Source: Planktotalea sp.
Lineage (GTDB): Bacteria > Pseudomonadota > Alphaproteobacteria > Rhodobacterales > Rhodobacteraceae
Length of the DNA: 64,000 nt
Assembly: GCF_018607995.1 (NCBI RefSeq)
Contig: NZ_JABBAL010000006.1
Span: 1 to 64,000, forward strand
Direction of reading: 5' to 3'
This document shows, in pieces, positions 1 to 64,000 of this stretch. Numbering within the stretch: the stretch's first letter is position 1; each line of letters starts with the position of its first letter. Under the pieces are notes generated by a model that saw nothing but the letters and a program-made list of their open reading frames with translations, searched no databases and was not told where the DNA came from. The translations under genes and the position numbers were made by a program.

Positions 1-331
1 CCGCAGTCACCCATGGAACAACTTCATATGCGATGCCTGCTGCGTTCAGCGCATCTGCCTCTTCTGCCCCACGCGCGCAGACTCCGGGATCGTCGCATTT
101 CAAACGCACGACGCGTTTTCCCTGCTTGGCCGCTGCAACGATCACACCAGAAATTTTGTCTTGTGGCCAATGATGGCAACCCGGCGCTTTACCTACGTAA
201 ACACGCTCGGCGTCGCGACGTGCGAGCTCGAGGATATCAAGGCCAACAAGACGGTCATAGTAGATAATATCGACCTCTCGTAAACGATGCACAACGCGCA
301 GAGTGATCGGGCGCACTTAATTACTTTTTAA
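1..331 (-). pseudogene. Uroporphyrinogen-III C-methyltransferase (CobA/SUMT)-like fragment, N-terminally truncated, runs off left edge
   Basis: Minus-strand translation reads ...SLLRVVHRLREVDIIYYDRLVGLDILELARRDAERVYVGKAPGCHHWPQDKISGVIVAAAKQGKRVVRLKCDDPGVCARGAEEADALNAAGIAYEVVPWVTA. TAA in frame at 329-331; the N-terminal glycine-rich SAM-binding segment is absent. Not in ORF track because it is open at the edge. Confidence 0.7.
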
Positions 332-548
332 AGTCAGAGGTTTGCTAAATTTCATCCGGTCCACTCATAGGCTCTATTTACTCTAACTTACATCCGACTT
401 TCTCTCTTCAGCCCCGATCTAGGCAGCTTTGCAAGTGATGTGTGCTAGCACCTCACGTCCAAATCAAATGACTTCATGAGCCGTAATGCGAAAGACAAAG
501 GATATCTCCCCTTGACTGCGTGTGGAGTTGCCTCTTAGCGTACAATAA

Positions 549-562
549 TTAACGCGCGATAA
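549..562. promoter_or_regulatory. Putative LacI-family operator TTAACGCGCGATAA
   Basis: Near-palindrome with CGCGCG core just upstream of lacI-type gene; near-identical copy at 1649-1662. Confidence 0.5.
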
Positions 563-567
563 AAATA

Positions 568-1617
568 ATGATATCAGGTGATAAAGTGGGACAGCCGAAA
601 ATTCGCAATATGGAAGAATTCGCAACTATAAGCGGAATTTCTCGCCCAACTATCTCCAAATATTTCAACAACCCCGAAAGCGTGCGCTCGTCCACCCGAG
701 CAAAGATTGAGGCCGCGCTGAAGCGGCACGACTATCAACCCAACGTTTTCGCGATGAACCAAAACAGGCGTACGACCAAGAATATTGGCGTGGTTGTCCC
801 AAACCTCGCCGATCCCTTTTTTTCTGAGATTGCGCGGCGCGTCGAATTAGCCTGTATTGACGCTGGCTATAGCCCCATCTTGCTGAGCTCTCACGGTAGC
901 GCCGAGATAGAGCGGGACAATCTCACATCCTTGCGTGCGCTTAAACCAGCTGGGGTCTTGCTCGCGCCGTTCGGACGTATGTCGGATGCTGAGGCCGTAC
1001 ACGCATTTGACGAGGATTTCCCGCTGGTGGTGTTTGACGCCAATATGAGCGGTGTTGGCCAAGCATTTGTTGGGACAGACAACGCCCAAAGCGTTGATTT
1101 AATGGTGGAATACCTTTGTCGCAGTGGCGAAGCGCCCTGTTTCTTTGAGATGAAATCACCCACTAACCCTAACGCCAACAAGCGTCGCCAAGCCTATATC
1201 GAAAGTATGGAACGCCACGGCCATGTGCCGCGTATCTATCAGGCGGAGGGTGAGGGTTGGAACTTTGAAGAGATTGGCAATGTTGAGGGCGGACGCCTTC
1301 TGGCGGCCAAAGCTTTTGAAACCAAAACTATTCTTTGCAGTAATGATCGTCTTGCTATTGGAATGTTGTCCGCGGCCTATGCTTTAGGTCTACGTATAGG
1401 GCACAACCCAGAGTGTGATTTACGTATTGCAGGGCACGACGATCATCCGTTCTCCAAATTCACCTGCCCGCCCCTTACCACGATTGCACAGGACTATGAG
1501 GCAATCGCGAATCGTGCGGTGTATGAGTTGTTCCGCACGTTGGAGACCGAAAATAGGTCAAAAGACCGCACTGAGACGACGTTTGATGGTCGTCTTATCA
1601 TGCGCGAGTCCGCTTAA
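568..1617 (+). CDS. LacI family transcriptional regulator
   Basis: N-terminal HTH (FATISGISRPTISKYFNNPESVRSSTRAKIEAAL) plus periplasmic-binding-like domain; next to polyol ABC operon. Confidence 0.9.
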   Translation: MISGDKVGQPKIRNMEEFATISGISRPTISKYFNNPESVRSSTRAKIEAALKRHDYQPNVFAMNQNRRTTKNIGVVVPNLADPFFSEIARRVELACIDAGYSPILLSSHGSAEIERDNLTSLRALKPAGVLLAPFGRMSDAEAVHAFDEDFPLVVFDANMSGVGQAFVGTDNAQSVDLMVEYLCRSGEAPCFFEMKSPTNPNANKRRQAYIESMERHGHVPRIYQAEGEGWNFEEIGNVEGGRLLAAKAFETKTILCSNDRLAIGMLSAAYALGLRIGHNPECDLRIAGHDDHPFSKFTCPPLTTIAQDYEAIANRAVYELFRTLETENRSKDRTETTFDGRLIMRESA

Positions 1618-1648
1618 GTCGTTGTTTGCACGCCCGCTTTAAACAAAA

Positions 1649-1662
1649 TTTACGCGCGCTAA
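1649..1662. promoter_or_regulatory. Putative LacI-family operator TTTACGCGCGCTAA
   Basis: Matches 12 of 14 positions of the 549-562 motif; upstream of the ABC operon. Confidence 0.5.
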
Positions 1663-1732
1663 TTTTTAATTGACTTCGCGTTATCGATTCCCCTAGTGTG
1701 GTCTTCATCACCCAACTAGGAGGAGATTTGGG

Positions 1733-3025
1733 ATGTCTATCAAGAAAGCACTATACGCTGCTACAGCGATGTCGCTTTTCGCAGCTGGCGGCGCGGTTGC
1801 CGACGGTCACGCGAAAGAGTTGACGATTGCGATCGTAAACAACGGTCACATGATCAACATGCAGAAAGTTGCAGAAGCTTACACAGAAGACACAGGCGTT
1901 AAGCTGAACTGGGTTTCTCTGGAAGAAGGCGTTCTTCGTGAGCAAGTAACGTCTGACACAGCAACCGGTGGTGGCCAGTACGACGTCATCAACATCGGCA
2001 TGCAAGAAGCACCAATCTGGGGCGCAGCAGGCTGGATCGAAGCTCTCGACTTCGGCGCAGAATATGACGCAGACGACATTCTGCCAGCAATCCGTGCGGG
2101 TCTCTCCCACGAAGGCACAATGTACGCAGCACCATTCTACGGTGAGTCTTCCATGGTTATGTACCGTAAAGACCTCACAGACGCTGCCGGCGTAACAATC
2201 GCTGACAACGACAGCTGGGACAACGTGAAAGCAGCAGCTGCTGCGATGCACAACCCAGATGCCGGCGTTTACGGTGCATGCTTGCGCGGTAAGCCAGGTT
2301 GGGGTGACAACATGGCGTTCGTCACAACAATGGTTAACTCTTTCGGTGGTGCTTGGTTCGACGCAGACTTCAAACCAACAATCAACTCCGACGAGTGGAA
2401 AGCAGCGATCAACTTCTACGTAGACCTGCTTGGCAACTACGGCCCTCCCGGCTCCGAAGGTAACTCCTTCAACGAGATCTTGGCTTTGTACAACGAAGGC
2501 AAGTGTGGCATGTGGATCGACGCGACAATCGCGGCATCTTTCCTTGAAGTTGACGGTGTAGCATACGCTCAGTCTCCAAACGCTGGTAACCCAGTGGGCG
2601 CGAACTGGCTGTGGGCATGGGCAATGGCTGTTCCAACAGGCACAGAGAACACTGCTGAAGCGAAAGCATTCATCGAGTGGGCAACGTCCAAAGAGTACGT
2701 CTACGCTGTAGCAACGCACCCTGATTTTGGCTGGTCTAAAGTGCCAACAGGCCAGCGTGCTTCAACGTACGCTCATAACGGCTTCAAAGAAGTAGCCGGT
2801 TTCGCAGCAGCAGAGATGGCGGCAATCGAGTCCGCAGCTCCTGAAGCGACAGACCTGAAGCCATATGTTGGTGTTCAGTTCGCAGCGATCCCTGAGTTCC
2901 CAGAAGTAGGCTCTGCAGTTGCTCAAGAGATCGCAGCGGCATTGTCCGGCGCGAAGTCTGTAGACGACGCTCTGGCGGCTTCTCAGGCAGCAGCTGAAGC
3001 GATCATGACAGAAGCAGGCTACTAA
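1733..3025 (+). CDS. smoE: Sugar/polyol ABC transporter substrate-binding protein (sorbitol/mannitol type)
   Basis: Signal peptide, extracellular solute-binding family 1 sequence; followed by two permeases, ATPase and polyol dehydrogenases; AGGAGG RBS upstream. Confidence 0.85.
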   Translation: MSIKKALYAATAMSLFAAGGAVADGHAKELTIAIVNNGHMINMQKVAEAYTEDTGVKLNWVSLEEGVLREQVTSDTATGGGQYDVINIGMQEAPIWGAAGWIEALDFGAEYDADDILPAIRAGLSHEGTMYAAPFYGESSMVMYRKDLTDAAGVTIADNDSWDNVKAAAAAMHNPDAGVYGACLRGKPGWGDNMAFVTTMVNSFGGAWFDADFKPTINSDEWKAAINFYVDLLGNYGPPGSEGNSFNEILALYNEGKCGMWIDATIAASFLEVDGVAYAQSPNAGNPVGANWLWAWAMAVPTGTENTAEAKAFIEWATSKEYVYAVATHPDFGWSKVPTGQRASTYAHNGFKEVAGFAAAEMAAIESAAPEATDLKPYVGVQFAAIPEFPEVGSAVAQEIAAALSGAKSVDDALAASQAAAEAIMTEAGY

Positions 3026-3043
3026 GTTCTGCCTTAAGATTTT

Positions 3044-3071
3044 GGAAGGCCCGGCCCTATTCGGGCCTTCC
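3044..3071 (+). terminator. Intercistronic hairpin/attenuator after binding protein gene
   Basis: GGAAGGCCCG-GCCCTATT-CGGGCCTTCC, 10-bp perfect stem. Confidence 0.7.
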
Positions 3072-3194
3072 ACTCTAAAAGATTGCTGAGCGTCGCGGCC
3101 TAAATAAACCGCCACACAACAGCATACCAATCATCATTCAGTTAAATTACTCTTGGAACACGCGAGCAATGTGCTTCGCAGGGGGTCTCTAGTC

Positions 3195-4133
3195 ATGTCT
3201 AACAGAACACTTCCACGCTTGCTTCAGTCTCCAGCAGTTTTCCTGCTATTGATCTGGATGCTAGTGCCGCTTTCGATGACGCTTTATTTCTCGTTTATTC
3301 GCTACGTGTTGAACAGCCTGCGCAAACCGGAGTGGACGACACCCGCGCTTAGTAACTGGCGTGGTTTTGGCAACTACGAGTTTGTTCTGAAGTCCAAAGA
3401 CTTTCTTTTCGCGATCCAGAACAGCCTGCTTATTGTGTGTAGTATTCTCTTCCTAACCGTGATCCTTGGCGTTCTGATCGCCGTGTTGATCAACAAGTCA
3501 TTCCCCGGACAAGGCATCGTTCGCGTTCTCTTGATCTCGCCCTTCTTCGTTATGCCTGCGGTGAACGCGGTTTTGTGGATCAATATGATTCTCGACCCAG
3601 TTCTAGGGCTTCAAGGTATCGCAGTCGGCGGTATCAACGACATGGTCGACGGACTTCGGGCCGCTCCCGGTATTGGATGGTTCTTCTCGCTTTGGCCTGA
3701 GCTGACCCCAATTTCGTTCCGCGCGACGCAAACCTCTGCCTATGCGGTGATCATCATGGTCACATGGCAGTGGACACCCTTCGCGGTTCTTATCTTCATG
3801 ACGTCTTTGCAATCCGAAGATCAGCAACAGAAAGAAGCAGCTATCCTTGATGGGGCCAGCACGTGGTCGCAGTTCCGCTTTCTTACGCTGCCACATTTGG
3901 GGCGACCCATTGCGATTGTGGTGATGATCCAAGCGATTTTCCATCTCTCACTTTATGCAGAGATCGAGATTGTGAGCCGCGGCAACGGCAATAAAAACCT
4001 GCCTTATCTGATTGGTGAATTTGCCAACAACAACATCGGTGCAGCTTCCGCGACTGGAATCTTCGCCGTCATCCTTGCCAACATCGTAGCGATCTTCTTG
4101 CTGCGTATGGTTGGCAAGACATTGATGGAGTAA
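3195..4133 (+). CDS. smoF: Sugar ABC transporter permease
   Basis: Binding-protein-dependent permease sequence with EAAILDGAS loop; start chosen at MSNRTLPR within ORF 3153-4133. Confidence 0.85.
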   Translation: MSNRTLPRLLQSPAVFLLLIWMLVPLSMTLYFSFIRYVLNSLRKPEWTTPALSNWRGFGNYEFVLKSKDFLFAIQNSLLIVCSILFLTVILGVLIAVLINKSFPGQGIVRVLLISPFFVMPAVNAVLWINMILDPVLGLQGIAVGGINDMVDGLRAAPGIGWFFSLWPELTPISFRATQTSAYAVIIMVTWQWTPFAVLIFMTSLQSEDQQQKEAAILDGASTWSQFRFLTLPHLGRPIAIVVMIQAIFHLSLYAEIEIVSRGNGNKNLPYLIGEFANNNIGAASATGIFAVILANIVAIFLLRMVGKTLME

Positions 4134-4138
4134 CGGAC

Positions 4139-4972
4139 ATGGCGATTGTTGCACAATCTTCGAAATACGGACAAATCAGCCGCACTCTTCTGGCTTGGAT
4201 TGTTGGGTTATTGTTTTTCTTCCCGATCTTCTGGCTTGTCCTGACAAGCTTTAAGACCGATGCGGATGCGGTGAAGCCGGAGTTCTTGTTCTTCTTCACA
4301 CCAACGCTAGAGAACTACACCAACATGACCGAGAACTATAACTATTGGCGCTTTGCGACCAATTCAGTCATCACCTCGGTGTTCGCGACGATCTTCGCGC
4401 TCGCAGTTGGTATTCCTTGCGCCTACTCCATGGCGTTCAACCCTACGCGGGCCACCAAAGACGTGTTGATGTGGATGCTCTCCACTAAGATGCTTCCTGC
4501 GGCCGCAGTACTTTACCCGATGACCTTCCTGACCAAAAGTCTCGGGCTGTTTGACACCCACTTCATGGTCATTGTGGTTCTGTGCCTGATTAACCTGCCG
4601 ATCGTGATCTGGATGCTCTTCACCTACTTCAAAGAGATTCCGAAAGAGATCATCGAAGCGGGCCAAATGGACGGCGTGAACACATGGGGCGAGATCAAAG
4701 AGATCCTCATCCCACTCGCATGGGGCGGCATCGCATCAACCGCATTGCTCTGCTTTATCTTTTGCTGGAACGAAGCGTATTGGACGGTGCGCCTGACGAC
4801 GACAGATGCAGCGACCTTGTCGAAACTCATCGAAGGAAACCGCGCACCAGAGGGCTTGTTCTTCGGACGCCTCTCCGCCGTCTCCGCAGCCGCCGTAGGC
4901 CCGATCATCGTGCTGGGTTGGTTCTGCCAGAAACAATTGGTCCAAGGCCTCAGCTTTGGCGCCGTCAAGTAA
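4139..4972 (+). CDS. smoG: Carbohydrate ABC transporter permease
   Basis: Multi-TM permease with EAGQMDGVNTWGEI loop; operon position. Confidence 0.85.
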   Translation: MAIVAQSSKYGQISRTLLAWIVGLLFFFPIFWLVLTSFKTDADAVKPEFLFFFTPTLENYTNMTENYNYWRFATNSVITSVFATIFALAVGIPCAYSMAFNPTRATKDVLMWMLSTKMLPAAAVLYPMTFLTKSLGLFDTHFMVIVVLCLINLPIVIWMLFTYFKEIPKEIIEAGQMDGVNTWGEIKEILIPLAWGGIASTALLCFIFCWNEAYWTVRLTTTDAATLSKLIEGNRAPEGLFFGRLSAVSAAAVGPIIVLGWFCQKQLVQGLSFGAVK

Positions 4973-4993
4973 TACCGAGAATAGGATAATATC

Positions 4994-5998
4994 ATGGGAC
5001 GTATCGTACTTGAACATGTGACCAAAAGCTTCGGCAACACACAAGTGATCCCACCATTGGATCTTACGATTGAAGACGGTGAGTTCGCAGTCTTCGTTGG
5101 ACCCTCAGGGTGTGGAAAGTCCACCCTCTTGCGCCTGATTGCAGGCCTTGAGGACACGACATCCGGCAAGGTTGTGATCGACGATCAGGATATGACGGAA
5201 ATCTCGCCCTCCAAGCGCGGCTTGGCGATGGTGTTTCAGTCATACGCGCTTTACCCGCATATGACTGTGCGCAAAAACATCGCCTTCCCAATGCGTATGG
5301 CAGGCATGAGCGAAGAAGAGCAGAACAAGCGTATTGAAACGGCGGCGGCCTCTCTGAACCTCACCGATTATCTGGACCGCAAACCGGGTCAGTTGTCTGG
5401 TGGTCAGCGTCAGCGTGTGGCGATTGGCCGTGCGATTGTGCGTGATCCGTCTGCGTTCTTGTTCGACGAGCCGCTTTCAAACCTCGACGCTGCTTTGCGT
5501 GTTGGAATGCGTCTTGAGATCACCGAGATGCATGAGCGTATGCAGACTACGATGATCTACGTGACACACGACCAAGTCGAAGCGATGACTATGGCCAACA
5601 AAATCGTCGTGCTGCAAGCTGGCGTAATCGAGCAAGTGGGCTCGCCACTGGAGCTGTATCACAAGCCACGCAACAAGTTTGTTGCAGGCTTTATTGGCAG
5701 CCCAAAGATGAACCTGATCGAAGGTGCAGAAGCGAAAAAGCATAACGCAGAAACGATTGGCATCCGTCCAGAACACGTCGTTGTCTCTAATACAGATGGT
5801 CTTTGGAAGGGCACAGTTGGTGTGGCCGAGCATCTGGGTTCTGATACTTTCGTGCACGTCCATGGCATCGAGGGCTGTGATCCAATGACAGTGCGCGCCG
5901 CCGGGGACGCCACGTTCAAGCATGGTGAGGATATTTATCTCACACCAGACGAGACGCAGATCCACAAGTTCGACGCCGCTGGTTTGCGGATCGAGTAA
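4994..5998 (+). CDS. smoK: ABC transporter ATP-binding protein (UgpC/MalK type)
   Basis: Walker [10 protein letters not shown], signature LSGGQRQRV, Walker [12 protein letters not shown]. Confidence 0.9.
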
Positions 5999-6768
5999 TG
6001 CAACTGGCCGGCAAAACAGCGCTGATCACTGGGGCCGCCCGAGGCATTGGGCGGGCCTTTGCTGAGGCCTATATCGCCGAAGGGGCGCGTGTAGCGATTG
6101 CAGATATCGACGACGTACGAGCTGCAACAACTGCTGAGGAGTTAGGTGATCATGCTATTGCTGTGCATATGGATGTCACCGATCCGACAAGCATTGACGG
6201 CGCGGTTGCGGCGACTATTGAACAGCTTGGCCATATCGATATTCTGATCAACAACGCCGCCCTCTTTACTGCCGCTCCCATCGTCGAGATAGAGCGCGCG
6301 GAGTATCAACGCTTGTTCGACATCAACGTCTCCGGCACCCTGTTCACCCTGCAAGCGGTGGCACGCCACATGATCGAACGCGGCCAAGGCGGCAAGATCA
6401 TCAACATGGCCTCGCAAGCTGGTCGTCGCGGTGAACCACTTGTGGCTGTCTATTGTGCGACCAAGGCGGCAGTGATCAGCCTGACCCAATCCGCAGGTCT
6501 CGATTTGATCAAAAACGGGATCAACGTCAACGCGATCTCCCCCGGTGTGGTGGACGGTGAACATTGGGACGGCGTGGACGCGTTCTTTGCCAAGCATGAG
6601 AACAAAGCACCGGGACAAAAGAAGAAAGAGGTCGGCGCAGCCGTGCCTTACGGGCGCATGGGCACGGCCCAAGACCTCACCGGCATGGCTGTCTTTTTGG
6701 CCAGTGACGCGGCAGATTACATCGTCGCGCAAACATACAATGTGGATGGTGGACAATGGATGAGCTGA
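5998..6768 (+). CDS. smoS: SDR oxidoreductase, L-iditol/sorbitol 2-dehydrogenase-like
   Basis: TGAARGIG and YCATKAA motifs; start codon overlaps smoK stop. Confidence 0.85.
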   Translation: MQLAGKTALITGAARGIGRAFAEAYIAEGARVAIADIDDVRAATTAEELGDHAIAVHMDVTDPTSIDGAVAATIEQLGHIDILINNAALFTAAPIVEIERAEYQRLFDINVSGTLFTLQAVARHMIERGQGGKIINMASQAGRRGEPLVAVYCATKAAVISLTQSAGLDLIKNGINVNAISPGVVDGEHWDGVDAFFAKHENKAPGQKKKEVGAAVPYGRMGTAQDLTGMAVFLASDAADYIVAQTYNVDGGQWMS

Positions 6769-8246
6769 TCTCCCTTTCGAATGCGACTTTGGATCAACTG
6801 AACCTTGAACACCCGCAATATGATCGCACCGCCCTCACCCCCGGCATCGTGCATATTGGCGTTGGCAACTTTCACCGCGCGCATCAGGCGTGGTATTTGC
6901 ATCGCTTGATGCAAGCAGGCGAGGCCCATGACTGGGCCATCATCGGCGCTGGCGTACGGCCATATGATGCGGTCATGCGTGAAAAGCTACTGGCGCAAGA
7001 TTGCCTGACAACTTTGGTTGAATTGGACCCAGATAATGTTTCTGCGGAGGTCGTCGGGTCTATGATCGATTACCTGCCTATTGAAGAAGGGAATGCGCCA
7101 CTCATCGCACAAATGGCAGATCCTGCCATTCGTATTGTTGCGATGACGGTCACTGAAAGTGGCTATTACATCGACCCCGTCACAAAGGGTTTTGACGCAG
7201 CACACCCTGATTTGCAGCACGATGCCGCCCACCCCGACACGCCTGGCACGGCTTTTGGCGCACTGGTTGCAGCCCTCAAGCTACGCCGCGCGGCAGGTCA
7301 TGCGCCTTTCACGGTGTTGAGCTGTGATAACTTGCAAGGCAACGGCGATATCTTGCGCCAGACCGTCGTGTCCTTAGCGCGCCTCTCTGATCCTGAGCTT
7401 GCGGATTGGATCGATGCACATGTAACCTTCCCGAACTCTATGGTCGATTGCATCGCTCCTGCGACGGGTCCGAAAGAGCTGGCCCTTGCGCATGATTTCG
7501 GGATCAAAGACACAGCTGTGGTCACGCACGAAGCCTTTCGCCAATGGGTGATAGAAGACAAGTTCTGCGCAGGCCGCCCCGCCTGGGACACGGTTGGTGC
7601 AACCTTTTCCGATGAAGTGCACGCGTTTGAGACCATGAAAATCCGCATTTTGAACGCGGGTCATCAGGTAATTGCAAATGTGGGTGAAACGCTGAGTGTT
7701 AAAACAATTGCAGGCTGCATGGCGCATCCTGCGATCCGTGCCTTCTTTGGCAAGGTCGAGCGCGAAGAGATTGCGCCGACTGTGGCACCTGTTCCCGGCA
7801 AAACACCCGCCGCTTATGTTGATTTGATCGAAGCTCGTTTCTCGAACCCGCGCATCGTGGATACAACCCGCCGCGTCGCCTTTGACGGGTCTGCGCGCCA
7901 CACGGGCTTCGTATTACCTATCCTGCGTGATCAACTCGCAGCAGAACGATCCGTAAGCGGCCTTGCCTTGGTTGAAGCCCTGTGGGCGCGAATGTGCGCG
8001 GGCACGCGCGAAGACGGCTCGGAAATTGAGGCGAACGACCCGATTTGGAACGAGCTGCAGACCGCGGCACTGTCTGCGAAGACCCAGCCCACCACATGGC
8101 TGGATCAGAGCAATATCTACGGTGATTTGTACAATGCAGAGCCATTTCGCGACGCTTTTTGCTATTGGCTCGCAATTATTTGGGATCAGGGCTGCATTGC
8201 GGCGATGAATGAATACATCGCCCTGGATCATCAAAAATCTGCGTGA
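6756..8246 (+). CDS. mtlK: Mannitol 2-dehydrogenase family protein
   Basis: IVHIGVGNFHRAHQAWYLHRL and KIRILNAGHQ motifs; 13-bp overlap with smoS. Confidence 0.88.
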   Translation: MDELISLSNATLDQLNLEHPQYDRTALTPGIVHIGVGNFHRAHQAWYLHRLMQAGEAHDWAIIGAGVRPYDAVMREKLLAQDCLTTLVELDPDNVSAEVVGSMIDYLPIEEGNAPLIAQMADPAIRIVAMTVTESGYYIDPVTKGFDAAHPDLQHDAAHPDTPGTAFGALVAALKLRRAAGHAPFTVLSCDNLQGNGDILRQTVVSLARLSDPELADWIDAHVTFPNSMVDCIAPATGPKELALAHDFGIKDTAVVTHEAFRQWVIEDKFCAGRPAWDTVGATFSDEVHAFETMKIRILNAGHQVIANVGETLSVKTIAGCMAHPAIRAFFGKVEREEIAPTVAPVPGKTPAAYVDLIEARFSNPRIVDTTRRVAFDGSARHTGFVLPILRDQLAAERSVSGLALVEALWARMCAGTREDGSEIEANDPIWNELQTAALSAKTQPTTWLDQSNIYGDLYNAEPFRDAFCYWLAIIWDQGCIAAMNEYIALDHQKSA

Positions 8247-8290
8247 CCCGCCAAACCAACTTTACTAATGAAGCCAACGATGCGTACGCA

Positions 8291-8915
8291 TCAGCCAAAC
8301 ACACTGATGTATTCGCTCACGCCAATACCAAAGCGGCGCTGAAACGCGCGGCGCATGCGTTGAAGGTCGCCAAACCCGCTATAAATCGCGACCTGTTTGG
8401 GCACTATTCGATCCGCCCAAAGCCCGCGCGCATGATCAACGCGCACGCGCTCGACGAATTGTGCAGGCGTTTCTTGCAGTGTTTGCTTGAAATGACGCGA
8501 CAAGGTGCGTGCGTTCATGCCAGCAGTTGAGGCGAGTTCGTCCAAGGTCAAGTTCAAATGGGGTTGCGTCACGACTTGTTCGATCAAGCGCGAAAGGCGG
8601 TCACTACCGCTAAATTGTCCCGCAAGATGAATGGAATACTGGCTTTGTCCGCCGGTTCTACGCAATTGCACCACCAACTCACGCGCGACCTCTAGCGCTG
8701 AAGCCTGCCCGCAATCGCGCGCAATGATCGACAGAGCCAGATCAATGCCTGTCGTGATCCCTGCGGAGGTGAATATCTGACCATCCAAGACGCAGATCTT
8801 ATCAAGATCTCAATCAACGTGTTAATATTCATTCGCATCATCCGCACGCGACCAATGGGTCGTTGCTTTGTGCCCATCAAGCCCCCTGCCGCCGCCAAAA
8901 CCATCGCACCTTTGG
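8291..8915 (-). pseudogene. GlxA-type AraC family regulator remnant (PfpI/DJ-1 domain almost absent)
   Basis: C-terminal AraC HTH intact (LDELASTAGMNARTLSRHFKQTLQETPAQFVERVR). Upstream in the same frame HKATTHWSRADDANEY*HVD*DLDKICVLDGQIFTSAG with stops TAA 8822-8824 and TGA 8810-8812. The GAMVLAAAGG segment lies in another frame. No further DJ-1 domain upstream. Confidence 0.75.
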
Positions 8916-9175
8916 AGGACGGAGCGGTTTTTCTGGTGGTTTTCCTCCCTAATACATAGTTTTCCAGATCAAACGGAGTTTGATATGGTAATGCAGATCA
9001 CAGAGGTCCAATTCTTGCGAACGAATGAAGCGGCGCAAAAGGAGATGGTGGAAAACTATGTCGGGCTGCCCTATTAACCAGGCTAGAGCAAACCCGACCT
9101 AAATAATCAGACTTTTTTTCTACGCGGGCACGAGGTAGAAACGCGCCAAACGCATTGAATGGTTGGCGCAAACGC

Positions 9176-10837
9176 ATGAACAAGTACATCATCTCGGGGG
9201 TTTCCCTGCTCGTGATCGCAATTTGTTTGTTGCCGATAGTAGGTGTCATTGCGGCTGCGGCTTTGGGCACGCATGAAACGCTGGCCCAGCTCGCGGAAAC
9301 GGTACTTTGGCGCTACACGTGGACGACTTTGGTATTGGTGGTTTCCGTCGCGGCGGGGAGTATCGCGATTGGCACGTTAACCGCTTGGCTGGTCGCCACC
9401 GCAGAGTTCAAAGGCCGGCGCCTTTTCGAGATTGCACTGGTCATCCCCCTCGCCTTTCCCGCATATGTGTTGGCCTACGCCTACACGGATATTCTGGATC
9501 ATCCGGGCATAGTGCAATCGACATTGCGCCATGTGATGGATTGGGGGCCACGCGATTATTGGTTCCCTGAAATCCGCTCGCTAGGGGGTGCCGCATTGAT
9601 GTTGACGCTCGTGCTTTACCCTTACGTCTATTTACTGGCGCGCGCCTCTTTTCGGATGCAAGCAGCAACCCCGTTTTATGCGGCGCGTTCGCTTGGATCC
9701 TCGCCGACAAACGCATTTCTCCGTGTGTCACTCCCGATCGCACGGCCTGCAATCGCGGGAGGCAGTCTTCTGGTCATCATGGAGACCATCGCCGATTTCG
9801 GAACGGTCGCCCATTTCAGCGTTCAGACTTATGCGACGGGCATTTACACCAGCTGGTTTGGCATGGCAGATCGCGGTGCAGCCGCGCAGCTTGCCCTTGG
9901 ATTGCTGGCCTTCGCGCTGCTTGTAGCATTGCTCGAATACATCAACCGCGGCTCGGCCCGATATAGCATTAAAGGGCGGCAAGAAACCTTTTCGCGATTC
10001 CAGCTTAGCACCAAACGCGCACTTGCGGCACAGATCATATGCGCCTTGCCTGTGGTCTTCGGGGTGATTGTGCCGACAATCACGTTGATTACGATGGGGT
10101 TACGATCAGAGCAAAATATCTTCTCCAGCCGCTATCTACATTTCATCCAAAATTCCCTTACTTTGGCGAGCATTGCCGCGCTTGTCACAGTGGCGGCAGC
10201 GATCCTCATAGGCACGTTCAATCGCGTGGCCTCAAACAAGCTTTCGCTGGCCTCACTCTTTATCGGGCGTCTTGGCTATGCACTGCCGGGGGGCGTGATC
10301 GCCGTCGGGCTTTTGGTACCATTCGCGAGCTTTGACAATTGGCTCGATGCAAGGATGGAGGGGCTGTTTGGCATTTCAACGGGTTTGCTGATCTCTGGCT
10401 CTATCTGGCTGTTGATCGCGGCCTATATGATCCGCTTTTTGGCCGCAGCGATTGGTGCCTATGACAGTGGTCTGTCGAGCATCACGCCCAATGTCGATGC
10501 TGCCTCTCGCATGCTAGGACGCACTGCTTGGGGCACCGTGCGAGATATTCACTTGCCCGTTTTGCGCCCCAGCATTCTTACCGCTTTGCTGATTGTTTTC
10601 GTGGATACGGTCAAAGAACTACCCGCTACCCTGATCCTGCGGCCATTCAACTACGACACACTCGCGGTGCAAGCATTTCGTCTTGCCTCTGACGAGCGAC
10701 TTGAGGGGGCAGCGGTGCCTAGCTTGATCATTGCAGCCATCGGTTTGGTCCCCGTGATTTTGCTATGCATGCAGATCAGCGGAACCAGAACACCTGCCCA
10801 TAAAAAAAGCCGAACGAAGAACCCCCGTCCGGCTTGA
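9176..10837 (+). CDS. Iron(III) ABC transporter permease (FbpB-like)
   Basis: Two fused permease halves, ~12 TM segments, EAARSLG-like loops (YAARSLGSSPTNAF; DAASRMLGRTAWGT); ORF opens at 9155, second Met at 9176. Confidence 0.85.
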   Translation: MNKYIISGVSLLVIAICLLPIVGVIAAAALGTHETLAQLAETVLWRYTWTTLVLVVSVAAGSIAIGTLTAWLVATAEFKGRRLFEIALVIPLAFPAYVLAYAYTDILDHPGIVQSTLRHVMDWGPRDYWFPEIRSLGGAALMLTLVLYPYVYLLARASFRMQAATPFYAARSLGSSPTNAFLRVSLPIARPAIAGGSLLVIMETIADFGTVAHFSVQTYATGIYTSWFGMADRGAAAQLALGLLAFALLVALLEYINRGSARYSIKGRQETFSRFQLSTKRALAAQIICALPVVFGVIVPTITLITMGLRSEQNIFSSRYLHFIQNSLTLASIAALVTVAAAILIGTFNRVASNKLSLASLFIGRLGYALPGGVIAVGLLVPFASFDNWLDARMEGLFGISTGLLISGSIWLLIAAYMIRFLAAAIGAYDSGLSSITPNVDAASRMLGRTAWGTVRDIHLPVLRPSILTALLIVFVDTVKELPATLILRPFNYDTLAVQAFRLASDERLEGAAVPSLIIAAIGLVPVILLCMQISGTRTPAHKKSRTKNPRPA

Positions 10838-10867
10838 TCTTAATGCTTTATAAAGGTTGGGAACAGT

Positions 10868-11884
10868 TTAGTTCCAGCCGACCTTGTTGAAGATCTGTTG
10901 CGCCATTGGAACATTCTTGGCGACCGAGCTCAGATCCACTGCGTCGGGGCGGAACAAGCCAAGCTGCGCCACCGACGCGCTAAGACCCACACCCGGAACC
11001 GCAGGGTATTCGTCGTTGCCACTGCTGAAATACTGCTGCGCAGATGTGCTAGAGAGATATTCAAGAAATTTGATCGCATTATCGCGATTCGGCGCATGTG
11101 CCGCAACAGCACCACCGGAGAGGTTCATATGTGCGCCCTCCGCATTCTGAGAAGGAAAGACCCAGCCGATGTTCGCGATTTCATCGCTGGACAATCCTTT
11201 GACGTCTTTGCGCAGCGCGCGCGCAAAATAGTAGGTGTTGGAGATTGAAATCTCACACTCCCCAGAGACCAAACCACGGATCTGGTCGGTGTCGCCGCCT
11301 TGTGGATCACGTGCAAAGTTCGCAACCACGCCTTTAGCCCACTCGGCCGCTTTCTCTTCGCCGTGGTTTTCGATAATCGAGGACAGCAAAGTCTGGGAAT
11401 ACACGTTCGAGGAAGAGCGATGGCAAACCAATCCTTTGTAAGCCGGATCAGCCAAGCTCAGATAGTCAAGCGGTGGGTTCGCGACATCGTTTTTATCGTA
11501 GAAAATGATCCGCGCGCGCTGGGAAAAGCCAAACCACTGATTGTCAGAATCTTGCAAGCTGCTCGGTACGCGTGCTTCGAGCACATCGCTGTCTATAGCC
11601 TGCAATACACCCTCATTTTTCGCGCGCTCAAGGCGAGACGTATCAACTGTCAAAAGTATATCCGCTGGTGAATTTTTACCCTCAACCTTAAGGCGTGTGA
11701 TCAGCTCGTCACCCTTGCCTTCGATCCGGTTGATCGTGATGCCGGTTATATCCTCAAAGTCAGAATACAAGCGTTCATCCGTGTCATAGTGGCGTGAGGA
11801 ATAGAGGTTCAATTCCCCCTCCGCGTAGAGTGTGCCGCCCATGGCAACGGACAAAGCAAGGCTCGTGATGGTTAGGTTTTTCAT
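10868..11884 (-). CDS. Fe(3+) ABC transporter substrate-binding protein (FbpA/FutA-like)
   Basis: Signal peptide then GELNLYSSRHYDTDERLYSDFEDITGI, SNTYYFAR; typical of iron-binding SBPs. Confidence 0.88.
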   Translation of the reverse strand: MKNLTITSLALSVAMGGTLYAEGELNLYSSRHYDTDERLYSDFEDITGITINRIEGKGDELITRLKVEGKNSPADILLTVDTSRLERAKNEGVLQAIDSDVLEARVPSSLQDSDNQWFGFSQRARIIFYDKNDVANPPLDYLSLADPAYKGLVCHRSSSNVYSQTLLSSIIENHGEEKAAEWAKGVVANFARDPQGGDTDQIRGLVSGECEISISNTYYFARALRKDVKGLSSDEIANIGWVFPSQNAEGAHMNLSGGAVAAHAPNRDNAIKFLEYLSSTSAQQYFSSGNDEYPAVPGVGLSASVAQLGLFRPDAVDLSSVAKNVPMAQQIFNKVGWN

Positions 11885-11943
11885 TCGGTTTCTCCAGATA
11901 AATCAACGTCAGGCAATACCCTGAGTGAGATTCGATTAATTAC

Positions 11944-11958
11944 TGAGTGTTTTTGTCA
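11944..11958. promoter_or_regulatory. Possible iron-responsive motif TGA-N9-TCA
   Basis: TGAGTGTTTTTGTCA upstream of the Fe(3+) SBP; resembles the RirA/IRO-type TGA-N9-TCA motif but low complexity. Confidence 0.3.
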
Positions 11959-12066
11959 GATTAATATACTCAACGTCAAGAGGCAAAAAATAATCTCCTA
12001 TTAGTCGCCTTGAGATAGCAGAGATTTCACCTTAGGATTCACACGCGCGCACGCTAGGATAGACTT

Positions 12067-13191
12067 ATGACACAGCCCAAAGACACACTGATCAACACGA
12101 TCATAACACGCGTCGATGCCCAGATTTTCAATGTCCCATTGGCCGAAGTCCTAACCGATGCCAAACATGGCGATCATACGCATTTCGAATTGGTGACAGC
12201 GACCATTGGCCTATCTGATGGCTCAACAGGAACCGGCTATACCTACACTGGCGGCAAAGGTGGCCGTGCTATTCTTGCAATGATCGAACATGATCTTGCG
12301 CCCTTTTTGGTAGGTCGTGACGGAACTGATGTGGAAGCGCTTTATGAGGCGATGCAATGGCATGTGCATTATGTGGCGCGTGGCGGCATTGCCTCCTTTG
12401 CAATCTCAGCGGTGGATATCGCGCTTTGGGATTTACGTGGAAAACGGACGGGTGCACCGCTTTGGCAAATGGCCGGAGGCACATCGAACTCGTGTCGCGC
12501 CTATTGTGGTGGCATCGATTTAAATTTCTCGCTGTCAAAGTTGATAAAACAGACCGAGGGCTATCTCGCGCGTGGGTTTGACGGCGTGAAAATCAAAATC
12601 GGGCAACCCGATTTGGCCGACGATGTTGCACGTGCGAAAGCAATCCGCGACGTGATCGGACCCGACATCGCATTCATGGTTGATGCCAATTACTCAATGA
12701 GTGTCCCGCAAGCGATTGAGGCCGCGCGCGCATTCGAACCGTTTGATCTGTTCTGGTTCGAAGAACCAACGATCCCTGATAATTATAAAGGGTACGGCGA
12801 GATCGCAAGCGCCACTGGCATGCCTTTGGCGATGGGCGAAAATCTCCATACCTTGCATGAATTCGAATATGCCTGCGAGGATGCGCAGCTGTCCTATATC
12901 CAGCCCGACGCGTCCAATTGCGGTGGTATCACAGGTTGGCTTCAAGTGGCCGAGCTCAGCCGCAAACATGGCTTGCCCGCCTGTAGCCATGGTATGCAAG
13001 AGCTGCACGTAAGTCTTGTCTCCGCACAGCCCAACGCGGGTTTGATCGAGGTTCACAGCTTTCCGATAGACGAATACACCACACGTCCTTTGGTGGTAAA
13101 AAACGCGTTTGCCATCGCACCTGAAGAGGCAGGCATAGGCGTCACATTCGATTGGGATAAGTTGCGCGCGGCACATGCCTCTATGACTTAA
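12067..13191 (+). CDS. Enolase superfamily, mandelate racemase/muconate lactonizing enzyme family (sugar acid dehydratase)
   Basis: [37 protein letters not shown] motifs. Confidence 0.88.
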
Positions 13192-13194
13192 GGC

Positions 13195-14385
13195 CTATCT
13201 ACACGCCGCCATAATACCGCGCAGTTCGGCAAGGCCGCGCATTCGCCCGATCAGCGGATAACCTGGCGTGCTATGCCCGCCCAGATCCCCCAGCAGTTCT
13301 TGCCCGTGATCGGGGCGCATTGGAATTTGCCAATCTTCGCGCCCTGCTGCGCGGCGGCGTGATTGCTCCTCCATCAAGGCGCGCACTGTCGCAACCATAT
13401 CCGTATCGCCCTCAAGATGTGCCGCCTCGAAGAAGTCAGGCTTGGACTGATCCGAACTTTTGATCCGCATCGTATTGCGCAAATGCGCAAAATGGATGCG
13501 CGGGCCATGGTGGCGCACAAAAGCAGCACCATCAAAATCTGCCGCGACCCCAAGCGATCCAGTGCAAAGCGTGGCCCCATTGGCAGGCACATCCACCGCT
13601 TCCAAGACCGCCGCATAATCATCCGAGGTCGACATCACCCTCGGCAGCCCCAAAAGCGAAAACGGTGGATCATCAGGATGACAGCACAGGCGCAACCCCA
13701 ACTCTTGAGCAACTGGCGCGACTTCGCCAAGGAAATCAATCAGATTTGCCCGCAATTTTTCTGGGCTGATGCCTGTGTACGTAGCAAGCAAAGCACGTAC
13801 ATCCGCCACGCTCCACGCATCGTTTGCCCCGGGCAGGCCAGCGGTGATGTTATTTTGAAGCGTCGTTTTCTGCGCTTCACTCATTCCATTGAAGCGAGTC
13901 TTCGCCTGCGCCACACAATCGTTTGAGTAGTCGTCCTCCGCCCCGGTGCGTTTCAGAATATGAAGATCGAAGACCGCGAAATCGATCAAATTGAAATGCA
14001 TCGCAGCCCCCCCGTGCGGCTGCGGCGCACGCAGGGTCGTGCGGGTCCAATCCAAGATCGGCATGAAGTTGTAGCAAATCGTACGAATGCCATTTTCTGC
14101 CAAAGCGCGCAAACTCAATTTATACGCGGCGAGGTGATCTTTCATGTCAACCGTCTGTGTTTTGATCGCTTCTGAGACGGGCAGGCTTTCCACCACATCC
14201 CAGTTGAAATTCTGCGCACGCAGCAGGTTTTGGCGCGCAGATATGGCCTTGCGAGGCCATTCTGTTCCAGGGGGAAGATCATGCAAAGCGGTAACAATAC
14301 CTCCAACACCAACCTGATGTAGCTCAGGCAATGTGATGGGATCATCGGGACCAAACCAACGCCAACATTGTTTCATGGTAACCAT
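13195..14385 (-). CDS. uxuA: Mannonate dehydratase
   Basis: MKQCWRWFGPDDPITLPELHQVGVGGIVTALHDLPPG and LRLCCHPDDPPFSLLGLPRVMST are diagnostic. Confidence 0.95.
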   Translation of the reverse strand: MVTMKQCWRWFGPDDPITLPELHQVGVGGIVTALHDLPPGTEWPRKAISARQNLLRAQNFNWDVVESLPVSEAIKTQTVDMKDHLAAYKLSLRALAENGIRTICYNFMPILDWTRTTLRAPQPHGGAAMHFNLIDFAVFDLHILKRTGAEDDYSNDCVAQAKTRFNGMSEAQKTTLQNNITAGLPGANDAWSVADVRALLATYTGISPEKLRANLIDFLGEVAPVAQELGLRLCCHPDDPPFSLLGLPRVMSTSDDYAAVLEAVDVPANGATLCTGSLGVAADFDGAAFVRHHGPRIHFAHLRNTMRIKSSDQSKPDFFEAAHLEGDTDMVATVRALMEEQSRRRAAGREDWQIPMRPDHGQELLGDLGGHSTPGYPLIGRMRGLAELRGIMAACR

Positions 14386-15425
14386 CCTTTTCGAAGCGGG
14401 TGATCTGACAGAAGGGGCAACGCAACGCGCATTCCCGTGCGCGCCGCGTGATAGATTGCTGTGACAAGTTCAACAGAGGCGAGACCATCCTTCAATGGGA
14501 CCGCAGCGTTAGACTTGCCGTTCAGAGATTTTCCAATTTCAGTGAAAAATCCAACAAAACCAACGGCCTCTTCCGGTGTTTGGGCCAGCACTGCGTCAAT
14601 TGTCACCTGTTGATTTGGATCGCGTGCAGTGAAGGTCCACGCTTGTCCGCCCGGCGCGTAGGGTTCAGTGCCCGAGGTCGCTGTGAGATGTTCAAAAACA
14701 AAGCGCAGCCGCGTTTCATCCCGCGCAGCCCCTAAAGTTATGTTGCTTGTGCACAGCGCCCCTGAGCGCATTTCAAAACTGATCGCAGCACAATCTTCTG
14801 TTTCGATGTCATTGACACGCGTCGTCGTCATCGCGCTGAGCGCGGCAATCTCACCCACGATATGTGTCAAAAGATCATGATTGTGGATCGCATGTCCCAG
14901 CACCGCCCCACCACGTTCGCCCGCCCATGTACCGCGCCACGCTGTGGCGTAATACTCTGACCCGCGCGACCAATGGGTCTCCACAGTTGCCGTTTGCACC
15001 TGCCCCGTGAGATCCGCCGCAATCATGTGACGCAATTGCGCCAAGGACGGTCCCCACCGATATTGAAAGACAGGGAATACTTGTTTGCCGCCGGCCTCGG
15101 CCGCATCTTTGATCGCATCTGCATCGGCCATTGAGGTGGCCAAAGGTTTCTCGCAAATCACATGCTTTCCGGCTTCAAGCGCCTTGAGCGTGATCGACAC
15201 ATGAAGGTGTGGTGGCAAGCACACATCGATCACATCAATATCTGGATCAAAGAGAGCATCTTCAATGGCGGCGCTGGCCACGAAATCATCGCCTTCGCGT
15301 ATGTCCACAATTCGGGCAAGGTCTTGATCAATCACCCGCGTCACATGAAAGGCACCACTCAGCTCACGGTAGGCTGCAAGATGTTCGCGCCCGATGCCCG
15401 CGCCCAGAATTGCAACTGTGATCAT
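14373..15425 (-). CDS. Gfo/Idh/MocA family oxidoreductase
   Basis: N-terminal GAGIGREHL, CEKPLATS; 13-bp overlap with uxuA. Confidence 0.88.
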   Translation of the reverse strand: MITVAILGAGIGREHLAAYRELSGAFHVTRVIDQDLARIVDIREGDDFVASAAIEDALFDPDIDVIDVCLPPHLHVSITLKALEAGKHVICEKPLATSMADADAIKDAAEAGGKQVFPVFQYRWGPSLAQLRHMIAADLTGQVQTATVETHWSRGSEYYATAWRGTWAGERGGAVLGHAIHNHDLLTHIVGEIAALSAMTTTRVNDIETEDCAAISFEMRSGALCTSNITLGAARDETRLRFVFEHLTATSGTEPYAPGGQAWTFTARDPNQQVTIDAVLAQTPEEAVGFVGFFTEIGKSLNGKSNAAVPLKDGLASVELVTAIYHAARTGMRVALPLLSDHPLRKGWLP

Positions 15426-16426
15426 TGCGCGTCCGCCAACGCCTGTGCGTGCAGTGCGAGTTCCATCACCTTAAAGCAATGCGCCTGCGTCATAGCGGTT
15501 TCAGATCGGTGTTCGATATCATGCGCAAGCAGTGTGAAATAGGGCAGCCCCGCATCAGCAGCGTCGATCTTTTCACATCGCGTTCCATTTACGAGGATCA
15601 AATGATCCGTGCCCTTAGAACCACCGACATCAGCGTATTTGCGTAGTTCCAGATAACCCTCTGTGCCAAGGATCGTCAGCCGCCCATCACCCCATATCGG
15701 CAAGGCTTCGGGTGTGAACCAATCGACACGAATGTAGCCAGTGCCTTTGTCGCTGCTGATGTTAATCTCACCAAAATCCTGAAACTCTTGGCTCGCTGGA
15801 TTGGCGTAGTTAGCAGTGAACGCGCGGGTGATCTCAGCTTCAGTAGAACCTGTGTAGTGCAAGAATTGGTCAATCTGATGCGAGGCGATATCGGTCAATA
15901 TCCCGCCAAAGCAATCTTTGCGAAAGAACCAATCTGGCCGGGTAGCGCGGTTTAAGCGATGCGGCCCTAGCCCGACTGTTTGTACTACCTTACCGATAGC
16001 ACCCTCTACAACTAGCTCTGATGCGCGCGTGCTCACGGGGGTTTCAAAACGTTCAGAAAAGTTAACGGACCAAATCCGGCCCGTTTTTGCAACCGCGCCT
16101 TTGATTTGCTCTAACTGCGCCAGCGTTGTGCAACCGGGTTTGTCGCTCATCACATCCATGCCATGAGCCATCGCGCATAGCGTTAAGGCCGCGCGATCCA
16201 CTGGAATGGCAGAGATCAAAGCAAGATCAGCGCCGCAGTCTAGCGCCTCCTCTAGACTGGCGAAACGTTTCAAATCGGGAAACCGTTTGCGAAATCCCGC
16301 CAGCGTTTCGGGGCTACCTTCCGTCCAAAAGCCGAGGCATTTCACCCCTGCCTTCTCCATATTCTCGGTCATGCCATAAATGTGGCGATGATCGAGGCCG
16401 AGGGCGATGCTTGTGAGGCTCATCAA
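15422..16426 (-). CDS. Gfo/Idh/MocA family oxidoreductase
   Basis: SDKPGCTT (variant of EKP), GGILTDIASHQIDQFLHYTG; 4-bp overlap with upstream gene. Confidence 0.82.
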   Translation of the reverse strand: MMSLTSIALGLDHRHIYGMTENMEKAGVKCLGFWTEGSPETLAGFRKRFPDLKRFASLEEALDCGADLALISAIPVDRAALTLCAMAHGMDVMSDKPGCTTLAQLEQIKGAVAKTGRIWSVNFSERFETPVSTRASELVVEGAIGKVVQTVGLGPHRLNRATRPDWFFRKDCFGGILTDIASHQIDQFLHYTGSTEAEITRAFTANYANPASQEFQDFGEINISSDKGTGYIRVDWFTPEALPIWGDGRLTILGTEGYLELRKYADVGGSKGTDHLILVNGTRCEKIDAADAGLPYFTLLAHDIEHRSETAMTQAHCFKVMELALHAQALADAQ

Positions 16427-17436
16427 TTAACCTCTGTGCGCTGGCCGTTTTTGCTGGCGCGCTCCATCGCGTCAATCACCGCGTGTGTGAGCAAAGCTTC
16501 GCGTGCTGGAATCAATGGGGGGCGACCTTGCGCGATGGCGTCTGCAAAATCCTCGATCACGCTTTGGTGCCACGCATGGGTGAACCCCATTGGATCCGCG
16601 CCGCCACCGGTTGTCGCTGACGCGCCAAAGACTTCCGTTTCACCGTTAAGATCTGTCAGCGTTAAAATACCCTCCCCTAAAAGGGCGGCACCTTTCGTGC
16701 CTTGAAGCGCAATCGTTTCCGCGCCGCCCGGAAACGCGGCCGTTGTCGCCATAAGGGTTCCGACAGCTCCGCAATCAAACTCAAGTAACGCTCCGGTCCA
16801 ATCTTCGGCCTCTAGGTGGTGAAGCGCGGTGCGTCGCATCATTGCTTGCACTGTTATGATCGGCCCAAGCAACCAGTGCACCAAATCAAGCGTATGAATT
16901 GCTTGCGAGATCATCACACCGCCGCCATCGCGTGCGTAGGTTCCACGCCCTTGCTCATCGTAATAGGCCTGATCCCGCCACCACGGTACGCGGATCTCGA
17001 CGCTCACGATGGTACCCAAACGGTTTGAGGCAAGCGCTTCTTTCAACACAATCGACGCGGCGCGCATGCGTTGCTGAAAGACGACCCCGAGGGGAACTGT
17101 CGCCTTATCGCAAATTTCAACAATTTCGCGCGCGGCATTCAAAGTGCGCTCAATCGGCTTTTCCAAAAGGATCGGCTTGCCCGCGCTTGCCAGTTTTTGC
17201 ACAGCTTCCAAGCGCGCATCAGGAGGCGTTGCAATGATCACCATGTCAATGCTCAGATCCAGTGCGATTGCGTCGATTGAGGGAAAAGCAAGGGTTTGAT
17301 GGATGGCAGCGAACTGCGCCGTTTTGGCAGCATCGCGCCCGAGCACACCGCAAAGCCGCAACCCATGCGAAGAGCTTTGAATCGCGTTGATGTGAGTTTC
17401 AGCCACCATTCCAATGCCAATTAGTGCAATATTCAC
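16423..17436 (-). CDS. Gfo/Idh/MocA family oxidoreductase
   Basis: VNIALIGIGMVAETH, LLEKPIERT, GGVMISQAIHTLDLVHWLLG; GTG start at 17436 preceded by AGGAGA. Confidence 0.88.
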   Translation of the reverse strand: MNIALIGIGMVAETHINAIQSSSHGLRLCGVLGRDAAKTAQFAAIHQTLAFPSIDAIALDLSIDMVIIATPPDARLEAVQKLASAGKPILLEKPIERTLNAAREIVEICDKATVPLGVVFQQRMRAASIVLKEALASNRLGTIVSVEIRVPWWRDQAYYDEQGRGTYARDGGGVMISQAIHTLDLVHWLLGPIITVQAMMRRTALHHLEAEDWTGALLEFDCGAVGTLMATTAAFPGGAETIALQGTKGAALLGEGILTLTDLNGETEVFGASATTGGGADPMGFTHAWHQSVIEDFADAIAQGRPPLIPAREALLTHAVIDAMERASKNGQRTEVN

Positions 17437-17532
17437 CACGTTCTCCTGTCTGGTTTGATTTGAGCCATTGAAACGACAGTTTGCAAGCTGCAATACTGCT
17501 CAAAGCACAGGAAATTGCGCGGAGAGATCACC

Positions 17533-18897
17533 ATGACACCAAACTTTCGAACCGCGCAGGACAGGCTTTATCACAGCATCAAAGACCTGCCGATTGTGTC
17601 GCCGCATGGGCATTGTGAACCCGCTTGGTTCGCGCAGAACGTACCTTTCGCAAATCCGGCCGAGTTGTTGGTTGTTCCCGATCACTACGTGTTTCGCATG
17701 CTTTATTCGCAGGGTGTGCCCTTGGCGCGCCTTGGTGTTGGCACCCCCGGCATAACAGCCGATCCTCGCGAGGTGTTTCGGATATTCGCACAACATTGGC
17801 ATCTGTTCCTTGGCACACCCACGCGCACGTGGATAAGTTACGTGTTAGATGAGACCTTGAGCATCAAAGATGCGCTGTCGCCAGTGACGGCTGATAAGAT
17901 CTATGACGACATTTCAGATAAGATAGCGCGTGACGATCACCGTCCCCGCGCCTTGTTCGATCAGTTCAATATTGAGGTTCTCGCAACAACAGATTCCGCG
18001 CTTGATGACTTGCAACACCATGCGAGTATTCGGGCTAGCGGATGGCAGGGTCGTATCATTCCCACGTTTCGCCCCGATGGCGTGCTTGATCCGAGCGATC
18101 CTGCATTTGTGCAAAACCTAGATGCGCTTGCTGCGATAACGCAGACAGATCTGGGCAGTTATGAGGGTTATCTCGCCGCGCTTCGCAAGCGGCGCGCGGA
18201 CTTTGCGGAGATGGGCGCAACGGCGACGGATCACGCGATTGAAACAGTGCATACCGAATGGTTGAGTGATCCAGGGGCACTCTATCAAAGGCTTCGCTCC
18301 GGCAAAGGACAAGAGGACGACGCACTTAGGTTTTATGGGCACATGCTGATCGAAATGGCGCAAATGTCGATTGAAGACGGGCTTACCATGCAAATTCACG
18401 CAGGTAGCAAACGCAACACCAACGCGCAGGTGCTGACTGAGTTTGGGCGCGACAAAGGTGCGGATATCCCTGTCGCCACCGATTGGGTGCGCGGGCTTGA
18501 GGCGCTTTTGAACCGCGTCGGCAACACGCCGAACTTGCGGATCATTTTATTCACCCTTGATGAGACCACATACGCACGCGAACTCGCGCCTATGGCGGGG
18601 CATTGGCCGTGCTTACGCATTGGTCCGCCTTGGTGGTTTCACGACAGCGCGGCGGGCATCGCGCGCTACTTTGATCAGGTTGTGGAGACTGCTGGGTATT
18701 ATAACCTGGCAGGCTTCAACGACGACACGCGTGCGTTTCTTTCGATCCCCGCACGTCATGATTTGTGGCGACGTGGCGTTGCCCAACATCTTGCAACACA
18801 AATCGAAAATGGTGCCTTCGGTTTAAGCGACGCTTCGGAGATCGCACAATTTTTGGCGACGGATTTGGCACGATCCGTTTATGGATTGGATCGTTAA
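17533..18897 (+). CDS. uxaC: Glucuronate isomerase
   Basis: VSPHGHCEPAWFAQN, MQIHAGSKRNTN, GPPWWFHDS motifs; likely ATG at 17533 (MTPNFRTAQDRLY) after GGAGA. Confidence 0.95.
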   Translation: MTPNFRTAQDRLYHSIKDLPIVSPHGHCEPAWFAQNVPFANPAELLVVPDHYVFRMLYSQGVPLARLGVGTPGITADPREVFRIFAQHWHLFLGTPTRTWISYVLDETLSIKDALSPVTADKIYDDISDKIARDDHRPRALFDQFNIEVLATTDSALDDLQHHASIRASGWQGRIIPTFRPDGVLDPSDPAFVQNLDALAAITQTDLGSYEGYLAALRKRRADFAEMGATATDHAIETVHTEWLSDPGALYQRLRSGKGQEDDALRFYGHMLIEMAQMSIEDGLTMQIHAGSKRNTNAQVLTEFGRDKGADIPVATDWVRGLEALLNRVGNTPNLRIILFTLDETTYARELAPMAGHWPCLRIGPPWWFHDSAAGIARYFDQVVETAGYYNLAGFNDDTRAFLSIPARHDLWRRGVAQHLATQIENGAFGLSDASEIAQFLATDLARSVYGLDR

Positions 18898-20094
18898 ATG
18901 GGACGCATTGTTCATTTCGGATTCGGCAATTTCGCGCGCGCCCATCTTTTGGATTATACCGCAGATGCGGGCGGTTGGGATGTTGTTGGTGTCTCGCTTC
19001 GCTCCAACGAAATCCGCGATGGATTGAAGGCGCAAGGGTTCGCATATGGCTTGGCCGTGCAAGGTGTCGGGCTGAAACGCATCGACATTCTGCGCGAAGT
19101 CCTTGTCGCGCCCGAAGACCCTAGCGCTGTGTTAGCCGCGATGACAGGTGCAGATATCATTTCAGCAAGCGTGACCGAAAAGGGCTATCACCTTGGCGCG
19201 GACGGTCTCTTGGACCTGAGTGATCCATCTATCCAAGCGGACCTGAGCGGCACAGGCCCAAGCACGTTGATCGGCTTTCTTGCGAATCATTTATCGACGC
19301 GCCACACCCCGCTCACGGTGATGAGTTGCGACAACCGCGTTGAGAATGGAAGTGTCCTTAAAGCCGCTGTGCAGCGCTTTGCCGAGAGCGCACAGATCGC
19401 AATCAATTGGGCGCTCGTGTCCTTTCCCAACGCTATGGTTGATCGCATCACCCCCGCAACAACGGATGAATTACGCGCCAAGCATAGTGACCCGATGGTC
19501 GTGCCCACAGAGGCGTTTCGCGAATGGGTGATCGAGGACAATTTCAAAGGCCCGCGGCCCAATTGGCCGGATGTTCAATTTGTAAGCGACGTTGCCCCGC
19601 ATGAATTGCGCAAGTTACGGATGCTCAACGGGGCGCATTCCGCGCTCGCCTATACAGGCCTGTTGCGTGGACATAAATTTGTACATCAGGCGATTGCCGA
19701 TCCAGATTTGCGCAAACTTGCGGCTCAGCTTATGTCTGAGGCGGGCTCGACTTTGCCGAAAAACGAACGTGTTCTGGTGCCAGCCTATTCACAAGCTTTG
19801 GTCGAACGGTTTGAGAACCCCGAGTTGGCACATCGTTTGGATCAAATCGCAATGGATGGGTCGCAGAAAGTGCCTTATCGGTTTGCACAAACACTTCGCG
19901 CAGGCCCGGCCCCATCGGTTGCAACGGCCCTTGATGCCTGGCTTGAGTTCTGCATCTCTGAAACCCAGACAGGACACCGCTTGAATGACCCTCTCGCCGA
20001 TGACATTGCGCAAGCGGCGCGCACTTCATCGCCAAAGACGGCGATACTAGCTTTGATTAATTGCGCAGACCTTGTGCCGTTTATTTCGGAATAA
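18898..20094 (+). CDS. uxuB: Mannitol dehydrogenase family protein, probable D-mannonate oxidoreductase (fructuronate reductase)
   Basis: IVHFGFGNFARAHLLDYTADA and KLRMLNGAHSALAYTG motifs; directly follows uxaC. Confidence 0.85.
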   Translation: MGRIVHFGFGNFARAHLLDYTADAGGWDVVGVSLRSNEIRDGLKAQGFAYGLAVQGVGLKRIDILREVLVAPEDPSAVLAAMTGADIISASVTEKGYHLGADGLLDLSDPSIQADLSGTGPSTLIGFLANHLSTRHTPLTVMSCDNRVENGSVLKAAVQRFAESAQIAINWALVSFPNAMVDRITPATTDELRAKHSDPMVVPTEAFREWVIEDNFKGPRPNWPDVQFVSDVAPHELRKLRMLNGAHSALAYTGLLRGHKFVHQAIADPDLRKLAAQLMSEAGSTLPKNERVLVPAYSQALVERFENPELAHRLDQIAMDGSQKVPYRFAQTLRAGPAPSVATALDAWLEFCISETQTGHRLNDPLADDIAQAARTSSPKTAILALINCADLVPFISE

Positions 20095-20944
20095 TCGCAC
20101 CGCGATGCTGAACCACACGCGCGGCGAGGTCGTGTCCGCTTAACAGTGCTTCAGCTTGCGACTTTCCCGTGAGCACAGCGCTAAGATATCCGCCATTGAA
20201 GCTATCGCCTGCGGCGGTCGTATCAATCACGTTGGAAGCGCTTGCGTAGCTTTGCGTGACGTCACTCCCAATCGACATCGGCCCCTCTTCCCCACGCTTC
20301 AAAGCTCCCTGCCCTTCATGTACGGCGAAGCGCGCCGCGACTTCTTGTGCGCTTTGCTCAAATAGCTCCATCTCATCGTCGATTGATGGTAAAACAATAT
20401 CGGCGCGCTCCCACATTGCTATGGTAACCGAGCGCGCGTTTTCAACACTTTCCCAAAGGCGAACGCGATAGTTGCTGTCGTAGATCAGTTTGATCGGCGT
20501 TCCAGACAGCCAATTGAGCAAAGCCAAACGAATGGGATGCGGTAAGATCGCTAACGAAATTCCTGACAGATAGATCGCATCATAGCTGTTGAGAAATTCG
20601 AAATCCCCATCTGCGAATGTCTGACGTGCGGCCGAATTGCTACGCCAATAGGTGAAGCTGCGCTCACCGTCCGGTGTCGTGGTGATTGCGTAAAGACCGG
20701 GGGACGCATCCGTTAGAGTTTGGATCGCCTCGGTGCCCAAATCCTGTGCGTCGATAAAGGCCATGATGCGCTGAGAAAACGGATCGTCACCAAGGCAGGT
20801 GACATAGTCGACCGACAGCTCAGGCGCGCTGCGCTTAAGGTAAATCGCAGTGTTGAGTGTATCCCCTGCCACCCCGACTTGTGGGCTGTCATCGCCCATC
20901 GACAACTCAATCATTGCTTCGCCGATACATGCGATTTTGCTCAT
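20081..20944 (-). CDS. kdgK: 2-dehydro-3-deoxygluconokinase (PfkB family)
   Basis: MSKIACIGEAMIELSM, DTTAAGDSFNGGYLSA; start set at internal Met. Confidence 0.87.
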   Translation of the reverse strand: MSKIACIGEAMIELSMGDDSPQVGVAGDTLNTAIYLKRSAPELSVDYVTCLGDDPFSQRIMAFIDAQDLGTEAIQTLTDASPGLYAITTTPDGERSFTYWRSNSAARQTFADGDFEFLNSYDAIYLSGISLAILPHPIRLALLNWLSGTPIKLIYDSNYRVRLWESVENARSVTIAMWERADIVLPSIDDEMELFEQSAQEVAARFAVHEGQGALKRGEEGPMSIGSDVTQSYASASNVIDTTAAGDSFNGGYLSAVLTGKSQAEALLSGHDLAARVVQHRGAIIPK

Positions 20945-21822
20945 ACTTGCTCTCGCTTCCAAATGATTAAACCTGCGCCCATGATGACGAGCGCGCCCAG
21001 CAATGTGCCCCCATCGGGCACTGTGCCAAAAATAATAAACCCTAAGATCGCTACATAGATTAGGAACGAATAGGTGAACGGCATCAACTGGTTGGCCGTG
21101 CCAAAGCGATGCGCGTTGGTGAGGAGTTGGTGCCCGGCCCAGCCTAGCACGCCTAGGCTAAACAACACGATCCAAGCGAAAGGAGACGCCATTGGCAGCC
21201 ATGCCCAGATCGCGAAAGGCGCAAGCACCGTCGTGCCGACAAGCCCCATGTAAAACTGCATCGTGTCCACGGCCACTATGCCCGAAAGCTTGCGCGTCAT
21301 GATCGAATAAAGCGCCAGTGCAGTGGCGTTGTAAACGATCAGTAGCATGCTTGGATGGAAGACTTCCCCGAACGGGCGCACGACGATCAAGACGCCAACG
21401 AAACCCAAAAGGATGGCGCCCCAGCGCCATGGGCCAACCTTTTCTTTCAGCACGAAAATCGACAGGAAACAGACCACCACAGGACTTGAAAACATGATCG
21501 CAGAAACGACAGTCAGCGGTAGAAATCGTAACGCGTAGAAGTTCAACAGGGTGGCAGACACCAACAGACAAGCGCGACTTAGAACTTGCCACGCATGATC
21601 TGTTTGGAAGCGCTCCACAGAAAAACCACCTCTACCGATGATCCCTATCGAGATCACAAGATGGCTCGCGTAGCGCATAAAGGCGAGCTGAAACGCCGAC
21701 ACGCCAGCCACTGCCAACCACTTCGCACCTGTGTCGACAATCGCGAACAGGAACCATGCCCCCAGCATCAAAAGGATGCCGTAGCGGGGCAGGTCTATAT
21801 TGGTTTGAGCAGTGACGGCCAT
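20941..21822 (-). CDS. DMT superfamily transporter (EamA family)
   Basis: ~10 TM segments, duplicated EamA-like pattern. Confidence 0.85.
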   Translation of the reverse strand: MAVTAQTNIDLPRYGILLMLGAWFLFAIVDTGAKWLAVAGVSAFQLAFMRYASHLVISIGIIGRGGFSVERFQTDHAWQVLSRACLLVSATLLNFYALRFLPLTVVSAIMFSSPVVVCFLSIFVLKEKVGPWRWGAILLGFVGVLIVVRPFGEVFHPSMLLIVYNATALALYSIMTRKLSGIVAVDTMQFYMGLVGTTVLAPFAIWAWLPMASPFAWIVLFSLGVLGWAGHQLLTNAHRFGTANQLMPFTYSFLIYVAILGFIIFGTVPDGGTLLGALVIMGAGLIIWKREQV

Positions 21823-21825
21823 GCT

Positions 21826-22713
21826 TTAGGCTTTGAAACGGTTGACGTAAAAGTCGACCATTTGGCTAACCATATCATCCGCTTGACCATTGTCGCGCGC
21901 TTCTGAAAGCGCGGTAAGCGGGCCTTTGACCATGATGCTGTCCACACCTGCATCTTCAGCCATGCGTGCATAGTAACCGACGTCTTTCGCCGCATTCTTG
22001 ATCGCAAATTCAAGCTGGCTGGGATCATTATCCACACCGTAAGCTTTCACAAACCCCATCATCCCAGAATTGAGCGGCCCTGCGGACATCACATCGTAGA
22101 CTTGTCCACGATCCACACCCGCAAGATCGGCCATCGCAAAAGCCTCGGCCATCGCATTAGCGACAGTCATACCAAAGAAGTTGTTGAGCAGTTTGATCGT
22201 GTGGCCAGAACCGACTGCGCCAAGGTGAAAAACGTTTTCGCCCAGATCCTTTAGTACAGGCTCGACTCGTTTGAACGCCTCCATATCGCCAGAGGCCATG
22301 ATGTTGAGCAAGCCATCCTTCGCATGCGCAGGCGTGCGCCCGAGCGGCGCGTCAAGGAATTGGCCGCCCGCCGCTTCAGCCTCGACAGCCAATGCGCGGC
22401 TGCTGGCGGGCAACGACGTGCCAAAATCAACCACCGTAGCTCCTTTGCGCAGGCCTGCGAAGACGCCTTCATTGCCGCGCATACGACCCTCGACGTGATC
22501 GGACGTACCCATGCAGAGCATAACGATATCGCTTGCTTCGGCCACCTCTTTGGCGTTGCTTGCCTCATGCGCGCCGCGCGCGATAGCTTGATCCAGGTAG
22601 GTGCGATCCGTGTTCCCAAGAACGGTCAGATCATATCCCTGATCCTGCAAGCGTCCTGCCATCGCGCCGCCCATAAGACCAAGGCCGATAAATCCGATTT
22701 TAGGTTTGCTCAT
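21826..22713 (-). CDS. NAD(P)-dependent oxidoreductase, 3-hydroxyisobutyrate/tartronate semialdehyde reductase family
   Basis: IGFIGLGLMGGAMAGRL, FLDAPLGRTPAHAKDG, LLNNFFG motifs. Confidence 0.87.
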   Translation of the reverse strand: MSKPKIGFIGLGLMGGAMAGRLQDQGYDLTVLGNTDRTYLDQAIARGAHEASNAKEVAEASDIVMLCMGTSDHVEGRMRGNEGVFAGLRKGATVVDFGTSLPASSRALAVEAEAAGGQFLDAPLGRTPAHAKDGLLNIMASGDMEAFKRVEPVLKDLGENVFHLGAVGSGHTIKLLNNFFGMTVANAMAEAFAMADLAGVDRGQVYDVMSAGPLNSGMMGFVKAYGVDNDPSQLEFAIKNAAKDVGYYARMAEDAGVDSIMVKGPLTALSEARDNGQADDMVSQMVDFYVNRFKA

Positions 22714-22732
22714 GTCTTATCCCTCCAAAGGG

Positions 22733-23620
22733 TTATGTGATGGTATCAAAGGCACGCTTTTTCATGCCTTTTTGGATTTCATATATCGAGATCGGCACAT
22801 CCGGCTGCGGTTGCGGGATGCGCACTGGAATGTCTTTCAGACGCGGATTGAGAGTGCTTTGACCACAAAGCATGCGGGTATCATAGTCCTTAATCCCGTC
22901 CCAGCGGGTCATCGATCCCATAATCGGAAACGCATCTGCTGCCATCAGCTCAAAGAACAAAATCCGCCGCGCATGATCAGATGTATTCAGCGCTGAGCCA
23001 TGCACAATGCGCCCGTGATGAATGCTGACCGATCCCGCAGGTCCCATCAGTTTCACGGCATCAGCTGGGTTCAAACCGTTCTCGTTTGGCAACATCGCAC
23101 CTGCGAAAACACCGTCCACATGATGGTCAAATACTGGCCCTTTGTGTGAGCCGGGATAGACCATGAGCGGGCCATTCTCTTCGGCCATATCGTCAATGCA
23201 GACACCAATGGCGAGGATATCATCATTGGTATGCGGGTAGAACGCGTAGTCCTGATGCCACTCAACAGCTGCACCGTAGCCCGCTGACTTCATGTTCAGT
23301 TTCGTCGTATGCAAACGCAGGTTCGGCCCGATTAGATCGCGCGCAGGGGCAAGGACATGATCCGATGTCATCAACTCAGCAACCACGTCTGAGATCGTAT
23401 GCGGCAGTTTGATGCGGCGCAGGCGTGGATCTTCTGGCGTGTGGCTGTCTTCCAAATCGAGACGGTCGTTGCTTTGCTCAAGCATGGCAGATTCCAACTC
23501 AAACCGTGCAATTTCAGCGCGTAATTTGGCGAGCCACTCCTCGGGGATTTGACGTTCGAGAAGCAGATATCCGTTCTCATCATACTGCGCAATTTGCGCG
23601 GCGCTCAGCTGTTCAGCCAT
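22733..23620 (-). CDS. Phytanoyl-CoA dioxygenase (PhyH) family Fe(II)/2OG oxygenase
   Basis: WHQDYAFYPHT...GSHKGP...IHHGRIVHGSALNTSDHARRILFF: HxD...H and distal R present; start at MAEQLSAAQ. Confidence 0.87.
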   Translation of the reverse strand: MAEQLSAAQIAQYDENGYLLLERQIPEEWLAKLRAEIARFELESAMLEQSNDRLDLEDSHTPEDPRLRRIKLPHTISDVVAELMTSDHVLAPARDLIGPNLRLHTTKLNMKSAGYGAAVEWHQDYAFYPHTNDDILAIGVCIDDMAEENGPLMVYPGSHKGPVFDHHVDGVFAGAMLPNENGLNPADAVKLMGPAGSVSIHHGRIVHGSALNTSDHARRILFFELMAADAFPIMGSMTRWDGIKDYDTRMLCGQSTLNPRLKDIPVRIPQPQPDVPISIYEIQKGMKKRAFDTIT

Positions 23621-24638
23621 GCAGCAATCCTCTCTCACTCACCTCCGCGAGTTGCGTTTCGATGCTTTCGGCCACGGCAAGTGTACGCGCGGCGTCTGCC
23701 ACATCGATCAAAGGCGTTTCACCGTTCATCAAATCAATGAAGTGATCCAACTGGCTTTCCAGTGGCGGCTTTTCGTTGAGGGCAACTTCGAACGGTATTT
23801 GCTGCGCTGGTGCACCCCATTGTTCGCCCTGCCAAAGCGTCATCGAGGGAAAACTAATCGCGCCTTTGGTGCCGGTGATCCACATCATGTCTTGCATGGT
23901 CGTGCCGATATTGGGGTTTTCCCCTGTGCCCGCCTCAAATCCCCAAGGGCTAGGCGCGGTGTCAGCAAAGCTGATCGTCCCTGTCGCACCATTTTCAAAG
24001 CTCAACGCCACAGCGCCGCTTTCGATCCTGTCGCTGCCACGCGTCGCGCCGCCACGCAGCGCAACCGCACCGACGACTTCGCCAATCACAAAGCGCAAGA
24101 TATCAATGTCATGCACCAAATTGATCATCACAGGGCTGCCCCCTGCGGTGCGCCAATTGCCCTCGAAATACGCGTCCGGCTTACGCATCGCCCAAATCAG
24201 TGAAGCATTCACGACATCCCCGACGATCCCTGCCTTGAGCGCGCGGCGAAGCTGCTTGACAGGTGCATGATAGCGGCGGTGATGCCCCACGAGCGAACCA
24301 ACTTTAGTGTCTTTTAGCACCGCTTCGAGTGCACGCGCCTCTTGCAAAGTCCCAGCCACTGGTTTTTCGATAAGCATATGCCAGCCACGTTTTGCAGCTT
24401 CGATACCTTGGCGTGCGTGCAGATGTGTTGGCGTTGCGATGATCACGCCATCCACGGGCAAATCAACCTCGGTGATCGAAGAAAACCGCAGCACATCTGG
24501 CGTGATACTAAGATCAGGATCGACCAAGCCAACCAACGTGCAATAAGGATGCTCGCGGACCGCTGCTAGATGGCGAATGCCAATTAACCCACCGCCAACA
24601 ACAAGGATGCGCTTCACATCACTGCTCCGATTTGCCAC
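23613..24638 (-). CDS. Gfo/Idh/MocA family oxidoreductase
   Basis: RILVVGGGLIGIRHL, LIEKPVAGT motifs. Confidence 0.87.
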   Translation of the reverse strand: MANRSSDVKRILVVGGGLIGIRHLAAVREHPYCTLVGLVDPDLSITPDVLRFSSITEVDLPVDGVIIATPTHLHARQGIEAAKRGWHMLIEKPVAGTLQEARALEAVLKDTKVGSLVGHHRRYHAPVKQLRRALKAGIVGDVVNASLIWAMRKPDAYFEGNWRTAGGSPVMINLVHDIDILRFVIGEVVGAVALRGGATRGSDRIESGAVALSFENGATGTISFADTAPSPWGFEAGTGENPNIGTTMQDMMWITGTKGAISFPSMTLWQGEQWGAPAQQIPFEVALNEKPPLESQLDHFIDLMNGETPLIDVADAARTLAVAESIETQLAEVSERGLLHG

Positions 24639-26116
24639 GGCACGAACTCATAATCGCCAAGGCCTTGAGCTTCGGATTTTGTCGTCTCACCAGAGGCAAC
24701 ACGCAAGAACATCTCGTAAATTTCGCGGCCCTTTTGTTCAACACTGATCCCTTTGGAGAGGATCTCGCCTGCATCAATGTCCATGTCCTCGGACATGCGC
24801 TGCGCCATTTCCGTGTTTGTCGCGATCTTTACTGTTGGCGCGGGTTTGGACCCAAAAGCTGAGCCGCGTCCCGTCGTGAAGCACACAAGATTGCACCCCC
24901 CTGCGATCTGCCCTGTGACAGAAGCCGGATCATAGCCCGGGCTGTCCATGAAGGTGAATCCACTTGCCGTGACGGGTTCGGCATATTTGTAAACACCTGT
25001 CAGCGGGGACGTGCCACCTTTCGCCGCTGCGCCCAATGACTTCTCTAGGATCGTCGTCAGCCCGCCCTTTTTGTTGCCCGGACTTGGATTGTTATCCATC
25101 GAGCCTTTGTTGCGCGCGGTGTAATCTTCCCACCACTTGATAAGGCCGATCAGCTTGTCGCCTGTGGCGCGATCGACTGCGCGACGTGTGAGCAAATGCT
25201 CTGCCCCATAGATTTCCGGCGTTTCAGCCAATACCCCTGTCGCGCCTTGCCCGGTGAGCAGATCGCAGGCGTATCCCAAGGCAGGATTGGCGGTCACACC
25301 CGACCATGCATCCGAGCCACCACATTGCAGCGCGATCATCAATTCAGACGCAGGGCATTCCGTGCGCGTGGCTTCGTTGGCGATGGGCAGCATAGCTTCG
25401 ATCTTCGCAATCCCAAGCTCCACCGTACGGCGCAGGCCAGCGACGTTTTGGATATTCATCGTTTGAAACGTCGGGCCTTGTTTCAAACCATAGGCTTCGA
25501 GCAACCAGTCGATCTGGTTCATCTCGCAGCCCAGACCCACCATCAAAACACCCGCATGATTGGGATGTTTCGCATAGCCCCACATAACGCGCTGGAGTGC
25601 TTCGAACCCGTCGCCGTCCCCCGCCATGCCGCAGCCAGTGCCATGCACAAAGGCCGCAACGCCATCGACATTGGGAAACTGTGCCAGACGCTCAGGTGTG
25701 AAGTGATCGGCGATCATCCGCGCGGCTGTGGCAGAGCAATTCACGGACGTCACAATCGCAATGTAATTGCGCGTGCCTACGCGACCGTTTTCGCGGCGAT
25801 AGCCCATAAAAGTATCACGTGTCTTTGCAGGCGCGACGGGCCGTAGATCCGTCGAAAACTCGTACTCAGTATCCGTGTTTCGAAACTCGACGTTGTGCGT
25901 ATGAACATGATCACCCGCCTCAATGTCCACCAAGGCATAGCCAATCAGTTGCGCATATTTGCGCACGGGTTCACCCGCTTTCATTGCAACAGTCGCAACC
26001 TTGTGCCCCGACGGGATCAACGCGCGCGTTTGAACATTCTCGATCCGAGCATCGACTTCCAATGCTTTAGTCGCTGTCACGACAGTATCAGCGCGATCTA
26101 AACGGATGAAATCCAT
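24614..26116 (-). CDS. uxaA: Altronate dehydratase family protein (UxaA-like, full length)
   Basis: N-terminal SAF-like part plus YRRENGRVGTRNYIAIV, HGTGCGMAGDGDG, LQCGGSDAWSGVTANPALG, FTTGRGSAFGSKPAPTVKIATNT. Confidence 0.92.
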   Translation of the reverse strand: MDFIRLDRADTVVTATKALEVDARIENVQTRALIPSGHKVATVAMKAGEPVRKYAQLIGYALVDIEAGDHVHTHNVEFRNTDTEYEFSTDLRPVAPAKTRDTFMGYRRENGRVGTRNYIAIVTSVNCSATAARMIADHFTPERLAQFPNVDGVAAFVHGTGCGMAGDGDGFEALQRVMWGYAKHPNHAGVLMVGLGCEMNQIDWLLEAYGLKQGPTFQTMNIQNVAGLRRTVELGIAKIEAMLPIANEATRTECPASELMIALQCGGSDAWSGVTANPALGYACDLLTGQGATGVLAETPEIYGAEHLLTRRAVDRATGDKLIGLIKWWEDYTARNKGSMDNNPSPGNKKGGLTTILEKSLGAAAKGGTSPLTGVYKYAEPVTASGFTFMDSPGYDPASVTGQIAGGCNLVCFTTGRGSAFGSKPAPTVKIATNTEMAQRMSEDMDIDAGEILSKGISVEQKGREIYEMFLRVASGETTKSEAQGLGDYEFVPWQIGAVM

Positions 26117-26140
26117 GTTTGTACTCTCTTCCAGCTTGGC

Positions 26141-27133
26141 TCAGGCGCAGTAAGGCGCGTCAGAGGACCAGCGGTGAATTTCGATATGCGGCGCGTGCGC
26201 AAGCCGCGCGCGGGCCTCTTCCCATTGCCGTTTACAGGCTTTCCAGTCCCGTATTTCAGTTTCGGGATTGCTGAGTGAGCGTGCGACAAAATCGGGGAAA
26301 TGACTTCGGCCTGTGGGTTGCCCCGTCGCGTTGAAGCGAATGTCGAAAGACCAGCGGAACCCATCGGTCACATTGCTCAACGACGCATGGGGTGTCAGGG
26401 GGTGAAACAGGACTGCGCCACCCGCTTTGACAGGCAATGGAATAGCGCCAGCTTCATTTACAAAACCATCGGCGATACCCGTTTGCGTACGCGCACAATG
26501 GGGGAAAATGTCCTGATCCTTCACTTGCGGTTGGACCTGCAAACAGCCGTTCTCAACCGTCGCATCCGTGATTGCAATCCAGACTGTTACCATGTCCGTT
26601 TGATCTGCCTCTTCCAAAGCAACTGCGCGATCCTGATGCCAATCCGTGGCCGTGATATGAGCGCGAATTTCATCGCTGTCGAGCCTTGTCGCAGGCGGTT
26701 TTAGACGCACGTGTTGGATCGGATTGCTGATCAACTCTGGCCCAATAAGTTGTTCCACCACATGCAAAAGCGGCCCCGCCGTGAGCATATCAAACACCGC
26801 AGGCCCGATATGAAACGGCGTATCCGCATGGATACGATCCCCTGGCAACGAGATGTCCATGGGTTGGAAGTAATCCACGCCCGCCTCATAGGCGCTGAGC
26901 AGTTTCCCCCAGAAATCTAGCGTATCTGGCGCTGTGCTCACCAAACCAGCATCAAACCAGCCATTATAAAGCCCATCCAGCAGCGCGCTATATTCCGCGC
27001 GCACCGCCGCGAGCGTGTCGCTGGGGAGAATATCAGGGACAACCAAATACCCTTCGGTCTCAAACTGCTTGATCTGATCCAAACTTAGCACAAGAGGCCC
27101 TCTTAAAGCAGGATTGCGATGATGTTTGGCCAA
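26141..27133 (-). CDS. Phytanoyl-CoA dioxygenase (PhyH) family Fe(II)/2OG oxygenase
   Basis: DWHQDRAVALEEADQTDMVTVWIAITDATVENG...LFHPLTPHASLSN...RWSFDIRF; possible GTG start at 27091 that avoids overlap with the TRAP gene. Confidence 0.85.
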   Translation of the reverse strand: MAKHHRNPALRGPLVLSLDQIKQFETEGYLVVPDILPSDTLAAVRAEYSALLDGLYNGWFDAGLVSTAPDTLDFWGKLLSAYEAGVDYFQPMDISLPGDRIHADTPFHIGPAVFDMLTAGPLLHVVEQLIGPELISNPIQHVRLKPPATRLDSDEIRAHITATDWHQDRAVALEEADQTDMVTVWIAITDATVENGCLQVQPQVKDQDIFPHCARTQTGIADGFVNEAGAIPLPVKAGGAVLFHPLTPHASLSNVTDGFRWSFDIRFNATGQPTGRSHFPDFVARSLSNPETEIRDWKACKRQWEEARARLAHAPHIEIHRWSSDAPYCA

Positions 27134-28734
27134 ATCAACAGCACGGATAGAGCCATCAATTGAATACCGATAAAGGGCAAGAACCCCTTAAAGATATCGG
27201 TGAGACTGATGTGAGGCGGTGCTACCGACTTCAGGTAGAATGCGGCAGGTCCGAAGGGCGGTGACAGGAAACTGACCTGCATGTTCATACAGAAAACCAC
27301 CCCGAACCAGACCGCGACATGGTTTGGTTGCAGCTCTCCAATAAAGCCGATTTCGTCGATGGGTAGGCGTAACACGATAGGCAGGAAAACAGGGATAATA
27401 AGCAACACGATACCGACCCAATCCATGAACGCGCCCATAAACAAAAGGATCAACATCATCATCAAAATGATCGCCATGGTTGGTAGATCCTTCCCAACGA
27501 TCAAATCAGCCACATACTGCGGACCGCCTGCGATGGTGTATGCGCCAGCGAGGGCAGCTGCGCCGATTGTCACCCAGATGATCGTGCCTGTGGATTTCAA
27601 AGTGCGCATGAGGCTGTCCCAGACCAGCTCGAAAGACCCTTCACCGCGCAGAATTGCGATAACGAGAACCGCGAATGCGCCCATGCCAGCGGCCTCGGTA
27701 ATGCCTGTGATGCCGCCATAGATGGAGCCGAGAACAACCCCGATCACGACCATCGGCGCAACGAGGCCCTTGCCCATGTCCCATCCAATCTTGGAGCGCT
27801 CTTTGCCGAACACGAAATAGATTAGGAAAAGCGAGATTGCGACAATGCCCGCGAGCCATGGAATATGCGACATTGTGCCAAGACGCGCCACATCGCCGCC
27901 GCTCTCAATCGCGGCTGCATTCGAGCCAGAAAGCTCAAAGAACGACGCGCGAATGAACAAGGCAGTGGCAAAACCACCCACAACGATAGCCATGAACGCA
28001 CCGAACAGTTTACGCTTTTCAACAGGCTCGGGATCGTTTGGATCAGGCTCTGGCAACGGCGCGTCTTCAGGGCGCAGTTGCGTGCGCACGATGATGTAGA
28101 GGATGATCATCGAGGCGAGCATGAAACCCGGAACAAAGGCAGCCGTGAACAGCGCTTTAATAGAGGTTTCTGTGATCAGGCCATAAATGATCAAAACAAT
28201 CGACGGCGGAATCATCGTGCCAAGCGAACCAGACGCACAGATCACACCAATAGCGAGGTTTTGATTATACCCAAGCCGCAACATCTGCGGCAGCGCGATT
28301 AACCCCAGTAAAACGACTTCACCGCCAATAATGCCAGACATTGCCGCCATGATAACGGCCATGATCGATGTGACAATCGCGATGCCACCACGCGTGCGCG
28401 ATAGCCAAACGTTCAGCGAGGAATACATGTCTTTGGCGATGCCAGAACGTTCCAACAGTGACGCCATAAAGATGAACAGCGGCACTGATATGAGCACGTA
28501 ATCGGTTAATAACCCGTATATTTTTTGAGCAAGGATATAGAGCGCCCCGGTCCCCGGCCGACTGGTGAGCATTCCGTCTCCAAAGGTCATCGGGTTCAAG
28601 AGCAACGCAGGCTCAAACTTCATCACCAATACCAGCACAGCAAGTGCTGCAGAGGCAAGTCCAAGCGGCATACCGATAGCCAACAGTCCGATCAGCGCGA
28701 GCATCAGGACCAGCGAAATTGTTCCAATATCCAT
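27103..28734 (-). CDS. dctM: TRAP transporter large permease (DctM-like)
   Basis: Multi-TM, SGIIGGEVVLLGLIALPQMLRLGYNQNLAIGVICASGSLGTMIPPSI. Confidence 0.92.
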   Translation of the reverse strand: MDIGTISLVLMLALIGLLAIGMPLGLASAALAVLVLVMKFEPALLLNPMTFGDGMLTSRPGTGALYILAQKIYGLLTDYVLISVPLFIFMASLLERSGIAKDMYSSLNVWLSRTRGGIAIVTSIMAVIMAAMSGIIGGEVVLLGLIALPQMLRLGYNQNLAIGVICASGSLGTMIPPSIVLIIYGLITETSIKALFTAAFVPGFMLASMIILYIIVRTQLRPEDAPLPEPDPNDPEPVEKRKLFGAFMAIVVGGFATALFIRASFFELSGSNAAAIESGGDVARLGTMSHIPWLAGIVAISLFLIYFVFGKERSKIGWDMGKGLVAPMVVIGVVLGSIYGGITGITEAAGMGAFAVLVIAILRGEGSFELVWDSLMRTLKSTGTIIWVTIGAAALAGAYTIAGGPQYVADLIVGKDLPTMAIILMMMLILLFMGAFMDWVGIVLLIIPVFLPIVLRLPIDEIGFIGELQPNHVAVWFGVVFCMNMQVSFLSPPFGPAAFYLKSVAPPHISLTDIFKGFLPFIGIQLMALSVLLIWPNIIAILL

Positions 28735-29576
28735 CAGTCTTGCCCCACTGCTTTTCGTAGCATTTCGATTTCGTCTTCATCCGGTTCGTCAGTGTGAATT
28801 ACCGGCTCTTTATTCCAATCCGCGATCAGGTTCAGCACTGCTTGGATCGCCACTAGTGTGATCACGATCAACACCATCGGCTGTAAGGTCGCGGGGATAG
28901 GCGGGTTAAAGGCAGAGCCATAAAGCTCCCATTTATATAGCTTGTTGACAAAGACCTGCTTGTAACTGCCGTAAACGAGGAAAAAGGCGAACATCACAAT
29001 CAGCAGTGTTGAGATCGTGTCGAACACCTTTTGAAGCCAGCGCGGCACCGCATCATAAAGCAAGAAAATGCGGATATGGCTGCGTTGCTGCATCGCGTAG
29101 AAGCCGGATGTGAGGAAAACGAAGCTCGCAAACCACAGCGTCATTTCATTAGCCCATTCCGTCGGCTTTTCAACGATGTAGCGCATGAAGACTTCGTAGA
29201 GCATCACGATCGTCATCACCGCGATCATCATCATGGTCACACGACCAATGAAAAGTGCCGCACGGTCAATGCTACTCGCGCCCTCATACTCGATGCCTGC
29301 TGCTTTGACGTTGCGCGCGCCGACAACGGCAAGGATGGGCGACAGAATCAGGGCTGTCATATCGATGACGTCAATATGACCGCCAAAGATGCCACCCAAG
29401 TTTGGCGTAATGTCCGCCTTTTTGTAGATCGCCTCGACCTGACCGCGCAGCGAGTCTGATGTGTAGGAAATCCAATCGAGCATAAAAGCTGGCATGTGCC
29501 AGACCAGCCAACTCATGACCCCGACAAAGGCCAGTGGTATCAGCCATTCGATTAGCCCACCTGTTCTCTTTTGCAT
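28734..29576 (-). CDS. dctQ: TRAP transporter small permease (DctQ-like)
   Basis: EVFMRYIVEKPTEWANEMTLWFASFVFLTSGFYAMQQRSHIRI; 1-bp overlap with dctM. Confidence 0.88.
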   Translation of the reverse strand: MQKRTGGLIEWLIPLAFVGVMSWLVWHMPAFMLDWISYTSDSLRGQVEAIYKKADITPNLGGIFGGHIDVIDMTALILSPILAVVGARNVKAAGIEYEGASSIDRAALFIGRVTMMMIAVMTIVMLYEVFMRYIVEKPTEWANEMTLWFASFVFLTSGFYAMQQRSHIRIFLLYDAVPRWLQKVFDTISTLLIVMFAFFLVYGSYKQVFVNKLYKWELYGSAFNPPIPATLQPMVLIVITLVAIQAVLNLIADWNKEPVIHTDEPDEDEIEMLRKAVGQD

Positions 29577-29594
29577 CTGAGATCCCCTTTGTCG

Positions 29595-30764
29595 CTATGC
29601 GGCAATGCTGTAGTGTTCAATGAAATCGCGATCCGGCTCGACACCGATACCTACCCCTTGAGGAATGGCGACGCGGCCTGCGTTCGCTTTGACTTGACCT
29701 TGGATATCCAAGGGTTCAGCCAGCAAATTATCGCGAAATTTGTTATCCGTAGTATCGAATTCGAGCATCGGCTCCCACGGATGAAGCCCGCCCGGTAGCG
29801 GCGGCATCGCCGCGAGGAGTTGCAGGTTTGTTGCAACCGCGATCGCGCTGCCCCAGACATGATTAATCACGGGCGTGAAGTGCGCATGGCACAGGGCCAA
29901 CACGCGCAGATATTCAGAGACGCCACCCAGCGCGCAAACTTCGGGTTGCGCGATATCAAGCCCTCGGTTTTCCAAAATGTTGCGCCAACCCCAGCGATTA
30001 AACTCCGCCTCTCCGCCAGAAATATTGACCCGCAAGCCAGCGCGCAATTCGCGGTACCCATCAAGATCCTCTGGCGCGATGGGTTCTTCGAACCAATAGG
30101 CATCCAGTTCTTCCAGGGCGCGGCCAACATAGAACGCATCGGACGTAGTGTAACAGTGGTTCGCATCCACCATGAATTTGAAATCATCGCCAACGCCGCG
30201 CCTTACGGCTTCGCAGAGTTTGACATCAGGTTTGGGACCAAAGCCGACCTTCATTTTTGTCGCCGTAAATCCCATAGCTTTGATTGCTGCGGCCTCGTCC
30301 TCGAACCGCTTCGCCAAATCATCGACAGGTTCATCGCGCAACATCATACCGTAGCCATAACAATGCACGCTCTCGCGATGCGCGCCGCCAATCAGCTTGT
30401 GCAGCGGCAAACCCGCGATCTTGCCCGCAATGTCCCACAGCGCAATGTCCACGCCCGAGAGGGACTGCATCGGCATGCCCTTTTGTCCATGATCTCGCAG
30501 AAGGTTGTAGACCTTGTGCCAAATCACGTCGCGATCAATCGGATCCATCCCCAAGGCCATCGGCTGGATGACCTTTTCAACAATCGCTTTGTTAGCTATC
30601 GCCACATTGCCGGGACCGAAGCACTCGCCCCAACCGGTAATGCCCTCATTCGTTTGCACCTCGACCAGATGGGCCGAACGCTTGTCATAATATTGCTGCG
30701 AATAACCAAGAACCTCGGGCATATCGTAGTGCAATACATGAGAGATGATGCGGGTGATTTTCAT
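29595..30764 (-). CDS. Enolase superfamily protein, D-galactarolactone cycloisomerase-like
   Basis: LSGVDIALWDIAGK, TKMKVGFG, FMVDANHCYT, WFEEPIAPEDL, NHVWGSAIAVATNLQLLAAMPP. Confidence 0.83.
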   Translation of the reverse strand: MKITRIISHVLHYDMPEVLGYSQQYYDKRSAHLVEVQTNEGITGWGECFGPGNVAIANKAIVEKVIQPMALGMDPIDRDVIWHKVYNLLRDHGQKGMPMQSLSGVDIALWDIAGKIAGLPLHKLIGGAHRESVHCYGYGMMLRDEPVDDLAKRFEDEAAAIKAMGFTATKMKVGFGPKPDVKLCEAVRRGVGDDFKFMVDANHCYTTSDAFYVGRALEELDAYWFEEPIAPEDLDGYRELRAGLRVNISGGEAEFNRWGWRNILENRGLDIAQPEVCALGGVSEYLRVLALCHAHFTPVINHVWGSAIAVATNLQLLAAMPPLPGGLHPWEPMLEFDTTDNKFRDNLLAEPLDIQGQVKANAGRVAIPQGVGIGVEPDRDFIEHYSIAA

Positions 30765-30790
30765 CGGATGGAAGGTCCTAAGATAAGAAC

Positions 30791-30818
30791 GGCAAGGCCA
30801 TTAGAGAATAGCCTCGCC
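30791..30818 (-). terminator. Intercistronic hairpin after dctP (attenuator-like)
   Basis: Minus strand GGCGAGGC-TATTCTCTAATG-GCCTTGCC followed by GTTCTTATCTT. Confidence 0.5.
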
Positions 30819-30848
30819 GAAGGTCGTTAAATCAACTTTAGATGTTGA

Positions 30849-31871
30849 TTATTCCATTGCACCAATGCCGCGCAGGAATTCCAAGTGGCTACCCAACAGT
30901 GCTTCTGCTTCTGGAGTTGTCGCAAAGTCTGTCCAAGCGGCTTGAACAGCATCGCGGTATTTCGCGGTCTCTTCTGCAGGCCACTCATACATGTTGACAC
31001 CTTCAGCAGCCAAGGTAACTGAATTTTTGGCGTTCTCAACTTCGTTGATGGACGTGTTCTTCAGTGCCAAGGCTTGCATGCCGACTTTCAAGATCGCTTG
31101 GTGGTGCGCTGGCATTGCGTCCCAAATGTCCTTGTTACACGCAAGGTGGTCAGCAGGCATTGAGTGGAAGCCAGGGTAGTTTGTGTGCTTGGCAATGTCA
31201 TACAGTCCAAGACCGATGTTGTTAGTCAAGTTTGCAGCGTCCGCACCGTCGATGATACCTGTTTCAAGCGCTGTAAAGATTTCGTTGAAATCCATAACGA
31301 TTGGCGATGCACCAAGGTTTTTGAAGATGTTTGTGATCATGCCTGGAGGTGAACGGAACTTCCAGTTTTTGAAATCTTCAACACCACGAATAGGCGCAGT
31401 AGACGCGAGCGATTCAGGACCAGGGATCCACCAGCCAACAAATTCCATGCCATATGGGTTGTACAGATCGTTCAACGCTTTGTAGCCGTCACCGTGTAGC
31501 AACCAAGACATTTGCTGGTAGGGGTTTGCATAACCACCGTTCAAATCGCCCGCAAATTGGAACGCAGGGTTTTTACCGGTTTGATAAGCACCACCCGTCA
31601 TGTCGCAATCAAGAATACCTGTCGCCGCCGCGTCGAATGTTTCAACAGATTTCACAACGGAAGAACTGTAGAACATTTCGATAGCGATTTCACCGTTGGA
31701 CATAGCTGTGACGTCTTCGATGAAGCTCGCCGCCATCTTGCCGGAAAGGGTCTCAGGCGAGAAGTGTGTTTGGATACGCAGCTTTGTTGTCGCATGACCG
31801 TCAGCTACTGCAGATGTCGCAGCCAATGCCGCAACAACAGCGATAGACGCTACTGTTTTCATTAATTTCAT
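30849..31871 (-). CDS. dctP: TRAP transporter substrate-binding protein (DctP-like)
   Basis: Signal peptide, LRIQTHFSPETLSGKMAASFIEDV, KFRSPPGMITNIFKNLGASPIVMDFNEIFTALETGIIDGAD. Confidence 0.92.
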   Translation of the reverse strand: MKLMKTVASIAVVAALAATSAVADGHATTKLRIQTHFSPETLSGKMAASFIEDVTAMSNGEIAIEMFYSSSVVKSVETFDAAATGILDCDMTGGAYQTGKNPAFQFAGDLNGGYANPYQQMSWLLHGDGYKALNDLYNPYGMEFVGWWIPGPESLASTAPIRGVEDFKNWKFRSPPGMITNIFKNLGASPIVMDFNEIFTALETGIIDGADAANLTNNIGLGLYDIAKHTNYPGFHSMPADHLACNKDIWDAMPAHHQAILKVGMQALALKNTSINEVENAKNSVTLAAEGVNMYEWPAEETAKYRDAVQAAWTDFATTPEAEALLGSHLEFLRGIGAME

Positions 31872-32002
31872 TGTGTCCTCCCAGACGTTGAGCGTGTGAT
31901 CGGGGCAGTAAACCGCACCATTTGGATAACGCTAGGGGAACGTTAGGCGAGCAAATCGCATTCAACAAGAAAAAAGTGGAATTTTCGGTAATTTCGAGAT
32001 TA

Positions 32003-32015
32003 TGGTATTATATCA
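32003..32015. promoter_or_regulatory. Putative GntR/FCD operator TGGTATTATATCA
   Basis: Imperfect 13-bp palindrome in the divergent dctP/gntR intergenic region. Confidence 0.45.
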
Positions 32016-32062
32016 AAATTCACCACCGTATTGAGGCGTTAATAGCGCGAAAGACTTCACAC

Positions 32063-32713
32063 ATGACTACCAACATAGATATTTTCGATACCTTGCAAGA
32101 CCGCCTTGTTTCAAACGAATTTGAACATGGAGCTAAACTGCGCGCGGAGGTTTTGCGCAGTGAATTCAGATGTTCGGCAAGCACGTTGCGCGAAGTGCTA
32201 TTTCGGCTTTCCACATTTGGCCTGGTTGATTTCCAAGAACAACGCGGGTTTCGGGTTCCCAAACGCTCACCCGAAAAGCAGATCGAGTTAACTCATTTGC
32301 GTGTCCTTTTAGAATGCGAAGGAACCGTGCTTTCCATTCGCCAAGGCGGTGTTGCATGGGAGTCCCGCCTCGCTGCGGCGCATCACAAATTAAGTCACAT
32401 CGAAAAACGCATACATTCCTCAAATGATCAAAGCGATTTGATTGCCATCTGGTTCAGCGCAGAAAAAGAATTTCATCAGACACTCATTTCGGCCTGCGGG
32501 TCTGAAACCTTGAAGCAGACACACAACCGGATTTACGCTCAGTTTCGACAACAACTGATGAAAGCCGATCGCAAGTTCAACTTTATCTCCGAGAACATTC
32601 GCCATCACGCAGATATCCTCGACGCGGCGCTGGCCGCAGATGAAGCGTTAACGCGCAAGCGCATCCATGATCATCTTGCGCGCCATCTTACAGGAGAAAC
32701 GCTAGAGGCTTAG
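32063..32713 (+). CDS. GntR family regulator (FCD domain)
   Basis: HTH LRAEVLRSEFRCSASTLREVLFRLSTFGLVDFQEQRGFRV and FCD-type C-terminus (HHADILDAALAADEALTRKRIHDHL). Confidence 0.87.
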   Translation: MTTNIDIFDTLQDRLVSNEFEHGAKLRAEVLRSEFRCSASTLREVLFRLSTFGLVDFQEQRGFRVPKRSPEKQIELTHLRVLLECEGTVLSIRQGGVAWESRLAAAHHKLSHIEKRIHSSNDQSDLIAIWFSAEKEFHQTLISACGSETLKQTHNRIYAQFRQQLMKADRKFNFISENIRHHADILDAALAADEALTRKRIHDHLARHLTGETLEA

Positions 32714-33675
32714 CGCTTCAAATCATCTTCAATATATGCGGCAATAATTTCGTCGAAACTCGCTTCTGACGTGAAACCAAGCTTGATCGCACGCTCAGGG
32801 GCAAAATTGCGCGGCCAACCTTTGACCATCCCGATGATCGCCTCATCCGGAACGGGTTTGATCAGATCGACTGCTTCCTGCCCTGCCGCGCGACGCAGCG
32901 CTTCGATTTGTTCTTCTACGGTGCAGCTATATCCCGGCAAATTCAGCGCGCGACGCCCGTCCAGCTTGTCCGTATCCAGCAAGCCCGCATGCGTCAAAAA
33001 CCCTGCCGCAGAACGTGGGCTTGCGTGCCAATGTCGCACAGTGTCTGCCACGGGCAAAATCGCCTCAATCCCATTCAAAGGTTCACGGATGATTCCAGAG
33101 AAGAACGACGACGCCGCTTTATTGGCTTTGCCCGGACGAACGCAGATTGTTGGCAGGCGCAGTGAAACACCATCCATGAACCCTTTGCGCGAAAAGTCAG
33201 TGAGCATCAATTCGCAAGCCGCTTTTTGCGCGCCGTAGCTGGTTTGCGGGGCAGAGAGGAATTCATCATCGATTTTGTCGGGATACGGCCCGCCAAAGAC
33301 CGCAATAGACGAGGTGAACACGACACGTGGGACATAGCTGCCACCAGACACATCATGCTGATCCTTCAAAGCATTGAGCAAATACCACATTGGCATCATG
33401 TTTACATCCCAACCCAGCTCAAATTCTTGCTCTGCTTGTCCCGAAACGATGGAGGCCAGTTGGAAAATATAGTCAGGCTTATTTGCCACGAGTTTCGCAG
33501 CGAGCGTTGGGTCTGCGATGTTGCCTGTGATCGCCTTGAGACCCAAATCGCCAACCGGAAAAGCGCGATCAAACAGAGTGATTTCCGCTGCGCCAAAGGT
33601 GTTCTCTCGGATGATCTTTTGCGCCAATTTTTGGCCGATCATTCCGCCGCCGCCTAGGATGAGGATTTTTTTCAT
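32710..33675 (-). CDS. denD: NAD-dependent epimerase/dehydratase, D-erythronate dehydrogenase-like
   Basis: ILGGGGMIGQKLAQKI, SYGAQKAACELMLTDFSRKGFMDGVSLRLPTICVRPGKANKAASSFFSGIIREPL. Confidence 0.82.
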   Translation of the reverse strand: MKKILILGGGGMIGQKLAQKIIRENTFGAAEITLFDRAFPVGDLGLKAITGNIADPTLAAKLVANKPDYIFQLASIVSGQAEQEFELGWDVNMMPMWYLLNALKDQHDVSGGSYVPRVVFTSSIAVFGGPYPDKIDDEFLSAPQTSYGAQKAACELMLTDFSRKGFMDGVSLRLPTICVRPGKANKAASSFFSGIIREPLNGIEAILPVADTVRHWHASPRSAAGFLTHAGLLDTDKLDGRRALNLPGYSCTVEEQIEALRRAAGQEAVDLIKPVPDEAIIGMVKGWPRNFAPERAIKLGFTSEASFDEIIAAYIEDDLKR

Positions 33676-34559
33676 GTCAGGTCATTCCGCTTCTTGAGTT
33701 CTAAATAGAGGCCCGAGTGATCAAGTTCCGCACCGTCCATATCTTCGCAAAGATAGGCGAACCGATCGCGCACGTCTTGGGTTGCAGGCAAGGTAAGGCC
33801 ATGCGTCGCCGCTTCTGCGAGCGTGTTATCAAGGTCTTTCAGTTGAAACCGCGACAATCCACCGGGTTCAAAATCCCCCTCTGACATCCGTGCACCATGT
33901 TGTTGCAAGATGATGCTATCCGCAAACCCGCCCTTGAGTGCTGCGCGCAAGGCCGCTGGATCCGCGCCACCTTTCTCAGCGAGCAACGTCGCCTCAGCGA
34001 CTGCTGAGATTGTGACCGCAACGATTGTTTGATTGGCCAGTTTGCACAGCTGCCCAGCGCCAGAAGGACCAACGCGAACCGGACGTCCCATCGCCTGCAG
34101 AACAGGCACTACTGCGTCGAACGTCGTTTGATCGCCCCCCGCCATAATCGCAAGGCTGGCTTCCTCAGCGCCCTTTGTGCCTCCCGAAACGGGTGCATCA
34201 AGATGGGCCACTTCAAGCGTGGCAAGATCGCTTGATTGCGCGCGCGCGTGTTCTGGTTTGGCGCTCGACATATCGATCCAGATCATGCCTCTGCTCAGGT
34301 TCGCGCGAAAATTCGCATCCTCCAGCAGTGCTTGGGTCGCGTATCCGTCTGAGAGCATCGTGATGATGATCTCTGCGCCTTCGATTGCCTCAGCCGACGT
34401 CCTCGTCGTTTTCGCACCCTCGTCAACCAATGGAGCTGCACGCTCAGGGCTGCGGTTCCACACCGTCAGATCATGCCCAGCCACCATAAGATTTCGCGAC
34501 ATTGGCAGGCCCATCAGACCTGTGCCCAGGAGTGTAATTTTGCGCTGTTGGCTCTTCAT
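33672..34559 (-). CDS. NAD(P)-dependent oxidoreductase (3-HIBDH/L-threonate dehydrogenase family)
   Basis: ITLLGTGLMGLPMSRNLMVAGHDLTVWNRS, HLDAPVSGGTKGAEEASLAIMAGG. Confidence 0.87.
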   Translation of the reverse strand: MKSQQRKITLLGTGLMGLPMSRNLMVAGHDLTVWNRSPERAAPLVDEGAKTTRTSAEAIEGAEIIITMLSDGYATQALLEDANFRANLSRGMIWIDMSSAKPEHARAQSSDLATLEVAHLDAPVSGGTKGAEEASLAIMAGGDQTTFDAVVPVLQAMGRPVRVGPSGAGQLCKLANQTIVAVTISAVAEATLLAEKGGADPAALRAALKGGFADSIILQQHGARMSEGDFEPGGLSRFQLKDLDNTLAEAATHGLTLPATQDVRDRFAYLCEDMDGAELDHSGLYLELKKRNDLT

Positions 34560-34734
34560 GCGGGACCTTTCCTGTGCCACCCCCAAATCGGGGAATGGTC
34601 AAATCAAAAACTCTGACATACGCTAACGATCAAATGCAAAAGGGCCAGATTGCTTGGCCAAGAAAGATCAATGTCGCGCAAATTAGTCTACCTCTGAAAA
34701 GGCACTTCGCGCTGAGAAGAAAGAAAAATACAAT

Positions 34735-35493
34735 ATGGGACAAAGACTTAAGGGGAAACGCGCGCTGATAACAGCCGCTGCGCAAGGCATCGGTCGTGCA
34801 AGTGCTATTGCTATGGCACGCGAGGGTGCGCAGGTGTTTGCGACGGATGTGAACATGGATGCGCTTGGCACGATTCGGGGCACGAATCTCGAAAATATCG
34901 AGATCTTCGAACTTAACGCGATGGAGTCTGAAAGCGTAAGCGAGGGTGTCGCACGGGCAAATCCCGACATCCTCTTTAACTGTGCAGGCTTCGTTCACAG
35001 CGGATCAATTCTGGATGCCCAAGAAGACGAATTCGAGTTCGCGATAGACCTCAATGTGCGTTCCATGATGCGGACAATCAAAGCCGCCCTGCCCGGAATG
35101 TTAGAGCGGGGCACAGGCTCGATCATCAACATGTCCTCGGCGGCGGGCTCTGTTATCGGCGCGCCCAACCGCTTCATCTATGGCACGAGCAAAGCCGCTG
35201 TTGTCGGCCTGACGAAATCCGTGGCCGCTGACTTTGTCGACAAAGGCGTGCGTTGCAATTGTATTTGCCCCGGAACCGTTGAAAGCCCCAGTTGGCATGA
35301 CCGAGTGACAGCGCTTGGTGAAGAGCTTGGCAGCCGCGACGCGGCACTGGCGCAATTCGTGGCGCGCCAACCGATGGGCCGTGTCGCCACCGCTGAAGAA
35401 ATCGCCGCCCTTGTGGTTTACCTAGCCAGTGACGAAAGCGCCTTCACGACGGGGCATCCGCATGTCATTGATGGCGGCTGGTCAGGTCAGTAA
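34735..35493 (+). CDS. SDR oxidoreductase (2-keto-3-deoxy-L-fuconate dehydrogenase-like)
   Basis: TAAAQGIGRA, YGTSKAAVVGLTKSVAADF; next to FAH-family hydrolase. Confidence 0.83.
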   Translation: MGQRLKGKRALITAAAQGIGRASAIAMAREGAQVFATDVNMDALGTIRGTNLENIEIFELNAMESESVSEGVARANPDILFNCAGFVHSGSILDAQEDEFEFAIDLNVRSMMRTIKAALPGMLERGTGSIINMSSAAGSVIGAPNRFIYGTSKAAVVGLTKSVAADFVDKGVRCNCICPGTVESPSWHDRVTALGEELGSRDAALAQFVARQPMGRVATAEEIAALVVYLASDESAFTTGHPHVIDGGWSGQ

Positions 35494-35530
35494 CCCCCTA
35501 CTTCCAAAAACGTAAACTCTAGGAATTGAT

Positions 35531-36379
35531 ATGAAACTTCTCCGCTACGGCCCTATTGGCGCCGAAAAACCCGGTCTTCTGGATAATGCAGGTCTGCTGC
35601 GTGATCTGTCTGCGCATGTGGATGATATCACTGGTAACACGCTGGATGACGCAACCCTCGCAAAGCTGCGCGCGCTTGATCCAGCAGATTTGCCCGTCGT
35701 TGAGGGTGAGCAACGCATCGGGGCCTGTGTCGGCAATATCGGCAAGTTCTTGTGTATCGGTCTTAACTACTCCGACCATGCAGCTGAGACGGGCGCGGAA
35801 ATCCCAAAGCATCCGATCCTGTTTTTTAAAGCGAACTCCGCTATCGTTGGGCCTTACGATGATGTGGTCATGCCACGTGGATCGGAGCAGACCGATTGGG
35901 AGGTCGAGCTTGGCGTGGTTATCGGCAAAGAAGCAAAATACGTCAGCAAAGAAAACGCGCTTGAGTATGTTGCGGGCTATTGCATCGTAAATGACGTCTC
36001 AGAGCGGCACTATCAGGCGAATTTGACGGGCCAATGGACCAAGGGCAAATCCTGCGACACTTTTGGGCCAACAGGTCCGTGGATGGTGACGCGTGATGAA
36101 GTCGGTGATCCCCAAAACCTCGCTATGAGTTGCGATGTAAATGGCAAGCGCATGCAGACGGGTAACACCAAGACGATGATCTTCACCGTCGCGGAAATCA
36201 TCGAACACCTTAGCCAGCTTTTCACCCTGCATCCGGGTGATGTGATCACGACTGGCACCCCTCCCGGCGTTGGCCTTGGTATCAAACCTGAGCCTATTTT
36301 CCTTAAGAAAGGCGACGTCATGGACCTGACCATCGAAGGTCTCGGACACCAGCGCCAGAAGGTTGATCAAGATGCCTGA
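35531..36379 (+). CDS. Fumarylacetoacetate hydrolase family protein (2,4-diketo-3-deoxy-L-fuconate hydrolase-like)
   Basis: CIGLNYSDHAAETGAEIPKHPILFFK, DWEVELGVVIGK, GDVITTGTPPGVGLG. Confidence 0.88.
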   Translation: MKLLRYGPIGAEKPGLLDNAGLLRDLSAHVDDITGNTLDDATLAKLRALDPADLPVVEGEQRIGACVGNIGKFLCIGLNYSDHAAETGAEIPKHPILFFKANSAIVGPYDDVVMPRGSEQTDWEVELGVVIGKEAKYVSKENALEYVAGYCIVNDVSERHYQANLTGQWTKGKSCDTFGPTGPWMVTRDEVGDPQNLAMSCDVNGKRMQTGNTKTMIFTVAEIIEHLSQLFTLHPGDVITTGTPPGVGLGIKPEPIFLKKGDVMDLTIEGLGHQRQKVDQDA

Positions 36380-37295
36380 TCTATTGCAAATCGGCGGCAT
36401 CACGGATGCGATGCAAGCGCGACTTGAAGTTGCGTTCACGATCCATCAGCTCGACAATTTCGAGCCGGAAAAGATCACCCATGTCATTACCAACGGTCAT
36501 GACGGGGTGAACCCGGACTTGATGACCTCGCTCACCAATCTGAAGGTAATCAGCGGCTATGGCGTGGGCTATGACGCGGTTGATGCAAATGAAGCCGCGC
36601 GGCGCGGTATCTATGTGACGCACACGCCAAACGTGCTCAACGAAGAAGTGGCAACGACTGCACTTTTGCTGATGTTGACCTGCTATCGTGAAGCGCTGCG
36701 AGACGATGCTTATGTGCGCTCTGGCGCGTGGGAAACAAAGGGCAACGCACCTTTAACACGCTCTGCGGAAAATCAAACCGTCGGCATCTTGGGGTTGGGC
36801 CGCATTGGGCAAGCGATTGCCAATAAGCTCGCACCTTGGAACGCGAATATCGTTTATCATTCTCGCAATAAAAAGGACGTGTCCTACACTTATTACGACA
36901 ATCTCACCACTATGGCGCTTGATTGTGATGTGCTGATTTGCATCACACCGGGTGGTCCATCCACCAACAAGATCGTCAACAAAGAGGTGATGGAAGCACT
37001 TGGCCCAACAGGAACGCTGATCAACGTCAGCCGAGGTTCAGTCGTGGATGAAGCAGCGATGATTGAAGCGCTACAAATGGGTACTATGGGTTGGGCTGGC
37101 CTTGATGTGTTCGAGGCGGAACCAAGCGTACCCCAAGCCCTGCGCGATCTGCCCAACACGGTTTTGCTGCCACATGTTGGCAGTGCCACAGTGGAAACCC
37201 GCGCTGCAATGGGCGCATTGACGGTGGATAACTTGCTCCAGCATTTGAAAGACGGCAATGTGATCAGCGCCGTTCCCGAATGCGCGCATTTGTGA
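36363..37295 (+). CDS. D-2-hydroxyacid dehydrogenase
   Basis: TVGILGLGRIGQAIANKL, NVSRGSVVDEAAMIEAL, LPHVGSATVETR. Confidence 0.9.
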   Translation: MIKMPDLLQIGGITDAMQARLEVAFTIHQLDNFEPEKITHVITNGHDGVNPDLMTSLTNLKVISGYGVGYDAVDANEAARRGIYVTHTPNVLNEEVATTALLLMLTCYREALRDDAYVRSGAWETKGNAPLTRSAENQTVGILGLGRIGQAIANKLAPWNANIVYHSRNKKDVSYTYYDNLTTMALDCDVLICITPGGPSTNKIVNKEVMEALGPTGTLINVSRGSVVDEAAMIEALQMGTMGWAGLDVFEAEPSVPQALRDLPNTVLLPHVGSATVETRAAMGALTVDNLLQHLKDGNVISAVPECAHL

Positions 37296-37314
37296 TCAAA
37301 ACTGGCGATGATGA

Positions 37315-37905
37315 ATGATTGAGTTCATCATCGCCGTCGTCTTTCTTCTTATCACCCCCGGCCCCGGCGTTTTGACCACGGCGGGCATTGGGGCTGCATA
37401 CGGTTATCGCGCGGGACTTGGCTTTGTGGGCGGGCTCATGCTTGGTGGATTCATCAACATGATGATCGTTATCTCCGGCCTCGCCGCACTGATTCTAGCG
37501 ATACCATCGCTACGTCTCGTCTTGCTTATCGGCTCTGTCGCTTATCTGCTCTACCTTGCATGGCGTATCGCAAGCGCTGGGGCGAAAGTCGGGTTTGCCC
37601 CAGCAGATACCCCGCTTGGGCTCAAGAACGGTTTGATGCTGCAATTCATCAACCCAAAGGCCTACGTCGTTAGTACAACACTGTTTTCGGGATTTATTTT
37701 CCTACCAGAAAGCCCCGTTTTGGAAGTCGTTCTAAAGCTTATCGTGTTCAATCTGATCTGGCTGCCTATTCATCTGGTATGGCTCGGGTTTGGCGCGAAA
37801 ATCGGTAGCCTCAACCTGCCCCAGAGCCGCCAGCGCGCGATCAATATCGGTATGGCGCTGGCCTTGGTTGCGGTTGTGGGTATCGCCCTTTGGACTTCCC
37901 TCTAG
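37315..37905 (+). CDS. LysE family translocator
   Basis: FLLITPGPGVLTTAGIGAAYGYRAGLGFVGGL, GLKNGLMLQFINPKAYV. Confidence 0.87.
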   Translation: MIEFIIAVVFLLITPGPGVLTTAGIGAAYGYRAGLGFVGGLMLGGFINMMIVISGLAALILAIPSLRLVLLIGSVAYLLYLAWRIASAGAKVGFAPADTPLGLKNGLMLQFINPKAYVVSTTLFSGFIFLPESPVLEVVLKLIVFNLIWLPIHLVWLGFGAKIGSLNLPQSRQRAINIGMALALVAVVGIALWTSL

Positions 37906-38669
37906 AGCGAGGCGGTGATTCCGCCATCCACATAAAGCGTGTGCCCGTTGACGAAACTCGCCCCCTTTGAGGATAGGAAAATCGCGGCCCCAACCAACTC
38001 TTCAACATTGCCCCACCGCCCTGCAGGTGTGCGTTTGGCCAGCCAAGCGCTGAACTCATCATCCGCCACAAGCGCCGCGTTAAGAGGCGTATCAAAATAC
38101 CCCGGCGCGATAGCGTTGCAATTTAGACCGTGCTGCGCCCAATCCGTCGCCATGCCTTTCGTGAGGTTGGCAACTGCGCCTTTGGTTGCGGTGTAGGGTG
38201 CGATTCCTGGCCGTGCAAGCGCAGTCTGCACCGAGGCGATGTTGATAATTTTGCCGGTGCCACGCGCGATCATGTGACGTGCTACAGCTTGGCCCACGTG
38301 AAAGACGCTCGCCACATTGGTTTGTAAAAGGCGCTCGAACGCATCGGCTGGGAAATTTTCCAGCTCTGTGCGGTGTTGCATACCTGCGTTATTGATCAAG
38401 ATATCAATCGGGCCATTGGCGGCCTCGAACCCGTCAACAGCACTGCGCACGCCCTCATGATCCGTTGCATCAAACGCAAGCTGATGCACAGTTGCGCCTT
38501 CTTCTGCCAGCGCCTTTGCAGCACTCGCGAGTTTGTCTTCATCGCGGCCATTTAGCACAATTTCAGCACCCACACCCGCCAGTCCACGTGCCAGCGCAAA
38601 GCCAATCCCTTGGCTAGAGCCCGTAATCAGCGCGCGCTGGCCTGTAAGGTCAAACATTTGAAGCGACAT
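37902..38669 (-). CDS. SDR oxidoreductase (gluconate 5-dehydrogenase-like)
   Basis: GSSQGIGFALARGLAGVG, YTATKGAVANLTKGMATDWA; start at MSLQMFDLTGQRAL. Confidence 0.83.
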   Translation of the reverse strand: MSLQMFDLTGQRALITGSSQGIGFALARGLAGVGAEIVLNGRDEDKLASAAKALAEEGATVHQLAFDATDHEGVRSAVDGFEAANGPIDILINNAGMQHRTELENFPADAFERLLQTNVASVFHVGQAVARHMIARGTGKIINIASVQTALARPGIAPYTATKGAVANLTKGMATDWAQHGLNCNAIAPGYFDTPLNAALVADDEFSAWLAKRTPAGRWGNVEELVGAAIFLSSKGASFVNGHTLYVDGGITASL

Positions 38670-38738
38670 AGAAAATTTCCTTTGATCATTTGCGTCAAGT
38701 AAACGTAACTTGGCACGACTTGTACAGGGAAACCAAAC

Positions 38739-39779
38739 ATGCACAGCGCCAATCCATCCATCGTCATTCATGCCGCCCGCGATCTACGCGTAGAAGAGCG
38801 CAACACGCCAGTCATCGGTGCGGGCCAAGTCTTGATCGAGATGCAGGCAGGCGGTATTTGTGGTTCGGATTTGCACTACTACAACCATGGTGGATTTGGC
38901 CCGATCCAATTGCGCGAACCTATGGTTCTTGGGCACGAGGTGTCAGGCAAAATCATTGCAATTGCAAATAATGTCAGCGGCTTATCTGTTGGTCAGCTTG
39001 TCGCGGTGTCGCCGTCACGCGCATGTCAGTCTTGTGAATATTGCCTCAAGGGTCAGCAAAATCACTGCCTCAACATGCGTTTTTACGGCAGTGCGATGCC
39101 CTTTCCACATATCCAAGGGGCATTCCAGAAAACCCTCGTGGCGGATGCCTCGCAATGCGTGCCAGCGGATGGGCTAACCGCAGCGCAAGCGGCTATGGCC
39201 GAACCCCTCGCCGTGTGTTTGCATGCGGTGAAACAAGCGGGCGATCTGATGGGCCAAACCGTGCTGGTCACGGGTTGCGGACCAATTGGCTGCCTGAGTA
39301 TCCTAGCCGCGCGCCGTTCGGGCGCGGCACATATAATCGCGACTGACCTTTCTGACTTCACACTTGGCAAAGCGCGCGAGTGCGGTGCTGATGTGGCATT
39401 GAATACCGGGACAGACCCAAAGGCATTGGCCCTTTATCAAAGCGATAAAGGTCAAATCGACGTGCATCTTGAATGCTCCGGCGCTGCAGCCGCGCTTGCA
39501 GCAGGCGTTGCGTGTTTACGCCCCAAAGCTACGCTTGTGCAGCTTGGACTTGGCGGGGATATGACCGTACCCATGCAGGCGATGACCGCGAAAGAGATCA
39601 CCTTGCGCGGATCTTTCCGCTTTCACGAGGAATTCGCGACAGCCGTGCAAATGATGCAAAGTGGTTTGATAAAGGTTGACCCGTTGATCACCCATAGCTT
39701 TGATATCGCTGACGCGGTTGAAGCGTTTCATACCGCAAGTGATCGCAGCAGTGCCATGAAAGTTCAGTTAACGTTTTAA
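38739..39779 (+). CDS. idnD: Zn-dependent alcohol dehydrogenase family, L-idonate 5-dehydrogenase-like
   Basis: GGICGSDLHYYNHGGFGPIQLREPMVLGHEVSG; CxxCxxC structural zinc region; TGCGPIGCLS. Confidence 0.87.
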   Translation: MHSANPSIVIHAARDLRVEERNTPVIGAGQVLIEMQAGGICGSDLHYYNHGGFGPIQLREPMVLGHEVSGKIIAIANNVSGLSVGQLVAVSPSRACQSCEYCLKGQQNHCLNMRFYGSAMPFPHIQGAFQKTLVADASQCVPADGLTAAQAAMAEPLAVCLHAVKQAGDLMGQTVLVTGCGPIGCLSILAARRSGAAHIIATDLSDFTLGKARECGADVALNTGTDPKALALYQSDKGQIDVHLECSGAAAALAAGVACLRPKATLVQLGLGGDMTVPMQAMTAKEITLRGSFRFHEEFATAVQMMQSGLIKVDPLITHSFDIADAVEAFHTASDRSSAMKVQLTF

Positions 39780-39794
39780 GGCCGGGGAGGGCCG

Positions 39795-40619
39795 GTGATG
39801 AAAGATCTGCAAAGCACATATGAGGCTAACGGTTTTGTGGTGCCTCTGGATATCCTCACACCGACTGAGGCCCTTGCCCTGCGCGCAGATTTTGAAGCTG
39901 CCGAAGCAGAGCTCGCGGACGATCCCGCAAAGCTGAAACTGCTTTATGCTTACCCAGATCGCTTACTGCCGAGCTTTGACGCTCTCGTGCGCCATCCCAA
40001 ACTGATTGAGGCTGCATCCCGCATTTTGGGTCCTGATCTTATCGTGTGGAGCGGCGCTTTGTTTGTTAAAGAAGCCCACTCACCAAAAATTATTTCTTGG
40101 CATCAAGACCTGACCCATTGGGGTTTAGATGACGCGGAAGAAGTTACGCTTTGGGTGGCAATTTCCGACGCGCCTGTTGAGGCAGGTTGTATGAAATTCG
40201 TGCCCGGTTCACACAAACAACGCATTGTTCCGCATATTGATACGTTCAGCGAAAACAACCTCTTATCCCGTGGTCAAGAAATCGCAGTGAATGTGCGCGA
40301 AGAGGATGCTGTGCACGCCGCGTTAAAAGCGGGGCAAGCCTCGATGCACCACGGGCATCTTTTTCACGCGTCTGATCCCAACACTACAGATGATCGCCGC
40401 ATTGGCACGGCCATTCGCTTTATTAAACCCGCAATGCGCCAAGAGGACGGCACTAAATCCTTGGTAGCGCTGGTCGCGGGGCAGGATGACTACGGTCATT
40501 TCGAGCTTGCCGCACCACCCAAAGGTCGTTTGCACCTTGATGATTTCGAGATCTGCCACCAAGATGCAGAGCGTAAACACGCGATCTTGTTCAAAGGTGC
40601 AGACCCCAGCAAGATGTAA
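39795..40619 (+). CDS. Phytanoyl-CoA dioxygenase (PhyH) family Fe(II)/2OG oxygenase
   Basis: WHQDLTHWGLDDAEEVTLWVAISDAPVEAGCMKFVPGSHKQRIVPH...HHGHLFHASDPNTTDDRRIGTAIRF. Confidence 0.88.
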   Translation: MMKDLQSTYEANGFVVPLDILTPTEALALRADFEAAEAELADDPAKLKLLYAYPDRLLPSFDALVRHPKLIEAASRILGPDLIVWSGALFVKEAHSPKIISWHQDLTHWGLDDAEEVTLWVAISDAPVEAGCMKFVPGSHKQRIVPHIDTFSENNLLSRGQEIAVNVREEDAVHAALKAGQASMHHGHLFHASDPNTTDDRRIGTAIRFIKPAMRQEDGTKSLVALVAGQDDYGHFELAAPPKGRLHLDDFEICHQDAERKHAILFKGADPSKM

Positions 40620-40639
40620 ACATACCAAAAGGACATATA

Positions 40640-41155
40640 ATGAGCAGCCCTAAACCAAACGTTGGTCAACCCCTTGATCCAATGAGTTTTAACCATGTCG
40701 ATGGCGGCACACGCAGTATTGGTGAAGGTGGTGATCGCTGGAGCGTTTTATTCGTGTATCGCGGCAAACATTGCCCGCGCTGCAAGCGTTATCTCAACAA
40801 ACTCGAAGCTGCCCTGCCAGCATGGCAAGAACACATGGATGTATTGGTTGTCTCTGCCGACACGCAAGAAAAAGCCGACGCTGACAAAGCCGAATTCGGG
40901 TGGAGCTTTGATCTATGCTACGGTCTAACTGTCGATCAAATGCGCGCCTTGGGTGTTTATGTGTCCGAACCCTTGTCAGAGGCCGAAACCGATGCGCCTT
41001 TCGCAGAGCCCGGTACTTTTGCGATGCGCCCTGACGGGACCTTGATGTTGGTCGACATCTCCAACGGTCCAGCCTCGCGCCCTGACTTGGAAGAATTCCT
41101 CGACGGAATGATCTTCAACATCACCAACGATCGTCCTGTGCGTGGTTTAGCCTAA
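40640..41155 (+). CDS. Peroxiredoxin/AhpC-TSA-like thioredoxin-fold protein
   Basis: VLFVYRGKHCPRCKRYLNKLEAALPAW (CPRC); follows PhyH gene closely. Confidence 0.78.
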   Translation: MSSPKPNVGQPLDPMSFNHVDGGTRSIGEGGDRWSVLFVYRGKHCPRCKRYLNKLEAALPAWQEHMDVLVVSADTQEKADADKAEFGWSFDLCYGLTVDQMRALGVYVSEPLSEAETDAPFAEPGTFAMRPDGTLMLVDISNGPASRPDLEEFLDGMIFNITNDRPVRGLA

Positions 41156-41911
41156 GGCTTTCATCCAAGCTAAGCTTTCTGCGGTTGGGCCGTTGGGCCG
41201 ACATTCGGCACCCAGCGGTTTCTTCCGCCCCAAGGCATCAAGCTGCTTAAAAATCGCTTTGTAACCCAATGTTCCCTGCTTAGGTGCGCCGCGATCAGGG
41301 ACGGGTGCAAGTTGGATGTAACCGATGATTGGCAACAGTCTTGCCAGATGCGCGCCGACATCGCCCTCTGTGCGGGCGACATGGTAGCAATCAAACATAA
41401 GGGGCAGGTTTGCGGCGCTTGTGTCAGCAATAATCTCCGCGGCTTACGCGAAAGTGCCTAGGAAATAACCTGGCACATCATTGGCGTTGAGTGATTCAAT
41501 CAAAATCGTGAGGTCATGTGTCTGCGCCATCTCGCACGCCACTTTGAGATTGCTAACGAAGGTCACATGCGTCGCTCGTCCGCGTTCATTTCCAGCCATC
41601 ACTTGGACCGCACGCGCGCCGATCACTTTGGCATATTCTATAGCTTCTGAGATCGCGGCAAGCGCATCTGCCTAGCGTCCTACCAACGCACTAAGCCCGT
41701 TTTCGCCCGCCTCCACATCCCCGCGCCGCAAGTCCAAGCCAAGCATCGGCAATCCTGTTTCTATAAGGGCAGCCTACACAACTTGGGCGGGAACGTCATA
41801 GGTTCAATGACACGTTACAGTGTCAAACCCTGCGGTCTTTGCCGCAAGGATTGCCTAAGCCAGCGGATATTTTGTCCATATAAATCCAAGGTTGGCAGAA
41901 AATTTGGTCAT
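41147..41911 (-). pseudogene. Hydroxypyruvate isomerase/sugar phosphate isomerase-like TIM barrel with five in-frame stop codons
   Basis: One frame reads MTKFSANLGFIWTKYPLA*AILAAKTAGFDTVTCH*TYDVPAQVV*AALIETGLPMLGLDLRRGDVEAGENGLSALVGR*ADALAAISEAIEYAKVIGARAVQVMAGNERGRATHVTFVSNLKVACEMAQTHDLTILIESLNANDVPGYFLGTFA*AAEIIADTSAANLPLMFDCYHVARTEGDVGAHLARLLPIIGYIQLAPVPDRGAPKQGTLGYKAIFKQLDALGRKKPLGAECRPNGPTAESLAWMKALG. Stops: TAG 41855-41857, TGA 41804-41806, TAG 41774-41776, TAG 41672-41674, TAA 41444-41446. Confidence 0.88.
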
Positions 41912-41972
41912 GCTTGCCACCCTTTTGAGTTTTCACATCACAGGGGACAGGTTAGCCGATCACGAACGAACC

Positions 41973-42407
41973 TTACGGTGCAATATAGGCCGTCGCTTCG
42001 ATCTCGAGCAGCGCTTCATCTTCAACGAGCCCCGCAACAACCAACATCGACATCGCCGGAAAGTGGCGACCAAGAACGCGGCGATAGACGTCACCAATTT
42101 CACGCTGGCGCACAATATACTCGGATTTATCGGTAACAAACCAAGTCAAACGTGTGATGTTCTCGACCCGCCCACCTGCGGCTTCAACAACGGTCACGAT
42201 ATTGCACAATGCCTGCTCCATCTGACCAATGAAGTCGTGGGTTTCAAAGATTTGCTCCGCAGTCCAGCCGATTTGCCCGCCAACATAGAGCGTTCCATCC
42301 GGCGCGAGCATGCCGTTGGCATACCCTTTGGCCTTGGCCCATCCGTCTGGCTGTATCACTGCATTGGTCATTTTGAACTCCGCATTTAGAGGCGTTTTAT
42401 GCGTCAT
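41973..42407 (-). CDS. RidA family protein
   Basis: YANGMLAPDGTLYVGGQIGWTAEQIFETHDFIGQMEQALCNIVTVVEAAGG. Confidence 0.87.
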   Translation of the reverse strand: MTHKTPLNAEFKMTNAVIQPDGWAKAKGYANGMLAPDGTLYVGGQIGWTAEQIFETHDFIGQMEQALCNIVTVVEAAGGRVENITRLTWFVTDKSEYIVRQREIGDVYRRVLGRHFPAMSMLVVAGLVEDEALLEIEATAYIAP

Positions 42408-44013
42408 CTTTCAGCAAATAACGCTGGATTTTTCCGGTCTGGGTCTTGGGCAACGCATCGATAAATCTAATGTCCCTTGGGTATTTATATGGCGCAATCG
42501 TTGCTTTCACGTGATCTTGCAAAATATTGGCAGTTTCAGAAGTGGGAGCTGCGTCAGCCAAAACGATATGGGCTTGAACGATCATGCCCCGCTCCGCATT
42601 AGGTGCGCCTACAACAGCACATTCGCGCACGGCCGGATGTGACAAAAGCGCGGCTTCGACCTCTGGGCCAGCGATATTGTATCCCGAAGAGATGATCATA
42701 TCATCGCTCCGCGCCAAGAAGTGCAAATAGCCATCTGCGTCCATTTTGAATGAATCGCCTGTGACGTTCCAACCCTCCAACACGTAGCCTGGCTGTCTAT
42801 CATCATTCAGATATCGACACCCGGTTGGACCGCGCACCGCAAGACGCCCAACCTCTCCTCGCGCAACCTCTTCGCCGTTTTCATCAATGATCTTCGCCTC
42901 ATAGCCTGTCACAGGCTTTCCCGTGCAAGCCGGTTTATGATCATCAAAGCGATTGGAAATGAAGATATGCAACATTTCCGTCGCACCGATCCCATCGAGC
43001 ATCGGTTTGCCAGTTTTTGCCATCCAATCGTCATAAACCGGAGACGGTAAGGTTTCACCTGCAGACACCGCCGCGCGCAGGCTGCTGAGGTCCGCACCTT
43101 GCTCTATCGCCTCTAACATCACGCGGTAGGCAGTGGGTGCGGTAAAGCAGACGGTCGCTTTATATTTTTGTATAATCTCGATCATGTTGGGTGGCGATGC
43201 GGCTTCCAGCAAGGTTGCCGTCGCACCAAACCGCAACGGAAAAATCGCAAGGCCACCAAGGCCGAACGTGAATGCCAAGGGCGGTGAGCCAACAAAGACA
43301 TCCTCTGGCGTGACCTGCAACACCTCGCGCGCATAGCCATCGGCCACTATCAACAGATCCCGGTGAAAGTGCATCGTCGCTTTGGGAGCCCCCGTCGTGC
43401 CCGATGTGAAGCCGAGCAAGGCCACATCATCACGTCCGGTCTGAACCGCGTCAAACCTGACAGGTTTTTCTAGCGCAAGCCTATCCAGAGTCGCATCGTG
43501 ATTGGATGTGCCATCGAAATCGACAAGTTGCGTGAGATGGCTGCTCGCGTCCCGACAGATCTGCATTTCCTTCAGCAAACGACTGTCGCACAGCGCATGC
43601 GTGATTTCTGCTTTGTTGACGATCTGCCCCAGCTCCATCGCGCGCAGCATCGGCATCGTGTTCACCACAACCGCTCCTACCTTTGTCGCGGCAAGCCAGC
43701 ACGCAACCATCGCAGGATTGTTCGCAGACCGGATCAGCACGCGATTGCCCGCTTTCACACCAAGATTGTCGACCAACACATGCGCAAGCCGATTAGTCCA
43801 ATCCGCCAATTCTTTGTAAGTGCGTTGCCGTCCATTCCCGATAAGCGCCGTATGATCGCCAAACCCTTTTGCGACCATCGCATCGGTCAATTCAACGCCT
43901 GCGTTCAGCTGTTCAGGATAGTCGAACCCTTCCAAATTAAACTCTGGCCATTGCTCTAACGGGGGCAAGTTATCGCGGGCAAAAGTGTCGAGATGGGCGC
44001 TGGCACTTAACAT
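42397..44013 (-). CDS. AMP-dependent acyl-CoA synthetase, 2-aminobenzoate-CoA ligase-like
   Basis: [62 protein letters not shown]; operon with 2-aminobenzoyl-CoA oxygenase-like gene. Confidence 0.87.
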
Positions 44014-45167
44014 GCGTTATTCTCCATAGTTTGGCGCGCAATGATGACCCGTTGCACATCCGAAGCCCCTTCATAAATGCGCAAGGCTCTGATTTCACGG
44101 TAAAGTTTTTCAACAATTTCTCCCGATCTCACACCATCGCCCCCGTGAAGTTGCACGGCTTTGTCGATAATTTTCTGCGCTTGATCGGTTGAAAACAGCT
44201 TCGCCATTGCCGCTTCGCGCGTGACACGCGGAGCACCGCTGTCTTTGGCCCACGCAGCGCGATAGATCAGCAATGCGCTGGCATCAATGTCTACGGCCAT
44301 ATCTGCAATGTGACCTTGCACCATTTGCAAATCGAACAAGGGCGCACCTTGAACATGTCGGTGTGTCACCCGCTCAAGGGCTTCGTCCAACGCGCGTCGC
44401 GCAAAACCAAGCGCCGCGGCAGCAACGGTCGAACGAAAGACATCCAAGACGCTCATCGCGATCTTAAAACCTGCGCCGCTTTGACCGATCAACGCAGAAG
44501 CAGGAACGCGGCACTGATTAAAGCGAAGTGTCGCTAAAGGATGCGGTGCGATGGTTTCCAAACGCTCGACAACGTCCAAGCCTGCAGTGTCAGCGGGCAC
44601 GACAAATGCAGATAATCCACGCGCGCCTGCCGCTTCGCCTGTGCGCGCGAAAACGGTGTAAACGTCGGCAATACCGCCATTGCTGATCCAGGTTTTTTCG
44701 CCGTTCAAAACATAGCTATCCCCATCCAGCGTCGCAGTCATGGTAGAGTTTGCAACGTCCGAACCTGATTGTGGCTCTGTCAAAGCAAACGCAGAAATTG
44801 CAGTGCCAACGCGGATTTTTGGCAACCAGTCTGCCTTTTGCGCGTCCGATCCGAATAGCGAGATTGCGCCAGTCCCAAGCCCCTGCATCGCGAATGAAAA
44901 ATCCGCCAAGCCATCATGGCGCGCGAGCGTTTCGCGGATCAGGCATAGAGTGCGCACATCTAGCGTTGCATCTCCAGACGGATCAACGGCGGCATGGTCA
45001 AGCCAACCGCCCTGTCCCAATGCCGCAACCAGCGCACGGCACGCGTTATCCGTATCAACATGATCAATCGCGCACAGGTTTTTCGCCGCCCAATCGTCAA
45101 GGGAAGCCGCAAGCGTGCGGTGACGCTCTTCAAAAAACGGCCAGTTCAAGAAGGATGTATCCGCCAT
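44007..45167 (-). CDS. Acyl-CoA dehydrogenase family protein
   Basis: [75 protein letters not shown] overlaps upstream TGA. Confidence 0.9.
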
Positions 45168-45967
45168 CAATTGCCCTCGAACACTGGTTTTTCTTTGGCA
45201 ACAAACGCATTGAACGCACGCTCGAAATCTGCCGTTTGCATGCAGATTGCTTGCGCTTGCGCCTCTGCTTCGATGGCTTGCTCGATGGACATGGACCACT
45301 CTTGTACCAACATGGTTTTGGTCATCATGTTCCCAAAATTCGGCCCAGTCGCGATACGCGTCGCCATGTTTAGAGCTTCAGATGTCAGGTCTCTCGCGGG
45401 AACTACCTTGTTGTGAAAGCCCCATGCATAGCCTTCATCCGCGCTCATGGAGCGGCCTGTGTAGAGTAATTCCGCCGTACGACCTTGGCCAATGATACGT
45501 GGCAAGATCGCGCAGGCCCCCATATCGCAGCCCGCTAACCCGACGCGTGTGAAGAGGAACGCCACTTTCGCCTCTGGGGTTGCGATTCGAAGATCTGACG
45601 CCATCGCGATAATCGCCCCTGCCCCGACACAAATTCCGTCAACCGCGGCAATCACCGGCTTGCCGCAGCTCACAATCGCTTTGACCAAATCTCCGGTCAT
45701 GCGCGTGAAGGCCAATAGCTCTTTCATCGACATTTTGGTTAAAGGCCCGATGATGTCGTGGACATCCCCGCCAGAGCTAAAGTTGCCACCGTTGGATGCA
45801 AAGACGACCGCATTTACATCATCCGAATAAGCAAGGTCACGAAACCAATCGCGCAGTTCTGCGTAACTCTCAAATGTCAGCGGGTTCTTGCGTTCAGGCC
45901 GATCCAACGCGATGGTCGCAATGCCGTCTGCAATCTCGCATTTAAAGTGCTTCACATCTGTGCGCAT
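45167..45967 (-). CDS. Enoyl-CoA hydratase family protein
   Basis: [73 protein letters not shown]. Confidence 0.9.
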
Positions 45968-45969
45968 GC

Positions 45970-46443
45970 TTAACCTCTATCCTTTTGTAAACTCGACTCA
46001 AGCTGTTCAAGCCGCTGCGAGATGTCATGCGCCGCCTCAGGCGAGAAATCGCGTAGCATGTCATTCACCCAGGCTTCATGCGCCATGGCCTGTTGCTGAA
46101 ATTCTTCTTGCCCACGCTTGGTCAGCCGCACAAGGGACGCACGTCGATCCCCCGGAACGGGAACGCGCACCAAAAATCCATCCTTGGACAGGCGATCCAC
46201 GATGCCCGTCACATTGCCATTTGAGACACGCAAGACATCTGACAATTGGCTCATCTTCAGGCCGTCCTCAAACCGAGAGAGCGCAGCCATCACATCAAAG
46301 CGTGGCAGGGTTGTTGCAAATTCCTGCCGCAGGTTTTCGCGCAGCGTTGCTTCAATTGTGCTGCTTGCTTTCAAGAAGCGCAGCCAAAGGCGCAACCGTT
46401 CTTTAGAAGCCGTCGTAGTTTCGTCTTTCAAGTCAGGTTGCAT
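45970..46443 (-). CDS. MarR family transcriptional regulator
   Basis: [67 protein letters not shown]. Confidence 0.9.
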
Positions 46444-47180
46444 TAAATTTCCCCTCCCGAAAGGCTTAGAGCGTGGCCATTGATCGACCGCGCAGCATCA
46501 GAGCAAAGCCAAAGCGCAGTCGCGGCAACCTCATCCGTTTGAATGAAACGCCTTTGCGGGTTGCCTTTGCTCAGCGACTTTGCAGCGTCTTCAGCACTCA
46601 TGCCAGTCTTTGACACGATGTTTTCTATTGAACGCTCAAGCAAGGGCGTTTCGATGAACCCCGGGCAGATCGCGTTCACCGTTATCCCCGTTGCGGCTAG
46701 TTCTAAGGATAGCGCGCGTGTCAAACCAACGACGCCATGTTTTGCAGCACAATAGCCGGAGACATAAGGATAACCTTTGAGACCTGCTGTCGATGCAATT
46801 GCGATCATACGGCCAGACTTCGCGGCTTTCATGTCCGATAAGGCGGCTTGCCAAACGTTGAAGACCCCCGTGAGATTTACGTCCGTCATAGCGGTCAAAT
46901 CCGCAGCGCTCATTTTGGCGAAGGGCAAAGACCTTGCAGCACCTGCATTGGCCACGACGATTGTGATCGGACCCTGTGCCTTGCGCGCTTTTTCAAAGGC
47001 GGTTTTAACGGCAAGAGCATCTGCAACATCGCATATTTGATAGGGCAAGCCTTGTGCAACTAGGGTTTCTTCAGTGCGTCCAAGAATCGTAACACGGTAG
47101 CCCGCGTACGCAAACTGTCGCGCAGTTTCTGCCCCAACGCCGGTTCCACCACCTGAAATGACGACATGTGCCTTGCTCAT
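46443..47180 (-). CDS. SDR family 3-hydroxyacyl-CoA dehydrogenase-like
   Basis: [49 protein letters not shown]. Confidence 0.85.
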
Positions 47181-49471
47181 ACCTTACCCGCTAATTCTGC
47201 GTCACGATCCGCATTGCGCCACATCTGGTCACGCCCCGCTTCATAAGGCAAAGGCCATTTTTCTTGGCGGTCCCCCAAAGTGGTCGCAGTGTGAAGCGTC
47301 CAATACGGATCGGCTAAATGCGCGCGCGCGATACAAACGAGATCAGCGCGACCTGCCATCAGAATAGAGTTAACGTGGTCTGCTTCGTAGATGTTGCCAA
47401 CGGCCATCGTTTTTATTCCCGCCTCATTGCGAATCCGATCAGAGAACGGTGTTTGAAACATGCGCCCATAGACTGGCTTGCCTTCGGTTGAGGTTTGTCC
47501 GGCAGACACGTCGATAATGTCCACACCAGCGGCTTCAAACATTTCAGCTATCTTCACCGCCTCTGTCGGTGTTACGCCATCGTCGCCTGCCCAATCATTA
47601 GCAGAAATGCGCACCGACATCGGTTTCGCCGCAGGCCACGCCTCGCGCATCGCTTCGAACAACTCCAAAGGATAGCGCATCCGGTTTTCTAAGCTACCGC
47701 CGTATTCGTCGCCACGCACGTTCGATAAAGGCGAAATGAAGGATGAGATCAGGTAACCGTGCGCCGCATGCAACTCGATCATGTCGAAACCAGCCCGCTC
47801 GGCCATTTGTGTTGCTGCCACAAAGTCCTTTTTGATCATATCCATATCAGCGCGATCCATTGCTTTGGGTGTCGCATTTCCATCTGACCACGGGATTGCA
47901 GAGGCTGACAAAAGCGGCCAATTGTCCGCTTTCAAAGGCTGATCCATACCGTCCCAGCCAACGCGCGTAGAACCTTTACGACCTGCGTGACCGATCTGGC
48001 AACAGATCATCGCGTCAGTTTCTGTGTGCACAAACCTGTTCAATCTGGTCCATTCCGCCTCATGCTCTGGTGCGTAAAGACCTGGACAGCCCGGGGTAAT
48101 ACGGCCCTCAGCCGACACGCATGTCATCTCGGTATAGACGAGCCCCGCGCCACCTTTTGCGCGTTCGCCGTAGTGGATCAAATGCCAATCCGTCGGTGCC
48201 CCATCCAATGCCTTATATTGCGCCATCGGGGACACCACGATCCGGTTTTTCAAATGCATATCGCGCAGTCTAAAAGGTGCGAACATTGGCGCACGCGCAG
48301 GGCCATTGTTAGCAGAGCCTGCCTGCTCCATGAACCATGCTTCAGCGGAGCCAAGCCATTCTGCGTCCCGTTCTCGCAAGTTCTCATGGCTGATCCGTTG
48401 CGAGCGCGTCAGCATCGAGTAATTCAACTGAACAGGATCAAGATCTAGGTACCGCTCTACGTCTTCGAACCATTCCAGCGAGTTTCGTGCAGCTGATTGC
48501 AAGCGCAAGACCTCCAAGCGGCGCGCATCCTCGTATTTCTCAAACGCGTTTGCGATGTCCTTTTCCGCATGAACATGATCCGCAAGGGTGGCGGCGGACT
48601 CCAACGCCAGTTTTGACCCCGATCCAATGGAAAAATGCGCAGTGGCCGCCGCATCACCAAGCAGAACAACATTCTCGTGGTGCCATTTCTCACAAAGTAC
48701 GCGTGGAAACTGGATCCAGGCTGAGCCACGAATGTGATTGGCATTGGTCATCAAAGAATGACCATCCAAATGCTCTTTGAACACCTCTTCACAAATTGCA
48801 ATTGTCTCTTGCTGGGTCAGATCACCAAAACGGTAAGCGTCAAAGGTTTGCTGAGAGCACTCCACGATGAACGTCGCCGTGTCATCGTCAAACTGATATG
48901 CATGCACCCAAAGCCAGCCTTTGTCCGTTTTTTCAAAGATAAACGTAAATGCGTCGTCAAATTTCTGATGCGTTCCAAGCCAGATAAACTGACATTTCCG
49001 CACATCAATATCGGGTTGAAACGTTTCCTGAAATTCAAGCCGCGTTTTGGAATTGAGGCCATCACAGGCGACAACCAAATCATACTCCAACATATAGCTC
49101 GAAGCAGCGGCGATCTCTGTCTCAAATTGTAGATCGACCCCCAATTCGATAGCGCGCGCTTGCAAGATTTGTAGCAACGTCTTGCGCCCGATGCCGCAAA
49201 ACCCGTGCCCCGAACTAAGTGTTTTCGTTCCTTGATAGATCAGGGCCATATCGTCCCAATAAGCAAAGTGCTTGCGAATAGTTGCGGCAGAAATCGGATC
49301 ATTGGCTTCAAGATTGTCTAAGGTTTCATCCGACAGGACCACGCCCCATCCGAAGGTATCGTCCGGTTTGTTGCGCTCAAACACGACAACCTCGACCCTA
49401 GGATCCCGAAGCTTCATGGATATCGCAAAGTAGAGACCCGCAGGTCCACCGCCTAAACACGCAATCCGCAT
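47177..49471 (-). CDS. Bifunctional flavin monooxygenase/old-yellow-enzyme-type reductase (2-aminobenzoyl-CoA monooxygenase/reductase or salicylyl-CoA 5-hydroxylase family)
   Basis: N-terminus [46 protein letters not shown]-terminal [21 protein letters not shown]...[22 protein letters not shown]. Confidence 0.9.
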
Positions 49472-49679
49472 TTGCTCACCTTTCGAATTTTCGATCAACA
49501 TCAACGCTAGAGTGTGCACTAATTTATTTCAAGTATAGATATTTTTTACCTAAAGTAATTTTTTTAACTGCTGTTTCTTGGCGAGGTCTAGGATCCACAG
49601 GCTCAAAAGCCAGAACTATGCTTGCTCTATTGCGATTTATCATACACATTCAATAAATAGAATTTATTGGGAGACACAC

Positions 49680-50594
49680 ATGCCATTAACGCGCCGTAGA
49701 TTCATTCAAGGAACAGCCGCTTTGCCTTTGGTGAACAGCATTCCATCGTTGGCAAGTGCCGAACTCAAATTGGGGAACGCCAGCCTTACGACGGTCAGCG
49801 ATGGTAACTTGGTGCTCCCCTCCGGTTTCATTTTCGAACCTATGCCGCAGGATAAACTTGCACCCATAATCACAGAATTTGGCCTTTCGAATGAACGCCT
49901 CACCCCTGATTGCAATTTGGCGCTCTATCAAGATGGCACCAACACGGTTCTCTTTGACGTCGGCTCCGGCCCTGATTTTGCGCCGACTGCGGGCACAATT
50001 GTTGACAGCCTTGATGCAATTGGGTTGAGCCCTGAAGACGTCACACACGTTTTGTTCACCCATGCGCATCCGGATCATATCTGGGGCCTTCTAGATGACT
50101 TCGACGAACCAGTTTTCTATAATACCACCTATATGATGGGACGTGCTGAGTGGGATTATTGGTGGAACCCCGAAACGGTCAACACCATCGGCGACGCACG
50201 AGCGGCCTTTGCAGTTGGCGCCAAACGGCGCATGGAAATGATTGAAGATGCGGTCACGCTGTTTGATGACGGGCAAGAGGTGCTGCCGGGCATCGCCGCG
50301 GTCTCGACCCCCGGTCACACGCCTGGACATATGGCGTTTGAGCTGCGCGCCGGGTCTACCTCCGCGATGGTACTTGGCGATGCGATTGGCAATCATCACG
50401 TCGCGTTCCGCCGCCCAGACTGGCGCAGTGGGTCGGATCAAGACGCGGATCTTGCGATTGCGACCCGAAAAATGTTGCTGGATAGACTCACGTCCGAAGA
50501 TATGGCGTTGGTTGGGTTTCATTTGCCAAACGGCGGATTAGGCCACGCTGAAAAGGGCCGTGATGGCTTTAACTTTGTGGCGAAGGATACGTAA
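49680..50594 (+). CDS. MBL-fold metallo-hydrolase, Tat signal
   Basis: MPLTRRRFIQGTAALPLVNS (Tat motif), FTHAHPDHIWG (HxHxDH), STPGHTPGHM. Confidence 0.85.
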   Translation: MPLTRRRFIQGTAALPLVNSIPSLASAELKLGNASLTTVSDGNLVLPSGFIFEPMPQDKLAPIITEFGLSNERLTPDCNLALYQDGTNTVLFDVGSGPDFAPTAGTIVDSLDAIGLSPEDVTHVLFTHAHPDHIWGLLDDFDEPVFYNTTYMMGRAEWDYWWNPETVNTIGDARAAFAVGAKRRMEMIEDAVTLFDDGQEVLPGIAAVSTPGHTPGHMAFELRAGSTSAMVLGDAIGNHHVAFRRPDWRSGSDQDADLAIATRKMLLDRLTSEDMALVGFHLPNGGLGHAEKGRDGFNFVAKDT

Positions 50595-51545
50595 ATGTGG
50601 AAACTTGCTCCGACACTCGCGCTTACCGTCATTGCGCTGCCCGCCGCAGCCTCCGAGAACATCGCGGATCAATATCCGGCCTCTGCGCTTTATTCAAAAC
50701 CCGTTGAAGTCATCCCACATGTTTGGTCCGCCATCGGCGCGACCGCCCCGCCAACATATGAGAACTCAGGCCACAACAACAACCTTAGTTTTATCGTGAC
50801 AGGCGACGGGGTTGTCGTGATCAATGGCGGCGCCGCTTACGTTCTGGCCAAAGCCTTGCACGATGAAATCAAAGTGATCACAGACCAGCCCGTCAAACTG
50901 GTAATCGATGAAAACGGGCAAGGCCATGCGATGCTTGGCAACTCTTACTGGTCCGAGCAGGGCGTGCCGATCCTTGCCCATGTGGACGCCGCGCATGAGT
51001 TTGAGGAGCGGGGCCATAACATCCTCGAGAATATGAAACGCTATAACCGTGATAAGGCGAAAGACACATTTATCGCGCTTCCGACTGAAACGTTTGAAGA
51101 TCCACGTGTTATCGAAATGGGTGATTTCACCATTGAAGTCATGCACCTAGGGCCATCGCATGGGCCGGGAGACACGCAGGTTTGGCTGCCAAAGCAAAGC
51201 CTCGTGATCGCTGGCGATATGGCCTTTCACGAGCGCATGTTGCCGATCTTTGAGGATACTATCGTCTATGATTGGATCGAAACTTGGGAGACTGGTTTTG
51301 AGAAGCTTGGCGCAACCTACGTGATCCCCGGTCATGGTCACCCGACAAATATGGATCAAGTACGGCGTTATACGCGCGACTATCTAGTACATCTTCGCAC
51401 TGTCGTTGGCGCACATTTAGAGAATGGAGGCGATCTGGCAGAGGCCTATTATGTCGATCAAAGCGCTTACACCAACCTCGATACGTTTGAAGAGCTAGCA
51501 ACCCGCAATGCAGGTCGCGTGTATGAACAGATGGAGTTTGAGTAG
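50595..51545 (+). CDS. MBL-fold metallo-hydrolase family protein (SoxH-related), altered metal motif
   Basis: Signal peptide; HNNNLSFIVTGDGVVVINGG, VKLVIDENGQGHAMLGNSYW, VIAGDMAFHERMLP, VIPGHGHPTNM. Confidence 0.78.
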   Translation: MWKLAPTLALTVIALPAAASENIADQYPASALYSKPVEVIPHVWSAIGATAPPTYENSGHNNNLSFIVTGDGVVVINGGAAYVLAKALHDEIKVITDQPVKLVIDENGQGHAMLGNSYWSEQGVPILAHVDAAHEFEERGHNILENMKRYNRDKAKDTFIALPTETFEDPRVIEMGDFTIEVMHLGPSHGPGDTQVWLPKQSLVIAGDMAFHERMLPIFEDTIVYDWIETWETGFEKLGATYVIPGHGHPTNMDQVRRYTRDYLVHLRTVVGAHLENGGDLAEAYYVDQSAYTNLDTFEELATRNAGRVYEQMEFE

Positions 51546-51548
51546 CAC

Positions 51549-52592
51549 TTACGCAGTAACCGCAGATCTGCGTGGGTTCAAAAGCGCCTGCGCGGCCAGT
51601 GCACCTGAGATGATCGCAGCGAGTGCAAGAAGTGCCGCGATGCTCAATGTCGCACCACCAGACAGGCCCGCACCGATAGTGCAGCCCCCGGCCAACACGC
51701 CACCGACCCCCATCAAAGAACCACCAAGCGTGTAGCGCAAGGTTTGTTGTGGGGTCTCAAAGCTCTGTAGCTGCACCTCTTTGCGCACAAACGCGCTCAG
51801 AAAACTTCCAAGTATCACACCACCCAGCAAACCCGTGCCAAAGCCCGCAGGGATCGCCGTGGATGCGATGGTCCAGAACAAGGTGTCTGCCCAAGGCAAA
51901 GTGAAGGCTGCGGATTGAACGGGCAGTGGATCGAACTCATCCATCAACAAGACGGATGTGCCTGCCCAGCCGACGACAGCGACCAGGCCGATCACGGCCC
52001 CGAGCGTCACGTGCGTAACTGACGTGTGCGAACGACGCGCAAGAACGATGGCGGAGAGTAACAACACCAGAGCGATAGCCGGCGCCGCACCCGGAAGTGC
52101 GGCCAAGGAAGCGATGCCAAAGTCCTGCTGGACTGATCCAAGTGCGACACGAACAGGGGCCAAAACGCCTTTGATGGTTGCGTGAGCGACAACGGCAAAA
52201 ACAAGAATAACTGTGAATGCACGCAAATTGCCTGTCGCCGACAGAACTGTCAGGCGGGACATGCAGCCACGCGTCAAAACCATGCCGATGCCAAAGGCCA
52301 AGCCACCGACGATGATTGCAAGAACAGGTACAGATGTGGCGAGCAAGCGATGATCGTCCAGTGCGGCCCAGCCAAAGTTTTGCGCAATCGCGAAGGCCCC
52401 AATGGCAGTTGCGAGCGCTATCAACCAAACAGAAGCGGCCGATCTATCGTTGCTCTCATCCCCAGCAACCGCACGGCGTAGACAGAATTTTGAGATTTGT
52501 GCTGCAATGCCGAAGATTAGTCCTAGGATCAGTCCGAAGACAACATGAACTGTCTGAATTGGAAGTTCGAATGGTAGATTTTCCAAAAGCAT
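51549..52592 (-). CDS. YeeE/YedE family (sulfur) transporter, SoxT-like
   Basis: Multi-TM, GLAFGIGMVLTRGCMSRLTVLSATGNLRA, LMGVGGVLAGGCTIGAGLSG. Confidence 0.85.
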   Translation of the reverse strand: MLLENLPFELPIQTVHVVFGLILGLIFGIAAQISKFCLRRAVAGDESNDRSAASVWLIALATAIGAFAIAQNFGWAALDDHRLLATSVPVLAIIVGGLAFGIGMVLTRGCMSRLTVLSATGNLRAFTVILVFAVVAHATIKGVLAPVRVALGSVQQDFGIASLAALPGAAPAIALVLLLSAIVLARRSHTSVTHVTLGAVIGLVAVVGWAGTSVLLMDEFDPLPVQSAAFTLPWADTLFWTIASTAIPAGFGTGLLGGVILGSFLSAFVRKEVQLQSFETPQQTLRYTLGGSLMGVGGVLAGGCTIGAGLSGGATLSIAALLALAAIISGALAAQALLNPRRSAVTA

Positions 52593-52841
52593 AATTCACC
52601 TCGTCAGCTTCGCGCGTCCAAAGTTAATAGTTGCTACTTTAGAGAAAGAAAGCGCGTCCAAGAGAATGAAATGCCTGAATGGTGCGGTGGGTGAGAACAA
52701 CATTCTCGTTCGAGACGAAAGAACCGTCGTGGGTTCCATACGATCCAACATCAACGCGATTTCAGCCCTAATTTGGACATTCCAAATTTTTAGAACTTTT
52801 GGTCGTTATTGCACAAGTGTGAATGCCAGTACGTAGGAGTT

Positions 52842-52869
52842 GGTTCGACCCACCTTAGCAGGTCGAACC
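52842..52869 (-). terminator. Hairpin at 3' end of sox operon
   Basis: GGTTCGACC-CACCTTAGCA-GGTCGAACC, 9-bp perfect stem just downstream of the soxF stop. Confidence 0.55.
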
Positions 52870-52878
52870 ATCAGCTAG

Positions 52879-54144
52879 TTAGCCAAACATGTCAGCCGTG
52901 ATGCCGGCATACCAGCCCTCGGATTCTTCGTAGGTCGCTTTGCGCAACTCCGCGCTTTCGCCTGTGGCAGAGATGAAGCCGTCCACTTTCGCGATCTTCT
53001 CATCCGTCGCCTCATACGTCGCGCCGACTTTAACACCGTTATCCGTGTCGATCAGGGACCAGCATGTGTTGGAGAACTTCGCAGGGTACACTTTGGAACC
53101 CGTCAGAGCACCGCGCACAGCGTTTGCACACACTTTTGCTTGGCTGTTGGCAGAGAAGCCAGACTTCGGCATATCGCCCTGCTGGGAAGAGTCACCAAGG
53201 ACGTAAACGTCAGGATCTGCCTTCGTGGACATGTCAATCGCATTGACAGGTGCCCAGCTGCCATCTGTGACGCCTGCAAGTTCTGCAATGCGACCCGCTT
53301 TCATTGCTGGAATGACGTTGCACACATCAACATTGGTCACTTCACCATCAATCGTCACCGTCATTTCATTCGGATCAACAGAAACACTGTCACCGCCGAA
53401 ATCAGAACCGATCCAATCTACCATACCTTCGTAGTTGTCGGCCCAACCCTCTTGGAAGAGCGCCATTTTGGAGAACTTCGGCTTGGGGTCCGCAACGATG
53501 ATCTTCGCAGTCGGATTGTTGTTCTTCAGGAAGTGCGCAACCATCGACACACGTTCATATGGACCAGGAGGGCAACGATATGGATTTGGCGGAGCAACCA
53601 TTGCGAATGTACCGCCTTCGGGCATGGCCATCAGCTGCGCTTTCAAAAGTTCAGACTGTGAACCCGCTTTGTAGGCATGCGGCATCGCATTCTGAGAGCT
53701 AACATCCCAGCCTTCAACCGCGCCTTCAACAAAATCGATGCCTGGGCTCAGGATCAGTTTGTCATATGCTATCGTCGCACCGCCTGCCAAGGACACGGTC
53801 TTTGCATCACGGTCGACACCTATTGCCCAATCATGCACTACATTCACGCCACCAGATGCCAGCGTGCCATAAGAATGGCCAATGTCTTCGATCTCTTTGA
53901 ACCCACCAAGATAGAGGTTCGAGAAGAAGCAGGTGTAATACATGCGCGATGGCTCGATCAGCGTGACGTCAATCGCACTTTTGCTGTCTTTTGCAATGTA
54001 GCGCGCGGCAGTTGCACCGCCTGCACCACCCCCAACCACAACAACCCGTGGCTTGCCGTGACCATCCGCTTTCACCATCGGTGCTGCAAGACCAGCGGCC
54101 GCGGCGGCGGAGCTTCCTAGAAAGTGTCTTCTGTTAATCGTCAT
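52879..54144 (-). CDS. soxF: Flavocytochrome c sulfide dehydrogenase-type flavoprotein
   Basis: Tat signal MTINRRHFLGSSAAAAAGLAAPMVKA; RVVVVGGGAGGATAARYI; FCSD-type C-terminus; sox locus. Confidence 0.92.
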   Translation of the reverse strand: MTINRRHFLGSSAAAAAGLAAPMVKADGHGKPRVVVVGGGAGGATAARYIAKDSKSAIDVTLIEPSRMYYTCFFSNLYLGGFKEIEDIGHSYGTLASGGVNVVHDWAIGVDRDAKTVSLAGGATIAYDKLILSPGIDFVEGAVEGWDVSSQNAMPHAYKAGSQSELLKAQLMAMPEGGTFAMVAPPNPYRCPPGPYERVSMVAHFLKNNNPTAKIIVADPKPKFSKMALFQEGWADNYEGMVDWIGSDFGGDSVSVDPNEMTVTIDGEVTNVDVCNVIPAMKAGRIAELAGVTDGSWAPVNAIDMSTKADPDVYVLGDSSQQGDMPKSGFSANSQAKVCANAVRGALTGSKVYPAKFSNTCWSLIDTDNGVKVGATYEATDEKIAKVDGFISATGESAELRKATYEESEGWYAGITADMFG

Positions 54145-54164
54145 TTTACTCTCCCTAATTCGCC

Positions 54165-54461
54165 TTAGTTTTCTAAGGTCTTAAAATACGCAGCCAAGGC
54201 CGCAATCTCTTCATCGCTCATTCGATTGGCGATAATCTGCATCACTTCATTGTCGCGATGCTTTGTTTTGTAAGCGTGCAGCGCCGTAACGAACGGTTCT
54301 GTTTCCCAACCCGTAATGCTGGGGATCCCGTTGGCACTGCCATCCGCTTGGTGGCACGTTGTGCATTCAGAGGCGAGGTATTCACCATACTCTAAATCAC
54401 CTTCAAGCGCGAGGATTTCAGCGGATACACTGAACTCCTCTGGCTGGCTGCCAGGCACCAC
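54165..54461 (-). CDS. soxE: Monoheme c-type cytochrome, SoxE position
   Basis: ECTTCHQADGSANGIPSI (CxxCH), ANRMSDEEIAALAAYF; no signal peptide in the ORF; frame opens after TGA 54492-54494 inside soxD; GTG start only. Confidence 0.75.
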   Translation of the reverse strand: MVPGSQPEEFSVSAEILALEGDLEYGEYLASECTTCHQADGSANGIPSITGWETEPFVTALHAYKTKHRDNEVMQIIANRMSDEEIAALAAYFKTLEN

Positions 54462-54471
54462 CGCCGCCTGT

Positions 54472-55791
54472 TCAGTCCCCGAGAAAGCTATTCAGATACG
54501 CGATAATCGCAACCTGATCTCCTTCCTTCTTGAGGCCCGAGAAAGACATTTTCGTCCCCTTCATGTATGACTTCGGCTTGGCGAGAAATTCTGTGAGCGA
54601 TGCCTCGTCCCAAATGCGACCTTCATCGTAGGCTGCTTTAAAGACGTTGGAGTATTTGAACCCGTCAACAGAACCCATTGTCCGCCCCAAAAGCGCGTTC
54701 AACTGTGGTCCAGACTTGTTCTTGGCCCCATCCCCAACAGCGTGGCAGGCTTTGCACTTCTTAAAGACCTTTTCGCCTGCTTTGATCAACGCAGCCCCTT
54801 CATCAGCGGGTTCTTCCACCGCTGCGGCAGCCACTTCGACGGTCTCTTCCACCTTCGCTTCCGCTTCTGGAATGAAGGACGCGCCCGCAGATGTGAAGCT
54901 TGGCAACCCTTCAACCGTGGCGTTGTTCATCACAGATTCAGAACCGCCATCTTCCGGCGTGTTCACCAAAAAGACAGAGCGCATGGTGACCGTGACTTCA
55001 TCCTTACAGTTGCTCATGCAAGGCTCCGCGCTCCACGCGGCATACTCGGCCTTTGGTCGATCATCGATGATGAAGCCGTTTTTGTTAGGCATCTCGAACG
55101 CGCCAAGGTTTACGTGGGTCAGCTCAAACTCATCATCGATCAGATCGTTCGAATAAAGGATGTAGGCGACAATCGCGTAGGTCTCATCAGGTGTTAGCGT
55201 TCCTGCCTCGCCAAAGGGCATAGAGCGGTAAACATAATCATACACTGTTGAGAGATGCGGCCAGTAAGAGCCAACAGTTTTCACAGGATCCTCATCCGCG
55301 AGTGTGTCGAACCCACCTGCCAAAACAGGCCAGTTATCAACACCTTCCGCGAAATCACCGTGGCAGGCTGCGCATTTGTCTGCAAACAGCTCTTCCCCAT
55401 CAAACGCGTTACCCGTACCCGCGGGCAAACCACGACCATCGGGCAGAACATCAACGTCCCACGCGGCAATCTCTTCAACCAAAGCTTCGCGGCCTAGGCC
55501 CATTGCCCCGTCATGCATAGGCGCAGGAGCGGTCAAAGACACCGTCGCAGGGCGCGCTTCAAGTTCTGCGATTTTGGCTTTTGCTGTGTCTTGCACCAAA
55601 GCGATCTGCGATTTCAGATCAGTGTTGGCTTCTTCTTGGCTGACCAAACGCGCTTCTGCCGCTTGCGCTTGTGCGCGTGCAATGTCCGCTTCGTCTGCTT
55701 TGTAGCTGCGTGTCATCGTGCCGTAAGCGCCGCCGAGGACGATGCCTGTTACGCCAAGTGCCGGGAGGAGGATATTAGGAGACTTCGACAT
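54472..55791 (-). CDS. soxD: Sulfur dehydrogenase diheme cytochrome c subunit
   Basis: LGREALVEEIAAWDVDVLPDGRGLPAGTG...CAACHGDF; second heme CKACHAVGDGAKNKSGPQLNALLGR. Confidence 0.92.
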   Translation of the reverse strand: MSKSPNILLPALGVTGIVLGGAYGTMTRSYKADEADIARAQAQAAEARLVSQEEANTDLKSQIALVQDTAKAKIAELEARPATVSLTAPAPMHDGAMGLGREALVEEIAAWDVDVLPDGRGLPAGTGNAFDGEELFADKCAACHGDFAEGVDNWPVLAGGFDTLADEDPVKTVGSYWPHLSTVYDYVYRSMPFGEAGTLTPDETYAIVAYILYSNDLIDDEFELTHVNLGAFEMPNKNGFIIDDRPKAEYAAWSAEPCMSNCKDEVTVTMRSVFLVNTPEDGGSESVMNNATVEGLPSFTSAGASFIPEAEAKVEETVEVAAAAVEEPADEGAALIKAGEKVFKKCKACHAVGDGAKNKSGPQLNALLGRTMGSVDGFKYSNVFKAAYDEGRIWDEASLTEFLAKPKSYMKGTKMSFSGLKKEGDQVAIIAYLNSFLGD

Positions 55792-57046
55792 TCTCAGCGA
55801 TCCCTTCTGCGTTCACGTACCAAGTTTGGATACAATTGTTGTGATAAACGGAATTTTCGCCACGCGCGTCGCGCAGCTGTTCTTTGGTGGGTTGCACGTA
55901 GCCTGTTTCATCCATCGCACGCGCTTGCAGCAGCATCGGTGCACCGTCCCAATCCACGTCCAAATAGAAACGCGTCAGCGCTTTGGTGTCGCCTTGTTTG
56001 CCAAGACGTGCCGGTTCCCACGTAATGCCCCCATCGCGGGACACATCCACGCGGGTGATTTGACCGTGACCGGACCACGCAAGGCCAGAGATAACCAAAG
56101 GCCCTTTGCCATGTTCAATAGGCATTTGCGGACTGGGCGAGGTGATCACGGATTTAGCATCCATTACCCATGTCCATTTGCGCGCGGTGCCATCTTCCAT
56201 AACGTCGGTATATTTTGACGTCTCTTCGCGGCTTTCCGTGGCCGCGTCAGACACTTCAATACGGCGGATCCATTTGACCCACATGTTGCCTTCCCAACCC
56301 GGGACCACAAGGCGCACAGGGTAGCCGTGCTCCATTCGCAGTGCTTCGCCGTTGGCTTTGAACGCGACAAGCACATCATCGAGCGCCTTTTCCATCGGGA
56401 TAGAACGCCCGTTCGAGGAAGCGTCAGCCCCCTCCACATAGACCCACTTGTCCTTCAGATCACCAGCCGCGCCAAGACCTGCTTCATTGAGCAGTGCGCG
56501 CAGTGGAACGCCCGTGTATTCCATGTTGTGGATCATACCGTGGGTGAACTGCACGCCATTAAGCTGCGCACCGGCCCATTCCATCCCCGTGTTCGCCGCA
56601 CATTCGCAGAAATACACATGGTTCTCACGCGGGAAACGCTCCAGATCGGCGTAAGTAAACACCAGCGGCTTGTCGACCAGGCCATTGATCATCAGACGAT
56701 AATCGTCTTTCTTCATCTCAATCGCGCCAGAATGGTGACGTTCAAACGCGCAACCTTGTGGCGTGATCGTGCCCTCAAGCGCGTGGATCGGGGTGAAGTT
56801 AATCGAAGAGATTGGCGAAGCCGTCAACCACTCCACATTGCGGCGCACCACGTGGGATTCATATTCAATCGGCAAGCCGTAGGGTGTTTCGTCCACGCCC
56901 ACGCCTGTGATCGACGCCCAGTCTTGCACGTCTGTGATCAGCGGATCAGCGGTTTGCGCGCTCGCGGCCCCTGCAATGCTGCCAGCCGCAGCCGCAGCAC
57001 TGCCGCGCAAAAACGCGCGACGTGAGGGTTTATGCATCTCGTCCAT
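55775..57046 (-). CDS. soxC: Sulfite dehydrogenase/molybdopterin subunit
   Basis: Tat-like RRAFLRGSAAAAAGS; YFCECAANTGMEWAGAQL; VVPGWEGNMWVKWIRRIEV. Confidence 0.94.
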   Translation of the reverse strand: MDEMHKPSRRAFLRGSAAAAAGSIAGAASAQTADPLITDVQDWASITGVGVDETPYGLPIEYESHVVRRNVEWLTASPISSINFTPIHALEGTITPQGCAFERHHSGAIEMKKDDYRLMINGLVDKPLVFTYADLERFPRENHVYFCECAANTGMEWAGAQLNGVQFTHGMIHNMEYTGVPLRALLNEAGLGAAGDLKDKWVYVEGADASSNGRSIPMEKALDDVLVAFKANGEALRMEHGYPVRLVVPGWEGNMWVKWIRRIEVSDAATESREETSKYTDVMEDGTARKWTWVMDAKSVITSPSPQMPIEHGKGPLVISGLAWSGHGQITRVDVSRDGGITWEPARLGKQGDTKALTRFYLDVDWDGAPMLLQARAMDETGYVQPTKEQLRDARGENSVYHNNCIQTWYVNAEGIAENVEVS

Positions 57047-57071
57047 GTCTCAAACTCTCTTTCGTGTTTCG

Positions 57072-58769
57072 TTAAACGCCGACAACTTCGACGCTGTTGT
57101 TGTCCTCCACCGTGACCGTCCCAAGCTTGGCGATATGGCTTTCCACCACGTCCCAAATTTGCGGCCCTTCGGTGCCTTCATTCACAGAGGCCCAACCAGC
57201 GACGACATATGCACGTGCAGGATCAATCTGTTCGCCCGTGCTCAAAAGCGTCATGTTGGAGATGCGCTGCCCTTGTGGTTTGGACACATCGATGGTGTAG
57301 CCAAGGCCACCCGTGCGCACCATGTCGCCGCCCTGTTGGTAATAGGGATCAGGGTTGAAGATGTTGTCGGCCACGTCTTCAAGCACCACTTGTAGGAATT
57401 CACCGGTCATTTCAGTGCGATACGCTTCACCGTAGCTCATCGAGGTGACGCCAAAGATATCCTCGCGTGTGATGTCCTGCCCAGGCACCATAGAAGGACC
57501 CCAACGCACACCGGGGCTGAGCGCGATTTCTGCGTCACGCTCTGACAGCAACGCGTCGCAAATCACATCATCCCACGTGCCGTTGAAATTACCACGGCGA
57601 TACAAAAGACTGTCGGTCTGCCCGATCACTTCAGACATTTCCGCCTCATAAGGTGCGCGCTGCTCATCAATGAGTGCGGCAACCTCAGCATCGGGTTCGA
57701 TCACATCAGAGAATATCGGGATCAATTTGGTACGATACCCCATCATCTTACCATCGCGGATATCGAGATCAACGCGGCTCACGAATTTACCGTTCGAACC
57801 GGAGGGCAGAATGATCGTGCTACCCACAACAGCAGGTTCAGGCAAAGCATCATGTGTGTGCCCAGAGAGGATCACGTCGATGCCTGGCACAACGCTCGCC
57901 ATCTTCTTATCCACGTCAAAGCCATTATGGCTGAGCACAACAACGCATTCCGCACCCGCTGCACGGACTTCTTGCACCATCGCGTTCATGTTTTCGTCGC
58001 GAATACCAAAGGAATACTCTGGGAACATCCAACCGGGGTTGGCGATCGGCATGTAGGGGAAGGCTTGGCCGATGACAGCGATCTTGGTGCCGCCGCGCTC
58101 GAACATCTTGTAGGGCGGGAATAGCTCGGTCGGCTCGTCCCATTCTACATCAAAGATGTTCTGACCTAGCGCTGCGAAGGGCAAATCCTCGACAATCTCT
58201 TGCACGCGCTCGCTACCAAGCGTGAATTCCCAGTGGAATGTCATCGCCTCAGGCTTCAGCGCGTTCATTACGTTGACCATGTCCTGACCTTGAGTCTTGT
58301 GACACGTGTACGAACCATGCCACGTGTCACCGCCATCGAGCAGGATTGCGTCAGGGCGATCCGCGCGGATTGCTTTGATCACGGTCGCCACGCGATCCAA
58401 CCCACCAACACGGCCATAAGCCTGCGCAAGCGACGAAAAATCGCCAGAACTCAATGCATAATGGCTCGGAGAGCCGTCAGCGATGCCATAGGCTTTGCGG
58501 AAATCCGCGCCCGTGATGTGGGGAACAACGCCTTTGTTCTCGCCCACTCCGATGTTGATCGATGGCTCGCGAAAATGGATTGGCTTTAACTGACCATGAA
58601 TGTCAGTGATGTGGATCAGGGAGACGTTGCCGAAGGTATCGAACTCAAGCAGTTGATCTTGGCTGAGGGCTTGCTGCGCGCCAAGGCGTGCCCAATTGCC
58701 GAAGCCAGAGGCACCAACAAGCGCTGACGCTGCCATACTCACCTGTAGAAAGTCGCGACGATTGATCAT
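57072..58769 (-). CDS. soxB: Thiosulfohydrolase
   Basis: LIHITDIHGQLKPIHFREPSINIGVG, LLDGGDTWHGSYTCHKTQGQDMVNVMNAL, GHTHDALPEP. Confidence 0.95.
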   Translation of the reverse strand: MINRRDFLQVSMAASALVGASGFGNWARLGAQQALSQDQLLEFDTFGNVSLIHITDIHGQLKPIHFREPSINIGVGENKGVVPHITGADFRKAYGIADGSPSHYALSSGDFSSLAQAYGRVGGLDRVATVIKAIRADRPDAILLDGGDTWHGSYTCHKTQGQDMVNVMNALKPEAMTFHWEFTLGSERVQEIVEDLPFAALGQNIFDVEWDEPTELFPPYKMFERGGTKIAVIGQAFPYMPIANPGWMFPEYSFGIRDENMNAMVQEVRAAGAECVVVLSHNGFDVDKKMASVVPGIDVILSGHTHDALPEPAVVGSTIILPSGSNGKFVSRVDLDIRDGKMMGYRTKLIPIFSDVIEPDAEVAALIDEQRAPYEAEMSEVIGQTDSLLYRRGNFNGTWDDVICDALLSERDAEIALSPGVRWGPSMVPGQDITREDIFGVTSMSYGEAYRTEMTGEFLQVVLEDVADNIFNPDPYYQQGGDMVRTGGLGYTIDVSKPQGQRISNMTLLSTGEQIDPARAYVVAGWASVNEGTEGPQIWDVVESHIAKLGTVTVEDNNSVEVVGV

Positions 58770-58824
58770 GGGTTAACCGATCCTTAATACATATGCGCAT
58801 AATTGAATGCGATTTAGAGAAGAA

Positions 58825-58851
58825 AACCCCACGCCAATTAGGCGCAGGGTT
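58825..58851 (-). terminator. soxA-soxB intercistronic hairpin (attenuator-like)
   Basis: Minus strand AACCCTGCGCC-TAATT-GGCGTGGGGTT followed by TTCTTCTC. Confidence 0.55.
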
Positions 58852-58860
58852 CATCAATGT

Positions 58861-59691
58861 TTAGTTTCGAACGGAAGGTGTTTCGACGGCCAGACCTTCA
58901 CCGCGAGATGCAAGATATAGCTCAAGCGCTTTGAACTCTTCGCCGCCCTCTTTGAAAGGTGTCGCACGAATGTTTTTCATGCAGCCTTTGAAACGGCCAT
59001 GACTGGAATTCAGCTTGGCATTCTTGAGGCGGTATGTTGGGAAACCGTTGATCTGACCTTGCGACAGGTGATCGGCGCGGATCATCGTGCCGTAATTGTC
59101 CTCGTGACAATTTGAACATGCCATATCGAGCTGACCCACACGTGTGTAGTAAAGCTCTTTGCCTTTTTCCCAGAACGGTGCTGCATCGCCGTCGATGGCC
59201 ACGTTCACTGGCATGCCGCGCGATTGCAGACCGATCAAGGCTGTCATCGCCGTCATGTTGCCCTTGGACCATTTCCACGGCTCCGCGCCCATACGTTCGG
59301 TGCGGCACTCGTTGATGATGTTTTCCATCGTGACCAACTCACCGTCCTCAACACGTGGCAGCGTTGGACGCAGCCCTGCGAAATCTTCAACATTCTCGTG
59401 ACAGGATGCGCAGGATTTGCCTTCAGATCCGTCAACTTTGGCCCAAAGATCAATCGCTTGATCGACAAAGATCATGCCCGGATTATCAAAATCATCCGAT
59501 TGCAGCGCTTGTGTTTCGCTCGCGCGGAAGCGCCAACCTGAATAGATCGTGTCGACATTTTCCATGTGCAATGGCGCGGCGGCTTCTGTCAGCAGAGCTT
59601 CCCCATCCACAGCTAAAGCATTGCTATCTTGCGCAGCAGCACTGGTCGCCAAAGCAGCAACCCCGCATGAGATCCATAGTTTCAAATTCAT
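58861..59691 (-). CDS. soxA: Diheme c-type cytochrome SoxA
   Basis: GKSCASCHENV, MACSNCHEDNYG, GRFKGCMKNIRATPF; start at MNLKLWISCG. Confidence 0.94.
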   Translation of the reverse strand: MNLKLWISCGVAALATSAAAQDSNALAVDGEALLTEAAAPLHMENVDTIYSGWRFRASETQALQSDDFDNPGMIFVDQAIDLWAKVDGSEGKSCASCHENVEDFAGLRPTLPRVEDGELVTMENIINECRTERMGAEPWKWSKGNMTAMTALIGLQSRGMPVNVAIDGDAAPFWEKGKELYYTRVGQLDMACSNCHEDNYGTMIRADHLSQGQINGFPTYRLKNAKLNSSHGRFKGCMKNIRATPFKEGGEEFKALELYLASRGEGLAVETPSVRN

Positions 59692-59724
59692 TGTGACCCT
59701 CCCTTTCAAGATCATGTCTCTAAC

Positions 59725-60054
59725 TTAGGAGACTTCGATCTTTTTACTTGTGTCGTAGACCGAACCGTCATCGTCGTACCACGTAAACTTGAACTCACCG
59801 CTCTCAGGAACCACTGCTTCGAACTGGAAATAGGGGTTTGTAGAAATCGCGGGCTCTAGCGTGACGTCGATCACATTCTGATCGTTGAAATCAGCCGTGA
59901 AGCGGTTGATGATCGAGCGCGGGATCGCATTGCCGTCGCCATCTTTACGCTGACCGCTTTCCATCTTGTGGCTGATCAAAGTTTTAATCGTGATCGTCTC
60001 GCCAGCGGATGCCTTTTTAGGGACTTTGACGCGGGGTTTTACACCTTTAGCCAT
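59725..60054 (-). CDS. soxZ: Sulfur carrier complex subunit SoxZ
   Basis: PRVKVPKKASAGETITIKTLISHKMESGQRKDGDGNAIPRSIINRF. Confidence 0.95.
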   Translation of the reverse strand: MAKGVKPRVKVPKKASAGETITIKTLISHKMESGQRKDGDGNAIPRSIINRFTADFNDQNVIDVTLEPAISTNPYFQFEAVVPESGEFKFTWYDDDGSVYDTSKKIEVS

Positions 60055-60077
60055 GTTGTTTCTCCTCGTGTCTTAGC

Positions 60078-60500
60078 TTAGCCGCCGCAGCCGCCGATTG
60101 TTACTTTTACGTTGGCCGAGGCGCGCTGAAAGCTGCCGTCTTCCATCTTGGCAAGCGCCACAATATTCTGCGTGCCCGCGAGGCGAATACGTGTGGAGGC
60201 GCTGCGCGATGCGCTCAGCGGTCCAAAGTTGAACGTCGCAACCGCTGGAACAGGATTGCCATCTGCGAACAATGTGATCGCAACAGCGCCCGGTGCATCG
60301 ACCGAGATTGGAACAGTGTTGCCGTTTTCCGCAATTTCTGGCGCGGTCAATGTGATTGCACCCTCGCCGATTTCTGCGCCGCCAGTCATTTCGGCGATGG
60401 CATCATCCGTCAAGCTCGCGAACGCAGGTGCACCTGCGAAACTGGCAAACGCCAGTGCAGAGCCGCCAAGCGCGAGAGTTTTCCGCCGTGTCAGTGTCAT
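60078..60500 (-). CDS. soxY: Sulfur carrier SoxY
   Basis: Tat-type leader MTLTRRKTLALGGSALAFASFAG; C-terminal GGCGG carrier motif. Confidence 0.96.
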   Translation of the reverse strand: MTLTRRKTLALGGSALAFASFAGAPAFASLTDDAIAEMTGGAEIGEGAITLTAPEIAENGNTVPISVDAPGAVAITLFADGNPVPAVATFNFGPLSASRSASTRIRLAGTQNIVALAKMEDGSFQRASANVKVTIGGCGG

Positions 60501-60524
60501 GTTATTCTCCAAAATCATGCGACC

Positions 60525-60980
60525 TCACTCCTCCTTGAGTGTGATCAGATACGCGACAACATCCTCGACCTGCTGGGCCGACAGGATGGATTTGCCTTCA
60601 AATTTCTCAAGCGCACGGGTGTAGCCAGCATCTATGTAAAACGCGGGCATGATGGTGCCTTCAAAGACCATTTTTGAGTTCGCAACGATGGCGCGCAACT
60701 CGGCTTCGGACCAACGGTCCGCAACTCCGTCCATGGTTGGACCAACTTCACCATGGAAGCTTTGCTCGGACCAATCAGTATTTGCGTGGCATGCAAGACA
60801 ATTGCCTTGTTTACGGTCAGCAAAAACCTCTCGCCCTGCGGCGGCATCCCCTGCAACGCCTGTCAAAGACGCCTCAACAGCACCTTCCACAAATGCTACA
60901 TCTACCGGCTTAACGCCATCGGCGAAACCCGGATTTGCGGCTAGAGCTGCGACAATAGCCGTTCTAAAAACACATTTCAT
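60525..60980 (-). CDS. soxX: Monoheme c-type cytochrome SoxX
   Basis: Signal peptide, CLACHANT, IMPAFYIDAGYTRALEKFEGKSILSAQQVEDVVAYL. Confidence 0.93.
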   Translation of the reverse strand: MKCVFRTAIVAALAANPGFADGVKPVDVAFVEGAVEASLTGVAGDAAAGREVFADRKQGNCLACHANTDWSEQSFHGEVGPTMDGVADRWSEAELRAIVANSKMVFEGTIMPAFYIDAGYTRALEKFEGKSILSAQQVEDVVAYLITLKEE

Positions 60981-61056
60981 AAACCCTCCCTAATGACGCA
61001 ATTACGTCGGTCATTTGCAGTACACTAATGCACACCGTTCCGTTATGGCAACAACA

Positions 61057-61074
61057 AATTCAAAAAAGTGAATT
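61057..61074. promoter_or_regulatory. Putative SoxR/BigR/SqrR-type operator ATTC-N8-GAAT
   Basis: AATTCA-AAAAAG-TGAATT perfect inverted repeat between soxW and soxX; contains ATTC-AAAAAAGT-GAAT. Confidence 0.65.
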
Positions 61075-61112
61075 TCTTCTTTGGCTTGCGGGTGCTGCGT
61101 GCTTTGTGAGAC

Positions 61113-61673
61113 TTAGTTACTTTGCTCTGCAAACTTGCGCGCATGGTATTTCTGAAACGGCTCATCGCTGTTGTAGCCTTCCTCGACCACCCAGTTGAGC
61201 ATATTAAGAGTGGTCCACCTTCCAAAGGCACCCGGCATATTCGCAGCCGCGACTTCGGGGACGGTTGCGCCTTCGGGTACCTCGCTCGGGAAGAAATAGA
61301 TGTTCGGGGTAAACAAGGCGCGCCAGCGTTTGACCATATCCTTCTCCGGCAAAGTCGTACCATCAAAATCTGTGACCTCTACATCGCCGAACATATTAAT
61401 CTGCACCACGAAGAAATTCTCTTCGATGTAGTCATTCACTTCTGGAACGGTAAAAACTTCCTCATGCATCTTCTTACAATAAATACAGCCGCGCTGCTCC
61501 ACGATGATCATCAAGCGTTTACCTTCGGCGTTGGCTTCTTCCAGATCTTCGTTCAAATCTTTGAACGTGTCACGCATCCAAGGCGCTTTGTGCAAGCCGT
61601 CGTCGCCAACCTCAGCGGCCGCAGAACTGATCGCGAAAAATGTCGCGAATATGAGTGTCAAAAATCTTATCAT
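61113..61673 (-). CDS. soxW: Periplasmic thioredoxin SoxW
   Basis: Signal peptide, MIIVEQRGCIYCKKMHEEVFTVPEVNDYIEENFFVVQINMFGD (CIYC). Confidence 0.9.
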   Translation of the reverse strand: MIRFLTLIFATFFAISSAAAEVGDDGLHKAPWMRDTFKDLNEDLEEANAEGKRLMIIVEQRGCIYCKKMHEEVFTVPEVNDYIEENFFVVQINMFGDVEVTDFDGTTLPEKDMVKRWRALFTPNIYFFPSEVPEGATVPEVAAANMPGAFGRWTTLNMLNWVVEEGYNSDEPFQKYHARKFAEQSN

Positions 61674-61687
61674 CTAATGTCTCCTAA

Positions 61688-62428
61688 TTAGCCGATTGTG
61701 CTGAACCACGGAATGTTTTCCAGCATCCACTGCGCAATAATGTTGATCGAGTTTGTCGCAATCAAAAGCCCGAAAACGATCAACAAAGCCCCCATCAATT
61801 TCTCGATCAAGCCCAAATGACGACGAAAGCGCACCATCCATTTCATAAACGGCCCGATGAACAGGGCCGCGACAATGAACGGCAACGTCATCCCGACACC
61901 GTATGCAAACAACAAGACCGCGCCCTGCCCAGCGGATTCTTGGCCTGCCGCGGTGAAAAGGATGGCGGCAAGGACGGGTCCAACGCAGGGCGTCCAGCCA
62001 AATGCAAAGGCAAGGCCGATCACAAATGCGCCGAATAGGCCTACATTGGTCGAGTTGCCTGTATCAGCGCGAAACTGGCGGTACAGAATGCCGATTTTGA
62101 TGACGCCCAGAAAGTGCAAACCCATCGCGATGATGATCGCAGCCGCGACCCAACGCAAAACATCAAAGTACTCGCGCACCACTTGGCCAAACATTGTTGC
62201 TGTCGCACCAAGCCCCATGAACACGGTGATCACACCCAGCGCAAAACAACACGCCGCTGCAAAAGTACGAAGGCGCACTTGCGGTGAAACTTCTGCGTCA
62301 GCCGCGATCTGGTTCATGCCCACACCTGCGAGATAGCTTAGGTAGAATGGCACAATAGGCAGGATGCAGGGCGACAAGAAGGACAACAGCCCCGCAACTA
62401 GCGCCCCGTAAAGCGAAACGTCAAACAT
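61688..62428 (-). CDS. soxV: CcdA-family thiol:disulfide interchange membrane protein SoxV
   Basis: GLLSFLSPCILPIVPFYLSYLAG, GWTPCVGPVLAAIL. Confidence 0.93.
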   Translation of the reverse strand: MFDVSLYGALVAGLLSFLSPCILPIVPFYLSYLAGVGMNQIAADAEVSPQVRLRTFAAACCFALGVITVFMGLGATATMFGQVVREYFDVLRWVAAAIIIAMGLHFLGVIKIGILYRQFRADTGNSTNVGLFGAFVIGLAFAFGWTPCVGPVLAAILFTAAGQESAGQGAVLLFAYGVGMTLPFIVAALFIGPFMKWMVRFRRHLGLIEKLMGALLIVFGLLIATNSINIIAQWMLENIPWFSTIG

Positions 62429-62454
62429 ACGACACGTGCCCTTTGGCTTGAAAT

Positions 62455-62470
62455 ATTCATAAATTAGATT
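62455..62470. promoter_or_regulatory. Second putative SoxR/SqrR-type operator (ATTC-N8-GATT)
   Basis: ATTCATAAATTAGATT in the divergent soxV/soxS intergenic region, one mismatch to ATTC-N8-GAAT. Confidence 0.5.
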
Positions 62471-62511
62471 ATGTAATTACGAACAACCCGTCAACAATCG
62501 GATGTGCTTTC

Positions 62512-62892
62512 GTGCTCAAATCACTTCTCTGTGCTGCTGCTCTCGCGTTTCCTATGGCGCTCTCTTCGACGCTTCTCGCGGCCGCAGATTCCTATCTTTT
62601 GATGGCGGAAGAAGACGGCTGCTATTGGTGCGCACGCTGGGATAAAGAAATTTCGCAAATTTATCCCAAGACGCCTGAAGGCAAGGCTGCACCTTTAAAA
62701 CGCTATGATCTGCGCAGTGAGACGCCGGATGTGGACTTCAAACAGCGCGTCACCTTCACCCCAACGTTTATCGTGGTGAGCGATGGCAAAGAGGTTAACA
62801 GATTAGAGGGCTATCCCGGAGAAGATTTCTTTTGGGGTTTGCTGTCTCAAATGCTATCTCGAGCAGGTATTGATCTAGGTGAGGCCAATTAA
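62512..62892 (+). CDS. soxS: Thioredoxin-like protein SoxS
   Basis: Signal peptide; MAEEDGCYWCARWDKEISQIYPKTPEG; GTG start. Confidence 0.87.
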   Translation: MLKSLLCAAALAFPMALSSTLLAAADSYLLMAEEDGCYWCARWDKEISQIYPKTPEGKAAPLKRYDLRSETPDVDFKQRVTFTPTFIVVSDGKEVNRLEGYPGEDFFWGLLSQMLSRAGIDLGEAN

Positions 62893-63276
62893 ATGACCAC
62901 CACACTTGCCATGGAGCCCCAAACAGAGGGCCAAATCGTGTCTCGATTGCCCGTGTTCGACAAGAATATGTGCACAGAAGATATGGAAAAGATGATGGCC
63001 AATGCACAATTGGCCGCGAATTTCCTGAAGGCGATTAGCCATGAAGGGCGTTTGATGATCCTGTGCCATCTCGCGTCAGGTGAAAAATCGGTGAACGAAC
63101 TGGAGGATCTTCTGTCCTCGCGCCAAGCCGCTGTGTCGCAACAGCTGTCTCGCCTCCGCCTTGAGGGCCTCGTGACCCCGCGTCGCGAAGGCAAGGCAAT
63201 ATACTACAGTTTGTCCGACGACCGCCCCAAACAGATCATGGAAGTCGTCTACGACCTGTTTTGCCGCGAAGATTAA
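62893..63276 (+). CDS. soxR: ArsR family regulator SoxR (BigR/SqrR-like)
   Basis: ANFLKAISHEGRLMILCHLASGEKSVNELEDLLSSRQAAVSQQLSRLRLEGLVTPRREGKAIYYSL; two Cys placed as in persulfide sensors (ILCHL, LFCRED). Confidence 0.92.
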   Translation: MTTTLAMEPQTEGQIVSRLPVFDKNMCTEDMEKMMANAQLAANFLKAISHEGRLMILCHLASGEKSVNELEDLLSSRQAAVSQQLSRLRLEGLVTPRREGKAIYYSLSDDRPKQIMEVVYDLFCRED

Positions 63277-63316
63277 TCAAACATTTCGCCAATGTTTGGA
63301 CTAAGGGGGACACCCA

Positions 63317-64000
63317 ATGTTGGAGACTATAGGGGAAGCGAACACCGCAGCGCTCTTTGGGTTATTGGGTGGGATCGCGCTTGGTCTCGCTGCACGGGTT
63401 GGTAGGTTTTGCACGCTTGGTGCCATCGAAGACTACCTTTACGGTGGTGATGACAAGCGTTTGCGCATGTGGGCCATCGCCATTGGGGTTGCTGTGATCA
63501 CCACCCACATCGCCATGTCAATGGGCACGTTTGATTCAACCACAACCGCCTATCTTGATCGAACTTGGAACCCGCTTGGAACAGTTATCGGGGGTTTGCT
63601 GTTCGGGTACGGCATGGCGCTAAGTGGCAACTGTGGCTACGGCGCGCTGGCACGTTTGGGCGGGGGCGATCTGCGTTCTTTAATGATCGTGATCGTCATG
63701 GGGTTGTCCGCCTATTTTGTGATGTCCGGCCCACTTGCGCATCTTCGCGTATGGCTATTTCCCGTAGAGACGGGGTCTGGTCAACCACAAGGCTTTACCC
63801 AGCTGCTTTCAAATTTCGGACTGCCACCTGTAGTAAGCGGGTTAATTGTAGGGGGCGGTTTGGTGAGTATAGCCCTGTTACACAAAGACATGCGCCAATC
63901 TTACGCGCAGATGTTTTGGGGATCGATTGTCGGCCTCGCCGTGTTCTTCGGTTGGCTTGGTACCTATTGGATCGCAACGACGGGTTTCTCAATAGAGCCA
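63317..64000 (+). CDS. YeeE/YedE family transporter, SoxT-like (partial, runs off right edge)
   Basis: Translated by eye: MLETIGEANTAALFGLLGGIALGLAARVGRFCTLGAIEDYLYGGDDKRLRMWAIAIG...NCGYGALARLGGGDLR; no stop to window end, so missing from ORF track. Confidence 0.85.
   Translation, partial: MLETIGEANTAALFGLLGGIALGLAARVGRFCTLGAIEDYLYGGDDKRLRMWAIAIGVAVITTHIAMSMGTFDSTTTAYLDRTWNPLGTVIGGLLFGYGMALSGNCGYGALARLGGGDLRSLMIVIVMGLSAYFVMSGPLAHLRVWLFPVETGSGQPQGFTQLLSNFGLPPVVSGLIVGGGLVSIALLHKDMRQSYAQMFWGSIVGLAVFFGWLGTYWIATTGFSIEP

Follow-up and report, generated by a model that had tools for sequence, protein, structure and literature searches.

Breakdown of glycosides through 3-keto (redox) chemistry is a recently recognised alternative to the glycoside hydrolases. 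Nasseri et al., Nature 2024 (doi 10.1038/s41586-024-07574-y), reportedly describe such a 3-keto glycan-breakdown pathway, and we take the glucuronide-3-dehydrogenase P2B11 (PDB 8tdi), an enzyme of the Gfo/Idh fold, to belong to that work. Dehydrogenases of the WbpB/WlbA type oxidise UDP-GlcNAcA at C3 (PMC10622841), a uronic acid bearing a leaving group; WlbA functions in nucleotide-sugar biosynthesis together with aminotransferase and acetyltransferase partners. Precedents are also provided by the levoglucosan pathway LgdA-LgdB1-LgdB2-LgdC, in which separate elimination and hydration enzymes are co-encoded (PMC7676230), and by YjhC (PDB 6o15; PMC7315737). YjhC and the sulfoquinovosidase SqgA (PDB 8qc3, 8qc5) are Gfo-fold, NAD-dependent oxidoreductive glycosidases that achieve net hydrolysis via internal redox cycling.

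Here we analyse a 64,000-nucleotide stretch of the Planktotalea sp. contig NZ_JABBAL010000006.1 (the window), in which three adjoining Gfo/Idh/MocA genes, termed Gfo1, Gfo2 and Gfo3 (the trio), share an operon with uxuA. Gfo1 and Gfo3 have EKP, WxRxxxYY and a (Q/H)AxH stretch in common with WlbA/WbpB (PDB 3q2i, 3q2k). In contrast to the biosynthetic role of WlbA, however, the setting of the trio is catabolic: its neighbours are uxaC, uxuB, uxuA and kdgK, and genes for a C3 aminotransferase, an N-acetyltransferase or a 2-epimerase are not adjacent to it. Set beside the P2B11 pathway, the operon comprises three Gfo genes plus uxuA, and Gfo3 shares the uronide motif with P2B11 at 22% identity in the structure alignment. 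Unlike the levoglucosan pathway, the operon has no counterpart of the separate elimination and hydration enzymes. SqgA and YjhC are structural matches to Gfo2 and Gfo3, albeit at a low identity of 14-20% and with different substrates, and Gfo2 differs from this type in lacking the usual Gly-rich cofactor loop.

Results

Organization of the operon

The earlier note on this sequence had described an operon of three Gfo/Idh/MocA genes and uxuA (13195-17436, minus strand), divergent from uxaC-uxuB, and our analysis confirms this layout with small corrections (Table 1). Transcription proceeds in the order Gfo3, Gfo2, Gfo1, uxuA. The reported 13-bp overlap between uxuA and Gfo1 results from choosing the first ATG (14385). 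Because in this longer ORF both uxuA models, TIGR00695 and PRK03906, first align at residue 4, MKQCWRWFGPDDP, uxuA most likely starts at ATG 14376, giving a 4-bp ATGA overlap with Gfo1. A 4-bp overlap of Gfo2 and Gfo3 is obtained with a TTG start at 16426, whereas the ATG at 16423 reduces it to 1 bp (TGATG). UxaC, UxuB, UxuA and KdgK are encoded adjacently and, as claimed before, complete the Ashwell path from glucuronate to KDPG, with UxuB and KdgK assigned as best-family matches under the cut-off (best NCBIfam model for UxuB, PRK15037, 224.5 bits versus 603). Alignment with related loci shows that the element TTGCAAGCTGCAA, located between uxaC and Gfo3, is conserved. Proteins of the phytanoyl-CoA-dioxygenase type are also present in the window cluster.

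Table 1. Coordinates of the operon and of linked sugar-acid genes in the window
Feature	Position	Strand	Description	Model scores
Gfo3	16423..17436	-	Operon's first gene; WlbA-like Gfo/Idh/MocA dehydrogenase; GTG start; PWWRDQAYYDEQGRG, SQAIH, EKP	PF01408 76.8 bits; PF22725 89.3 bits
Gfo2	15422..16423	-	Divergent Gfo/Idh-fold protein; GLDHRHIYG replacing GxGxxG, DKPGC, TDIASHQ	PF22725 51.7 bits; PF01408 24.9 bits
Gfo1	14373..15425	-	WlbA-like Gfo/Idh/MocA dehydrogenase; ETHWSRGSEYYATAWRGTW, GHAIH, EKP; Asp ends strand 2	PF01408 89.7 bits; PF22725 67.9 bits
uxuA	13195..14376	-	D-mannonate dehydratase	TIGR00695 449.6 bits (cut-off 199.55)
uxaC	17533..18897	+	Glucuronate isomerase, divergent	NF002794 496.6 bits (cut-off 387)
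uxuB-like	18898..20094	+	Fructuronate reductase; short mannitol-dehydrogenase-family protein	PF01232/PF08125
kdgK-like	20081..20944	-	2-Keto-3-deoxygluconate kinase	PF00294; NF052444 263 bits (under cut-off 400)
Divergent intergenic region	17437..17532		Conserved element at 17481-17493	
GfoX	23613..24638	-	Fourth Gfo/Idh/MocA gene, linked sugar-acid cluster	PF01408 59.8 bits
UxaA/GarD-like	24614..26116	-	Dehydratase	PF20629/PF04295/PF08666; TIGR03248 365.7 bits (under cut-off 730.85)

Conservation of the trio

Co-occurrence was evaluated in 101 related genomes, 15 with Gfo2 and 16 with Gfo3, and synteny in 80 named loci; ORFs in related loci were called with a codon-usage-weighted caller. Gfo2 and Gfo3 share 14 genomes (p 3e-14), and Gfo1 never occurs without Gfo2 (p 2e-10). 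UxuA is found in 11/15 Gfo2-bearing versus 14/86 other genomes (p 2e-5) and UxaC in 9/15 versus 11/86 (p 2e-4). As Gfo3 lies directly 5' of Gfo2 in 69/80 loci and Gfo1 directly 3' in 54/80, the arrangement is not due to chance. The full trio is present in 47 of the 80 loci, 36 of which have uxuA, uxaC or uxuB adjoining. The trio is thus real, and it is a widespread, co-inherited module that occurs in many loci of Alphaproteobacteria and in some of Gammaproteobacteria. A Gfo3-Gfo2 pair without Gfo1 was observed in 5/15 relatives and 22/80 loci, and hence an oxidise-reduce pair of Gfo1 and Gfo3 cannot be universal. Among the Gfo2-Gfo1 pairs without Gfo3, none of seven has uxu genes nearby. In the literature collection searched, no paper on the trio or on glucuronide 3-dehydrogenase came up.

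Gfo1 and Gfo3 resemble uronide 3-dehydrogenases

All three proteins belong to the Gfo/Idh/MocA superfamily, with PF01408 and the PF22725/PF02894 C-terminal domain above cut-off; their mutual identity is 24-25%, and no family model used here gives them a name. The closest solved structure to Gfo1 is WlbA 3q2i (140 bits over residues 4-338), followed by the next family at 74 bits. For Gfo3 the profile ranking of solved structures is headed by WlbA (3q2k and 3q2i; 168 and 163 bits) and P2B11 (113 bits), ahead of the glucoside enzyme DgpA (98 bits) and the inositol dehydrogenase 4hkt (87 bits). By fold alone, several Gfo enzymes match Gfo3 about equally, and with only 22-27% identity in the structure alignments its substrate is deduced from distant homology. 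The motif WxRxxxYY is retained in 54/54 Gfo1 and 65/66 Gfo3 relatives; it is visible in the alignments with WlbA and P2B11 and not in those with DgpA, GFOR and 3db2. By sequence, Gfo1 and Gfo3 are nearer to the uronide 3-dehydrogenases than to inositol dehydrogenases, and on balance they would act at C3 of a uronoside.

Gfo2 has an altered glycine-rich loop

The Rossmann domain of Gfo2 is only marginally recognised by PF01408 (24.9 versus a cut-off of 24.0 bits, residues 48-123). Its loop reads GLDHRH instead of GxGxxG, whereas GAGIGREH of Gfo1 and GIGMVAETH of Gfo3 are recognisable variants of the canonical type. The divergent N-terminus to which the earlier note had drawn attention is real, but it is a family-wide trait and not a local oddity, with HRH invariant among Gfo2 relatives. 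The accompanying suggestion that SDKP signals altered cofactor handling fails because the catalytic Lys and Pro are retained: DKP occurs in 79/79 Gfo2 relatives checked, and EKP in every Gfo1 and Gfo3 relative checked. Gfo2 also keeps K95, D178 and H182 (ATG-start numbering), and the active-site His is invariant in the Gfo2 and Gfo3 alignments. Judged by sequence, the altered Gly loop rather than SDKP is the relevant feature of Gfo2.

Structure comparison with the AF2 model of Gfo2 (pLDDT 93.4) identified 3u3x from Sinorhizobium meliloti as the best solved match (TM 0.96, 48% identity). This protein and 2p2s from Erwinia carotovora (TM 0.94, 44% identity) are members of Gfo2's family, and their N-terminal loops, GLNHNH and GLAHNH, are likewise altered, with the Asp of GLDHRH exchanged for Asn or Ala. 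Both entries carry no assigned function. Among solved Gfo enzymes, Gfo2 displays no kinship preference for the uronide 3-dehydrogenases WlbA and P2B11.

Glucuronide and hexuronate genes accompany the trio

In locus L062 a GH2 gene with the glucuronidase NxK motif (NRK) directly follows Gfo1, and in L065 Gfo1 is fused in frame to UxuB (805 aa), with a GH2 (NRK) gene after the fusion. Since these glucuronidase-like genes adjoin the trio, hydrolysis is possible at both loci. A glucuronoyl-esterase-like protein is encoded after Gfo1 in L107 and L108. Such GH2 and esterase-like neighbours are rare (2/80 loci each). In the window genome (94% complete), searches for four families, GH2_C, GH67, GH115 and GH4, gave zero matches. 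In L077 and L108, an 840-aa protein encoded close to the trio had no match among the families searched.

TRAP transporters are linked to the trio in many loci, and SBP_bac_1-type ABC importers also occur. The DctP protein of the window is nearest to the lactate/ketoacid-binding group, and the matches of the L094 DctP scatter across many binding proteins, for sugar acids and for other ligands. In L058, the SBP_bac_1 protein has zero solved relatives at 1e-15. The UxaA/GarD-like dehydratase shows synteny with the trio in L018, L020 and L026. By its synteny, genome co-occurrence and glucuronide markers, the module very probably serves glucuronide/hexuronate catabolism.

UxaC is missing from 6/15 Gfo2-bearing genomes, and UxaC, UxuA and KdgD together from 3/15. 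A universal feed into UxaC is thereby ruled out, and the module may not generally yield free glucuronate. Of the UxaC-less genomes, only G007 and G030 are accounted for by the glucarate route (KdgD) as a rescue.

Discussion

The trio probably readies compounds of glucuronic acid for breakdown via redox, because Gfo1 and Gfo3 look like enzymes that act oxidatively at C3 of sugars of the glucuronic-acid type. As the best explanation we propose a co-inherited uronide module that performs C3 redox of glucuronosides and feeds UxaC, UxuB, UxuA and KdgK, with a probability of roughly 0.47. We favour C3 redox because of the synteny and co-occurrence of the trio, the glucuronide markers, the kinship to WlbA and P2B11, and WxRxxxYY. 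In the proposed route, either Gfo1 or Gfo3 would oxidise an imported glucuronoside at its C3 hydroxyl, the aglycone would be lost through beta-elimination followed by rehydration, and the remaining partner would reduce the 3-keto sugar once the aglycone is gone; the resulting D-glucuronate would then enter UxaC-UxuB-UxuA-KdgK. Gfo2 or a partner enzyme encoded at another site of the genome could carry out elimination and rehydration, or both could proceed spontaneously. We infer the C3 chemistry, the direction of the steps, the role of Gfo2 and the release of glucuronate, and the complete oxidise-eliminate-hydrate-reduce route is tentative, somewhat short of probable. For the oxidative release of glucuronate suggested by the earlier note, the kinship of Gfo1 and Gfo3 and the glucuronide/hexuronate setting (synteny, co-occurrence, GH2 and esterase-like neighbours, Gfo1-UxuB fusion) hold up; the UxaC-less genomes and the operon itself, with no eliminase/hydratase of the AP_endonuc_2 type, count against it. 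The GH2 genes at L062 and L065, which would allow hydrolysis there, and the Gfo2-Gfo1 pairs away from uxu genes also speak against the proposed route. The intact AP_endonuc_2-type genes of the genome are on other contigs, and across the related loci they occur near trio members in only about 10/80.

Alternatively, the trio might oxidise and then reduce hexuronates or aldonates so as to interconvert their stereoisomers, channelling unusual uronic acids into the glucuronate/altronate branch with the glycosidic bond left intact. Inositol dehydrogenases perform such oxidoreductive epimerisation on inositols. An oxidise-then-reduce scheme matches a set that has two or three dehydrogenases but lacks an eliminase of its own, TRAP transporters are often importers of free sugar acids, and the UxaA/GarD-like dehydratase and KdgK remain with the trio where UxaC and UxuA are missing (G006, G025, G036). 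However, the best homologues of Gfo1 and Gfo3 use glycosidically linked uronides, and the GH2 and glucuronoyl-esterase-like neighbours as well as the ABC importers suggest glycosides; we consider epimerisation rather unlikely.

The trio could also act on glucuronate in modified form, such as 4-O-methylglucuronate or some other substituted uronosyl unit, before or after ordinary hydrolysis, and hence be an accessory to hydrolases and not their replacement. This is consistent with the GH2 genes in L062 and L065 and the esterase-like genes in L107 and L108, and the dioxygenase-type proteins of the window cluster could hydroxylate or demethylate. Yet hydrolase and esterase neighbours are rare, and the four tested glucuronidase families are missing from the window genome, which makes an accessory role quite unlikely. 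Returning to C3 redox of glucuronosides, its boldest form would have Gfo2, not a usual dehydrogenase, act with its Lys/Asp/His site and rebuilt HRH loop as eliminase/hydratase of the 3-keto-glucuronoside, turning the trio into a hydrolase-free, single-fold glucuronidase; we regard this as improbable.

Gfo1, Gfo2 and Gfo3 might instead be independent dehydrogenases for separate substrates that share an operon and regulator in a sugar-acid scavenging island. Their low mutual identity and the several further sugar-acid enzymes in the wider cluster are in agreement with such an island, but the near-perfect co-occurrence and an order that is kept across many loci with differing transporters render it distinctly improbable. 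Inositol catabolism with an incidental uxu linkage, the unrelated pathway that the earlier note had pitted against its own proposal, is rejected, with only a negligible chance remaining: although IolG ranks at or near the top of the NCBIfam names for both Gfo1 and Gfo3, the TIGR04380 scores (83.2, 34.4 and 106.1 bits for Gfo1, Gfo2 and Gfo3) are far under the cut-off of 355 bits, the nearest solved kin are WlbA and P2B11, and the neighbours include no complete iol set among the trio loci examined.

The module offers three purifiable proteins with which the route could be tested directly. If confirmed, C3 redox of glucuronosides would account for the use of these compounds by marine bacteria that lack the four tested glucuronidase families.

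Organization of the operon

An earlier note had described three Gfo/Idh/MocA oxidoreductase genes plus uxuA, divergent from uxaC-uxuB, and this arrangement is borne out both by the gene layout, with the transcription order Gfo3, Gfo2, Gfo1, uxuA, and by Pfam, which assigns all three oxidoreductases to the Gfo/Idh/MocA family. The N-terminal domain of Gfo2 passes marginally (24.9 bits versus 24.0), its match beginning only at residue 48. UxuA and UxaC reach curated NCBIfam cut-offs; UxuB-like and KdgK-like are best NCBIfam matches, both below cut-off. The genes adjoin tightly, at TTGA or TGATG (Gfo3/Gfo2) and at ATGA (Gfo2/Gfo1). The 13-bp overlap previously assigned to uxuA/Gfo1 is probably a start-codon artefact, because the family models of uxuA begin at 14376, and a start at this position yields an ATGA junction here as well. 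Pairwise identity among the three proteins is only 24-25%, and they are therefore not recent duplicates. The divergent intergenic region between uxaC and Gfo3 harbours a TTGCAAGCTGCAA-like element, conserved in related loci, which is possibly an operator or promoter element.

Coordinates of the features discussed (window positions unless a locus, L, is named)
Feature	Position	Strand	Remarks
Operon Gfo3-Gfo2-Gfo1-uxuA	13195-17436	-	
Gfo1	14373-15425	-	
Gfo2	15422-16423	-	
Gfo3	16423-17436	-	
TTGCAAGCTGCAA-like element	17481-17493		
Linked sugar-acid cluster	22733-31871	-	Conserved in relatives: TRAP transporter, UxaA/GarD-like dehydratase, fourth Gfo, mandelate-racemase-type enzyme
D-erythronate dehydrogenase and adjoining tartronate-semialdehyde-reductase-like gene	32713-34586	-	Dehydrogenase: NF043036, 349.8 bits, over cut-off 325
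AP_endonuc_2 remnant	41147-41845	-	Xylose-isomerase-like TIM barrel; 104-bit family match
Gfo1-UxuB fusion	L065:11017-13434		805 aa
~840-aa protein	L077:7199-9724		
~840-aa protein	L108:1147-3669		

Conservation and genomic context

Scanning named genomes with Gfo2 yielded 302 relatives, and the 80 closest were retained as a locus set, which is hence enriched in near kin and includes some incomplete loci. In 69 of these 80 loci the gene immediately 5' of Gfo2 is Gfo3, and in 54 the gene immediately 3' is Gfo1; the complete trio occurs in 47. The fetched flanks contain uxuA, uxaC or uxuB in 47/80 loci overall, namely in 36 of the 47 full trios and 11 of the 22 Gfo3-Gfo2 pairs versus 0 of the 11 loci devoid of Gfo3; the link to glucuronate genes therefore follows Gfo3. 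In an independent co-occurrence test on 101 related genomes, with Fisher P values that ignore shared ancestry, Gfo2 was found in 15, Gfo3 in 16 and both in 14 (3e-14), Gfo1 in 10, every one with Gfo2 (2e-10), UxuA in 11/15 genomes with Gfo2 versus 14/86 without (2e-5), and UxaC in 9/15 versus 11/86 (2e-4).

One gene order is combined with several transporters: the window type carries the TRAP-linked sugar-acid cluster, others an SBP_bac_1 ABC importer and a third group a Tct-type importer. The window cluster also encodes two phytanoyl-CoA-dioxygenase-type proteins, and few of its members are better conserved than the UxaA/GarD-like dehydratase (about 74-98% in many loci). Ketogulonicigenium has Gfo3-Gfo2 divergent from a group formed by uxaC, a mannitol-dehydrogenase-family gene and uxuA. 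Uronide-specific neighbours are of two kinds, each in few loci. A GH2 protein of 590-592 residues directly follows Gfo1 in L062 and a Gfo1-UxuB fusion in L065; its best NCBIfam match is beta-glucuronidase (232 and 206 bits, below the cut-off of 544), and an NRK stretch stands where E. coli GUS has the NxK motif of beta-glucuronidases. In L107 and L108, the protein encoded after Gfo1 has a glucuronoyl-esterase domain (PF22244, 47.8 and 64.5 bits against a cut-off of 27). The L065 fusion, in which the Gfo1 frame runs stop-free into a complete UxuB (fructuronate reductase) domain, is known from a single Marinibacterium metagenome-assembled record, and loss of a stop codon by assembly error is thus conceivable.

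Other surroundings also occur. Gfo2 relatives in L079, L082, L088 and L106 are accompanied by a TetR regulator, another Gfo and an AP_endonuc_2 protein, with a DUF993 protein in the first three, and no uxu genes. On a Ketogulonicigenium vulgare plasmid (L111), Gfo3-Gfo2 directly precede an ebo-like cluster annotated as 3-dehydroquinate synthase, eboE, UbiA-family prenyltransferase and EboA. Related ~840-aa proteins encoded near the trio in L077 and L108 gave no family match in Pfam (both) or NCBIfam (L108).

Gfo1 and Gfo3 resemble uronide 3-dehydrogenases

Compared with all solved structures, Gfo1 ranks the UDP-GlcNAcA 3-dehydrogenase WlbA first (140 bits, residues 4-338), the next family being glucose-fructose oxidoreductase (GFOR) at 74. 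A Gfo3 profile built from 22 sequences likewise ranks WlbA first (168 and 163), followed by the glucuronide-3-dehydrogenase P2B11 (113), DgpA (98), 3db2 (89) and inositol dehydrogenase 4hkt (87). The motif WxRxxxYY, carried by 54/54 Gfo1 and 65/66 Gfo3 relatives, is shared by WlbA and P2B11 as aligned and is absent from the aligned sequences of DgpA, GFOR and 3db2. Since WlbA and P2B11 are both named for uronoside activity, we read it as a putative uronoside signature. The Gfo3 AF2 model (pLDDT 88.9) has similar TM-scores to many Gfo enzymes, including 2glx, 5uhw, WlbA, GFOR, levoglucosan dehydrogenase and P2B11, and fold alone therefore cannot discriminate. At the end of strand 2, Asp in Gfo1 and GR in Gfo3 suggest NAD and NADP, respectively, as the cofactor.

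Gfo2 has a rebuilt dinucleotide loop

Gfo2 belongs to the same family as the solved, uncharacterised proteins 3u3x (48% identity, TM 0.96) and 2p2s (44%, TM 0.94; Gfo2 model pLDDT 93.4). Two groups of residues never vary across 35 aligned relatives: H12, R13 and H14 (ATG numbering), and K95, D178 and H182, the latter being the Lys/Asp/His site of inositol dehydrogenases. Thus, this site is retained while the dinucleotide loop is rebuilt, and Gfo2 may hold NAD(P) in another mode or perform another reaction.

Proposed chemistry and its variation

The simplest reading is a route that would run through oxidation, elimination, hydration and reduction, a logic demonstrated for levoglucosan breakdown (PMC7676230) and proposed to operate inside a single Gfo-fold enzyme for YjhC (PMC7315737). 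The window operon encodes no elimination or hydration enzyme; AP_endonuc_2 proteins, for which intact genes lie on other contigs of the window genome, including one on contig C26 with a Gfo gene on either side, could supply these steps in trans. The window itself has an AP_endonuc_2 remnant with four in-frame stop codons, which hence looks like a pseudogene. A search of the window genome (assembly 94% complete) for GH2_C, GH67, GH115 and GH4 domains detected none, so those families do not explain its route from glucuronoside to glucuronate.

UxaC is missing from 6 of the 15 genomes with Gfo2. In two of these, G007 and G030, a glucarate route would be open through a KdgD-like gene, which at 367 and 362 bits narrowly misses the cut-off of 373.95; a third, G019, encodes UxuA. 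G006, G025 and G036 lack UxaC, UxuA and KdgD, but the trio there is still accompanied by a UxaA/GarD-like dehydratase and by KdgK. Free glucuronate therefore cannot safely be taken as the general product. Because Gfo3-Gfo2 pairs also occur without Gfo1, Gfo1 and Gfo3 cannot in every case divide the oxidase and reductase roles between them in a fixed way.

We place the trio within 3-keto/oxidoreductive glycoside processing, as a variant in how it works. Membership in the WlbA pathway is not claimed because the biosynthetic partner genes are absent, nor in the levoglucosan pathway because its eliminase and hydratase are absent from the operon. Glycoside cleavage is plausible, and action at C3 of a uronoside is what we infer with the best support. 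The trio is a real, conserved module that belongs to glucuronide or hexuronate catabolism and has no functional name.
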